Positions 1 to 64,000 of a stretch of 64,000 nt of DNA are shown here, one piece after another. Origin of the DNA: Gari tellinella (Eukaryota > Mollusca > Bivalvia > Cardiida > Psammobiidae); the NCBI GenBank assembly GCA_922989275.2, contig OV277872.1, forward strand, positions 33,025,619 through 33,089,618. The letters run 5' to 3'. The position numbers and the translations under genes are program-made. The notes beneath the pieces were generated by a model. That model saw only the letters and a program-made list of their open reading frames with translations. It was not told the origin of the DNA and searched no databases. Each line of letters opens with the position of its first letter. Position 1 is the first letter of the stretch.

Positions 1-833
1 ATGCATAAAAATCACTCGTGTAGAAACATTAACTTTTAATTGCATCATGTATATAAGCCAGTTCTTAAATTAACACTTCTGCATTTATTTGTTTTTTTAA
101 TTATCAAATACTTATCGAGTATTAGTTACAGACTGTAAAGATTGCAATGGGTGTCATTATGATATATACTAAACTCGCGGCAATACATTTTTTTATACAT
201 CAAAGTGTTAGCAGTGTGAACCAAGATCTCGCGTAACGCTGGGTCTAATCAATATCCAAACTGTTCGACATATTTTAGATCAGACAATGTCATTATGACA
301 TTCCATACAATACATTAAATTGTTGTTTAGACAGTTTGCAACAAGTACATGTTTTACTCAGCGGGTACAAGATACAAGATTTATTTAACGTCGGATACAA
401 TATATCAGTAACAGCCTCATTCCGACAAACACAAGTATAATATAAACAAGAGTAAAAGGCTGTAAAAAGTAGAACTGTAAAAGAAAGGGTTTACATAGCC
501 AGTGGATGCAAGCTAGGACTACAAACTATCAAAGGGACTCGCAACCGGATGGTGTACTTGTCAAAATAAAATAAAATACTCAAATAAAAGCACATCTGTG
601 GCATAATTTGGCCTCTGACATTAAAAAAATATGATCAGTCCAAAAAAAAGTCTCAAGAATCGTCACCGAATCTTAGTTTTTTTAGATATTTTCCATCGTT
701 TTTCTATAGCGTTAGCTAACGGTATAGTTGTTGTTGTTGCTTATCTACACGGGCTCAGACATAAACCCGAGCTGAATAAAGTACTATCGATCGCTACCAG
801 TGAAGTACGTTAATTCGCTACCATATAGATAGA
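1..833. other. No gene seen
   Basis: AT-rich sequence without coding signs. The 360-400 stretch (TACAAGATTTATTTAACGTC) resembles the tail of the SINE at 33398-33674, so an old SINE remnant is possible. The 60-codon open frame at 631-813 has no domain. Confidence 0.5.
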
Positions 834-943
834 GAGGCCCAGTTGCCGCGTGGATAAAGGCGTTTCCCTTTTTATAATGTTTGTCTCCGCATGGAGGGTC
901 ACGGGTTCGAATCCCACCAGAGCTTCTTTTTTTTTTTTTTTTT
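834..943 (+). repeat. tRNA-derived SINE head or class II tRNA pseudogene
   Basis: It shows an A-box-like TGCCGCGTGGATAAAGGCG, a variable-arm-like hairpin CTCCGCATGGAG and a B-box GGGTTCGAATCCC, followed by T17. The acceptor arms do not pair and the anticodon arm is poor, so this is not a functional tRNA gene. A SINE is the better call. Confidence 0.5.
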
Positions 944-1074
944 GAAATGCGTTTTTTAACAAAATTTATTATCCTAAACTAAATCTTACCCATTTATATA
1001 AGCATTTGACATATATTTACAAATTACTTTTTTTAATGCTAAATCCGGTTGCGAGCCTCTTTAAGGTTGTTTCG

Positions 1075-1348
1075 TTTTGTTTTCCAGGTCTGCCATTTCT
1101 CTGTTTTTTCCCTAAATCTCCGGATTTTTCCCCTGTACATGGTACCTTAAAGCAGGCTGAAAGCAAAGCAGACTGCGCCCTAAGGCGCATTCTGCTTTAC
1201 TTACAGTCTGCTTTAAGTAGTCACATGTCAACAAATTAAGGAAAAGGCTATGGGGGTAAAGGTACGATTTGTAAAATCGTACTTGAAAAATTCAAATTTG
1301 GAAATCTTAGGATTTTTTATGTCAACTTATGGCAGCCCTGGAACTAGG
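1075..1348. repeat. Foldback element, family K
   Basis: Shares its full length with 35812-36067. The ends are TGCCATTTCTCTG and ATGGCAGCCCTG. The central palindrome is of the family A type (GACTGCGCCCTAAGGCGCA). Confidence 0.7.
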
Positions 1349-1359
1349 AGCTTTGATTC

Positions 1360-2590
1360 ATTAGTCTCTGCACGGTAAGTATAGTAATAATTGATCAGGC
1401 ACTAAATCATCGAGAATCAGAATCAACTTTGGAACTAATTTAAATAATACGTCCACTCAATGATAGGTCACATTTGAAGAGAAGTTGTTGCTTAATGAAG
1501 GGCAACAGTAATCATCAATACTTGAAACAGACTATGGAGTAATTTGTAACATCTTTAATACGCTCGCATTTGATGAGGTATGAATAGTATAGCATGTACA
1601 TATAATATCACGTGACAACAGTGAAACTAATATTCGTATTGGATCAGCCTGAAAATGGAGTGAACATACTAAGGGTTTAAGCGGGGGCTGGGTCTATTTA
1701 CGTGCACTGTCGAAACCTTCGAAATATTAAAGGCATGCATTATATTTAGCCTAAATTAGACTGACGGTGAAGCATACTAAGGTGTACATTGTATTATGAG
1801 GTCACCTCTCTCCAAAAAAACTTAGTATGAGGTGATGATCAGTTAAACAATAGATGTTTTAGAATATAAAAACGTTCAGTGTTTGCTGTTACGAATAAAA
1901 AGCTCCATTTTCCACATTTTACAACAACATTCAAAACTTTTCATAATTTGAACAATTTAAAAACATTTACGACGTCGCGGAAGAGAATGATATAAGTTAA
2001 ATTGAGCATCGGCGACTCGGAGGAAAATAATTGATTGTCGACCATCTAGCGATAATCGGTACACACCTAATTTTTATACTATATAGATATAATAATAGTA
2101 TATTGTTTTACGAGAAGAAATTGCCTTCATCTTAAAACTCTCCTGGTTTGTAACAGACCCAGTTTTCCAATCGTAATCTGACTAAGAATAGGTTAAATGT
2201 TGTTGTTTTTGCTAGTTGTTAATTTTTAATTGAAAGAACTTGCAATTGGAAAGGAATAAAGGACATTTTTGCCCATTGCTTTTTTACTTACAGTGAAGAA
2301 GGCGTTATTATTTACCGTTTAAATGTTACAGAAAGGCACACGCAACACACTAAATGACAACTTTTAGACAATCCTGAATATCCATTTAAATCTGAATGGC
2401 AAACAGTTTATAGCCTGATTACACACCGGGTTACTCAGCGTCTCCAACCTGTTTGCAATGGAAATAATAATTTAGAGCAATTTTTAGTTTTTTACACGTT
2501 TATTGAAAAGAAAATGTTTAATCCACTGCACATATCCCTTTATGTAGCTGGTTTGAAATTATGGTGAAACAGATTGATAGACTTCGCTGG
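1360..2590. other. No gene or repeat recognised
   Basis: AT-rich, without long open frames or clear palindromes. Confidence 0.5.
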
Positions 2591-2668
2591 CTGGCTTGAT
2601 AGCTCAGTGTGTAGAGTGCTGGCATAGTAAGCCAAAGGCACTAGATTAAAGTCCCAGTTGAGTCACAA
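2591..2668 (+). repeat. tRNA-like SINE head
   Basis: The A box TAGCTCAGTGTGTAGAGTG is clear; the B box is degenerate (AGATTAAAGTCCC). It reads as an old tRNA-derived SINE rather than a gene. Confidence 0.5.
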
Positions 2669-2957
2669 CTTTTTCACCATGTTACATTTTGCGCACAAAG
2701 TAAACAAAACCGTTTTTCTTCATTACGGGAATTTGCATGGAAATATCTCAGAACGTTTAATAAATCAGAATGGTACAACTGGAAGCAGGTGTTCTTTTAT
2801 CATACCGACAGTCTTCCAGCGCCTTCAGCGCTTTGATTTAAGTATTCATACAACATCTATTTCGATTGGAACACGATTCTGATGTTATTTTTTAAAAATT
2901 ATATCATAGCGTCTGTTTGGTCTATAAAATCACATTTTATAAAATAAAAATATTTCT

Positions 2958-3022
2958 TCTCTATCGGGATTTGAACCCGGAACCTCGATGTTACTAGTCC
3001 CTTGCTCTACCGACACACCTAT
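2958..3022 (-). repeat. tRNA-like sequence (Thr-AGT-like), minus strand
   Basis: The reverse strand shows GTGTCGGTAGAGCAAGG (A box) and GGTTCCGGGTTCAAATCCC (B box). The anticodon loop reads CTAGTAA. The acceptor stem does not close, so this is a tRNA pseudogene or SINE head. Confidence 0.5.
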
Positions 3023-3429
3023 TGCAGATGAGTTACATCTGAGGGTTGTACATTAGGTATATATTGGAAAGAGTCGCAGGTGAGACATCAATGATCTTAC
3101 CTGAATTAAAACCCACTCGAAAGCGTAACACGATGCGTTTTAGTAGATACGATTAAGTATGCTAGGAGACTCGGGAATAATAGTTTATCAACAATAACTT
3201 TTTGAACTTGCTCAATGTGGAGTGTTAATCCACTGAGAATCACAACTGTTACAAAATTAACGTAATCAGCCGAAACAACCCGACACTGTACGATCCGCTA
3301 TTGATTATTGATTTATACAGCGTCATCTTACAATAATTTATTCATGCATAAAGTTCAACGTCAGGTCAATATTGTCGCACAATATCATAAGAAATATTTT
3401 CTACTGTACATCAGACAATCGTCTGCAAA

Positions 3430-3770
3430 GAGGCGGGCTTGCAAATTAATTTTACATACATGTACGTAGGCAAGTCATTAATATATGTCAGGTAGAGGAG
3501 CGGTCCTAGTACTATACCCTGTGGTACACATGATGTATCTGGTGCAGGAAATGATGTTTTACAGTCTAGTACAACTTATTGGGTCCTACATTTCAGAAAG
3601 TCCTGAATGCATCCAAGTATCTGGCCACCTACCCGGTAGTGATGGAGTTCCAGGCTGCAAGATATTGCTCATGGGGGACCTTGTCAAAGGCTTTGCTGAA
3701 ATCCAGCAATATTGCATCGATCTGTTCAATTTCTGTTGTCTATTGTTCAGACCAGCTGTCATAGTTTCTA
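3430..3770 (-). pseudogene. Decayed non-LTR retrotransposon reverse-transcriptase fragment
   Basis: On the - strand the frames encode [15 protein letters not shown] (palm motif A) and, after a frame change and an in-frame stop, VPQGIVLGPLLYLTYINDLP (motif B region). These motifs and their spacing belong to jockey/CR1-type LINE reverse transcriptases. Only about 110 codons survive, with at least one frameshift and one stop. The motif D side runs to about 3430 and fades. The upstream edge abuts an ATCC microsatellite. Confidence 0.85.
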
Positions 3771-3862
3771 TCCATCCATCCACCCATCCATCCATCCATC
3801 TACCTATCCAACCATCTATCCATCCATCATCCAACCATCCATCCATCTATCTATCCCATCTT
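3771..3862. repeat. (ATCC)n microsatellite
   Basis: About 90 bases of imperfect CATC/CCAT tetranucleotide repeat. The overlapping Ser/His/Pro- and Trp/Asp-rich open frames are products of this repeat. Confidence 0.9.
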
Positions 3863-4167
3863 TCATTAATCTATTCTGCCACACTGTGACACACCCTCAC
3901 AGGAAAATTTCAGGCAGTGTGCACCTGTGTCTGTTACAGTGTTAGTAGTGTTAAGAACAGTATAAATTATAAGGGTTTGAATACTTTGAAGAAACAAAGT
4001 TATATTTGTTATAGCTTATAAAAAAATATAAAATTGAGCTATTTTCTTCAGTAGAGGAATAAATCAAAAGGCGTAGTTAGGGGATAATGGGTTAAAGCTA
4101 TATGACAGTAAAGCAGAAAGTTCCTTGCTTTAAAGCAAGAAGACAGTAAAGCAGAAAGCTCCTTGCC

Positions 4168-4418
4168 TTAACTCTTTCCTCCCTGAAACTTAAAATGGAC
4201 AACCCCAGTTTCCATTTGAGTATAGTCAATTTCTGACTTTTAAGGGTTGTTTTTGTCAATGTTTGACATTTTGACAAACAGTGAAGAACCAGATCAGAGG
4301 GCTCCGTAAGGAGCCCTCTGATCCGGGTATTCACTGTTTGCATAGGATAAGTGCACTTTTCACATGTATACTGTTTGAAAAGGACGCCTATATGCGGGAC
4401 TAGGGTTCAAGGGGTTAA
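4168..4418. repeat. Foldback element, family C
   Basis: Full copy from AACTCTTTCCTCCCTG to TAGGGTTCAAGGGGTTAA. Its central palindrome at 4272-4341 has stem CAGAGGGCTCC and loop GTAA. A family B remnant precedes it. Confidence 0.85.
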
Positions 4419-4552
4419 GCAGACATATTCCTATTGCCTAAATACACACTGAAATAATTAACTTATAATTATACGAGTCTGACTCAAATTTTCTTGTTTT
4501 CTTTACTTTCTAGGTTACTAAATAAACAGCTGAGGACTGATAGTTTGATATC

Positions 4553-5312
4553 ATGGAAGTATTTGACAATACCAGCACTCCAACACGCAAAAGCTCAAGG
4601 ACTGTGAAAAGAAGAACTGTGAGTGACTTTGTTGAGTGGAATACCCATAAATCAAACAGAAAGAAATCTCCAAAGAATTTCAAAGACAAGGGAAATATCA
4701 TAAAGAAATCTCCAAAGAATTTCAAAGACAAGGGAGTTAAAAGCAATAAGCAGCGTGCATGTTTTAGAACAGATATAGGACTTCAGAAGAAGAAGAATGA
4801 TGGTACTGAAGAGATAGTAGAAGATGGAGCTGTCAAATGTGACAATAATATCCAAGGCAATAAACACACAAGTGATACAAGCATAAAAAATGAGCAGCTG
4901 GAAAAAATAGACATTGATGCAGAACATTCTGAAGGCTTTACAAAACAAGAAAAAACAAACTCTGAAAAACTTGACATTAATGGAACCAATTTAAAGGAAT
5001 ACAAAGAAAGCAAAGAAGATGCTGCTGCTGCAGACTGCAACAAACCCAAGAAACATTCTGAGAATCTTGAAACTGATGGAGTCAAAAGGGAATGCAAAGA
5101 AAGCAAAGCAGAGAATGCTGAAGACTGTGTGAAACTAAAAAAACACATTGAGGGGGTTGAAGCTATTGGTAGCAAGAGCAAATGCAAGAAAAGCCAAGCC
5201 AAGAAGATAATCAAAGCCCAAGATGAAGTCAAACCTGAGTTTCAATGCACATTGTGCCCAAAGTCTCTTGGTTCTAGAGACAGTTTTCAAAAACATATGT
5301 TTAGGCACACAG
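4553..5312 (+). CDS. Zinc-finger gene, coding exon 1
   Basis: Encodes residues 1-253 and ends in phase 1 at the donor AG|GTATAG. The N-terminal half is rich in Lys, Glu and Asn. It has a direct tandem duplication around 4667-4738 (the peptide KKSPKNFKDKG occurs twice) and about three degenerate repeats of the type KxxKESKxxxAxxC around 4990-5200. Finger 1 (CTLC...HMFRH) lies at its 3' end. The acceptor upstream at 4512-4513 implies a short 5' UTR on this exon. Reading past the donor runs only 14 more codons to a stop, so splicing is needed for the other fingers. Confidence 0.93.
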
Positions 5313-8300
5313 GTATAGTAGATAAAAAATGTTGCATGATTAACCATGTCTAAAACCCACTATATGTACCTACCCACTAGCCTGTTTCTAGTTTTGAAGA
5401 CATAAAACCACTTAAAGTAGGTTCAAAGGAAAGCAGAATGCATTTTAGGCACATTCTGCTTTCCTTTCAGTCTGCTTTAAGTTGCCATCTGCTAGGATAT
5501 AGAACATAGTTATTTGTTTTGATATAAAATCATGACTGTATAAAGTGGAACTATTTCCTTGAGTGGATTTATAAATTAAAGGCCTAAAAAGGCATACTTT
5601 TGGGTTAACTGTGAAGTCTTCATCCATAACATAGCAATACATCTAGCTGAGTTCAAGGCATGTAGGTGCCAAAAGCAAGATGAAAGTAAAGCAGAAAGCT
5701 CCTATAGGAGCTTTCTGCTTTATTTTCATCTTGCTTTTAGCTGTCACATGCATTCAACAATATATACACATTACCAGTTGACATTGCGATACAGAGTGAT
5801 GTGTTTAGCTCGAGACGATTTTGGCGAAAAAAAGCCGATCTGATGAGCGCCTTGGCGCGAGTCTGATCGGTTGTTTCCGCAAAAAACGTCAACGCTAAAT
5901 GCAACACTCTGTAGCACCCTGCCAACTGGTGATGTGTTTGTTATATGCCTTGAATACACACCAGAAACAATTAAATACATGTAGTTGTTTAAATCATTTT
6001 ATAGCCAAAATTTATTAGTTATTTGAAGCAGAACAAGATTTTTTGTTTGCCACAATGAATAACGCGGCACTTGTACACGTACGTAAATGATGTCACGTTA
6101 AATCGAAAGCGAGGTCAGAGTAAAATACAAAGTGGCTGATACAAGGTGGCTGATACAGACTCTTGTATTTTACTGTGCAAATACACGCGGAAACGCTCGA
6201 TATTATACAAAGGCATATATAATAAAATTGAGTATTTATTTATGATGCTTTTTAGCTCACCTGATACGAAGGCTCAGGATAAGCTATTGTGATACCATTC
6301 CATCCGTCGTCCGGTGTCTGGCGTATGTCGTCCATTCACATTTTCAAACAACATTTCCTCAGAAACCGCTGACCTGATTTCAACCACACTTTGTCAGAAG
6401 CATGATCAGTGACAAGGGGGAACGAAATAGTGTTCAAAGTTTTTGACTAGAATTATCCCCTTGCTTTGGGACCAGGTTTTTTTAAACATAACCGTATAGA
6501 CAACTTTTAATGCATAAGAAAATTTTAAAAAATCTTCTTCTCAGAAACTGAATATTGCCAAACTGCCAAAACTGATATTTGGTATGTATCATTACCTAAT
6601 GATCTTCTAGCAAGATTGCTCAACTTTTGACCCTGAGGCCAAAAATGGCCCCGCCCTGGGGCTTGTCAGGGTTTTAGCTCACCTTACAATATTTAGAGAG
6701 GGGATTGGGCTGAAGTTTAGCCCCCCAAATAGTGAAAATACCCATAAAGAGCCATGAACTGCATTGTTCTCTTGTGACATTGTGTACAGATAAACCTCTC
6801 TATTATGACCACTAACAAAAGACGGTTAATTGACTACAAAAAGACAGGTGATAGCTTAAAGCAAGATGCACAAAAAACAGAAAGCTCCTAAAGGAGCTTT
6901 CTGTTTTATGTTCATCTTGCTTTAAGCATTCCCCTGCCATAAACACCTGAAAATGACCAAATTTAGTAGTTGTTACACATGTATAGAGGTTTTACTGTAT
7001 GTATTTCTCCACAGGGAAGAAGCCATATGTCTGTGAAATTTGCAGCAAGTCGTTTTCAATGAAGTCTTACCTGAACCGTCATATGTGCAGACATTCAGAA
7101 GTGAAACAGTTTTTCTGTGAGATATGTAATAAAGGCTTCAACAGGAAGACCACCTTGCACACGCACCTTAGTTCACATACAGGTACTGTGGGGTAGACAT
7201 TATCCTTTCTTGTTTAAACCTTTACCTAATAAATACACCTTTTTACATCAATCATTAATTTATCCCTCCTTTAACTTTCTTCCCTGAAACTTTAAATGGA
7301 CAATTCCAGTTTCCATTTTAGTCAAGTCCATATCTGACTTTTAAGGGTTGTTTTTGTCAATGTTTGGCATTTATGACAAACAGAGAAGACCCTGATCAGA
7401 GGGCTCCTTGGAGCCCTCTGATCTGGGTCTTCACTGTTTGCATAGGACAAGTGTACTATTCAAATGTACACTGTTTTCAAAGGACGCCAATATGCGGGAC
7501 TAGGGTTCAAAGGGTTAACCCATTACCCCATTGCCTGTTTCTATGAAAATCTGAAACATTCAAATGCTTGAGAACTATCTTACTATCTTAGACTCAACCC
7601 GAAACTCACTATATAGCCTTTGGGGACTTATCAAATTTTCAGATGAGAAGAACTTTGCTTGTGACCAATGTGGTAGGACGTTCAAGATGAAGCAGTCCCT
7701 TAAAGCTCACATAAACACGCACAACCTGGAGAAGATGTATGTGTGTCATCTCTGTGGTAAATCATTCGGGTGTGACCGCTATCTCATACAACACATGATC
7801 TCTCATTCTGGTATGTATGCCTGAATATTGGTTTAACTCATTATCCCTTGAAACTTCCAGTGGACAATTCCAGTTTACAATAAAGGCTGGTCCATTTTAG
7901 ACTATTTAGTGTTGTGTTTTGTAATAAATTGCAAAATGCCAAACAGTGAAGTCCCTGATCAGAGGACTCCTGCTGGTGCCCTTTGATCAGGGACTTCACT
8001 GTTTGCATCTGACAATTGTACTCTTCACAGGTACACATTGGGTAAAAGATGCATATATGTGTCACTATGGCTCAATGAATGAACCCATTACCACAAATAC
8101 ACCTGGTTAGGCTTTTAAATTATTCCTTTGCAGAAAAAAATAATTCCTATGCATACAGTCATGAATATGCATCATAAGAAATGTTTCCTCCCTGAAACAT
8201 CAAATTGACAATTCTAGTTTTCAATTTAGTCTAGTTCATTTTTGTCGTTCTAGGGTTGATTTTTACAATACATGTATATGTCAAAATGACAAACAGTGAA

Positions 8301-11300
8301 GACCCTGTTCAGAGGGCTCCTTAAGGAGCCCTCTGATCAGGGTCAACACTGTTTGCATAGGACAAGTGTAATCCTCACAGGTATGCTTTTGGCAAATGAT
8401 GCATCTATGCGTAACTGGGGTTCAAAGAGTTAATATATTCGCCCTAGCCTTGCTTTCAGGTTTAAGTTTTTTCGACAACAAACTTTCACTGACCATATTG
8501 TCTTAATTTGCCTCAATCAATTTGAAATTCCGCTCAGTTGTACAGTATTATCTAACCTACGTGCAAGTCCCATAACTCTGTTAATATTTTAAGAGTTATG
8601 CACCTTTTTACCCCTTACACATTTTAGGTAGTAATAGTTGCTTTCATTCTACCTTACTGGTTGTACAGTGGAGAAAACGTTATTCTTTCCCAATAAACGC
8701 GTTTACGCTAAAACTATTATTTGCTGTGCAAACAGTTTGGAGCCAGATCAGACGCCGGGTAACCCGGCGTCTGATCAGGCTCCAAACTGTTTGCCACCAA
8801 GATAAACAAGAATTATCAGAATTGTCCAAAAGTTGTTCTTTTCTACGTTTTAGTGCTTTGCTTTTGCGTACGTTTGCGTTTAAACGGGAAAGAATAACAG
8901 ATTCTCCACTGTATGCTCAGTAGAGAGATTGAGATGTAGCTGAGCTTGTGATCCTGTTGAAAGTGTGTGCTATTATTTTTTCGTTACAGATGCTCGTTCG
9001 TATAAGTGCAAAATATGTGAGAAAATGTTTTCAAGTAAACAGACTCAGCAAGAACATGTAAGGCGACATGCAAAGATGAAAATAGAGGCTTGTGATATTT
9101 GCTCTAAAAGGTAGTATGCTACAGCTTTCATAAATAAGCCTTTGTAGCTCACCAGAACATAAAGTGCTCAAAGTGAGCTATTGTGATACCGCTCTGTCCG
9201 TCGTCCATCCATCTTTCCGTCAACAATGGCAAACAACATTTCTCTGAAACCAATTGACCCAGTGTGACCAAACTTGGTCAGATACATTCTGTTGGTTTGA
9301 GCTTCAAATGTTGTTCAAAGAAAGTGGATGGGGCTTATGATCTTGTTGCCATGGCAACCATGTACCAACTCTAGAAAAATCTTCTTTGAAACCACAGCTC
9401 TGATTTCAATTTGGTTTTCACCAAAATGCTTTTCTATGGATAGAAATTCAAAGATGTTCAAAGAAGTTTGATTCATCAAAAAATATCGCTGCCTGGCAGA
9501 GAGGATAGTCATTTTCTTTGTTCGGTTAAATTGAATGAAAAGTTATTTTTGGTTATATCGTAAAGAGATTTTGTCAGTGTCATGTCTTTAATTAATTTAG
9601 GTCATTCATGAATATAGGTCATGTTGGGTCATAAAATAGGTCAGTAGGTCAAATCGTAGAAAAGGCTTTTGGTCTCTCCAGGGGTCATACTTATAGCCTA
9701 ATCTTCTTAAAACTTGCTTAGAATGATCATCTTGACAAAATCTAGGCAATGTATGAATATGGGTTACATAAGGTTCAAAAGTAGGTCATTTTAACCCTAT
9801 TTATAAGCCATATTCTTTAGCTGCAAAGTCATAAAACTTGCTCAGAATGACACCTTGATAAAATCTAGTGTATAGCTATATCAAAATGTTGCCTTGCCCA
9901 GTCAACTTAGGTACAGTGTCTTCAGGTGAGCGAATTGAGGGCCATGGGTCTCTTATTATACCTTTCTTTATTTCTGAACAAAGGAAAGTAGTCCCAATCT
10001 TAGAAGTCCTGAAAATGACACGCACAATAACAGAATGACTGATGGACAAGATGATACCTATATATCCCCACCACAGGTGGTGGGGATATAATAATTGTAT
10101 TAACCCATTACCCCATAAATACGCTTTTTATGCCTATAAAGAAGAAAATAAATCCAATTTATAGTGTTACAAATAAGAATCATAAGAACTATTTTCTATA
10201 TTCTAGCAGATAATAGCTTAAAGCAGGCTGAAAGTAAAGCAAAATGCGCTCTAAGGCGCATTCTGCTTTACTTTCAACCTACTTTAAGTGGTCACCCATT
10301 TTGAAAACTAGTAACATTCTATGGGGTAATGAGTTAAAGACAGGTGACAGCTTAAAGCAAAATTAAAGTAAAGTAGAAAGCTTGTAAAGGAGCTTTCTGC
10401 TTTGCTCTTATCTTTCTATAACCCATTACCCCATAGCCTGTTTCTAGTTTTGAAAACAAGTTACCAATTAAAGCAGGTTGAAAGTAAAGCAGAATGTCCC
10501 ATAAGCCACTATCTACTAGAATATGGAAAATATTTCTAAGGGTACATATTTGTGACTGTATAAAATAGAACTTTTTTCTTTACTGGAGGAATGAGTTAAA
10601 AGGTGTATTTATGGAGTAATGGCTTAAGCAGCCTTGTATCTTACCCACTTTAGCCAAGAAAGGGCACATTATCTACAGTGTGAGGATGCACTTGTCCTTT
10701 AATTGCAGACTATGAAGATTCAGATCAGAGGACTCCTAAAGGGCTGAATAAATTGTAAAACACAACACTTAATAGTGACAGTTTACACCCTGGCTACACA
10801 CTGAAAACTCAACTGAACTTAGTGGTCTTTTAGAGTTGTTTCTATGTATATGTGTAATGTAAATTTGCCGACGAATGTGGTCCAGTGATAGAAGGCTAGA
10901 CTGCGGTACCAGGGGTCATGAGTTTGATCCTCCGCCGGTTCAAATCCTTCGTATGAGACTTTATAAACTGAGGTCCGATTTATCATTGCTTTACACTTTG
11001 CATCTAAAAAACCAGAGAACTCTGTTGATAGTAAGAGTAGGGCCTTGCACCCACCACCTTGGTTTTCTGTATCTGCTCCCCTTTCTCTGGGGCGTCTTAT
11101 TAGCTGTTGACTGGCAGAAATAGACATTAACAAACAAATAAAACCTTCTAAATAATCTGTTAAGTGGTATTAAGCAACCAGCCAATAAAATGCCCATTAG
11201 TAGTCTATTAATACAAATGACTCATAAATGCAGGATAACAATAATACAGAAAGCTCCTATAGGAGCTTTCTGTATTATTTTTATTCTGCATTTGGCAGTC

Positions 11301-14300
11301 TGTATTATTGTTATTCTGTATTTGGCAGCCTGTATTATTGTTATTCCGCATTTGGCAGTCTGTTTTATTGTTATTCTGCATTTGGCAGTCTGTATTATTG
11401 TTATTCTGCATTTGGCAGTCTGTATTATTGTTATTCTGCATTTGGCAGTCTGTATTATTGTTATTCTGCATTTGACAGTCTGTATTATTGTTATTCTGCA
11501 TTTGGCAGTCTGTTTTATTTTTATTCTGTCTTTGGCAGTCTATTTTATTGTTATTCTGCATTCGGCAGTCTGTATTATTGTTATTCTGCATTTGACAGTT
11601 TGTATTATTGTTATTCTGCATTTGGCAGCCTGTATTATTGTTATTTAGCTTTTGGCAGTCTGTATTAGTGTTGTTATTCTGCTTGTGCCAGTCTGTATTA
11701 TTGTTATTCTGCATATGGTGGTCTGTATTATTGTTATTCTGCATTTGGCAGTCTGTATTATTGTTATTCTGCATTTGGCAGTCTGTATTATTGTTATTCT
11801 GCATATGGCGGTCTGTATTATTGTTATTCTGCATTTGGCAGTCTGTATTATTGTTATTCTGCATTTGGCAGTCTGTATTATTGTTATTCTGCATTTGGCA
11901 GTCTGTATTATTGTTATTCTGCATTCGGCAGTCTGTATTATTGTTATTCTGCATTTGGCAGCCTGTATTATTGTTATTTAGCTTTTGGCAGTCTGTATTA
12001 TTGTTGTTATTCTGCATGTGCCAGTCTGTATTATTGTTATTCTGCATATGGCGGTCTGTATTATTGTTATTCTGCATTTGGCAGTCTGTATTATTGTTAT
12101 TCTGCATTTGGCAGTCTGTATTATTGTTATTCTGCATTTGGCAGTCTGTATTATTGTTATTCTGGATTAGGCAGTCTGTATTGTTGTTTGGCAGTCAATA
12201 TTGTTGTTATTTTGCATTTGGCAGTCTGTATTGTTGTTATTCTGCATTTGGCAGTCTGTATTATTGTCATTCTGCATTTGGCAGTCTGTATTATTGTTAT
12301 TCTGCATATGGCGGTCTGTATTATTGTCATTCTGCATTTGGCAGTCTGTATTATTGTTATTCTGCATATGGCGGTCTGTATTATTGTTATTCTGCATTTG
12401 GCAGTCTGTATTATTGTTATTCTGAATTAGGCAGTCTGTATTATTGTTATTCTGCATTTGGCAGTCTGTATTATTGTTATTCTGCATGTGCCAGTCTGTA
12501 TTATTGTTATTCTGCATATGGCGGTCTGTATTATTGTTATTCTGCATTTGGCAGTCTGTATTATTGTTATTCTGAATTAGGCAGTCTGTATTGTTGTTTG
12601 GCAGTCAATATTGTTGTTATTTTGCATTTGGCAGTCTGTATTGTTGTTATTCTGCATTTGGCAGTCTGTATTATTGTTATTCTGGATTTGGCAGTCTGTA
12701 TATTGTTGTTTGGCAGTCAATATTGTTGTTATTCTGTATTTGGCAGTCTGTATTGTTGTTATTCTGGATTTGGCAGTCTGTATTATTGTTATTCTGCATT
12801 TGGCAGTCTGTATTATTGTTATTCTGCATTTGGCAGTCTGTATTATTGTTATTCTGAATTAGGCAGTCTGTATTGTTGTTTGGCAGTCAATATTGTTGTT
12901 ATTTTGCATTTGGCAGTCTGTATTGTTGTTATTCTGCATTTGGCAGTCTGTATTATTGTCATTCTGCATTTGGCAGTCTGTATTATTGTTATTCTGGATT
13001 TGGCAGTCTGTATATTGTTGTTTGGCAGTCAATATTGTTGTTATTCTGTATTTGGCAGTCTGTATTGTTGTTATTCTGGATTTGGCAGTCTGTATTATTG
13101 TTATTCTGCATTTGGCAGTCTGTATTATTGTTATTCTGCATTTGGCAGTCTGTATTATTGTTATTCTGAATTAGGCAGTCTGTATTGTTGTTTGGCAGTC
13201 AATATTGTTGTTATTTTGCATTTGGCAGTCTGTATTGTTGTTATTCTGCATTTGGCAGTCTGTATTATTGTCATTCTGCATTTGGCAGTCTGTATTATTG
13301 TTATTCTGCATTTGGCAGTCTGTATTATTGTTATTCTGCATTTGGCAGCCTGTATTATTGTTATTTAGCTTTTGGCAGTCTGTATTATTGTTGTTATTCT
13401 GCATGTGCCAGTCTGTATTATTGTTATTCTGCATATGGCGGTCTGTATTATTGTTATTCTGCATTTGGCAGTCTGTATTATTGTTATTCTGCATTTGGCA
13501 GTCTGTATTATTGTTATTCTGCATTTGGCAGTCTGTATTATTGTTATTCTGGATTAGGCAGTCTGTATTGTTGTTTGGCAGTCAATATTGTTGTTATTTT
13601 GCATTTGGCAGTCTGTATTGTTGTTATTCTGCATTTGGCAGTCTGTATTATTGTCATTCTGCATTTGGCAGTCTGTATTATTGTTATTCTGCATATGGCG
13701 GTCTGTATTATTGTTATTCTGCATTTGGCAGTCTGTATTATTGTTATTCTGAATTAGGCAGTCTGTATTATTGTTATTCTGCATTTGGCAGTCTGTATTA
13801 TTGTTATTCTGCATGTGCCAGTCTGTATTATTGTTATTCTGCATATGGCGGTCTGTATTATTGTTATTCTGCATTTGGCAGTCTGTATTATTGTTATTCT
13901 GAATTAGGCAGTCTGTATTGTTGTTTGGCAGTCAATATTGTTGTTATTTTGCATTTGGCAGTCTGTATTGTTGTTATTCTGCATTTGGCAGTCTGTATTA
14001 TTGTTATTCTGGATTTGGCAGTCTGTATATTGTTGTTTGGCAGTCAATATTGTTGTTATTCTGCATTTGGCAGTCTGTATTGTTGTTATTCTGCATTTGG
14101 CAGTCTGTATTATTGTTATTCTGCATTTGGCAGTCTGTATTATTGTTATTCTGCATTTGGCAGTCTGTATTATTGTTATTCTGCATTTGGCAGTCTGTAT
14201 TATTGTTATTCTGTTATTCTGGATTTGGCAGTCTGTATTATTGTTATTCTGGATTTGGCAGTCTGTATTGTTGTTTGGCAGTCAATATTGTTGTTATTCT

Positions 14301-16682
14301 GCATTTGGCAGTCTGTATTATTGTTATTCTGTTATTCTGGATTTGGCAGTCTGTATTATTGTTATTCTGGATTTGGCAGTCTGTATTGTTGTTTGGCAGT
14401 CTGTATTATTGTTATTCTGCATTTGACAGTCGTCTGTCTGTGATTTGCTGTATGCCTTCTGAAATAAACATCACTACAGGGCTCCAGATAAGGGGAGTAT
14501 TTCAAAAACTTAACTAGTTGTGTGTGCATTAAACCCTACAGTCTTGTTAATAACACCATAGAATTTGTTGTTGGTATGAAGGAATAAATGCTGGCTTTGT
14601 TAAGTTTGTCTGGAGCCCTAATTACTTCCTTTTTTCTGGAGCCTAACATGTGACGCTCAATACAGATTTCAGGGCTCCAGATAAGAGGGAGTAAACTGAA
14701 CAAAATCCAACATTTTCTCACTTATTTCAGATCAAAATCCTATGGTGTGACTACACATTAGAGTCGTCTCGAAGAGACGATTCTAATGAGCAGTGACACC
14801 ATAGGGTTTACTGCAGAAATAGGTTTTAGATTTTGAAACACACCCCTTATCTGGAGCTTTGGATTGACTGTACAGTAAAACTTCTCCATTACGACCACTA
14901 AAAGGAAGTCAAATTGATTGCACAAAAGACAGGTGACAGCTAAATTTTTTAGGAGCTTTCTGTTTTTATGTTCACCTTGCTTTAAGCAGCCACTTGCCTT
15001 AAAACCTGATATCTAGCACAATTTACTGGTCGTAATAAAGAGGTTTGGCTTCATTTGTTTTCAGGTTTTATAACAAGAAGGAGCTGGCTCTACACAAGCG
15101 TTTCCACACCAAAGTCACTGACTTCAAGTGTCAGGTCTGCTCCATGTACTTTAAGATGAAGAAATCTTTAGACTTTCACCTTTCCAAAATGCATGGTAGA
15201 AATTACCCATGCAAGATCTGCGGTGTGGCTCACAGGAACAAGAAGTCTCTCAGATCTCATGTTTTTAGGGAGCACAGAAAATTACGACCCCCACGGAAAG
15301 GAAAGTTAGAAAAACACGAGACCGCTAGTTTCAAGAGGGTTAGATGCTCTCTTTGTGGTCTTCTGTTGTCCAATAAATACAGACTTCAGACACATATGAT
15401 AAAGATACATTTGCCTTCAAAACAGCCTTTTAATATGACTAATGGACAGAATGGAAAAGTTGTGGAAACAGTTTCAGAGAATGTTTTGAATGTAGAAAGT
15501 GTCCCAATGGAAAGTAGATTCAGTAGCAACGAGAAACATACTTATACCTCACCTGAATGTGAATATTTTGAAAATGGGATTAAAAACAATGTCCAGTCAA
15601 TTACTGTGGAGAATGTGAATGGAGATACAGATGAAATTCTTGTTATTTGGAAAGAAAAAATGACGGAGGAATCAGATGTACAACATTATGAAGAGGGAAA
15701 TCAAAATGTGCCCAATATGCTTGATGATAGGAGTAAGGGAGATTATGAAAAGGTGTTTCGTAAGCTTCTACCAGTTCCTGATAGTAACAGTGATACAGTA
15801 CAGACTGAGGAGGTTTATGTGATTGTTAATACTGATAATGGAAGTTATACAAGTCTGAATGAGAAGTATGAGAATGGTGATACTGATGTGTATAGTGACG
15901 TAGCTCATGAAATCATTATACAGCCAGAAAACACACCAGAGGTAGCTACTCAAGGCACAACTGAAGAGAGAAAGGATTTTACAAGTTTTAGGAAATTGGA
16001 AATCCTCGGACATGTGACCGAACATCACAGAAACTTTGTTAATGACACTGTACACATTTCTTCTGAGGAAGGTATTGAAGACGCTATACGTACATGTATA
16101 TCAGAGGAAGTACCTCAAAATACAATACAAATATCTAATGAAGAAGGTGTTGGAAATACCATACATATATCAGCAGAAGTTCCACAAAATACTGTACAAA
16201 TATCTAATCAAGAAGGTGTTGAGAATACTATACATATATCAGGGGAAGTTAATGAAAGCACAGTACAAATATCGACTGACGATGTTGAAGGCACTGCACA
16301 AATCTCTACTAAAAGTGCTGGAAACGTAGTAGAAGTATCGTCAGGTGATGCTAAAGACTTCTTACAGGTACCTTCTGAAATTGTTGACCCTACACAGATA
16401 TCTGCGGAAAGTGAAAAAGACATTGCACAAAGGCTTGCTGAAAGTGTTAACGACACATCATCAATATTGAGTGAAAGTATGGACACCATACCTGATAACA
16501 CAATGTTAGAGGGTCTGTTACCTCAGACTGGTACGGCTGAAGAGTTTTCAAACTTTGAAAGAGAATTGCTATCAGGTTTAACAAAGCTTAGAAAGTTTGA
16601 TGGATATGCACAATTTCTAAACAATGTGACAGAATTCATTCTCAGGGAAAGACACTTAATAAATACTGACACTCAAAACTAG
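4553..16682 (+). CDS. C2H2 zinc-finger protein, ten fingers (whole gene span)
   Basis: Joined coding exons 4553-5312, 7015-7182, 7643-7810, 8990-9110 and 15065-16682 give 945 codons including the stop (944 aa). Every junction has GT/AG ends and matching phase. Residues 1-228 are Lys/Glu-rich and low in complexity. Ten C2H2 fingers run from about residue 229 to 510, several joined by TGEKP-like linkers (for example HTGKKPY across the exon 1/2 junction). The last 430 residues are acidic, Ser/Thr-rich and repetitive. The family is nuclear and binds nucleic acid; the DNA target cannot be read from sequence. No KRAB, BTB or SCAN domain is seen. The start is chosen because ATG at 4553 lies 40 bases after a splice acceptor (AG at 4512-4513) in good Kozak context, so at least one 5' non-coding exon probably lies upstream. 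I do not recognise a named orthologue. Confidence 0.93.
5430..5760. repeat. Family A remnant and family B core
   Basis: A family A core lies at 5430-5490 with a degraded right half to about 5610. A separate 85-bp hairpin with core CAGAAAGCTCCTATAGGAGC lies at 5668-5752. Confidence 0.7.
5757..6178. repeat. Dispersed repeat, family L
   Basis: Matches 43535-43878 over most of its length (shared TATATACACATTAC, CAGAGTGATGT, TTGAAGTAGAACAAGA-like and ACAAAGTAAAATAC-like blocks). It contains an inner palindrome around GAGCGCCTTGGCGC. Confidence 0.7.
6252..6740. repeat. Dispersed repeat starting TAGCTCACCTG
   Basis: TTTAGCTCACCTGATACGAA, then AGCTATTGTGATACC and CCGTCGTCC runs. The same motif set recurs at 9137-9955 and 63412-63855. 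It resembles a very abundant bivalve repeat. No transposase is seen. Confidence 0.7.
6787..6997. repeat. Foldback element, family B
   Basis: Ends CAGATAAACCTCTC and GAGGTTTTACTG, flanked by TA at 6785-6786 and 6998-6999. The core is AAAGCTCCTAAAGGAGCTTT. The TA duplication and CAGTxAAACCTCTC ends fit pogo/Tigger-type elements. Confidence 0.8.
7015..7182 (+). CDS. Zinc-finger gene, coding exon 2 (fingers 2 and 3)
   Basis: 168 bp (56 codons), phase 1 at both ends, between acceptor TTTCTCCACAG and donor AG|GTACTG. It encodes two complete fingers, YVCEIC...HMCRH and FFCEIC...HLSSH. The linker crosses the upstream junction (HTG + KKPY). A family B foldback ends 17 bases upstream of the exon. Confidence 0.95.
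7270..7518. repeat. Foldback element, family C
   Basis: Full copy in zinc-finger intron 2. The loop is shortened: GGCTCCTTGGAGCC. Confidence 0.85.
7643..7810 (+). CDS. Zinc-finger gene, coding exon 3 (fingers 4 and 5)
   Basis: 168 bp, phase 1 at both ends, exactly the length of exon 2. That points to exon duplication of a two-finger module. It encodes FACDQC...HINTH and YVCHLC...HMISH. The acceptor is TCAAATTTTCAG and the donor G|GTATGT. It is flanked on both sides by family C foldbacks. Confidence 0.95.
7833..8087. repeat. Foldback element, family C (diverged)
   Basis: Core near 7940-8007, with one arm mutated (CAGAGGACTCC against GTGCCCTTTG). Confidence 0.75.
8186..8432. repeat. Foldback element, family C
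   Basis: Core GGCTCCTTAAGGAGCC near 8320; ends as in the other copies. Confidence 0.8.
8666..8911. repeat. Foldback element, family E
   Basis: Ends CAGTGGAGAAAACGTTATTC and its inverse, TA duplicated at 8664-8665 and 8912-8913. The palindromic core is 8728-8794. It is the reverse-complement orientation of the copy at 42999-43234. Confidence 0.9.
8990..9110 (+). CDS. Zinc-finger gene, coding exon 4 (finger 6 and start of 7)
   Basis: 121 bp, entering in phase 1 and leaving in phase 2. It encodes finger 6 (YKCKIC...HVRRH) and the first half of finger 7 (ACDICSK). Finger 7 is completed on the next exon (RFYNKKELALHKRFH), which confirms the join over the 5.95 kb intron. Confidence 0.93.
9137..9955. 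repeat. Dispersed repeat of the TAGCTCACC type
   Basis: GTAGCTCACCAGAAC, AGTGAGCTATTGTGATACCG and CCGTCGTCC are followed by loosely repeated AGGTCA-rich sequence, and the segment ends CAGGTGAGCG. It has no gene. Confidence 0.65.
10101..10625. repeat. Two family A elements in opposite orientation with a B core between them
   Basis: Inverted copy 10101-10337 and direct copy 10430-10625. Between them is a hairpin of family B type at about 10340-10420. Confidence 0.8.
10868..11150 (+). repeat. tRNA-derived SINE
   Basis: A-box-like TGGTCCAGTGATAGAAGGCT, B-box-like GGTCATGAGTTTGATCC, a unique body, and the A-rich 3' end AACAAACAAATAAAACC. This layout is typical of molluscan SINEs. The open frames on both strands here are not genes. 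Confidence 0.75.
11227..11293. repeat. Foldback core at the head of the minisatellite
   Basis: Near-perfect hairpin GCAGGATAACAATAATACAG / CTGTATTATTTTTATTCTGC around CTCCTATAGGAG. Its right arm leads directly into the 30-bp repeat array. Confidence 0.8.
11285..14431. repeat. 30-bp minisatellite, about 105 units
   Basis: The unit is TGCATTTGGC + AGTCTGTATT + ATTGTTATTC (30 bp), with point variants (TGCATATGGCGG, TGCATGTGCCAG, GGATTAGGCAG) and shortened units such as TTGTTGTTTGGCAGTCAATA. The short variants recur near 12180, 12590, 12870, 13180, 13560 and 13915, showing a higher-order repeat of roughly 280-410 bp. Because 30 is a multiple of 3 and the unit lacks stops in several frames, long open frames (up to 586 codons, + strand; Asn-rich QNNNNTDCQM frames, - strand) arise without meaning. 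The array lies in zinc-finger intron 4. Confidence 0.97.
14479..14862. repeat. Two family D elements
   Basis: A degraded copy at about 14479-14620 and a full copy at 14673-14862, core CGTCTCGAAGAGACG. Confidence 0.8.
14873..15051. repeat. Foldback element, family B, next to an acceptor
   Basis: Starts CAGTAAAACTTCTCC after TA at 14871-14872. Its right end (GGTCGTAATAAAGAGGTTT) stops about 13 bases before the acceptor of the last zinc-finger exon. One core arm has been lost. Confidence 0.75.
15065..16682 (+). CDS. Zinc-finger gene, terminal coding exon (fingers 7-10 and tail)
   Basis: Begins after the acceptor TTTGTTTTCAG and runs to TAG at 16680-16682. The first 105 codons finish finger 7 and hold fingers 8 (CQVC...HLSKMH), 9 (CKIC...HVFREH) and 10 (CSLC...HMIKIH). 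The rest is an acidic tail without a recognised domain. Within the tail, 16040-16460 encodes about nine degenerate units of 15-18 residues built on NTIQIS/NTVHIS-like motifs alternating with SEEGVE- or SAEV-like motifs. A long unspliced last exon is usual for such genes. Confidence 0.95.
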
Positions 16683-16700
16683 CAAAGAATAACAATTTTT

Positions 16701-16954
16701 AAGCCATTACCGCATAGCCTGTTTCTGATTTCGAAAGACAGGTGACTGCTTAAAGCAGGCTGAAAGTAAAGCAGAATGTGCCTTAAGGCACATTCTGCTT
16801 TACTTTCAGCCTGCTTTAAGCTATCATCTGCTAGGATATAAAAATGTTTCTTATGATACATATTCAAGACTGTATCAAGGGAATCCAAATATTTTATACA
16901 GTGGATGAATGATTTCAAGGTGTAAAAAGGCGTATTTATGAGGTAATGGGTTAA
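16701..16954. repeat. Foldback element, family A
   Basis: Full copy 18 bases after the zinc-finger stop codon; core GAATGTGCCTTAAGGCACATTC. It may lie in the 3' UTR. Confidence 0.85.
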
Positions 16955-17031
16955 AATTTGCTTGAAGGTGCTACAATGGGGGAAAGAGTTTTATGGAACT
17001 CATTCCCCTCTAGAATTTCAAATGGTCAATA

Positions 17032-17236
17032 CAGACAAACCTTTCTATTACGATCACTAAAACGAAGGCCAATTGATTGTTTGAAAGACAGGTGACAGCC
17101 TAAAGCAAGGTGACAGCAAAACAGAAAGCTCCTATAGGAGCTTTCTGTTTTACTGTCATCTTGTTTTAAGCAGTCACCTGCCTTAAACACCCAATAATTA
17201 ACAAAATTTAGTGGTCGTAATAGAGAGGTTTAACTG
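17032..17236. repeat. Foldback element, family B
   Basis: CAGACAAACCTTTCT to GAGAGGTTTAACTG, flanked by TA. Core GAAAGCTCCTATAGGAGC. Confidence 0.8.
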
Positions 17237-17677
17237 TACTAGTTTCTATTTAAGTCTAGTCCATTTTTGACTATAATTTTTTATAAGGGATGTTTTTGCA
17301 AGTGATAGCAAAATGACAATTTTTGCAGGAGAGCCCTCCGATCTGTTTCTAGTTTCTACACTGTTTGTATATATGACAGGTGTAATTTTCAAGCTAGTAT
17401 GCAATCAGTGTAGACCAAAATCAGAGGGCTCCTGAAAGAGACTGTGATAAGACTTTCCTACTTGCCCGGTAACTGGATTTGTTTAAAAAGTCACTCATAT
17501 TGAGTATCTACTCAATATAAGATAAATGAGTAGATTTAAATATAGGGGTTGCTAATGCAGAAAGCTATTTTTATCATGCATTTAGCATTCACCTGTCTTA
17601 TGATTGCTTCTGAAATAAGTTTTCCCATTTAGAAGCCAGAAGATTATTTTTTATAGCATAGAAAAATTGTTTATGTA

Positions 17678-18033
17678 CAGCGCTCCCTCTCTACAACGAC
17701 ACCCAATGGGAGACACAGATTGTGTGCGTTGTTCAGAGGGAGTCGTTATAGACTTGGCTTACATTTGCAAACAGCTTGAATCCAGATCAGACGCCACGTA
17801 ACGCGGCGTCTGATCTGGATTCAATCTGTTTGTCACTCGTCATTATATTTATTCTATCAAAATCTCCAGTTGTATGTAATTTTGAGAAAAAACAGCAGAC
17901 GACAATTTTAATCAAATGATATTGCAGCAGTAAAAACATTAGACATAATTATTTCGTTTAGGGAACTGCAGCAAGGGTCGTTGTAGGGAGGGAGTCGTTG
18001 TTCGGAGGACCGTTGTAGAGAGGGAGCGCTGTA
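17678..18033. repeat. Foldback element, family F
   Basis: Ends TACAGCGCTCCCTCTCTACA and GTTGTAGAGAGGGAGCGCTG. The inner palindrome CAGACGCCACGTAACGCGGC resembles the E and G cores. A second copy is at 46316-46675. Confidence 0.8.
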
Positions 18034-18034
18034 T

Positions 18035-19017
18035 CTTCATAAAAACTAATACAGCAGTTCTTGCCAGAATGTCTTGCTCAGTAATTTAAAAAACATATAA
18101 GCCGGGAGCAAATGACAGGAAGAAAAACAACAACAAATTTTGGAGTGTTTATGCAAAATTCAATTAATTATTTTTTAAATATTTATAGTATAACATAGTT
18201 TTTTTTTAAAACAAAACTTACATTTTGTAACACATTTACTTTTGTAACACATTTACATGAGAGTTTTTAATCCCTTTCAAGTGCTTGATAAATGAATTCT
18301 ACTGAGATTTTGTAATTGACTTTAATCTCCATACATTCAGAATTATGACCCAAATAGAAAACAGCATTGACACAAATAAGATATTGATTTTCTTAGCATC
18401 TTATTTGGAACAAAACTGTTCAAAATGTTGCCGACAATATGTAACAAAGGGGGCTCCAGATAAACTAAATATTGGAAATACTCCCTGATCTGCAGCTTGG
18501 ATCCAAGGTATTTAATTTCTGTGACTGGTGACTGAAACTCGATATATGGAACTCCCTTTAAGTCAAACTTTCTCACAATGCTATGGTTGAATTTTATTAT
18601 TTTGATATCGGGTAAACGGATAATACCAGTATTTTACTGTTAACATTTGGCTATGCCAGGTTTTAATTCTAAAATATGAATATATTTGACTTTAGTGAGT
18701 ACAAGATATCAAGGTTTCATTTTAAATAGAAATTTGGAAGATGTGCATTTTCACTTTCTATACATACATGTATATGAATTTCTTTGCTTATTCTATCAGA
18801 AAGACAAAATTTATGAATGTGTGTATTCAAAGGTGTTTAGAAGTATGAAAGTAATGTAGAAAGCTTGGAAAGGTGCTTTCTGCTTTATTTTCATAGTGCT
18901 TTTTGCTACCCTGTAATTAAAACACATAAAATAATCTTCTTTGAATAGAATAATAAATGGAGTTTTATTGTAAAGCGTGAATTGTTTGAAAGTGTACTGA
19001 TGCTTAGCCATCTATAT
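18035..19017. other. No gene; scattered foldback fragments
   Basis: AT-rich. Contains a family D fragment (18448-18500) and a B core hairpin (18840-18905). No coding sign. Confidence 0.5.
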
Positions 19018-19110
19018 TAACCCTTATCATGCTAACAGTGTCGATCTTGATCAGAGGGCTCCTGAAGGAGCCCTCTGATCAGGGTCTACACTGTTTGACA
19101 CACCAATGTC
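19018..19110. repeat. Family C-like core
   Basis: Palindrome around GAGGGCTCCTGAAGGAGCCC with short flanks AACCCTTATCATGCTAACAG. Confidence 0.7.
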
Positions 19111-19237
19111 GATATTATTTTTGCTGGAACTATCTTTTGTGGCGTCACGTGTAAATTAATAAGTCTGTGTATATTCGTTTAACTCTCAATGCCATTGAAA
19201 GAAAATAAATAAATAGAATAATCGACTCAGTGACTGA

Positions 19238-19380
19238 TCAAATCCTTTTGATGGATACGAAAAATATATCACTTGAATGGGTTGTTATCTGGTTCAAAAA
19301 CTCTTGCAGACACGATTTTTAACCAGATAACAACCCATTCTGTGATATATTTTTCATATCAATCCAAGGGAATTGATTAT
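19238..19380. repeat. Single-copy hairpin
   Basis: Arms AAAATATATCACTTGAATGG... and ...ACCCATTCTGTGATATATTT pair over about 55 bp, with a longer loop than the other families. No second copy in this window. Confidence 0.7.
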
Positions 19381-19557
19381 CCTCTATATATTAGTAATCA
19401 AAGATAACATCAACCTTTTGATTCAATAACATCTTTACTTGTACTTGATATATATATGTTTACACTTTTTTTGGTCACCATATACATTGGACATCTCAAA
19501 CTGGCACATGAGTTTGTTAATAATTACCTTCCTCATCAGTCAATAAATGCAGATTTT

Positions 19558-19808
19558 AACCCATAACCCAATAGCCTGTTTCTAGTTCAAAAGAAAGATA
19601 ATCACTTAAAGCAGGTTGAAAGTAAAGCAGAATGTGCCTTAATGCACATTCTGCTTTACTTTCAGCCTGCTTTGAGCTATTATCTGCTAGGATATAGAAA
19701 AAAATTCTTATGAAACATATTCATAACTGTATAAAAGGGAACTATTTTCTTCAGTGGAGGAATAAATTATTTAGGCGTAAAAAGGTGAATCTATGGGGGA
19801 ATGGGTTA
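19558..19808. repeat. Foldback element, family A
   Basis: Complete copy, core GAATGTGCCTTAATGCACATTC; lies just past the MORN2 stop codon. Confidence 0.85.
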
Positions 19809-19927
19809 ACCACTAATTTCCATGTATAATAGATATGAACTAAAACTTTGTATCAAAACACAAAATCAATAGATTTCGCAACAATGTAAGTTGATGAAGG
19901 TGATATTGAAATGTTAGTTTGGGAGTA

Positions 19928-24595
<4,668 letters not shown>

Positions 24596-24662
24596 CTGTA
24601 AAATCATTAATGTAAATAAAAACATATGTAAATATAATACATATAATATATGAAAAGACAGT

Positions 24663-24872
24663 TTAACCCATTTGATGTGGGATACACTTTTAGGTGTACC
24701 TCTTAAAGGCAATCAGTTTTGTGGGGCCTGATCTGAGATCAAAACTGTTTGCAGCTTAAGTCAATATGTTCTATCAGAAACTGCGAAAATTTGTTGCAAA
24801 TATTTGAGTTATACCCGCTGCAGACGACATTTTAAAATGGCCGCCACATATTACCCAGCATACAATGGGTTA
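24663..24872. repeat. Foldback-like element, family H
   Basis: From AACCCATTTGATGTGGGATA to ACCCAGCATACAATGGGTTA. The inner palindrome has lost an arm. The intact inverted copy is at 61247-61483. Confidence 0.75.
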
Positions 24873-25740
24873 AACATCTGAATGATAGAGTAAAATCACT
24901 AAAATTGTGTTAATAATTTGGTGACTGCTTAAAGCAAGGTAAAGGTAAAACAAAAAGTTCATTTAGGAGCTTTCTGTTTAACTCTCACTTTAAACTGCCA
25001 TCTATCTTCTATACAATCATTTAGCCTTCTGCTTAGTGGTTGTAATAGAGCGGTTTGTTAGAAACATTGTTTGATCTGAAACTCTTTGTTTCTTTAAATG
25101 ACAAAGATACTTTATTCATGTATTAAATTAACAATGTTTCGTTCCTGAATATTTCAACACAGACAAATATTAAATGTATTGTAGTTAAAGTCCCATTACA
25201 TATGATGTATTATCTAGATAAAATAAATGTACTATTTTACAAATGAAGCACAGTTTACTTCAAACAAATACCAATGCATTAAGTTTAAAATGGCCGCCAA
25301 ATATTACCCAGCATACAATTGGTTAAACATCTGAATGATACAGTAAAATCACTAAAATTGGTGTTTTAGACAGGTGACTGCTTAAAGCAAGGTGAAGGTA
25401 AAACAAAAAGCTCATTTAGGAGCTTTCTGTTTAACTCTCACTTTAAACTGCCATCTATCTTCTATACAATCATTTAGCCTTCTGCTTAGTGGTTGTAATA
25501 GAGCGGTTTGTTAGAAACATTGTTTGATCTGAAACTCTTTGTTTCTTTAAATAACAAAGATACTTTATTCATGTATTAAATTAACAATGTTTCGTTCCTG
25601 AATATTTCAACACAGACAAATATTAAATGTATTGTAGTTAAAGTCCCATTACATATGGTGTATTATCTAGATAAATTAAATGTACTTTTTTACAAATCGA
25701 GCACAGTTTACTTCAAACAAATACCAATGCATTAAGTTTT
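24834..25740. repeat. 453-bp tandem duplication with a family B element in each copy
   Basis: The segment starting TTTAAAATGGCCGCCA at 24831 recurs at 25284. The two copies, 24834-25285 and 25287-25740, differ at few positions, and each includes the same damaged B element (AAAGTTCATTTAGGAGC or AAAGCTCATTTAGGAGC). Confidence 0.9.
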
Positions 25741-25927
25741 CCTTAAAATGACTGATTGTACAAGTGACTTTTAATTTGTTTCCCTTCATGGACAACAGTG
25801 ATTAAAACTATTGCCCATTTTGTAACACTGAACATGCAAACATTGATGAAAGCTTATCAAAAAGGTACAACTTCTAAGCCACACCACTCGTGCCAATGTC
25901 ATCCCGACAATATAACAAGGCTATAGG

Positions 25928-26166
25928 GGCCTGTTTTACGAAACTTCGTACAACAACTATTATCCTAGAAGTCAGATTCTAAAATTCTCAATTTTTATTT
26001 TTTCTCTATCAAATCCTGTATTGTGACATCTCTTTGGAATCGTCTTGAAAAGGCGATTCCAAAGAGATGTCACAAGACAGGATAAGATTGAGTAATCAGA
26101 ATTTAAGTGTATTTTAAAATTTGACTTACGAAAGATTTTGTCGTATGACTTTTCGTGAAATGGGCC
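25928..26166. repeat. Foldback element, family I
   Basis: Ends GGGGCCTGTTTTACGAAAC and GTGAAATGGGCCCC; core CCTGTATTGTGACATCTCTT with a near-perfect inverse. Copies at 52049-52252 and 60482-60715. Confidence 0.85.
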
Positions 26167-26171
26167 CCAGA

Positions 26172-26880
26172 TACAGTGGTAAATACGCTATTCCTACCCA
26201 TTTACGCGTTAATCTATGCCTAAGAAACGCATATAAAGTGAACGGTTAAGGAACGGTTAACGAACAGTTAACGCCTACATTCTTAACACGTTTAAACACG
26301 TTAATTAACGATTATACCAGAGATGTTGTGATTGGTGCGTCGGTTATCCGTTTCACGCAGATATTTCGGATCTTATTGAATTGTGCGAAGATAATTGAAC
26401 CATGCATTTATGTTGATCATATTCCATAGTATCGTTACCCTGCTATCAAAAATAGTGCAACGCAAACCGTGTACATGCAGATGCAGATTAAAGTATCACA
26501 CAATTAGTTTAAGAGCTAGCCGCATTAATCTGTCATTCATTAATTACAACAGGCACTGACCACCCACCTGTAACCAATCAATTAGAACAAGCATTGACCA
26601 CCCGCCTATAAATGCCACTCAGCTATCGGGGGATTAACAGTGTATTGCCAATTATAGATAGCAATGTTATCGGCGATACCACCTAATGTTCTGTAATACA
26701 CATGTCATAAAGTGGATGTGTAAACCGCTGAAGCTAAGGGGTCCGTCGGCTAAGTGATGACCCTTTCATACGGGCTCTTTTAAACGCATAAAGAAACGGC
26801 TAGGAACAGCGTTTAACGCAACGGATAATAAATGCGTAAGAAACACGTAAAGTGGGTAGGAATATCGTATTTACCACTGT
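26172..26880. mobile_element. 0.7-kb element with 30+ bp inverted ends
   Basis: Left end CAGTGGTAAATACGCTATTC and right end GAATATCGTATTTACCACTG are inverse to each other, and the similarity goes on into CTACCCATTTACG / CGTAAAGTGGGTAG. No transposase frame, so non-autonomous. CAGTG ends beside TA suggest a Tc1/mariner- or pogo-like origin. Confidence 0.75.
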
Positions 26881-27230
26881 TAGAGGGAGTAAACTTACTC
26901 AACAAATTCAACATTTTCTCACTCATTTCAGCACCAAACCTAATAAAGCTTGACACAGTTTCGAATTTTATACATCATACACTCAAGTGTCACATATTAA
27001 AAAGAGCCTGCATTCGGACATTGGATTTTTTCATCTAAAGTTTCAGTCAAAGTACTCTCAGTTTATGATTTGGTGACTGGGTTAAAACATGATTGTGATG
27101 GTTGTTAATTTCATGGTGATTGTTATTGACACATGGATGAAACATGCAGGCGTGTTCAAAACAATAACAAGGAAGCTTCATGGTCTACAAACAAAGCTTT
27201 TTATAACTGTTCTATAGATAAATACAACAG
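26881..27230. other. No gene
   Basis: Starts with a family D tail (GAGGGAGTAAACTTACTCAA, CATTTTCTCACTCATTTCAG). The rest is unrecognised. Confidence 0.45.
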
Positions 27231-27482
27231 CTATCCCATTACCCCATAAATATGACATTTTACGCCTTTAATTTATTCCTCTTCTGAAGAAAAAAGTTCC
27301 AATTTGTACTGTAACAAACAAGAATCATAAGAAATATTTTCTATATTCTAGCAGATAATAGCTTAAAGCAGGCTGAAAGTAAAGCAGAAAGCGCCTTTAG
27401 GCGCATTCTGCTTTACTTTCAACCTGCTTTAAGTGGTCACTTGTTTTCAAAACTAGAAACAAGCTATGGGGTAATGGGTTAA
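27231..27482. repeat. Foldback element, family A (inverted)
   Basis: Complete; core GAAAGCGCCTTTAGGCGCATTC. Confidence 0.85.
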
Positions 27483-27582
27483 TTTCAGTTCAGCCTTTCT
27501 TGAGCAACCTTAGTATGTTAAGACATACCGGTAATCTGATGCAGGACAAAAGTAATAAATGTATGTATAATTAGTTATGCTC

Positions 27583-28175
27583 TTAACCCTTTTACCCCAT
27601 AACTTGTTTCTCAATTTGAAGACCACTTAAAGCAGTTTGAGGGTAGAATAGCAGAATGCGCCTTATATAGGGCGCATTCTGCTTTTCTTTCACCTTGCTT
27701 TAAGCTATCATCTGTTAGATTAAAGAATCAATTACTTGTGGTGTATTTTTTTGACTGTATAAATTGAAAGTATTTTCTTCAATGGAAGATTCTAACACAC
27801 TTCGCACACGCCCCTATATAAACAAAGAATGGACGTATCTGTGTTTGAATTCTCAATAAAACATTCACGCGCTGTAACCTTCTAACGTGAGGTCATATGG
27901 CTTCGAAAATGTGTACGCCAAGAAATGAAGCGCCGTTGCTTCGGTGCAAATTTATGGTTAAATTATGTGTTAGAATCGAAATAATAAATTAATACCAGTG
28001 TTGTATCTTGCAATCAAACACAGGTAGTCGTTGAGATGCTTGTAATTAAACCACTCGGCCTAAAGGCCTCGTGATTGAATTACTATGCATCTCAACTCCT
28101 ACCACTGGTATGAATTTATTATTTCTTAAATAAAGTAGAGGCGTAAAAAGGCATATTTATTGGGTAATGGGTTAA
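27583..28175. repeat. Family A element split by a family M insertion
   Basis: The family A left part runs 27583-27787 and resumes at about 28131 with AAGTAGAGGCGTAAAAAGGC to the end TGGGTAATGGGTTA. The 343-bp insert belongs to family M. Confidence 0.85.
27788..28130. mobile_element. Family M insertion
   Basis: Starts TTCTAACACACTTCGCACAC and ends TTATTATTTCTTAAAT. Close to the 3' end is a hairpin with arms TAGTCGTTGAGATGCTTGTA... / ...GCATCTCAACTCCTACC around CGGCCTAAAGGCC. Relatives are at 45963-46075 (inverted, partial) and 54331-54860. Confidence 0.75.
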
Positions 28176-28901
28176 AGGAGCAGCCTGCATGACTTTAAAT
28201 CCATACAAAGAAAGACTTTCTTTCGAGTGGCACTCATGAGAGGTTTATACTGTTATTGCTATAGAATCAAATAGAATTTCTTAAACTTGAGTAAGTTTTG
28301 TTTCAATGGGATGAGCCATTAATTACGAGCAAATTGCATAAATAAAGAATCAAAAGTGACCACTAATTCAAGCAGTGTGGATAGGTATAACTCTAAATAA
28401 AGGTGATTGCTTAATGCAGGGTAGAAATAATGCAGGTGTTTAAAACTGCCAGTAAGTATTCTATTACCCCATAGCCTGTTTCTAAAATTGAAAATAGGTG
28501 ACTACTTAAAGCAGGTTAAAGTAAAGCAGAATGAACCTTAAGGCACATTCTGCTTTACTTCCAGCCTGCTTTAAGCTACCATCTGCTACACTTTCACCCA
28601 GAGAACCCCTAAGTGACTTTAAGTATATTATGCATACTTTTCTTTACTTATGAAGAGAATGCAAACAGTGTAGACTTGCAGATCAGAGGACTCCTCTTAT
28701 CAGGGTCTTCACTTTTTGTAATTTTGAAACCCATTGTAAAGATAATCCTGAATTGTCAAAATTGGACTAGATTTGTCTTGGAGTTTTAGGGATGAGTGTG
28801 TTAACACTTTCAACACTTTGGCCCTGTTTAAAATGTAATAATTACTTTTGAAAACAGTGTAGACCCAAATCCTGTAGGAGCCCTCTAATCAGGGTATTCA
28901 C

Positions 28902-29692
28902 TAGTGTTGTATAATCGGTCCAAAAACCATAATCGATTATAAACGATTATTGGTAGCCATAATCGATCAATGATCGATTATATAATCGTTTTAACATAAA
29001 CTATTATATATGTACTCTGAAAAGCTGAATATATGTGATACTCATGTTTGCATTTGTATTTTATATATCTACATAATTTTGCAAACAATGCACCCATATG
29101 AAGCCAAATAAAAAACAAAGCAGCAATTTGATAAAACAGTTAAATTAATGTTCTTATTTTATTAACAAATTAATTGAGCTTGCTTTGTACTAATTGTTAC
29201 CACTTCTTTTACTACCTGTAATTACTATTGCTGCGGCAGTTCATCTGGGTAAACAATTGTTTGAAAAATCTCTTGGTTTGGAATCATGCAACGTTTCATT
29301 TATATATTTGGTGCAAGTAAGTAAAACAATTTATAAAAATTATTTCAAGAACAAATATTAAAGAACACAACTTTTTCGGATTAACATTACAGTCAAAGCT
29401 TACTTAACCATACTTTTAGGATACATACCCGGTAGTGAACACATGAAAGGCAGCTTTTTGTTAAATGTGGGTTGGAAGTAATGCAGAACACTCCCATAAA
29501 AGCATTCTGCATTACATCCAACCTGCATTAAGCTACAATCTGTCTTTTATATGCACAATGCTTCTTCATAACTTTATCATAAATAATCGAACATAATCGA
29601 TTATGGTAAATCATAATCGATTAACGTCGATTATCATCACCTGGCTTTTTTCGATCGATGATCGATTATAATCGATCATCGCTACAACACTA
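28902..29692. mobile_element. hAT-like non-autonomous element with 8-bp target duplication
   Basis: Ends TAGTGTTGTA and TACAACACTA are inverse; GTATTCAC is duplicated exactly at 28894-28901 and 29693-29700. The ends are rich in ATCGATTAT motifs. An 8-bp duplication and TAGTG/CACTA ends are hAT hallmarks. No transposase. A separate hairpin (GGTTGGAAGTAATGCAGAAC...) sits inside at 29440-29545. Confidence 0.88.
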
Positions 29693-29887
29693 GTATTCAC
29701 TGTTTTCTAATCGAGACCCGAGTATTCATTAAACTACCCAGAATTCCAAATAGACTGGTTCATGTTTTGGTCATTTAAAATATCCACAAGGGAGCATTAT
29801 AACCCCAAAGAGGTACTCTGCAGTGTTGAAAGAGTTAAGAAAGTCATTGTCTTACAGAATACTGCCTTCGAAATATCTGAAAGTGTA

Positions 29888-30331
29888 TTGCTTAACTCAT
29901 TATCCTCTGAAACTTCCAATGGACATTTCCGGTTTGCAATAAAGGCTGGTCAATTTTCGACTATTTGGTATTGTTTCTTATTATATTTTTGCAAAATGAC
30001 AAACAGTGAAGACCCTGATCAGAGGGCTCCTGCAGGAGCCCTCTGATCAGGGACTTCACTGTTTGCATAGGACAGGTGTACATACTCTTCACACACATGT
30101 ACAGTTTTGGTAAAAGACACATACAGTAAAACCTCCCTACCACTAAATTATGTAAATTATTAGGGTGTTAACGATAGGTGACCGCTTAAAGCAAGGTGAC
30201 AGTGAAACAGAAAGCTCCTGGCACGTTGCTTTAAGCTGTCACCTGTCTATTAAACAATCAATTAGCCTTCATTTTAGTGGTCGTAATAGCGAGGTTTTAC
30301 TGTATATGCGTCACTAGGGCTCGATGAGTTA
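29888..30331. repeat. Family C element with a nested family B element
   Basis: Family C outer parts run 29888-30123 and 30303-30331; its core is GGCTCCTGCAGGAGCC. Family B lies at 30124-30302. Confidence 0.85.
30124..30302. repeat. Foldback element, family B, nested in family C
   Basis: CAGTAAAACCTCCCTACCAC to AGCGAGGTTTTACTG, TA on both sides (30122-30123, 30303-30304). Part of the central palindrome is deleted. Confidence 0.85.
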
Positions 30332-31309
30332 ACTGAAGTACATTCTGAATGTCAAACAGTTTGGACCAGGGTGAGATCATTGACTTATAAATGTGGAAAC
30401 TCATCCAGAGTCAAACTTTTTGCAAAAAGTAATCAACATGCACAGTATTTCCATTTGATATTCTCTGGCATTATATCTTTGTAAACAAAAAATAAAAAAG
30501 GGAAAAACAACAACAGCTCAACAAGGCAACAAACAATGAAATACAGGACAAGAATTAAGAGTACCTTCCAGAGATTCTGAAATTGAATGTAACAAAATAA
30601 TCTCATTATAAAATATTGAAAATGGAATAGATGACGATTAAGAAACTCACAAAAAACATTTGAAAGATACTTTGGTAAAGTACTGACTTACTGACAACTA
30701 ACATACTTAGATAATGTTCTTGAGCAAGACATGTACCGCAAATTGCTCCTCTCAACCCAAGAGTTAAAATGGGTACCTGTGAAGGGTGTGAGCCGGTACT
30801 GCAGCTGCCTACATGCCATATATTAGCATGCAGTGCTCAATATTGTAGGCAAGATGGCTCAATGATCAGCCCGGGGTTAATGTACAGTCAGCTGAGTGGT
30901 CATTCAGACTGAAAGTAGACTATAACTTGGTACTTTACTTTTTAGTGAGAGGGGCTTAGAATTTAAGTCCAACTAATTATAAAACTTAAAGCCACTATAT
31001 TTTCCCCACATAATCAGAATCGAACATTTTTCTAACATGAAATTTATGTCACTATCGTAATCGTTCCATATAAAAAGAAGTAATTCGTGGTGATATTTGG
31101 AGCAATATTGCAAACGAACAGTGAAATTTGTGGTTCCACAAGTAATCAAGTTTGTTTATTTTTGAATAGCGACGAAAGTTTACGGACATACTCAGTAAAG
31201 CTCATTTGCATAATTCTGTACAAGAAGTTGAGTGCTTTTCAATCAAAGAGAGACAACTCCTATAAGTTTGGCCGCTAAATGTTACACAAACTGATGCAAT
31301 GTATACACA
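30332..31309. other. No recognised gene; possible MORN2 upstream exon
   Basis: On the - strand, 30565-30576 is a 12-base stretch between a good acceptor (TTACATTCAATTTCAG) and GTACTC. It could be a MORN2 microexon but is unproven. The rest is AT-rich without signals. Confidence 0.3.
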
Positions 31310-32672
31310 TTGTCGCGGCCGAATCAATCACTTGACCTTTATGCAATCGTTCGAAAGTTCTCGGAACCAGCCCGTAGTCTTATTTGTAAACAAACCCGCT
31401 TATAATGTAAACTAACACGATAAGAATTCGACACATTTAGGTAGGATTCTTTACGAAGTGGGTGCATATGTCAGGCTTCTTACACCCAATTTCACTTAGT
31501 TTTAATACATAGAAAATGCACACATATAAGAAATTGCGCGTTTTAAACACCAATTTGGGCGGGATAAATTGTGATGGCACGTAAACTCAATATGCACTTG
31601 TGCAGTGCATCAAAACAATGTTGCCGTCTATGAAATTGCAGCTTCATAATCTGAGGACAGGTGTTTGAAATCTAATTACCCTGTAGGGGCTAAGTTGATT
31701 GGCATTTTATCTAGTTGCAAGCTATTTCGAGAACTTGAAATCATTTAGCTGTTTATCGGTAGTCCAAATGATAAATGTGTGTTTTCGAAGCATTGTTCAC
31801 GGGTTTATATTCCTTTGAATTGATAGGAATGGCCACCAAATCGTTTAAATCCTATAAAATGTCCAGCAAAACACTCGAGTCGGTAAATTTCACGCCAGAA
31901 ATGGCGGACAACGAGGCAAAAAGTGAGGATGTTGTCACGTGACACATAATCTCGCATATTTCAACCGCCCCGAGAGCTCAGATGCTCGCCTATTCAACTT
32001 CGCTTTGTTGCTATTCCGTTTTGTATAATTCCGTGGTTTGAGGGCCCATGCAACAGGAGTCATTCGATCTTCATTTAAAGGGACTATTCTAATGAGTAGT
32101 GACACCATAGAATTTAATTAAGATATGAAGATTTTTATTTGTTAAATACCCCATTACCTTGAGCTCTGCTGTTATGACTGCGGTGTTAGGGATGATTAAT
32201 CATGATAGATCTAGCATTAAATTTTATGATTTTTATGAACAAATCAATCAAAACATCTTTGAAAACTTAAAGTGTACTCAATGGTGAAGTTTGTTCACTT
32301 CAAATATTTGCCTGAATGAGATTTTTCTATTTAACAGTGAATATACCTGCAGGCATGTTTCAATTTACATGCGTAAGACCGTATATCTTTGAAAATAAAC
32401 AAACTCTAGTTATTTCCACAGGGCGCCGCCATTTGCAAACCGTTTCCATGGGAATTAAGTAAAGCTAGCCGTAAAGAGTTTGCAAGAAAGTTAAATAAGA
32501 TGATTAACAGAAATAAAAGTATTCAATAAAGGTATTTTTTTTATCGTTTTGATAATGAAATTAGTTGGCACATACATTTTCATTGAAATTCAATAATACG
32601 AAACTAACACTGTAATCTAGAAAAACGAAAGTGAGGCAAGGATTTCTGACGGTCAACTTGTCTGCAGAAAAA
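31310..32672. promoter_or_regulatory. Putative shared promoter region between MORN2 and DLAT
   Basis: The stretch upstream of the DLAT start has more CpG dinucleotides than its surroundings (for example GTCGCGGCCG near 31314 and TCACGTGAC near 31936) and lies between two divergent genes. No TATA box can be placed with confidence. It includes a family D fragment at 32075-32170. The promoter role is inferred from position alone. Confidence 0.35.
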
Positions 32673-32791
32673 ATGTTTCGCCCAGCCGCAGCTGCGAGAC
32701 ATGTCGTCCAAAAGGGCATTCAAAGACGAACCCTTGCTATCGCATCGAAGTGTAGATCACAGACTTATCTTAATCAAAATAACACCACAAG
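32673..32791 (+). CDS. DLAT: DLAT exon 1, mitochondrial presequence
   Basis: ATG in good context (A at -3) opens 39 codons plus two bases, ending at AAG|GTTGGT. The peptide starts [19 protein letters not shown]: Arg/Lys/Ala-rich and without acidic residues, as in a mitochondrial targeting sequence. Phase 2 at the donor fits the acceptor at 41792-41793 (AG + A = Arg). The assignment rests on that phase match and peptide character, since presequences are not conserved. It needs an RNA read across the 9 kb intron. Confidence 0.72.
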
Positions 32792-35700
32792 GTTGGTTGA
32801 AAATCAGTGATTGTCATTAGTTTTCGCGGTGAAATTTGGTAAACAAACCGCTCTAGTTAACGTGATGATCTGTAACAAGTCAGCTTGCATACTTCATACT
32901 TTAGTATAATGCTGTACCATATATTATTGTTGAAGGGTTTGTATGGTTTTGGATCAGTTTAGAAACCTACGACAAGTCGAATGTCAAGGACACTAATCTT
33001 ACTCTTAGAACTTAGAAGATAGAGGTCTTGACTTAAGAGTCAAGACTAACAAGAGCAGACAAATACATTCATTTCCTACACCAAGGCCAAAGAGAAGGAA
33101 AGTGTTTCTAACACTTAAAATCTAGGTTAGCGTTATCGGTTGCCAAACTCACCATGGGTTGTTTTGTAATACAATGGCCTGCTGCCATGCAGTGATCATG
33201 ATGTTACTTCATGATCACAGGTAGTCTGGCTGACAGGGACATGCTTGATCACCACGTGACTGTTGGCTCGGACGTTAAGTAGCAGGAGCTGCGGCTAGAC
33301 GGGGAGACCCTTTCAGAGCTGGCTACCATGCACACCTGAGCACAGGGAATCGGCTCATAGTCAAAGTGTTCTATATATAGATAATATAATAAAGGGAAAA
33401 GGCAAAGGCAAGCTTGATTTAACGTCGCATATGGTAAACAATCAACATAAGCTCTGTAGAGCTTTTATTGCGACTAACAAGGTATCCATTAACATGCATA
33501 CTTACCTGGGCATTACAATCACCTTCCTAGCACTACCCTTATAATGCCGAGCGTCGGGCAAGGGAGCTACTAGTACCGTTTTTATAATGGTCTTTGGTAT
33601 GACCTGGCCTGGGATCGAACCACAACCTCCCGCCTCGAAAGCGGACGCTCTACCAATGAGCTATCGAGGTGGTCAAATAACACGGATTTTCACCCATTAC
33701 GTTTGATGGCGATTTTTTTACAGTCGTGCAAAGACTGGGGGAAATGAAACCCACTCATGTAATCAACACTTAATTACGAACCAAACGACTTCAAATTTTT
33801 ATATTTCCCTCACCAAAGTAAATTGGAATGGACTCCAACTTTTCGGTTTTGCGGCGATTTCTTGATCTCGGAAGAGAAGTTGTCGTCTACTCAAGCACTA
33901 TTTGCCAAGACTATACACGGACACATGCGCCTTCTGCACACGGAAGACTGACTGGGATCGATTAATTATCAATAAATAATACATTCACTTACATTGACAC
34001 TCACCAGATCATGCTTTTTATTGGGGTATGTTAGTTTCTTTCAGTTCTTATATTCATAACACGTTTGTGTTCCATTTTGTGTAATTCAAAACGAGGCTTT
34101 GTTACTCTAAGGTATGGAGCGATTTCATTGGCTGGCTGGTTCATGCGCTAAATTTAGATCAGCAATCTCCAGTATAAACACAAAGTGTCAAAATTCAGGA
34201 ATTCATTTGAAAGCGATTTAACAAGTAAAACATGATTGTCTCTTGGTAGATAACATTCAACAATTTGATACTAATGACCCTCAAAAAAACGTGTACGGCT
34301 TCCTTTTTCTTATTATTTGGCAATTTCAGTATGTTGCATTTCCCACGATATGTCAAAAAGCATATAGATTGGTTCCCGCCCGCTGTTAATACAATGAATT
34401 CTAGCGACGGTAACAAGAACTGTTTTCTATTGACTGACCAATCACTGAGATCGTTTCACTTCCCCAGCCTCGATTTGATTTAAATAAAATGGATGTCATG
34501 CGTTTTATTGCTTGACAGAACCATAAGTGAGTGATAAACCTCAATAAAGATCCGGATTTGATGACTGTTGATGTAAGTAAATGAGATATTTATTGATAAT
34601 TTATCTATCCCAGACAGTCATTTGTGTGCAAAAAGCGGTTGTGCCCTCTTTTAGTCTTGGTAATTCGTGACCGCTTCGCCGACAACTTCTCTTCCGAGCA
34701 AATAAAAAACGCAAAACCGTAACTTGTGAGTTCATTTCTCATTATCGTGATTGGGGTAAATATAAATGTTTGGTGTCATTCGAATCATAATTTATTGCTT
34801 ATTACGTGGATAGGTTAGATATTGACCAGGATTCCCCTGGTTTGAAAAAAAAGCGATCAAACGTGGTGGGTGAAAATCCGTGTTATTTCCCTTTATTATA
34901 TTATCTATATATAGAACACTTTGACTATGAGCCGATTCCCTGTGCACCTGAGTAGCCAGCGTTAGTTAAATAAAATGTTATAACCACTATACGATCGTTG
35001 AGCCTGATTAAGTCCCATAGTGCTACAGTTTTTCACCACTTTTGGAATGAGTTTGTATCCCTTCAGTTGGGAAAAATATGCCCTAAACACAGCGTAAAAT
35101 ACTTGAATTTGGCAAACAGATGAGTCGTAAATGGCTCTTTTGGGGGGAAATTGTGCTCTGAAATGCTCATTTTCAGAAAAAAATACCTTGTTTTCAAAGG
35201 GTCCCCCAAAAAACCGCTGTACTTAATCTTTTAGTCTTTACCATCGTTTTCATTATAATTTCAATTTCATCAGTTTTGAAGATTGAAAATTGTGATAAAT
35301 TATAAAACTGAAAATCTGCATATCAAGTCGCCATAAGCCAACCATTGTGATTATTTAAGTTATATATATTGCATAGCTCCCACGAGTTATCTCAATTAAA
35401 CGCGCACACTGTACATGAGTGCGCGCATGCGCACGAGTGTATGTGGGCGTGTTTAATTAGATAACGAGTTTGGAGATACTGCAATATATTGCTTGTAATA
35501 TGGCTAAATATAGACCAAGAGGTTGGGCTCTGTGCAATTTACATCAACTATTGAGCGCTTTTGACATCCATTAGAATCCCCATTTGAACAACCAATCAGT
35601 GACAGGAACAACATCGCTATCTGCGCAAGTTATACCAAATGTTGAGCGCTTTGCTAATCAAAGGTAGTGTGAACCCCATAAAAGAGACCAATCAAAGACT

Positions 35701-38700
35701 GGAACGTATACTCGTTAACCATTCCGACAACTTCCAGCATAGATCGCTTTCGCGGGCAGTGTGTTAAAGTTTTGCTGTAAAGACGAATGTTCTAGTTTCT
35801 GGGAATATTTGCAGGGTTGCCATTTCTCTGGATTTTTCCTAAATCTTCGGATTTTTTTTCTAGTACATGGTAGCTTAAAGCAGGCTGAAAGTAAAACAGA
35901 TTGCGTCTTAAGGCGCAGTTTGCTTTACTTTCAGTCTGCTTTAAGCAGTCACGTGTCAACAAAACTAGAAACAGGCGACGGGGAAAAGGTACGATTCGTA
36001 AAATCGCACTTGAAAAATGCAAATTTGGAAACCTTCGGATTTTTTTTGTCAACTCATGGCAGCCCTGTATTTTCGTCACTAGCTTTCGCGCGTGTTTACT
36101 TAAAATGATTAATATGGCTATCGGCACAGTGATGACGGGACGATTTGCAGTAGAGAAAACGTTTGCATTTCTCAATCAAATATTTAGCAATTTTTCCTTT
36201 GCACAATATTTGGACCCAGATAAGACGCTTTGTACAAGGCGTCTGGTCTGGATCCAAACTGGTTGAAAAGGAATTATCAATTTTGCACAAAATCGTTTAT
36301 TGTTCAAAACAAATCGTGTAATTTCTCCATTGTGACTTGTGCTGCTATTACTATGCCAAGGCTCCAGATAAGAGGAGTATTTCAAGAACTAAAATCTTTA
36401 TTTCTGCATTAAACCCTATGGTGTCACTACTCACTAGAATCGTCTCTTCGAGACAATTCTAATGAATAGTAACACCATAGGATTAAATGTTGAAATGAGT
36501 GAGAAAATTTGGATTTGTTCCATATACTCACTCTTATCTGGGGCTTTATATCTGCCACACCGGATGTGCGCCAGACTGTGCGGTTAACTAGATGTCCGCC
36601 ATTACTGTGCAGTTAACTAGTTAACTGCATGGTTTTCTACCAGTTATTGCATGGGCGGGGAAACTCCGCCCACTACAAAGTGTGCGGTATCCAACTTAAA
36701 CTGGGGTACTTTTCTATAGAAAAATGCCGCAGCCGTGTTACAACTTTCTGATAGGTCATAAAACTATTCTTAATCTTATCAGTTTGCTAATTAATGCAAG
36801 GGGTACAGCAGCGGACAATTATGCTGCATACCTCAAGATTGCAATGAAGGCAGGATTCATAATCCCATCACACATTGTCAATTTGTTTGTAGTCAATTGA
36901 CAGCCATTGTGAAATGTCTGTCACATTTATCATAATCTTTCAACTTTACACAATGAGAAAATCAGATGTTATAGTTGAACGTTTGATCTACTGGCACATT
37001 ATTTAAGCATATTCTTTGCAATCTGAACACCTCACAGTCATATCAAAGCTCCTAATGGTCTACCGGATCACCCACTGTCTCATCTACATCCGATCTTCTT
37101 CCACTCAGCTTCTTCCACTCAGCAACCCTCAGTACTGGAGGTCACACAGTAAGATACATATAACCTTTCTGTGTACGGAGGTGTACCTCCATTCCTTCTT
37201 CCCCCTCCACCAACTTCCAGAAGTTCTGAACACACCATGATGGCTGACAGCGTCATGGCCTTCAAGAGGTGCCTGGTCTCTACCCACTAGGACATTAATT
37301 GAAGAAAGAAGAAGAAGAACATCAACGTATGAGGCTTCCAAGAAATAACGATTTCAAGGCCAATCCAATCAAAACTCCTCACAATTTTCGTCATTCGTAA
37401 TTTATATTTGGAGGGTGTGGGAATTAACCTGTTAGTTTCAATTATTATCAAACAAAGCTTCCACTAGAGCATCGTGAATTTCTTCTTCTTTCAAGTTGAC
37501 GTTTAGTTTTAGCTCATTCCTGATTCCTGTCATTTATAGAAGTTTGTTGTGACTGATGAAAATGTCTCGCCTACAAATGAGACAAAAGGTTTCTATGTGA
37601 ATTGTCTAATAAAATATTATTTCCCTGAAATATCGCTGGACTGGTTATATTACTGTTAGCGTGATTGTTTTTAAAGCCCGTCATCGAAGAACGTATTATG
37701 GTATACCCAGCGCTGTCCGTCCGTCCGTTAACTTTTCTTGTTAGCACTCTCTCACCTCAATTTATTTAAACTTCCTACAAATATTCCTTACCACAATAGT
37801 TCGGACGAGTTCGCGTTTCAGACTTTGGCGGTTATTTTTAACCGAGTTATATGCCCCTTTATTGTCAAAAATGGGCATTATTTAAAAAAATCCAGAACTT
37901 TTTTTATTATTATTCAATTGATTTCAAATTTAATATGGTGATACAATAAATGAAGTTACTTAACATATATTACCGGTTTTTGGTTTGACTCCGTATTTTC
38001 AGAGTTATGCCCCTTCACACAATTTTTTTAACAATATATTGTTTCCTGATAATAATTTTACTTACATTTTGTCTATTGTAACCAAATTTCATATTTATCT
38101 TTCTTATCATGCAGAGAAGGCACCTGTGAATTTTGGTTCCTGTTAAATTATTTTTCTATGAGTTATGCCCCTTTACATACTTAAAATTTAAAATAAGCCA
38201 CACATCGTCTGTAAACTTTTCTTCTTAGCGCTCTCTCATCTTCATTTATTGACTGATTTTGATTAAACTTCCTACAAATATTCCATACCACAATAGTTCG
38301 AACGAGTTCGCGTTTCAGACGTTGGCGACTGTTTTTAGCAGAGTTATGCCCCTTTATTGTCAAAAATGGGCATTTAAAAAAAAAAAAAAACAGAACTTTT
38401 TTATTTTTTATTCAATTGATTTCAAATTTGATATTGTGATACAATGATTGAAGTTACTTAATATATATTACGGGTTTTTGGTTTGACTCCGTATTTTTAG
38501 AGTTATGCCCCTTCACACAATTTTTTTAACAATATATAATATAATTTGTTTCATGATAATAATTTTACTTACATTTTGTCTATTGTAACCAAATTTCATT
38601 TTACTTACATTTTGTCTATTGTAACCAAATTTCATATTTAGCTTTCTCATCATACAGGGAAGGCACCTGTGAATTTTGGTTCCTGTTAAATTTCAGACGT

Positions 38701-41700
38701 TGGCGACTATTTTTAGCAGAGTTATGCCCCCTTTATTGTCGTGATAGTATTGCAATAGTTTCTTTACTATAGCAATACCTAGGTTGGCGCCAGCCAAAAA
38801 ATTTTAGTAGCCAAAATTTGTTGGGGAAAATATTGAGCGCCGAGTGCCGAAGGCACGAGGGGGGAGAGTATGAGAGGGGGTATCCCCCTCTCATTGGTGG
38901 GGGTACGGGGGGCCTCCCCCGGAAAAATTTAAAATCTACATTGCAGGAGGTGGCTTCTGAGGCATTTCTGGGATTATTTTTAGGTAATTTTTTCTGAATA
39001 TTTTTTATCTAAATTAGCCTCAATTTGAATTTACCAGACTTTTTTGTAACTTGTCCCTATAAAATTCATAAACTAGATCTATGTTGTGACTTATTGTTGT
39101 CATTTGAAAGCAAATTAAGTTAAACAAAACACAGTTACAACAATGACAGAAAAAATAAAGAAAATTACTTTACCAACATTTCCAACAACTCCTTTTATCT
39201 ATAGCTCAGCCAGCCAAAAATATTTAGTAGCCAAATTTTTTGCATCGCTAACATTATATACATAAAGTGGGAGAGGGGGCTACATGAAAATTTGGCGAAT
39301 ATGACAAAAAAGAAATGAAATCCTTGCCATTTTTAAGCTGCAGATAAAAGAAGTACTGATATGTATAGATCTTATATCTCAAACACTGAAATAGATATAA
39401 TACATTACAGGTTGTGACAGAAATAAAGAAAATTATTTAACCTACATAAAACACATTTCCAACAACTCCTCTTATATAGCTCTGCATATAGCAGTATCAT
39501 TTTATCAGAATTTGAAAAAGAAAAGTGCAAACAGTGCAGTACTAGACCAGGTGGTTTTTATAAGAGCTCTCAAATCTGGGTCTGCATTGTTTTACTATGT
39601 CCCTAACTCCCTTTATGTAGATACGTTTTGTACAGACATGCTGAATGTCATTTGTATTTCCTCTTAAATCTTTTGATTAGATCTATATCTTTTATTTCTG
39701 TCTGCTAGATGAAGATCTATAATAATTTAGAGAAAACTATGTTGTGCCCAATCACGGATGTACAACGTGACTAAAATGTTTAGATAAACCATAAAATCGG
39801 ATTATCTGACATTATTATTTCTTCTGCTATACTTTCTTTCATATTGGTCGGGGATACATTTAAACTTTAAGTAGAATATTATTTCTATTGAAAAATGCTG
39901 CTATCGTTAATTCGCGAAAACTGATGACAAAATGTACGTACACGATTGAAGGAAACGGATGAAAAGGTAACAAAAACATTCACGCTAACTTTGAAGTTAC
40001 CAACACAGCGATATTTCGGGAAAATATATAACACTCGTATTTCAAACAAATAGATCTACGTGATAATTGTACGTGAAATAGGTTTGATCGAATTTGATTT
40101 CATTTGATTTCATAAGGCACAGAACCCATTTTTAATTGTGGGCGTGGCATTTTCATTGCTACAAACAATAAACGTCAACTCGCACGTTGAGTACGGAAAT
40201 TCACGATATAGTGGAAGCTTTGTTTGATAATAATCGTCACTTACCGGCAAATGCCGACAACCTCCGAGTATAAATTATGAATTACGTAAAGCTGCGAGAG
40301 GCTATGATAGGTTATCGTAATTGCTTGGCTTATTCATAAGGATAATAGGCAAGGTGTTCCGATTGTATTGACACCGTTGTAAGATGGCTGTCAGTTGACA
40401 TGTGACGGTATTGTAATCCCTGCCTCAGGGGCACAGCGTAATCAGAGGTACGCAGATCACTGTCCCCTGCTGAGAGGCACCCAATTACCCCACGGATTAA
40501 TTAGCAAACTGATAAGAATAGTGTTACTAACCGCTAGCGTCTTGGATAGTCGCAATGACTGGCGAGTGGCGACTAAATTTACCGATTTTCATTTTTTTGA
40601 CTGTCCAAAATTTTCAATCGCCAAAATTGATGAAATGAATTTTTTAATCGCCGACGGTAAAAAGTAATCGCCAATGGCGATTTTGGCGACCGGTAACGCT
40701 AACCTAGAATACTATCGGGATAGTACTTGAGCTATCGCAATACTATGAACAGCATAGTCTTTTTGAGATCGATAGTCGGGCCTACACTCCGGGCGACTTT
40801 TTCCAGTCGGCCTGAGTCCGGACGACTTTGACACCCGCCGGCCATGACGGGCGTATTTTGCCGCACTGCAGTGCTCTTGTTTTTGACAAGGCTGATCAAC
40901 TATTACCCTCAAGTCAATCATGTATACCCTGCATTTTGTCATCATTTTTTGCAAATAAACAAAAGCTGGGTTGTTTTTTTCAAATACATTTTTCAACAGT
41001 CAGGATTATGGTACAAGTGGCTATAGGAACAATGGGAAAACAGTACAGGTTGGAGAGCTCTTATGAATCTTCAGATCTAGTGCTGCACTGTTCTCTTTCA
41101 AATTCTGATATGCTATACGTAACATGTATATGCAGAGCTAAATATAAGAGGAGGTGTTGGAAATGTAGGTAAAGTATCTATTCCATGGGCTGACTGAGAT
41201 ACATGATTCGTATTAGTACTCCTTTTATCTACAGCTCTGATATGTAAAGGATTCTATGTTATCATATTCACCCAGCTTACACCTAGCCTCTCTTCACTCT
41301 TACGTATGAGTAAGCAACCCCAAAACATTTGTCTACTGTAGCTTTTGGCTGGCACCAACCTAGTAAATGCATATGATTATGTTCCGATCAAACCTTGCTA
41401 TTCTATCTCTTCATAAGAGTATATTTTGACTAGTCAAGTCTGTTGAATTTTGCCAAACGACTGTTCAAAGTTGCCACATACCTTAACGAAGTTAACCCAT
41501 TACCCCATTGCCTGATTCTAATTTTGAAAATAGGTGACCACTTAAAGCAGGTTGAAAGTAAAGCAGAATGCGCCCTTAAGGTGCATTCTGCTTTACTTTC
41601 AACCTGCTTTAAGCCATCATCTGCTAGAATTTAGAAATTATTTCTTGTGACACATATTCATAATTGTAAAAATTGGAACTATTTTCATCAGTGGAGGAAT

Positions 41701-44700
41701 GAATAAAATAAAGGTGTAAAAAGGTGTTTTTTATGGGGGAATGGGTTAGATGTTATATGTAGTTGCTAATAAAAGAAATATTGTCTTTTTAAGACTCCAG
41801 CAAGCTGCGCCAAAACATTGTTTGAAAATGGCACCATGTCTTCATCACATAAGGCACTACACTTCAGGTAATTTACTGGTTTTATTTGTACAAAGCTTAA
41901 CCTATTACCCCATAGCCTATTGAAGATAGGTTACCACTTTACTTAATTAACCCTTTCCTCCCTGAAACCTCAAATGGACAATTCTGGTTTTCGATTTCGT
42001 CTAGTCTAGTTTGGACATTTTAGGCATGATATTCAATATATATGTCAAAATGACAAACAGTGTATACCCTGGTCTGAGGGCTCCAATCAGGGTCTACACT
42101 TTTTGCATAGGACAAAATTTAATATACTCCTCACAGCCATGGGTTCAAAGAGTAAAAACATATTGAAAGTAAAGCAGAATGTGACATAAAGGCACATTCT
42201 GGTTTACTTTCAACATGCATTTAGCTACCATCTGCTTGGATAAAGAAATATTTCTATGGTGTAATTCATGACTGAATAAAGTGGAACTCTTTTCTTCAGA
42301 ATAATATGCGCAAAAAAAGGCATACTTATAAGGTAACAGGTTAAGTGAACAACTGAACATTGACTTTTTGGCTAATTATTAATGTAACTTTGGCATGAAT
42401 ATGATAGTTTACCTAAAATAACTTTAGGTGAATGTTAATATTGCCTCAAGAACATTTTAAGAAATAGGACATAATTAGTCAAAATTAATGCAAGGCTTTT
42501 GGACTTGTAAGGGAATGATGGTAGACCTAAACAAGTGGGGGTGGAGATTGCTGTTTAAAGCAGGCTGAAAGTAACACAGAGATTTTCTGTACTCACTGCT
42601 TTACATTTTCATGCTTTTAGCAGCCTACCATAGGGTTTAATGCAGAAATGAAGATATTGGTTTTCCAAATACTCCTTTTATCTGGAGCCCTGTATACTTT
42701 GTAGTTTGCATAAAGGGCCCAAATTTCCGCTCCAACAGCACCCTACATTACTGCTTTTCAATATATTTTAGATTTACCTGCCCATTTTAAGATTGCTCTA
42801 CCAGCACTGTCCCCAACAATGGAATTCGGCACAATTGTCAACTGGCAGAAGAAAGAAGGGGATAAGGTATCAGAAGGGGACCTGCTGGCAGAGATTGAGA
42901 CAGACAAGGCCACAATGGGGTTTGAATCTTCAGAGGAAGGTTATTTAGCCAAAGTTTTCATTCCTGAAGGGAGTAAAGATGTTCCAATTGGAAAGGTACA
43001 GTGGAGAAAACGTTATTCTTTCCCGTTTAAACGCAAACGCAAAGCACTAAAACGTAGAAAAGTGCAACTTTTGGACAAATCTGACAAATCATGTTTATCT
43101 TAGTAGCAAACAGTTTGGAGCCTGATCAGACGCCGGGTTACCCGGCGTCTGATCTGGCTCCAAACTGTTTGCACTGCAAATAATAGTTTTAGCGTAAACG
43201 CGTTTATTGGGAAAGAATAACGTTTTCTCTACTGTAAGATGTGTTCATTCTCAAGCATTCATGACGATTTTATTAAGATTCCTCAATATAGGGTTTTGTT
43301 GGGACATAAAAGAGAAATGTCATCTAAACGCAGTCAAACCTTTAGGAGCATTTTGATTTACTTGAAGCAACCACCTGTCTTACTAAGAACAAGGTATTGG
43401 GGAAATGTTTTGAGAGAGTGTAAAATACATTTGTACTCCTTTGAATAGACTTATAGTGCACAGCCACTATATTTTGTTATGGTCTTGCTCAAATTTAATA
43501 TCTACCCTCTAATTGCTATCACTGAAAAGGTCCTTCTTGATATATATACACATTACTAGTTTGTGGTGAGATACAGGGTGATGTATTCAGCTTCAGATGT
43601 TCTTGGTAAGAAACAGCCGATCTGAAGAGCGTCCTGTAATGCACCCCCAAGTGATGATTTGTTTTATATATGCCTTCAATATATTACAACCAACTACAAT
43701 TAGATTTCATATCCATTTAATATCCGGATAGATTTGATATTTGAAGTAGAACAAGAATTATTTTATGCCACAACAAATAACGTGGAACTTGACTATCTAC
43801 AGGACAAAACACGTATCGTTAACAATGTCAGAGTAAAGTACAAAACAGTAAAATACAAAGAGTAAGATACAGACTCTTAACCCAATTCCCCATAGCCAAT
43901 TTCTACTTTTTGAGACAGGAGACCACTTAAAGCAGGTTGAGAGTAAAGCAGAATGTGTCTTAAGGCACAATCTGCTTTCCTTTCAGCCTACTTTAAGCTA
44001 CCATCTGCTAGAATATAGCAAATATTTATATTCATGTATAAATTTGAACTATACTCTTCAGTGTAGGAATAATTTATAGGCATAAAAAGGCGTATTTATG
44101 GGGTAATGCATTAAATCTTACTGTACAGATACATGCAAAAAAGCTTGATAAATCAGGAAAGCACATACTTAGTATTGTTAAGATATGTTATAACACATGC
44201 TTTATTTTACAGCTTCTATGCATTATTGTGGAAGAGGAGGGAGATATTGCAGCCTTCAAGGACTTTGTACCTACTGCAGCAGACGACACAGTAGTAGGAG
44301 GCGGCAAAGCTGCCCCGCCTCCTCCTCCACCCACACCTGAGCCAACTCCGCCTCCAGCAGCTCCAAAGCCAGTCCCTGTTGCTCAGGCTCCGCCCCCTCC
44401 TCCCCCATCTCAACAGCCAGCGCAGACTTCAGCAGCACCTGGGACAAGAATATTTTCAACACCTTATGCCAGAACTTTAGCTGCTGAGAAAGGGGTGGAT
44501 CTTAGTGTAAGGCATATACAGTACAGCCTCTCTATTACCACCACTGTTTACAGAAGTTTTGGTGTTAAAGACAGGTGGCTGCTTAAAGCCAGATTTAAAT
44601 CTGGCTTTAAGCGATCATCTGTCTCTAGATATATCAATAATCAATGTTATTTTTATGAACAGAACAGAACATGTTTTGTTTTATGGTTGTTAAAGAGAGG

Positions 44701-47700
44701 TCTTATTGTACAGTTTTGAAGATAATTTATCACTTAAATATAAAATAGGTTGAAAGTGAAGCAGAATGGGCCTTAAGGTTTATTCTGCTTTACTTCCAGC
44801 CTGTTTTAAGCTATCATTAGCTTAGATATACAGTTAGAAAAAATTTAATATGATTCATAGTCATGACTGCATAAATTTAATTCATCTCTTCAATAAAAGA
44901 ATAAATTCAAGGCATATCAATGAAGTAAATGATTAAAGCAAGACATACAGAAGCTCCTGTAGGAGCTTTTTGCATTAATTTCTATTGTCCTGCATTATCC
45001 CATAGATACGCCTTTTGGCATCTTTAATTTTTCTCGTCAGATGAAAATACTTCTAATTTATACTTTTATGAATATGTATGATAAGAACTATTTTCTATAT
45101 TCTTGCAGATTGTAGCTTAAAACAGGCTGAAAGTAAAGCAGAATGCGCCTTAAGGCGCATTCTGCTTTACTTTCAACCTGTTTTAAGTATTCACCATTTT
45201 CAAAACTAGAATTAGGCTATGAGGTTATGAGTTGAACAACCACTATATTATAAGGCTGAAAATTCACTTTCTTATGAGTGACTACTGTACAGACAACAGG
45301 TTTTACATTTGTATATCAATTTGGTCATCTGAAGAAGAGTGGTGTTATGCTGTCAAATACAGTGTTAAGCAGGTTGAATTTAACCTTAACTGTCGGTCAG
45401 TAATTTACAGAGCCAGACTCTTTAGGGCAAAAATGGTGTAAACTCAATATCTCATTGATTTTCAAGCAATATACATCATACTTCATAAGAACTTTCGTTA
45501 CTACAGGGCAGGCCATAAGTTGATCTTGAAAATTCCTTAGAATTCAAAATTTTCCATTATCAGGCGCGATAACTTAAAGCTGGTTGAAAATAAAGCAGAA
45601 TTCTGCTTTACTTATGCCTGCTTCAAGCTACCATCTGCTAGGATAAAAATCTGGAATATTGGAGCCCTGTTACTTAATTCACAAAACGTACATGAAAAAG
45701 ACCAATATTATTTAATTTAATAAGCTAAAGGTTCATAATTATTTTCATTTCCTTCATACATGCCACACTAGGGCTTCAATTGAATTTCAGTGCACATATA
45801 AAAAAAGGAAATACTTTTAGCATTTCATATCTTTTCTTATTATTTTTTCTTCAAATCCTATGTTGTGACTTCTCATTAGAACCCCACTGAAGCGACGGTT
45901 CTAATAAGTAATCACAATAGCAAGGTTTGGTTAAATCTTTCAACACTAAGTTTTTCAAAGCCATAAGACGTCACGTTAAGACATAACAGCAAGTGAGTGT
46001 TTTATTGAGAATTTAAACACAGATACGTTCCATATTTGTTTATATAGAGACGTGCGCGATGTGTGTTAGAATATTATTTGATCTACTCTCGTCTGGAGCT
46101 GTGCCATGCTATTTGACGTCTACATGTCTTTTGTAACTTATAGATGGTTGCCGGTACAGGACCAGATGGTCAGATACGGGCAGATGACGTGATGAACTTC
46201 ACACCAACTGCAGCACCCGCTGCTCCTGTAGGAATGCCTGGTGCTGCCCCAGGGGCCTATGTAGATATACCTCTAACAAGTATGAGAAAGGTAACTATTC
46301 TAATCAATAAAGATGAATATAGTGCTCACTCCCAACAATGGCCCTCCCAACAACGATTCCCTCCTTACAACGACCCTTGCCACAGTTCCCTAAAGACAGT
46401 TATTACCAACCTCTTCACGGCTGCAATATCATCGGCATAAAATTGTCGTCTGCTGTTTTTCTCAAATTTACGTATTGGATATTTTGACAGAAAAACACAT
46501 AATGACAAGTGACAAGCAGCTTGAATCCAGATCAGACGCTGCATAACGTGGCATCTGATCTTGATTCAACCTGTTTGCAAATGTAATCCAATTTCTCTCT
46601 CTATAAAGACTCCCTCTGATCAACACACACATTCATTGTCTCCCTTTTGCTTTTGTTGTAGAGAGGGAGCACTGTATTCTAATCAATAAATCACCTGTAA
46701 TAAGCTGGATTACTGAACTACTGTTAAATGTACCGTAAAATCATAGCAAATCAAATTAAAAATGAATAGTGGTGGGTATCGGATAGAAGGGAGTAAATTA
46801 TATTTTTTCTGACATTTTCTCATTTTTGTCAGTTTCAAACCCTATTGTGTGATTACTCATAAATATGATATCTTTGAGAGGGCCCTATTGAGTAGTTTTA
46901 CCATAGATTTGGTTGTGATTTATAACAGATATTTTGATTGTCAATAAGAATTTTTATTATTTTTATAAAAAGTCCTATATATAAATATTGACAACTCAAA
47001 CACAATTATTAATTCAAATGTTATTCATATTTTGAATTATTAGATACAGTATTTTAATCAGCTTTCAGTTTTCATAACAAGGAATTATGGATTCCATCTT
47101 CATAATGTATATTTTACTTCTGTTTCAGACTATAGCGAAACGACTAACACAGTCTAAACAAACTATTCCACATTATTATCTGACAATAGATGTGAATCTC
47201 GAAAAAACCCTACAGTAAGTGTTCAAATTATTTGTTTGTTTCAGTGTTTTCATAACTGTTACCCCATAGTCTGTTTCTGTATCCCAGCAGATGGTAGCGT
47301 AAAGCAGGTTGAAAGTAATACAGACTGCACCTTAAGCACATTCTGCTTTACTTTCAGCCTATTTTAAGCTACCATCTTCTATTCATAAATGTATAAAGTG
47401 GGACAATTTTCTCCATTGGAGAATAAACTAAAGGCATAAAAAGGCATATTTATGGAGTAATAGGTTAACATTATTCAGAGTTCAGGATCTGATAAGAGAG
47501 AGTATGAAAAAAAATTCCATGCTTTCTTTTATATTTCTGCTTCAAACCTACAGATGTATCTAGGCTTGATGTGATGACTATAGGGCAAAGCCAAAATAGA
47601 CTAAACATTTAGTTCCACAGAATTATTGTTAAAAATATGAATAACTAGCAAATTTGGGGCCTGATCCAGATTCAAACTGTTTTACACTAGGTTTAAGTTT

Positions 47701-50700
47701 CTGCAGAACTGAAGTTGAAAACAACCAATTGCCTAAGCCATCAAAGCTGACAAAATGATAATTGGAAAATTATTTTGTATGCAAAGAAATGATGTAAAAA
47801 ACAAATGCTAAAATCTGTTGTATGTTAACTCTTTGCATGCTAGCGGCGTATATATCCTCAGTGATTAGTTTTGCAAACAGTTTGGATCAAGATGAGACGC
47901 TGCATAATGCAGCGTCTCATCAGGATCCAAATTGTTTGACACTCTGACCAGGGTGTTTTGAAAAGAAATTTTTAAAATTCTATTTCTAGAACAGTAACAG
48001 ACGACAATTGTTGCAGACGAAAAAATTACCCAGCTTGCAAAGAGTTAATGAATTTTATGGGGTTTTTTTTTTCAGATTGAGAAAAGAACTAAATGCAATA
48101 CTCTCCAAGAAGAACAAAAAAATCTCTGTGAATGACTTTATAATAAAGGCGTCTGCCATGGCCTGCAAACAAGTACCGGAGGCCAACTCTTCCTGGCAGG
48201 ACTCATTTGTAAGACAGTAAGTATGAAATAGTACCTGGTAAGCAAGTGTTAACCCTTTCAACCCTAAACTTCTCTTGTGGGTAGTTAGTCCTTTTGGACT
48301 CTTCTAGTACAAGTATTTAGAACCAGTCTACTGTTACGTTTTTGCTATGACAACAAAAACCAATGAATCTATCAAACAGTGCAGCCCTCTGATCAGGGTT
48401 TACACTATTTGCATTTTTTATCAGTAATCTCTGTAGGGTTGAAAGGGTTAAAGCCCTTAGTCAGCAGGAGTGCCTCTGGACACCTCACCCGCATTACACA
48501 TTAGGGGCAGAGCTCCAGATAAAGGGAGTTTTTTAAAAACTAAAATCTTTATGCCTACACGAAACCCCTTGATGTGACTACTCGAAGCAAAGATTCTAAT
48601 GAGTAGGCACAACATAGAGTTTGGTGGAGGCATAAAGGAGAAAACATTGAAAATATTATAAGTGGTTTACACACTCTTATCTGGAGACCTGATAAGCACC
48701 ACGAATGATTACTCAGTGATGATGTTGAAAACAGATGGCAGTTTAAAGTAAGGAGAATGTACAGCAGAAAGGTCCTTAAAGGATATTTTTGTCTTACTTT
48801 AAGTTCGCTTTTAGCAGTCACCTGCCTTAAACACTGTTGGATATATCCGATATGCAGTTGTGGCTATGGAGGAAAAGCTGAGGAAGCTGTGAAGATTTCC
48901 ATTTTGTTCTCATCAAAATTAATATTTATGCTCATGAGTCATTGAATATAAATCAAATATTGCAGGTTTCATTTTATTTCTAAAGCTCGTTCAGAAAATT
49001 TCAAACATCGATTTCTAAGTTGTCCTCGGTCATAACCAGCTTACACCTAATTTGGCTGAAATGCACTTAACTATTGCACTTAAGGAACTGTGTCTCATAT
49101 TTTATTCATCTCACCTTTAATTATGCAATGATTATTCTTTAAAAAGCTAGATGAAGACAGAGAAAAAACATGAGCAGGCAGAGCTCCAGATACGGGTAGT
49201 TTTTCAAAAACTATAATCTTTATTTCTGAATTAAACCCTATGGTGTCACTACTCATTAGAATCGTCTCTTCGGGACGATTCTAATGAGTAGTAACACCAT
49301 AGGATTTGGTGCTAAAATGAGTGAGAAAATGGTTGATTTGTTGAAATAACTCCCTTTTATCTGGAGCCCGGGCAGGGTTCTCTTCGCTGTTACAATATGC
49401 TTCAAACTGCATGAACATCAAGCATCAGTTATACAACCATGCATGTAAAAATACTGCTGTTAAATAATTAAGTGTCAATGCTTCAATTAACTGCAAAATG
49501 TGTTGTGTTGAAATGTCTTTGTCCCAAACAGTTAGCATGCAACATGATGTTATTAAACTGATTTATAGCAAATGAAATGTAACAAGTCTTATATGATAAA
49601 GGTTTACACAATCCGTAGAAAAGATCGGAACATCCCAAATCAACATGCGTCTCTAAACCAAATGCTTTTCCAGGGCTTCGGATAAGGGGAGTATTTCAAA
49701 AATGAAATTCTTCATTCCTGCATTAAACCCTATGGTCTTGACTTGACTTGATCCTGACTTTATTTTTCAACTGCTGCGGGTGTCCCAGGGTGTCACTACT
49801 CATTAGAATCATCTCTTCGAGACAATTCAAATAAGTAGTAACACCATAGGATTTGATGCAGAAATGAGTGAGAAAATATTGGATTTGTTCAGTTTACTCC
49901 CTCTTATCTTCAGCCCTGTTTTCTTAGTCCAGAATGGTTACGTTTTTGGCAGATCTACTTTATGTGATTTGTTCTGATGGCTTTGAAGAAACTGGTTAAA
50001 CCCTTTACTCCGTTACCTGTGTCTAAGTTTTGAAGACAAGTGACCACTTAAAGGAGGTTGAAAGTAAAGCAGAATGCACCTTAAGGCACATTCTGCCTAT
50101 CTTTCAGTCTGCTGAGAAAGAGAGAATATTTCTTATATGCTGCATATTCATGACTGTATAAATTGGAACTATTTTCTTCAATAGAGGAATGAATTAAAAG
50201 CATAAAAAGCATATCTTTGGAGTAATGGGTTAGCAAAATAACAAATTGTTTCAAAAAATAAATATTTTTTTAAAACTTCTGTATGACCAAACCTTTGGAC
50301 TTCATTTTTAGTGTGTATTGTGACATACATGTATTAGATTAAATATTTTGAGAGAATCAGAACTCCAGATAAGGGGAGTATTTCAAAAACTAAAATCTTT
50401 ATTCTGCTTAAAACTCTATGGTGTCACAACTCATTAGAATCGTCTCAAAGAGACGATTCTAATGAGTACTAACACCGTAGGATTTGGTGCTAAAATGAGT
50501 GAGAACATGTTGGATTTGTTCAGTTCTCTCCCATTTATCTCGAGCCCTGAGAATGTACTAATGGATGTAGTTGCACGGCTTTTAGACGGGAGTAGATATT
50601 GAGGCAGGTAACGCTGGTTTTAAAATGACCTTTATTGTTTACCCGAGGGTTTGTTTAAACACACATCCATAAAAGTAATATTGCATAAATGGAGAATAAT

Positions 50701-53700
50701 CATAAAATGATCACGTAAATATGCATGACTTAACTTCATACAAGTAAACTGATAATAATTAACATATAATTGTTAATTATATAAAAACTTTATCATAAAA
50801 TTAATGCTTCTCTTATCAGGGCTCCAGATAAGGGGAGTATTTCAAAAACTAAAATCTTTTTTTCTGCATTAAACCCTATGGTGTACTCATAAAAATCATC
50901 TCTTTGAGACAATTCTAATGAGTTGTAACATTATAGGATTTGATGCTGAAATTAGTGAGAAATGTCATATTTGATCAGTTTACTCACTCTTATCTGGAGC
51001 CCTTTCTTATACAGCTTCTATAATTGAAATCTTTATTTTAACACTTTCAAAAATGTGGACCTGTATTGAAGATTTTGTAAAAACAGTTTGGATCCAGATT
51101 CAGTCCCCAACAAAAATGGGGTTTGACCAGGCCCCGAGGTTATAAAACTTGCTCAAAACTCAGAATTTTTCTCAGCTCATAACACTTTGGCACCCATTTT
51201 ATTTCATAACTAGTATTTTCATACATAATTATACTGTAATAAGGTATCCAAATGAGGTTACAAAAATCAAATAAAATGTGTTTTGTAAAAGCTAGAGCCT
51301 TTTATCGAAACTTAGTTTTGAGCACTGAGTTCATTTTAAATTTTATAACCTCGGGCCCAGGACTCAATTGTCAATCAAATCTTGTTTGACTTCTGTAAAT
51401 CAAAGATCAAATCAATTTTAGAATTTTAACAAATATTTTCATTACCTGACAGTTACTCTGTATTGAGAGAGTTAATTTACATATACTTTGTACATGTAAT
51501 ATTTTATTCTGGTCGTGATTTCTTTAATGCTTTCTAAGGTATGATACTCTAGAATTATACTTGAACCTTTGATTTGGCTCCCAGCTTTTCACAAAATCAA
51601 GGTGTTGACAGGACTTCAGATTAGAATAGGTACAAGGGAAAATTACAACATTTTCTCCTGTATGTCAAATCTGTTGTTACTACTCATTAACACAATCAGC
51701 CCTAGAGATGAGTGTACTCATTAAAACAGGGTACCTGTAAAGAATACACTTGTCCTATGCAAATAGTGTAGACCCAGATCAGAGGGCTCCTAAAGGAGCC
51801 CTTTGATCAGGGTCTGCACTGTTTGTAAGCTTTCAATATATGGCAGAAAACAATCCTAAATAGTCAAAAATGGATTTAATTGGAAGGTGGAATTTTCCAT
51901 TAAATGATTCAGGGATGAATAAATAAAAAGTGTGTCTTTGAGACAATTCCAATGAGTAGTAAACCTACAGGGTTTGATGGAGACATGAGGAAATTAACAT
52001 ATCTTGAGCTCTATGTTGGCATTGATTCTAAGATGTATTAATGTACTGGGGCCTGTTTTACTAAACTTTCGTAAGTCAAAATCGTTGAACTCTTATTTTT
52101 CGTTCATAAACCTTTGCAAACAGCAAATAGCCAGAACAGAGGACGCCTCTGATCTGGCTTCTTGCTGTTTGTAGCAAGTGATAATAAAAAATATAAATTA
52201 AAATTTTGACTTACGCAAATAATTTGCGTAAGTTGTTTAGTAAAACGGGCCCCTGGTGACTTCCAAGTAGAGTGAATAACATTTACATATAACCTAAACT
52301 TCATTGAGCTTTTAACACTGACTATCTTCTTATGCTTTAATGCATCATATTTCAGTTTAACTCTTTCCTCCCTAAAGCTTTTTCGGCTCTAAATGACCTT
52401 TTTGTGTCGATGGGCCGTAAAACACCATTCATTCATTCATTCATTCCCTAAAGCTTTAAATGGACAATCCCAGTTTCCATTTTAGTCTAGTCCATTTCTG
52501 ACTTTTAAGGGTTGTTTTTGTCAATGTTTTGCATTATGACAAACAGTGAAGACCCAGATCAGAGGGCTCCAAAAGGAGCCCTCTGATCTGGGTATTCACT
52601 GTTTGCATAGGACAAGTGCTCTTTTCACATGTATACTGTTTGAAAAAGACGCCTATATGCGGGACTAGGGTTCAAGGGGTTAATCACATAATGATTAAAA
52701 CCTTACTGCTTTTGATATTTTGAAGGTTTCAGCTGATTGTTTGACATCAAAATTGGCTTCCCTATTTGAAAAATAAGGTGGCATATGATATTTAGTCACC
52801 TTGGCCAGAGCTCCAGATAAGGGGAGTATTTCAAAAACTAAAATAATTATTTGTGCTTTAAAACATATTGGCAAGTACTCATTAGAATCGTCTCTTCGAG
52901 ACGAATCTGATGAGTAGTAACACCATAGGATTTGGTGCTGACATGAGTGAGAAAATGTTGAATTTGTTCGGCTTACTCCTTCTTATCTGGAGATCTGCTT
53001 GGTGTGGTTAACCCTTGCACTTCCATGACAGGTTTTGACATGACTATGCAGGGCTCCAGATTAGAGGAAGTTTTCCGAACAAGTTCAACATTTTCTCACC
53101 CATTTCAGCACCAAATCCTATTGTGTTACTACTCATTAGAATCGTCTCTTCGAGACGATTCTAATGAGTAGTGACACCATAGGGTTTAATGCAGAAATAA
53201 AGATTTTAACTTTTGAAAACTATACTTATCTGGAGCCCTGACTATGTCTTTCTTGTGACACACAAAATGTCTACACATTGGGTTTAATAACTAAGGAAAG
53301 TAAAGGTTATAACGTACCAGGTATACTGAAATGCATGGACAAGTTTGTTTCCCAGAAGAGCCTGTATTAATTTTATTGTTGTGGCAGGATGATAATTGTA
53401 ATTCATTAAATTCATTTTCATTTCCTGATATCAATTGTGCAGCCCTCCAGATAAGAGGGCGTAAGCTGAGACAATCCAACATTTTCCCACTCTTTTCACC
53501 ACCAAATCCTATGGTGTAACTACTCATTAGAATCGTCTCTTCGAGACGATTCTAATGAGTAGTGACACTATAGGGTCTAATACAGAGATAAAGATTTTAG
53601 GTTTTGAAAAACTTCCCTTATTTGGAGCCCTGTTTGTACAAATTAAACGATGCAATTCACGAAAAGGAAACTGAATATTTTATTGTTACTGTTAAGAATA

Positions 53701-56700
53701 ACATTAAAAAGCTGAAAATGATATTTTTGCGGACAACAATTTCAAAGTTGATGATAATAAAGCTAGCAAATCCTGATCTAGAAGACTGATCTGTTTGCTA
53801 TAATTGTTTTATTTATTTTGTGCAGGTTTAATACAGTAGATATCAATGTAGCCGTAGCAACAGATGCAGGACTGATTACACCCATAGTATTTAGAGCTGA
53901 TCTTAAGGTAAGCTGACTAACTGATAGTCTTTACTCCCCCCCCCCCCCCCCCCCCCTCCCATCCACACATGAAAACTTACAATTTGATCACTCTGCACCT
54001 CTGCAATCTACATTTATCCATTACTCCATGCCCTGTTTCTAGTTTAGAAGACATGTGAGCACTTCAAGCAGGTTGAAAGTAAAACAGAATGCGCCTTAAG
54101 GCGCATTCTGCTTTACTTTCAGCCTGCTTTAAGCTATCTTCTGCGAGAAGATTCAAGATAGAAAATATTTCTTATGAAACATATATATGATTTATAAAGT
54201 TGAACTATTTTCTTCATTGGAGGAATAAATTAGAGGCGTAAAAAATCGTATTTATGGGTTAATGGGTTATTTAAGTTTTGGGTTTAGGCCAGTTGTGGAC
54301 TTAGTACTGCACCTAGTGTCATAAAACTTTGCATATATTCTAACACGACTCGAAACCTACGGCATATAGACAAAGAATACCAAGAAACGTATATTACGCA
54401 GTGATAATGAACTGCACTCGCAGCGTTTCCATACGCTGTTCCATTTGCCCCATACGCGTAATACATAAATAATATTTTTATGATAATAGTCGCGTTAAAA
54501 TTAAAATTTGTTATTTCTTAATTATAACACGACGCGAAACCTACGGCATATAGACACAGAATACCGAGAAACTTATATAACCCCCGCGATAATGAACTCA
54601 CGCACGGCGTTTCCATCCGCTGTTCCATTTGCCCCATACGCGTAATATATAAATAGTATTTTTATAATAAAATTTGCGATAGAATTAAAATAACAAATTC
54701 GTAGGTGTTCATTACCGTGCATTAGATCACAGTTAGTCGTTGAGATGTGGGTAATTAGATAATTCGGCCTAAAGGCTTCGTGATCTAATGACTCCACATC
54801 TCAACTCCTAACTGTGATCTAATGCACGGTAATGAACACCTACAAATTTGTTATTTCTTAAATGTGCCTTTAAATTTGATTGACCTTGACCTCTGTGGCC
54901 TATGTTAAGATTTTGCATTTAAATCAGGTTAGGATTATAGTGTTTTCACTGATGGTCAAGTATATTACAAACAGGGCTCCAGATAAATGTAAGAAAAACT
55001 GAACGAATCCAACAATTTCAGTTTTTATTTCAGTATCAAACCCTATGGTGTTACTACTCATTAGAATTGTCTCGAAGAGGATATAGAAATATTTTTTATG
55101 ATACCAATTTTGGCTATAAATTTGAACTATTTTCTTCGGTGGAATAATAAATTAAAGGCGTAAAAAGACGAATTTTGTTGGTAATTGGTGGTATGAATGT
55201 TATGATCACATCGGTGTAAATATTTTCAGGGTCTAGCCCAGATTGGTGAAGATGTGGGAAATCTAGCAGCAAAGGCCAGGGAAGGAAAACTTCAACCACA
55301 AGAATTTCAGGTGAGAATTCAATAAACAATAGTTTTTACTTGCAGGACTTGTGTCCAGGAGAGCTTAAGTCGTAGGCATATGGGTTGTCACCCATTTATT
55401 GGCAATGACACAATAAACACATTCAAATCTAGCAAGTAGTGTCCTCATCATTTGCAAACAGTATACTTGTGAAGAATACACTTGTGTTTGCAAACAGTGA
55501 AGACCCTGATCAGAGGGCTCCTAAAGGAGCCCTCTGATCAGGATCTGCACTGTTGTATCAGTTTGCAACATGTTCTAATAAATACTGCTAGATAGTATGA
55601 GTCACTCTCATTTTATAAAATCATTAATTCATTTCATTTTAGTAAAAGATGAACTAGACTTAATTAAAGATAAAAAGAAATTCATTTGAAGTGTAGGGGA
55701 TGAATGAATTAAGCAGGTCCCGCTTGAAGTAGACATAGAGAGCTAATACCATGCTATTTATTTTTTTCTAACTCCAGGGAGGCACTTTCACCATTTCCAA
55801 CCTTGGCATGTTTGGTATCAAATCTTTCTCAGCTGTCATCAATCCACCTCAGGCCTGTATCCTGGCTGTGGGCGGGGCAGAGAAGAGACTGGTCGTGGAC
55901 GATGAAAGTAACACTGGGTAAGGATTGTGGAATCAGTACTCTACTAATTCAGATGAATGAAGATAAAAGATGATGAATGCACATTCTGTAAAACAATGAG
56001 TCCTTCAGACAAAAATTGAGTCCTTAAAAGTATTACTGCTATCTAGGATGAATGCGTGGCCCAAAAGAAAGGATTCATAGCTTAACCCATTACCCCTAGC
56101 CTGTTTCTAGTTCTGAAGATAGGTTACCATTTAAAGCAGGTTAAAAGTAAAGCAGAATGTGCCTTAAGGCATATTCTGCTTTACTTTCACACCTGCTTTA
56201 AGCTACCATCTGCTAGAATAATGATTTTTTTTTCTTATGATATACATTTGCATATATGTATTACTGTATAAAAAGACGTATTTATGGGGGAAAGGGTTAA
56301 GGCAGAACGAGAATATAATTTAAATTTGTGTCTTTTAGAGTTTTTGGTATGCATTCACTCTTTATCTTATAGCCTGTTTCTAGTTATGAAGACAGATTAC
56401 CACTTAAAGCAGGTTGAAAGTAAAGCCGAAAAAGCAGAATGCGCCTCAAGGCACCATATTCTTTACTTTCAGCCAACTTTTAGTAACCATCTGCTAGGAT
56501 ACAGAAAATATTTCTTTTTGTGCATTTATATGACTGTATAAAGTGGAGCTATTTTTTTCATTACTGGAAAATATTAAAGGTGTATTAATGGAGTAATGGG
56601 TAATAATTTAGATGATGTTAAAGCAGGATCAGGGTTTACATTATTTAACCCATTACCCCATAGCCTGTTTCTACTTTTGAAAATAGGTGATCACTTAAAG

Positions 56701-57695
56701 CAGGTTGAAAGTAAAGCAGATTGTACCTTAAGGTGCATTCTGCTTTAATTTAGGCCTGTTTCAACCCTTCCCCCCATGGAAGCGCCTTTAGCGCATTTAA
56801 TTTATTCCTCAACCGGTAAAAATAGTTCCAAATTATACAGTAATAAATATATGTAGAATATATATGTAAAACAGATGATAGCTTAACCCTTTCCCCCATA
56901 GCATATCTCTTGTATTGAATATAGGTGTCCACTTAAAGCAGGTTGAAAGTAAAGCAGAATGCGCTTTAAGCGCATTCTGCTTTACTTTCAGCCTGCTTTA
57001 AGCTATCATCTGCTAGAATATAGAAAATATTTTGTATTATACATATTTATGAATGTATAAATTGGAACTATTTTCTTCAGGGCAAGAATAAACTGAGTGC
57101 GCTAAAAGGCGCTTCTATGGGGGAAAGGGTTAAAGCAGGCTGAAAGTAAAGCAGAATGCCCTTAAAGCAGTACAATATTTCTCATAGAATATATTCATGC
57201 CTGTATAAAGTCAAACTATTCTCTTCAGTGGAAGAATAAATTAAAACCATTAACCCTTAGCCCGCCAAATAAATTGTCGTCTGCTATATTTCTCGTCTGC
57301 TTCAAGTTTCAAAGTGCTTCAAAGTTGCTCAAAATTGCTGAAAATGTTGTTCCGAGTGTCAAACAGCTTGGATCCGGATGAGACGCCGAGTTACTCGGCG
57401 TCTCATCCGGATCCAAGCTGTTTGCATATGGAGCTATAGTCGTGAGTGGCAGGCTAAGGGTTAAAACCATTAAAAGGCATAATTATCAGGTAATCGGATA
57501 AAGAGCAAAGCTATAACACAGTCATATAACCAAAATATTCATGTCTTTGTTCTTGTGTGTTCCAGATACTCGGAGGCCACAATGATGTCAGTGACTTTGA
57601 GCTGTGACCATAGAGTAGTAGACGGTGCAGTAGGAGCTACATGGCTGGCAGAGTTTAGGAAATACTTAGAAAACCCATCAACCATGTTGTTATAG
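32673..57695 (+). CDS. DLAT: Pyruvate dehydrogenase E2, dihydrolipoamide acetyltransferase (whole gene span)
   Basis: Eleven coding exons join in phase to 506 codons with stop: 32673-32791, 41794-41867, 42772-42995, 44213-44506, 46144-46290, 47129-47214, 48076-48216, 53826-53907, 55230-55310, 55778-55917 and 57566-57695. The enzyme forms the core of the mitochondrial pyruvate dehydrogenase complex and passes acetyl groups from lipoyl-lysine to CoA. Residues 1-40 are an Arg-rich presequence without acidic residues. One lipoyl domain spans about 66-150, with the lipoylated Lys in ETDKA near residue 110. A Pro/Ala-rich hinge and the E1/E3-binding domain ([24 protein letters not shown]) follow. 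The catalytic domain carries [25 protein letters not shown] and DHRVVDG (His near 478, Asp near 482) and ends in NPSTMLL, very close to animal DLAT. Human DLAT has two lipoyl domains; only one is encoded here. All ten introns carry foldback elements. Confidence 0.95.
33318..34969. mobile_element. 1.6-kb foldback element in DLAT intron 1
   Basis: The outer arms, ACAGGGAATCGGCTCATAGT at left and ACTATGAGCCGATTCCCTGT at right, are inverse and continue through CTATATATAGATAATATAAT. Inner arms also pair (GAAGAGAAGTTGTCG near 33870 against CGACAACTTCTCTTCCGAG near 34680). No coding capacity. A SINE is inserted in the left arm. Confidence 0.85.
33398..33674 (-). repeat. tRNA-Arg-derived SINE, inserted in a foldback arm
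   Basis: On the - strand the head reads TAGCTCATTGGTAGAGCG (A box) and GGTTGTGGTTCGATCCC (B box), with anticodon loop TTTCGAG (TCG). The body ends near CGACGTTAAATCAAGCTTGC. The uninterrupted right arm of the host foldback shows the empty site. Confidence 0.85.
34970..35354. other. No gene or repeat recognised
   Basis: AT-rich DLAT intron 1 sequence. Confidence 0.5.
35355..35492. repeat. Short foldback element
   Basis: ATATATTGCATAGCTCCCAC and the inverse GGAGATACTGCAATATAT enclose arms around TTAAACGCGC and a GTGCGCGCATGCGCAC centre. No second copy here. Confidence 0.7.
35812..36067. repeat. Foldback element, family K
   Basis: CAGGGTTGCCATTTCTCTGG to CTCATGGCAGCCCTG, inverse ends. The core is family A-like (TTGCGTCTTAAGGCGCA). 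Same family as 1075-1348. Confidence 0.8.
36190..36290. repeat. E/G-type core remnant
   Basis: GACCCAGATAAGACGCTTTG against AGGCGTCTGGTCTGGATCC; imperfect palindrome with family G-like sequence around it. Confidence 0.6.
36358..36548. repeat. Foldback element, family D
   Basis: GGCTCCAGATAAGAGGAGTA to CTCTTATCTGGGGC; core CGTCTCTTCGAGACAATTC. Confidence 0.85.
36549..37690. other. No gene recognised
   Basis: Includes repeated GTTAACTAG motifs (36580-36630). Short open frames at 37016-37341 on both strands have no domain I recognise. Confidence 0.45.
37735..38750. repeat. About 497-bp tandem duplication
   Basis: Block with CCACAATAGTTCG, GAGTTCGCGTTTCAGAC, GAGTTATGCCCCTT and ACTCCGTATTTTCAGAG at 37735-38215, repeated from about 38220. 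A third partial copy of the TTTCAGACGTTGGCGACTAT block ends near 38740. The GAGTTATGCCCCTT motif is a frequent bivalve repeat in my recollection. Confidence 0.8.
38778..41365. mobile_element. 2.6-kb foldback element in DLAT intron 1
   Basis: The ends CCTAGGTTGGCGCCAGCC and GGCTGGCACCAACCTAG are inverse. Inside, 39440-39590 (TATAGCTCTGCATATAGCAG, CAGAATTTGAAAAAGAAAAG) is matched inversely by 41030-41180 (CTCTTTCAAATTCTG, TATGCAGAGCTAAATATAAG). A C-type core remnant (AGTGCAAACAGTGCAG) lies in both arms. The middle, 39700-41000, is unique here and holds a small palindromic block at 40505-40700 rich in TCGCCAA/TTGGCGA. No transposase recognised. Confidence 0.75.
41491..41749. repeat. Foldback element, family A
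   Basis: Complete copy ending 44 bases before DLAT exon 2; core GCGCCCTTAAGGTGC (arms no longer equal). Confidence 0.85.
41794..41867 (+). CDS. DLAT: DLAT exon 2
   Basis: 74 bp between the acceptor ATTGTCTTTTTAAG and the donor CTTCAG|GTAATT. It encodes a basic stretch ending RHYTS, followed across the junction by DLPAHFK. Animal DLAT proteins have RxYYS-LPxHxK at the same place, just before the lipoyl domain. A nearby acceptor at 41799-41800 would be out of phase with exon 1. Confidence 0.82.
41945..42345. repeat. Family C and partial family A elements
   Basis: Family C at 41945-42155 with one core arm shortened; partial A at 42160-42345. Both lie in DLAT intron 2, with a family D tail fragment at 42638-42694. 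Confidence 0.75.
42772..42995 (+). CDS. DLAT: DLAT exon 3, lipoyl domain
   Basis: 224 bp, phase 1 to 0. It encodes [23 protein letters not shown] and the lipoylation loop [12 protein letters not shown], then [10 protein letters not shown]. The donor is AAG|GTACAG, and the bases from +4 on belong to a family E foldback (42999-43234). Reading on through the element meets a stop at 43101-43103. Confidence 0.96.
42999..43234. repeat. Foldback element, family E, inside a DLAT splice donor
   Basis: 236 bp from CAGTGGAGAAAACGTTATTC to AATAACGTTTTCTCTACTG with a TA duplication at 42997-42998 and 43235-43236. Perfect core palindrome 43106-43172. The left TA supplies bases +2 and +3 of the donor of DLAT exon 3. 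Confidence 0.93.
43535..44114. repeat. Family L repeat followed by a family A element
   Basis: Family L at 43535-43876 (matches 5757-6178) and family A at 43877-44114, both in DLAT intron 3. Confidence 0.75.
44213..44506 (+). CDS. DLAT: DLAT exon 4, end of lipoyl domain, hinge and start of binding domain
   Basis: 294 bp, phase 0 at both ends; acceptor TTTATTTTACAG, donor CTTAGT|GTAAGG. It encodes the last lipoyl strand ([15 protein letters not shown]), a mobile Pro/Ala hinge with several proline runs, then [21 protein letters not shown] family B element starts 13 bases after the exon. Confidence 0.95.
44519..44708. repeat. Foldback element, family B, beside a DLAT donor
   Basis: CAGTACAGCCTCTCTATTAC to GAGAGGTCTTATTG; the core is GCCAGATTTAAATCTGGC, a palindrome unlike the usual B core. 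It begins 13 bases after the end of exon 4. Confidence 0.75.
44716..45236. repeat. Two family A elements and a B core
   Basis: Diverged direct copy 44716-44937, B-type hairpin 44940-44992 (AGCTCCTGTAGGAGCT), inverted full copy 44994-45236 with core GCGCCTTAAGGCGC. Confidence 0.8.
45237..45830. other. No gene; one family A fragment
   Basis: A fragment of family A lies at 45560-45650; nothing else is recognised. DLAT intron 4. Confidence 0.45.
45830..46080. repeat. Family D fragment and inverted family M fragment
   Basis: Family D-like 45830-45935. Family M 5' part, inverted, at 45963-46075 (CGTGCGCGATGTGTGTTAGA at its outer end). Confidence 0.7.
46144..46290 (+). CDS. DLAT: DLAT exon 5, binding domain end and second hinge
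   Basis: 147 bp, phase 0 at both ends. It encodes [15 protein letters not shown], a second Ala/Pro hinge and [10 protein letters not shown], the start of the catalytic domain. The first codon is Met but is internal, following DLS from exon 4; it should not be taken as a translation start. Confidence 0.94.
46316..46925. repeat. Family F and family D elements
   Basis: Family F at 46316-46675 begins 26 bases after DLAT exon 5 (core CAGACGCTGCATAACGTGGC); diverged family D at 46783-46925. Confidence 0.75.
47129..47214 (+). CDS. DLAT: DLAT exon 6, catalytic domain
   Basis: 86 bp, phase 0 to 2; acceptor TCTGTTTCAG, donor CTACA|GTAAGT. It encodes [20 protein letters not shown], a signature of acyltransferase E2 proteins. 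It is too short to stand out as an open reading frame. Confidence 0.96.
47255..47600. repeat. Family A and diverged family D elements
   Basis: Family A at 47255-47466 with a short core; D-like sequence at 47480-47600 (GATCTGATAAGAGAGAGTAT). DLAT intron 6. Confidence 0.7.
47826..48047. repeat. Foldback element, G-related
   Basis: AACTCTTTGCATGCTAGCGG to CAGCTTGCAAAGAGTTAA; core GAGACGCTGCATAATGCAGC. It ends 28 bases before DLAT exon 7. Confidence 0.8.
48076..48216 (+). CDS. DLAT: DLAT exon 7, catalytic domain
   Basis: 141 bp, phase 2 to 2. The acceptor is a run of ten T then CAG, and the donor GACA|GTAAGT. It encodes [40 protein letters not shown] and a short end FVRQ. A family G element ends 28 bases upstream. 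Confidence 0.96.
48249..48696. repeat. C-related and D foldback elements
   Basis: 48249-48451 has inverse ends AACCCTTTCAACCCTAAAC / TGTAGGGTTGAAAGGGTTAA and a broken C-type core. Family D at 48508-48694. Confidence 0.75.
48720..48840. repeat. Family B core remnant
   Basis: AGCAGAAAGGTCCTTAAAGG hairpin with degraded arms. Confidence 0.55.
49182..49371. repeat. Foldback element, family D
   Basis: Full copy; core CGTCTCTTCGGGACG. Confidence 0.85.
49672..49918. repeat. Foldback element, family D, with a small insertion
   Basis: Normal until CCTATGG, then about 55 foreign bases (TTGACTTGACTTGATCCTGA...) before GTGTCACTACTCATTAGAAT resumes. Confidence 0.85.
49996..50232. repeat. Foldback element, family A
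   Basis: Complete; core GCACCTTAAGGCAC (arms unequal). Confidence 0.8.
50358..51004. repeat. Two family D elements
   Basis: 50358-50550 with core CGTCTCAAAGAGACG and 50819-51004 with degraded core; 270 bases of unrecognised sequence lie between them. Confidence 0.85.
51005..51610. other. No gene; unrecognised intron sequence
   Basis: Two inverted blocks, GGCCCCGAGGTTATAAAACT (51151) and TTTTATAACCTCGGGCCC (51343), suggest an old 200-bp foldback. Confidence 0.5.
51612..52015. repeat. Split family D element around an inverted family C element
   Basis: D-like left part at 51612-51720, a family C copy in inverse orientation at about 51722-51915, then D-like GTCTTTGAGACAATTCCAAT to 52015. This suggests nesting. 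Confidence 0.65.
52049..52252. repeat. Foldback element, family I
   Basis: GGGGCCTGTTTTACTAAAC and GTTTAGTAAAACGGGCCCC. The centre is a G-like CAAATAGCCAGAACAGAGGA palindrome rather than the usual I core. Confidence 0.8.
52356..52681. repeat. Family C element with a SINE-tail-like insertion
   Basis: After TCCTCCCTAAAGCTTT the element is broken by about 70 bases (52381-52448: GGCTCTAAATGACC, GATGGGCCGTAAAACACCA, then (ATTC)4) and resumes with CCCTAAAGCTTTAAATGGAC. CCCTAAAGCTTT is duplicated at the two edges, a likely target duplication. Confidence 0.85.
52806..53632. repeat. Three family D elements in a row
   Basis: 52806-53001, 53048-53240 and 53442-53632. The last two have the perfect core AGAATCGTCTCTTCGAGACG. 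Confidence 0.88.
53826..53907 (+). CDS. DLAT: DLAT exon 8, catalytic domain
   Basis: 82 bp, phase 2 to 0. It encodes [20 protein letters not shown] and VFRADLK. It is preceded by a 5.6 kb intron full of family D elements. Confidence 0.96.
53936..53960. repeat. Poly-C tract
   Basis: A run of about 21 C bases, 30 bases after the donor of DLAT exon 8. Confidence 0.9.
54016..54269. repeat. Foldback element, family A
   Basis: Complete; perfect core GAATGCGCCTTAAGGCGCAT. Confidence 0.85.
54331..54860. mobile_element. Family M element with an internal tandem duplication
   Basis: Starts TTCTAACACGACTCGAAACC. A block of about 190 bp (ACCTACGGCATATAGACA ... CCCATACGCGTAAT) occurs twice (54335-54520, 54528-54690). 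A strong hairpin 54695-54850 follows with arms GTAGGTGTTCATTACCGTGC, and the end is TTGTTATTTCTTAAAT as at 28130. Confidence 0.8.
54973..55195. repeat. Truncated family D joined to a truncated family A
   Basis: D breaks off inside its core (ATTGTCTCGAAGAG) at about 55078 and continues as the right half of A (GATATAGAAATATTTTTTAT). Confidence 0.75.
55230..55310 (+). CDS. DLAT: DLAT exon 9, catalytic domain
   Basis: 81 bp, phase 0 at both ends. It encodes [20 protein letters not shown] then LQPQEFQ. The donor is TTTCAG|GTGAGA. Confidence 0.96.
55440..55712. repeat. Foldback element, C-related
   Basis: Core GGCTCCTAAAGGAGCC; fills most of DLAT intron 9. Confidence 0.75.
55778..55917 (+). CDS. 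DLAT: DLAT exon 10, catalytic domain
   Basis: 140 bp, phase 0 to 2. It encodes [39 protein letters not shown] and DDESNTG. These form the conserved core around the CoA and lipoamide sites. Confidence 0.97.
56081..57132. repeat. Cluster of four to five family A elements
   Basis: 56081-56300, 56363-56605, a copy starting 56646 and broken near 56760 by an inverted piece, and 56883-57132 with core GCGCTTTAAGCGC. DLAT intron 10. Confidence 0.8.
57250..57463. repeat. Foldback element, family G (inverted)
   Basis: Near-identical inverse of 21980-22182, including the perfect core GAGACGCCGAGTTACTCGGC. Confidence 0.88.
57566..57695 (+). CDS. DLAT: DLAT exon 11, terminal exon with the catalytic histidine
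   Basis: 130 bp ending in TAG at 57693-57695. It encodes [20 protein letters not shown] then [20 protein letters not shown] and LL. DHRVVDG holds the catalytic His and Asp. A degraded copy of the last 60 bases lies downstream at 57772-57825. Confidence 0.97.
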
Positions 57696-57771
57696 GTGTT
57701 AATAAGAAACAGTAATAGACTCTTATGACAAAATTAATGGAATATCTAGGGGTTATCCAAATTAATCCCTT

Positions 57772-57976
57772 TGGCTGGCAGAGTTTAGGAAATACTTAAA
57801 AAAACCTATCAACTATGTTGTTATAAGAAACAATATGATCACTTAAAGCAGGTTGAATGTAAACCAGAATGCGCCGGAATTTTTGTGTTAACCGGATATC
57901 AGAAAAATAGTAGTAGACTATACAGACAAAATGAATTGAAACATCTGAGGGTTTATCCAAATTATAATCCCTTTTA
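57772..57976 (+). pseudogene. Tandem copy of the DLAT 3' end
   Basis: GGCTGGCAGAGTTTAGGAAA at 57773 repeats the last coding bases of exon 11 (57643), with changes. The following GGTTATCCAAATTA block (57751) recurs at about 57952. It is a partial duplication of about 200 bp with no intact frame. Confidence 0.85.
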
Positions 57977-58079
57977 ATTCCCTGCAAAAAAAGTTGCTTG
58001 CAAACTTTAATATGTACAGTCAACCTTGCAATGAACAGAAGAATATTATATTTTCTTGAGCATGTTGACAATCTTGTTC

Positions 58080-58514
58080 CAATTAGAGTGTCAAACAGTT
58101 TGGAACCTGATCAGATTCCGAGTAATTTGGGGTTTGATCTGGCTCCAAACTGTTTGCATTAGACAACAGGTATTGATGTGATGTACAAAAGGAATGAGTA
58201 GTGTTTTACCCACTGTATCAGCTTCAAGAGTGACTTTGGACTGATCAGAATATTTGCATAACCAAGTGTAAATTAACCCTTCTCCTGTTGAATATTCATC
58301 TATAAACTCCGCCCACAATGAATATCTGTATTCTGAAATATGGACGAAAAAGAAGTTCACAGGACAAGAGGGCACTCATGTTAGTTGGACATATCCTATT
58401 AGAAAACAGTGCAGACCCTGATCAGACAGCTCCTGAAGGAGCTGTCTGATCTGGGTCTACACTGTTTTCAAAAAGTGTCAGTATATTATATGCTACTAGC
58501 AGAATAAGGGTTAA
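58080..58514. repeat. E-type core and C-related foldback
   Basis: E-like palindrome 58088-58158. C-related element 58274-58514 with core CAGACAGCTCCTGAAGGAGC at 58401-58469. Confidence 0.75.
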
Positions 58515-59156
58515 ACTCAATCACTTAAAGGTTATTAGTTAGTTTAGGTCTGACCATATATGTGTTGTATGTAATATGAGGTGATGACCAAGTTGTTATA
58601 GGAATATTGTTGGTTTGTCGTGGAATGATAAAACTTTTTTGTTTTCAACAGTCAAGACAAGTTGAGGTTTTTCGGTCCCTAATGGCACTACGGGGACATG
58701 AGCCTTTGGCAAAGTTTTGTATAAGCCTCTCATTCAAAGATTGTCTTTAATTTCTAAGACAGCTAAACTGGTTAGGCAGGCTGAAAGTAAAGCAGAAATC
58801 TCCCTTGGGTATGAAGATACTTTTTCAATTGCTTTCTAGACAGGGTAGAAGCATGAACATTCATATCTATCAGGAGAAGATACAGACCTGAAAAGCATTT
58901 CTCCAGATAATAGGGTTCAGAGAAGTTACACTAATATTGTGTCCCAAATTACTGTATGTACAATTTCCCCCCATGATTTGTTTTGAAATTGCTTTTCTTT
59001 TCAACAAATTAAACTTGCAATTTTTTAAGAACTGTAAACTCATCATGTAACATATATAATTTTAAGCATTAAGGCATTGCTTCATCTTACCAGTGGTGTG
59101 AACTGAATCGTCAGAATTGTTGGGTATCAAAAGTTATTTTGTATAACAAAAAAACT
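58515..59156. other. No gene
   Basis: Unrecognised AT-rich sequence, with one weak B/A core fragment at 58770-58800. The DLAT 3' UTR may end before here. Confidence 0.45.
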
Positions 59157-59157
59157 A

Positions 59158-59700
59158 CAGTAATATTTCTCTATAAGGACAACTAAAACAAAGCCTAATT
59201 GATCATATATAAGACTGGCGACAGCCTAAAGCAAGGTGACAGTAAAGCTCCTTTAGGAGCTTTCTGTTTACTGAGACCTTACTTTAAGCAGTCACATGTG
59301 TTCAACACCAGCTAATTAACACAAATTTGTCTTCCATGTCACACATTAATCATGATACACAATATCATATGCTGTATGATATGTACATTTGTACATCATA
59401 TATATTAAAGTTGAAAAAGCTCTTAAATGTACAGAAACAGTCATGTTTACAATATGTTTACGGATATGAAAGAACGCAATAATATTTGAAACTTGTTATT
59501 TCATGTTTTGACTACAAAGAAACACTAATTACAGTAAAACCTCTCTATTACAAGCACTAAAATAAAGGCGAATTGATTGTACAAAAGCAAGTGACAGCTT
59601 AAATCAAAGTAGCAGTCAATCAGAAAGCTCCTTAGATGTATTTCATTGTCATAGCAACAGTGTGTCTACCAGTATTTAAAAAATGGCATGTATAAATATC
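59158..59700. repeat. Two family B elements, both damaged
   Basis: 59158-59340 (core AAAGCTCCTTTAGGAGCTTT) and 59533-59700 (starts CAGTAAAACCTCTCTATTAC; right half lost). Confidence 0.75.
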
Positions 59701-59753
59701 TGAAATTGATTTGTATTATTTATGGAAATGTCATTTTGAGTCTTTAATGCATT

Positions 59754-59963
59754 GAACCCTAGCGGCAAGTGTACTCATCATTTACAAACAGTGTACCTGT
59801 GAGGATTACACTTGTCCTATGCAAACAGTGTAGACCCTGATCAGGGTCTACACTGTCTGTCATTTTGAAATTTACTGTTAAAATTAACCCTAAATAGTCA
59901 AAAATGGACCAGACTTACTGAAATTGGAATTGTCCATTAAAAGTTTCAGGGGTGAATGAGTTA
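59754..59963. repeat. Foldback element, family C (inverted)
   Basis: The core is shortened to GTAGACCCTGATCAGGGTCT: the GAGGGCTCC stem is deleted symmetrically from both arms. Confidence 0.8.
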
Positions 59964-60480
59964 AAGTCAGATCTTGACCATTGTTAAGTATATATCTTAG
60001 TAAATTTATTGCAGCCCCTCAAAAGAAGCTTTGCTTTTGGGCTTTAAGGCAGGTAACTGCTTAAAGCTAGATCTATAAAGGTAAAGCAGAAAACTCTCTG
60101 TAACACTCTGTCTTGCTCTATTTCTTTACTATTGTCGCATTGTTATAGATGATAATTTGTATGAATGTTTGGTATATTGGGATTTCCCTATAATATAAAA
60201 AGAACAGTGTATTAAGAACAAACTACTATACTGTACTGATAGTAGTAATTTAATTATAAATTTATACAAATATTTATTAGAGCTTTAAAATAGCTAACAA
60301 CTATGCATAACATTCAATTCTTCTTATCTGTTATAGTATATGACATTAGCTTACATTACGAGAGATGTGTTAAGTCTGATGTACTCGTAAATCGAAAAAA
60401 GCCACTTGAGAAACTTGTAACACCAAAATTATGTTCAGAAACTCAGTAAAAGACAATTCTATACTGGACTTAGTAAAGCA
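59964..60480. other. No gene
   Basis: AT-rich, with a weak B-like fragment at 60045-60110. Confidence 0.45.
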
Positions 60481-60481
60481 G

Positions 60482-61010
60482 GGCCCCGTTTCATAAAATT
60501 TCGTACGACAAATGTTGTCGTAAGCCAGATTATAAAAGCCTCAATTATTATTTGTATCTCTACTTGATCCTGTCTTGTGACATCTCTTTGGAATCGTCTT
60601 GAAAAGACGATTCCAAAGAGACGTCACAAGACAGGATTAGATACAGAAATTAAATGTGTTAAAAAGTCTTGACTTACGATCGTTTTTGTCGTACGAAGTT
60701 TTATGAAACGGGCCCCAGAATGCTCCAATAGGAACTTTCTGCATTGCTTTTGTTCTGCATTAACCCTTTACTCCATAGCGGATTTCTGGTATTGAATATA
60801 GATGACCACTTAAAGCAGGTTGAAAGTAAAGCAGTATGCACCTGAAGGCGCATTCTACTTTACTTTCAGCCTGCTTTAAGCTAGTATCTGCTAGAATATA
60901 GAAAATATTTCTATTAAATGTATTCATGACTGTATAAATTGGAACAATTTTCTTCAGTGCAGGAATAAATTAGAAGCATAAAAAGGCGTATTTATGGGGT
61001 AATGGGTTAA
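60482..61010. repeat. Family I and family A elements
   Basis: Family I at 60482-60715 with a perfect arm pair around CGTCTTGAAAAGACG; family A at 60761-61010. Confidence 0.85.
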
Positions 61011-61080
61011 GCAGTGATTCATCTTCAGAATTCTGCATGATTCTTCAAAGAATGCCAGCAGAACAGTTTTGATTTAAATA

Positions 61081-61503
61081 CAGTAAAACCTCTCATTTAC
61101 AACCACTAAAATGAGGGCTAATTGAGTGTTTGAAAACAGGTGACAGATTAAAGCAAGGTGATTGTAAAACAGAAGGCTTCCTAAGTAGCATTTCGTTCTG
61201 CAATCACCTTGCTTTAAGCCTCCACCTGTATTAAACACCTGAGTATTTTGTATGCTGGGTAATATTTGGCGGCCATTTTAAAATGTCATCTGTAGTGGGT
61301 ATAAATCAAATATTTGCAAAATATTATAGCAGTTTCTGATAGAATATTGAGTCTTTTTTATTGACTAAGCTGCAAACAGTTTTGATCTCAGAGCAGGTCC
61401 CACAATGTGGGGCCTGATCTGAGATCAACACTGTTTGCCTAGAGGTACACCTAAAAGTGTATCCCGCATAAAATGTGTAATGGTCTGATAGAGAGGTTTT
61501 ACT
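61081..61503. repeat. Family B element with a nested family H element
   Basis: B left part to about 61245 (starts CAGTAAAACCTCTCATTTAC), H inverted at 61247-61483, then the B right end GAGAGGTTTTACTT. Confidence 0.8.
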
Positions 61504-61638
61504 TTATTATTCTCCTGATTGGGCTAAAGATTAAAAATTTCTCATGTTTAAAAGTCGCTGTGACCTAAATGACCACTGCTACAGATGTCAAGCATCGGAT
61601 GATTGCAATATGAACAGTATTCTAAACTCTAGCATATA

Positions 61639-61988
61639 CAGTGAAACCCCTCTAAACCGGACATGTGTGGGGACAACAAAAATGTCCGGTTTAGAGGGGT
61701 TTCCGGTTTAGAGGGGTTTTGACTTGTTTCTAGTATGAAAGATAGCTGACCACTTCAAGCATCTTGAAAGTAAAGCAGAATGCGCCTGAAGGCGCATTCT
61801 GCTTTACTTTCAAGATGCTTAAAGCTTTTATCTGCTAGAATGTACAAACTTTTTTCTTCAGTGTAAGAATAAACCAAAGACGTAAAAATTTGTATTTATG
61901 GTGTAATGGGTTAAAATAAAGAAGAGTTTTTGTCCGGTTTAGAGAGAATTCCGGTATTTAGAGGTTCCGGTTTAGAGGGGTTTCACTG
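61639..61988. repeat. Pogo-like TA-flanked repeat with a nested family A core
   Basis: Ends CAGTGAAACCCCTCTAAACC and GGTTTAGAGGGGTTTCACTG, TA duplicated at 61637-61638 and 61989-61990. Inside, 61722-61915 is a family A copy with an altered arm (GCATCTTGAAAGTAAAG inverted exactly on the other side). Confidence 0.85.
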
Positions 61989-62210
61989 TAAATGCACAAT
62001 TCCTTAGATAGTTAACTCTTTCAACACTGAACACCTGTTATTCAAACCTTTACAAACAGTTTGTATCCTTATCAGTTTGTCACTCAAATCTTCTATATGT
62101 AGATGAAATATAAAGAAGACTGCTCCAAAGCAGACATTGGTTTTATATTGTTGAAATGGGTAATCCTTTCAAAAGAGTGAGACCTTTCCTTCATAGCGTA
62201 GTTTCACTGC

Positions 62211-62462
62211 TTAACCCTTTCCCCACAGAAGCGCCTTTTAGCACATTTAGTTTATTTCACCACTAAAGAAAAAAGTACCGATTTATATAGTCATGTTCAT
62301 GAACCATAAGAAATATTTTCTAAAACCTAGAAGGTGGAAGCTTAAAGAAGGCTGAAAGTAAAGCAGAATGCGCCATAAGGCACATTCTGCTTTTCTTTTT
62401 ACCTGCTCTAAGCAGTCACCTGTCTTCAAAACTTGAACCAGGCTATGGGGTAATGGGTTAAG
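62211..62462. repeat. Foldback element, family A (inverted)
   Basis: Complete; core GAATGCGCCATAAGGCACATTC. Confidence 0.8.
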
Positions 62463-62730
62463 ACAGGTGCTTGCTCAAAGCAGACTGAAAGTTTAAGCAG
62501 CAAGCTCTAGATTGATATTTCTGCTTTAAACAGCTACCTGTCAAAATGTATGAAATATTCCTTTCAAGTCTTTCTCAGAACATATGCATGAAAATGCTAT
62601 TATCTATAGAATAGCTATAGGTATTTCTATGATGGCAATAGTAAACCCTTTACCCCATAGCTGGTTTTTAGTATTGAAGACAGGCAAGCTCTTGATCCAT
62701 TACCCAATAGCTTTTTGACAGGCGGTCACT

Positions 62731-62979
62731 TGACCCTTTGAACCCTAGTCACGCCTATAGGCGTCCTTTTCAAACAGTGTCCATGTGAAGAGTATACTTG
62801 TACTGTGCAAACAGTGAAGACCCAGATCAGAGGGCTCCGAAAGGAGCCCTCTGATCTGGGTCTTCACTGTTTGTCATAATGCCAATCACTGACAAAAACA
62901 ACCCTGAAAAGTCAGATATGGACTGGACTAAAATGGAAACTGGAATTGTCCATTTAAAGTTTCAGGGAGGAAAGAGTTA
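62731..62979. repeat. Foldback element, family C (inverted)
   Basis: Full copy, core GGCTCCGAAAGGAGCC; ends with GTTTCAGGGAGGAAAGAGTT. Confidence 0.88.
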
Positions 62980-62989
62980 AAACATGCTA

Positions 62990-63190
62990 AAATCATATTA
63001 GCATTTTGCTTTGCTTCACTTCTAGCCTGCTTCAAGCTACCATCTGATAGGATATAGAAAATATTTCTTATGGTATATATTCATGACTGTATGAAAAGGA
63101 ACAATTTTCTCAGAAAAGGAAGAAATAAAAGGCTTAAAAAGCATATTTATAGGGTAATGTGTTAAAAGTTACAGGGGCGAATGAGTTAAG
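62990..63190. repeat. Partial family A element
   Basis: Right half with the core arm TTTTGCTTTGCTTCACTTCT and the tail to GGGTAATGTGTTAAAA. Confidence 0.65.
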
Positions 63191-63411
63191 GTATTGAAGC
63201 AGTGTTAAATCTCTTATTCTGTACACTTTGTTTGATAGTAAGTGCTACTTTGTTGTTGATTTTATTTATTTTACATATTGAATGGACTATGATTCAACGC
63301 TCTAATGGTTGCACATCTTTAAAGAGATTTCAACTGTTCTGACTTATTGAATAAAATAATTGGAATCATTATTTGCTTGATTTGTTTTTATTACACATGA
63401 CCAAGTTTTAT

Positions 63412-63855
63412 TAGCTCACCTGGTGCCATGGTGAGCTATTTTGATCGTCCTGTGTCCGTTGTCTACACTTTCTTTTAACGACATCTCCCCCTAAACTACT
63501 TGATGAATTTCAACCTTATATGGTTATATCCTTATATGGTCCTCTTTAAAAGTTGTTCAAATAAATCAGGTCTGGTGCATATCTAGGTCACAGGAACTAA
63601 ATATATATTTTAGCTCACCTGGCAGGAAGTGCCAAGGTGAGCTTTTAGGATCGCTGAATGTCCGTTGTCCATCTGTGCTCACAAAATGATAGTTACGTGG
63701 CTAAAATTGTTTCCATACCCTAGACACATAATTGAAAAACATTAACCTGGCAGTTTCTTTTAACATTAACCTGGCCATTTCTTGTGACATTAACCTGGCC
63801 AGTTGTGGGACATAGGGGTAGGGTTATCCTCCAGCTCATTCTATTACAAAGTTAC
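63412..63855. repeat. Dispersed repeats of the TAGCTCACCTG type
   Basis: Two starts, TAGCTCACCTGGTGCCATGG (63413) and TAGCTCACCTGGCAGGAAGT (63613), each followed by GGTGAGCT and TGTCCGTTGTC. The second is followed by three short repeats ACATTAACCTGGCCA-like at 63740-63800. Confidence 0.7.
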
Positions 63856-64000
63856 TATTCATTTATGTGGCTAACCACACGTATTTTAACCACATAAAAG
63901 CGATACAATAAAGAAGGATATGGCCACTTAAATGAAGATTGTGGGTATGTCCGAGCGCACGAAAGGTCCTTTGTTTGGTAGGGAGAACAATAGATTCCAT

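Follow-up and report, generated by a model that had tools for sequence, protein, structure and literature searches.

The window analysed here, a stretch of 64,000 nucleotides from the genome of the bivalve Gari tellinella, carries a homologue of the core energy-metabolism gene DLAT, which encodes the pyruvate dehydrogenase subunit E2. By tblastn of three DLAT homologues we mapped the exons listed in Table 1, which extend over 32673-57692, as far as the C-terminus, and are free of stops within the matched stretches; exon 2 was looked for and was not found. The impression of an intact gene, given in a first-pass annotation of the same DNA made from the letters alone, extends to all the exons that were found. 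The third exon of that annotation encodes the lipoyl domain (phmmer to DLAT chains, E=1.2e-62). Among the matches listed from the 1.6-Gb assembly, a single one covers this exon in full; the other 40 reach no further than base 73 of the query, in a stretch upstream of the exon. No second intact copy of it is present among these best-scoring matches.

The junction of this exon with the next one (42995/44213) gives a gap-free alignment to 120 homologues, the best 120 of 7986, and the residues at the junction are GKLLC or GKLVC in the six homologues that we inspected. Among the homologues listed, the closest named one belongs to the clam Mactra antiquata (72%), and a protein search returned no near-identical sequence (best 77%). 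The gene has a single lipoyl-domain exon, and the six inspected homologues also look single-domain, while mammalian-type chains have two such domains.

Table 1. Features of the DLAT gene and of the inserted element, in positions of the window (a slash marks an exon edge or junction)
Feature	Position	Strand	Basis or remark
DLAT first coding exon (matched stretch; end unsettled)	32673..32744	+	tblastn, E 0.002 and 0.001
DLAT lipoyl-domain exon (exon 3 of the first-pass annotation)	42772..42995	+	224 nt, ends in phase 0; phmmer, tblastn
Next DLAT exon	44213..44506	+	joined as DVPIGK/LLCIIVE
DLAT exon, donor AAG/GTAACT	46144..46290	+	tblastn
DLAT exon (matched stretch), donor ACA/GTAAGT	47126..47214	+	tblastn
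DLAT exon, donor ACA/GTAAGT	48076..48216	+	tblastn
DLAT exon (matched stretch), donor AAG/GTAAGC	53827..53907	+	tblastn
DLAT exon (matched stretch), donor CAG/GTGAGA	55224..55310	+	tblastn
DLAT exon (matched stretch), donor AAA/GTAACA	55772..55907	+	tblastn
Last DLAT exon, with DHRVVDG and C-terminus TMLL	57567..57692	+	tblastn
Near (proximal) donor GTACAGTGG	42996..43004	+	predicted U1 pairing with bulged C+4
Left TA of target-site duplication	42997..42998	+	TA on both sides also in 37 of 39 other copies
Element copy in DLAT intron	42999..43234	+	236-bp Tc1/mariner-like MITE
Left terminal inverted repeat CAGTGGAGAAAACGTTATTCTTTCCC	42999..43024	+	26 bp
In-frame stop upon far-donor use	43101..43103	+	ORF end; second stop immediately after
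Inner palindromic core hairpin	43106..43172	+	common to other repeats in the window
Right terminal inverted repeat	43209..43234	+	1 mismatch in 26 against the left repeat
Far (distal) donor-like site ACT/GTAAGAT	43234..43240	+	donor matrix, U1 pairing, frame
Right TA of target-site duplication	43235..43236	+	sequence
Second complete copy of the family	8666..8911	-	flanked by TA on both sides, same ends

A transposon inserted at the TA of a DLAT donor

The lipoyl-domain exon terminates in GGAAAG at 42995, and the intron opens at 42996 with GTACAGTGG, an exon edge that we read in the same way as the first-pass annotation. This near donor is a composite of one host G, the TA of a target duplication, and the letters CAGTGG of a transposable element. 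Deletion in silico of the element and one TA gives the empty site AAAG/GTAAGATG, which places the insertion point at the TA of donor positions +2/+3. It had been proposed from the first reading that a TA-bounded element hit this dinucleotide, that its removal restores a consensus donor, that the duplicated TA rebuilds GTA at the exon edge, and that a second donor-like site survives at the far end. All of this was borne out when we re-read the sequence, with the element delimited at 42999-43234, the restored donor AAG/GTAAGATG scoring 7.22, and the second site present as ACT/GTAAGA at 43234.

Complementarity is 96% across the 28 nt of the end arms (42997-43024 and 43209-43236, TA copies included) and 97% in an inner palindrome (43106-43138 with 43140-43172). 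The second complete copy in the window is identical to the DLAT element at 223 of 236 aligned positions. We searched the family in the assembly from which the window comes (1.6 Gb in 80 contigs), where the best-scoring 39 other copies all begin with CAGTG and end with ACTG; TA lies on both sides in 37 of them, the two others being flanked by TA and TG and by AT and TA, respectively. Against the majority sequence of 40 copies, the DLAT copy has diverged at 3.8% of positions. A pattern holding both ends and the TA flanks gave 86,199 forward and 86,213 reverse matches, and none in the reversed control. Since the element ends are nearly palindromic, these counts correspond to about 86,200 complete copies, each counted on both strands. 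No match to the element patterns was obtained in viral contigs and prokaryote contigs.

CAGT ends on terminal inverted repeats are a hallmark of the Tc1/mariner superfamily. The present family combines such ends with a TA duplication, and it is short, non-coding and of high copy number, its 236 bp being too short to encode a transposase. Judged by these letters, it fits a non-autonomous, TA-target, Tc1/mariner-like MITE. Foldback (FB) elements have very long inverted repeats that make up most of the element and are built from short direct repeats. Here we found end arms of 26-28 bp plus a separate inner palindrome, and no direct-repeat family of at least 12 nt, and the label "foldback" of the first-pass annotation is better replaced by Tc1/mariner-like MITE.

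A chance origin of this structure is very unlikely, given the second window copy with the same ends and TA, the 39 similar copies in the genome, and the predicted stability of the hairpin (z = -17.6). That the hairpin is instead an old conserved part of the DLAT intron, with no insertion at all, is barely credible: the same element is found at other TA sites by the tens of thousands, the DLAT copy has diverged little from its family, and the TA duplication is exact and leaves a consensus empty site, while a search for points in support of an old conserved hairpin returned none. We therefore regard the insertion of a transposon into the DLAT donor as close to certain.

Two candidate donors and their products

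If the far donor were used, the message would gain 238 nt (remainder 1) and its frame would shift. It would also run into the in-frame stop to which the first-pass annotation had pointed, with a second stop right behind it, and far-donor use would thus be destructive. The far site was for this reason rejected as a productive donor. Skipping of exon 3 would also break the frame, as this exon is 224 nt long. From the translated sequence, then, the near donor is the one predicted to give the conserved protein, and the far donor is not. The frame would be kept exactly, since the TA duplication and the CAGT tip are predicted to put the new donor on the very base of the old one. Taking together the conservation of the protein and the energy models given below, it is probable that the near donor is used at DLAT exon 3.

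The TA duplication left a GT at both ends of the element, so that the site for U1 was cut in two: the near site retains the exon half (AAG/GTA) and the far site the intron half (GTAAGAT). We scored the donors with a simple matrix of human frequencies. With this human-frequency matrix the empty site reaches 7.22 bits, a value that some 0.06% of the window's 7026 GT sites attain, and the far site (1.69) stands slightly above the near one (1.06). The near site is without G+5.

A different picture emerges from the predicted duplexes with U1, in energies that ignore pseudouridines, U1-C and U6: the near site comes to -7.9 kcal/mol, between the far site (-4.3) and the empty site (-9.5). The near value is reached in the register AGGUA(c)AGUG, in which C+4 is bulged and nine pairs are predicted with the U1 5' end, and pairing is thus predicted to be better with one bulged nucleotide. 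It is this CAGT tip that would make the bulged-register rescue possible. Among the hexamers following AAAGGTA without G+5, 79 of 3072 pair with U1 as well as the near site does, as do 108 of the 7026 GT sites of the window; at least as well as the far site pair 892 of 7026. The near site pairs more strongly than four of the seven other DLAT donors that we read, one of these four having its best duplex out of register. The first-pass annotation had called this donor weakened, a description that needs refining, as the bulged register is predicted to give it -7.9 kcal/mol, a stronger pairing than in those four donors.

With the tips of other TA-target elements, the predicted pairing is -7.9 kcal/mol for Tc1, -6.8 for Sleeping Beauty and -8.7 for pogo, while it is weaker for Stowaway (-5.6), Mos1 (-5.6) and Himar (-6.5).

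Folding of the element and access of U1

The RNA of the element is predicted to fold to -133.7 kcal/mol, and none of 200 shuffles was as good. Because the arms include the TA duplications, both GT sites lie at the base of the stem, and the earlier suggestion that the arms could pair in the RNA and bring the two sites together agrees with the predicted fold. The cost of opening the near site is 3.4-5.5 kcal/mol at ten transcript lengths up to 43230, then 11.9 at 43236 and 12.9-14.5 beyond, against 2.25 for the empty site.

We also co-folded the RNA with U1, which was tethered by an artificial linker, in an energy model that handles junctions crudely. After closure of the hairpin the unconstrained ensemble lies at -138.66, its optimum having U1 on four bases of the near site; the near 5-bp register follows at -137.65, two bridging states at -135.2 and -133.63, the far site at -132.8 and the near bulged register at -131.84. 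The gain predicted from U1 binding after closure looks small, the optimum being -134.3 with U1 versus -133.7 for a slightly shorter RNA alone. After hairpin closure the bulged register in full is some 7 kcal/mol less favourable than the unconstrained ensemble, so that it would depend on U1 binding during transcription. This speaks against the bulged register as the sole mechanism. Taken with the opening costs, the U1 ensembles suggest an advantage of the near site at both stages, through timing while the hairpin is still open and through energy when it has closed.

The two bridging states raise another reading, in which U1 would span the base of the closed hairpin as a three-way junction and use the near and far halves as one site. 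Both states are predicted to outdo the far site by itself and also, in the closed hairpin, the full bulged register of the near site; however, the plain 5-bp near state is better still, the junction energies are crude and the linker is artificial, and we know of no precedent for U1 bridging across the base of a hairpin. We hold this reading to be very improbable.

In the mechanism that we favour, the near site would be the working donor. The CAGTG tip may restore pairing with U1 through the bulge (AGGUA-c-AGUG), and U1 could bind early, as some 210-240 nt more must be transcribed until the far arm appears. In the closed hairpin, a near register of 4-5 bp would be the best bound state modelled, with the far site partly held in the stem. 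The insertion may thus be tolerated because the near donor seems to be rebuilt from the element tip and the duplicated TA, perhaps at the price of weaker or leaky splicing.

Other split donors and the target preference of the family

The arrangement AGGTA[element]TAAG, i.e. a split AGGTAAG, occurs 116 + 113 = 229 times in the genome, against 29 + 27 = 56 for the permuted GAGTA[element]TAAG and a background expectation of 60-71 (from 165,606 sampled bases). Such an excess might suggest that the family targets splice donors, as an introner-like coloniser of splice sites would. We consider this scarcely probable, for two reasons. The flanks of about 51 copies, taken on both strands in a non-random sample, have A at 0.42 and G at 0.15 in position -3, and G at 0.32 and A at 0.20 in position -2; these preferences (A/T at -3, G at -2) predict an AGG:GAG ratio of 4.5, where 4.1 is observed, and about 300 sites, so that a general target preference suffices. 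Moreover, 95 of the 100 places that we read showed no exon in our reading. The excess therefore points to target preference rather than to donor targeting, on the evidence of one flank control and of the flank preferences. For this tally 76 of 178 entries were excluded (loci L001-L016 and, from L059 onwards, the copies that had been picked for their AGG/CT flanks), and the remaining ones come mostly from loci similar to a query that contained the DLAT flanks, which makes them non-random. In the same set of about 51 non-random copies the preference extends beyond TA, C being rare at -3 (0.05), where A and T are common, and G being raised at -2.

The 100 places were drawn from the 229 and do not include DLAT. 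Exons were sought as upstream frames of at least 33 codons, with Pfam applied to 11 of the 100 loci and the rest judged by eye, a reading that misses short or untranslated exons. Within this scope we found one firm exon donor, one supported by a domain and three exon-like cases. The firm one (L085) is an exon of a C-type lectin that ends ...ACATGTACAG/GTA[element]TAAGTGA and is followed in phase by a second exon (AG/GCCACACTTGG); the joined peptide matches Lectin_C with E=1.7e-15, the second exon alone with 9.4e-12, and the first alone gives no match. There (L085 1400-2925, region G000:C2:73962457) the MITE lies in the opposite orientation inside the donor CAG/GTAAGTGA. The domain-supported case (L133) is a frame that ends at the split donor and matches PAN_1 (Pfam, E=1.1e-07). 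Open frames behind good acceptors, ending CAG/GTA, make up the three exon-like cases (L101, L127 and L155), for which PDB and Pfam returned no credible match. In these three and in L133 the frame ends exactly at AG/GTA[element]TAAG. Among the five, a second, independently identified exon was found in L085 only, and not in the other four. The split-donor arrangement is thus also present elsewhere in the genome.

In all six cases scored, DLAT included, predicted U1 pairing of the near site exceeds that of the far site by 1.7-5.1 kcal/mol. This bears on two further readings of DLAT splicing. One is an alternative 5' splice site, regulated or leaky, with both donors in use and the far form acting as an off-switch through frameshift and stop. 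The far GTAAGAT is a plausible donor, judging from the 892 of 7026 window GT sites that pair at least as well, and the predicted hairpin would bring the two sites together; against this, the far site pairs more weakly in six of six cases, and we think this reading unlikely.

The other is that the insertion is a recent harmful allele, in which far splicing or exon skipping yields products that are destroyed, the animal being spared by an empty allele or living with a reduced dosage. The similar matrix scores of the two sites would agree with it, as would the small distance of the element from its family majority and the single copy of the locus in the assembly, where the other allele is unseen. 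However, U1 pairing and folding both favour the near site, the matched exons are without stops, and similar split donors exist elsewhere in the genome, and we likewise give a harmful allele little chance. Use of the near donor thus stays our preferred account.

Comparison with known systems

Tc1 of C. elegans ends in CAGTG. In 1996 Rushforth and Anderson reportedly described Tc1 insertions that are spliced out of pre-mRNA. The DLAT element is alike in being a TA-target, Tc1/mariner-type element with a CAGTG end, the harm of which may be limited by nearby splicing; as far as the available part of the Tc1 literature goes, it differs in lying inside an existing donor, where a TA copy and the tip would form the replacement. 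In the C. elegans gene rsd-3, according to the available text, three of five sequenced cDNA clones retain 48 bp at the site of a Tc1 insertion, which the authors attribute to splicing or excision (PMC4910058). Unlike in that case as there described, use of the DLAT near donor would leave zero extra coding letters.

Introners are non-autonomous DNA elements whose target duplications supply letters of splice sites, and they create new introns in exons, carrying or recruiting both splice sites (Gozashti et al. 2022, PMC9860276). The DLAT element shares with them its non-autonomous nature and the contribution of the target duplication to a splice site, whereas it adds no intron and alters a pre-existing one at a single end. 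It does not belong with the introners, as the empty site was already a donor and the exon end joins the next exon without a gap.

Bulged U1 registers at 5' splice sites were reportedly set out by Roca et al. in 2012. They are also mentioned in two further papers (PMC9311317 and PMC8283771). They resemble the DLAT case in that U1 pairs with a bulged nucleotide on one strand; the difference is that the register predicted at DLAT would have been made at once, by a transposon end and a target duplication.

For mulberry, the part of the report available to us describes MITEs at alternative 5' splice sites and exonised MITE sequence, and there, unlike at DLAT, it describes no insertion within an existing donor (PMC6593561). 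The haemoglobin genes of Lucina pectinata, in what is accessible of their description, contain MITE-like repeats in introns for which no target duplication was identified (PMC4732748). Like the DLAT element these are MITE-like intron repeats of a mollusc, as compared by description and not by sequence, and unlike it they are associated with no splice-site insertion in that partial account (PMC4732748). Within the partial coverage of our literature search, which took in transposons and splicing, U1 bulges and bivalve MITEs, no transposon within a donor at its TA is described. Relative to its closest precedents, Tc1 splicing and introners, DLAT stands out through an old donor that a transposon cut at the TA and, with its own tip, apparently rebuilt.

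Implications

Splice-site insertions are usually regarded as gene-breaking. It is possible, if rather doubtful, that TA-target elements ending in CAGT are in general self-healing at GTA donors, where GTA-c-AGT would regain much of the U1 pairing through one bulged C and the arms would fold the far half away. If this were true, a whole transposon superfamily could invade the donors of essential genes without abolishing splicing, and introns that begin with GTACAGT would be fossils of such insertions. Were the replacement donor of DLAT confirmed by RNA, it would provide a concrete rule for the survival of splice-site insertions, a set of naturally bulged donors on which to test U1 pairing, and, in the GTACAGT intron starts, a signature to be sought in a large number of genomes. 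For annotation pipelines, some odd donors would then have a known origin.

Other repeats of the window

Diverged relatives of the element are found at 2289-2473 and 36148-36302, the former with TA on its left and CA on its right. The palindromic core of 64-66 nt (CAAACAG...CTGTTTG) occurs in 19 places of the window (43107-43171, 8729-8793, 20203-20268, 22018-22082, 57360-57424, 62808-62873 and 13 more), within outer repeat sequence that differs. We examined covariation in 19 of 21 cores, those at 45119 and 52117 having been excluded by hand. The core arms pair in 531 of 570 cells, against a mean of 421 and a maximum of 480 in 200 shuffles of the partner arms, and 23 of 30 positions have at least two types of Watson-Crick pair. 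The pairing of the core hairpin appears to be kept by something while its letters change. An Rfam scan gave two tRNAs only. Finally, recurrent short frames (FGSLYYCY and ITIIQTAKC) at 11178-14421 suggest a tandem repeat array.
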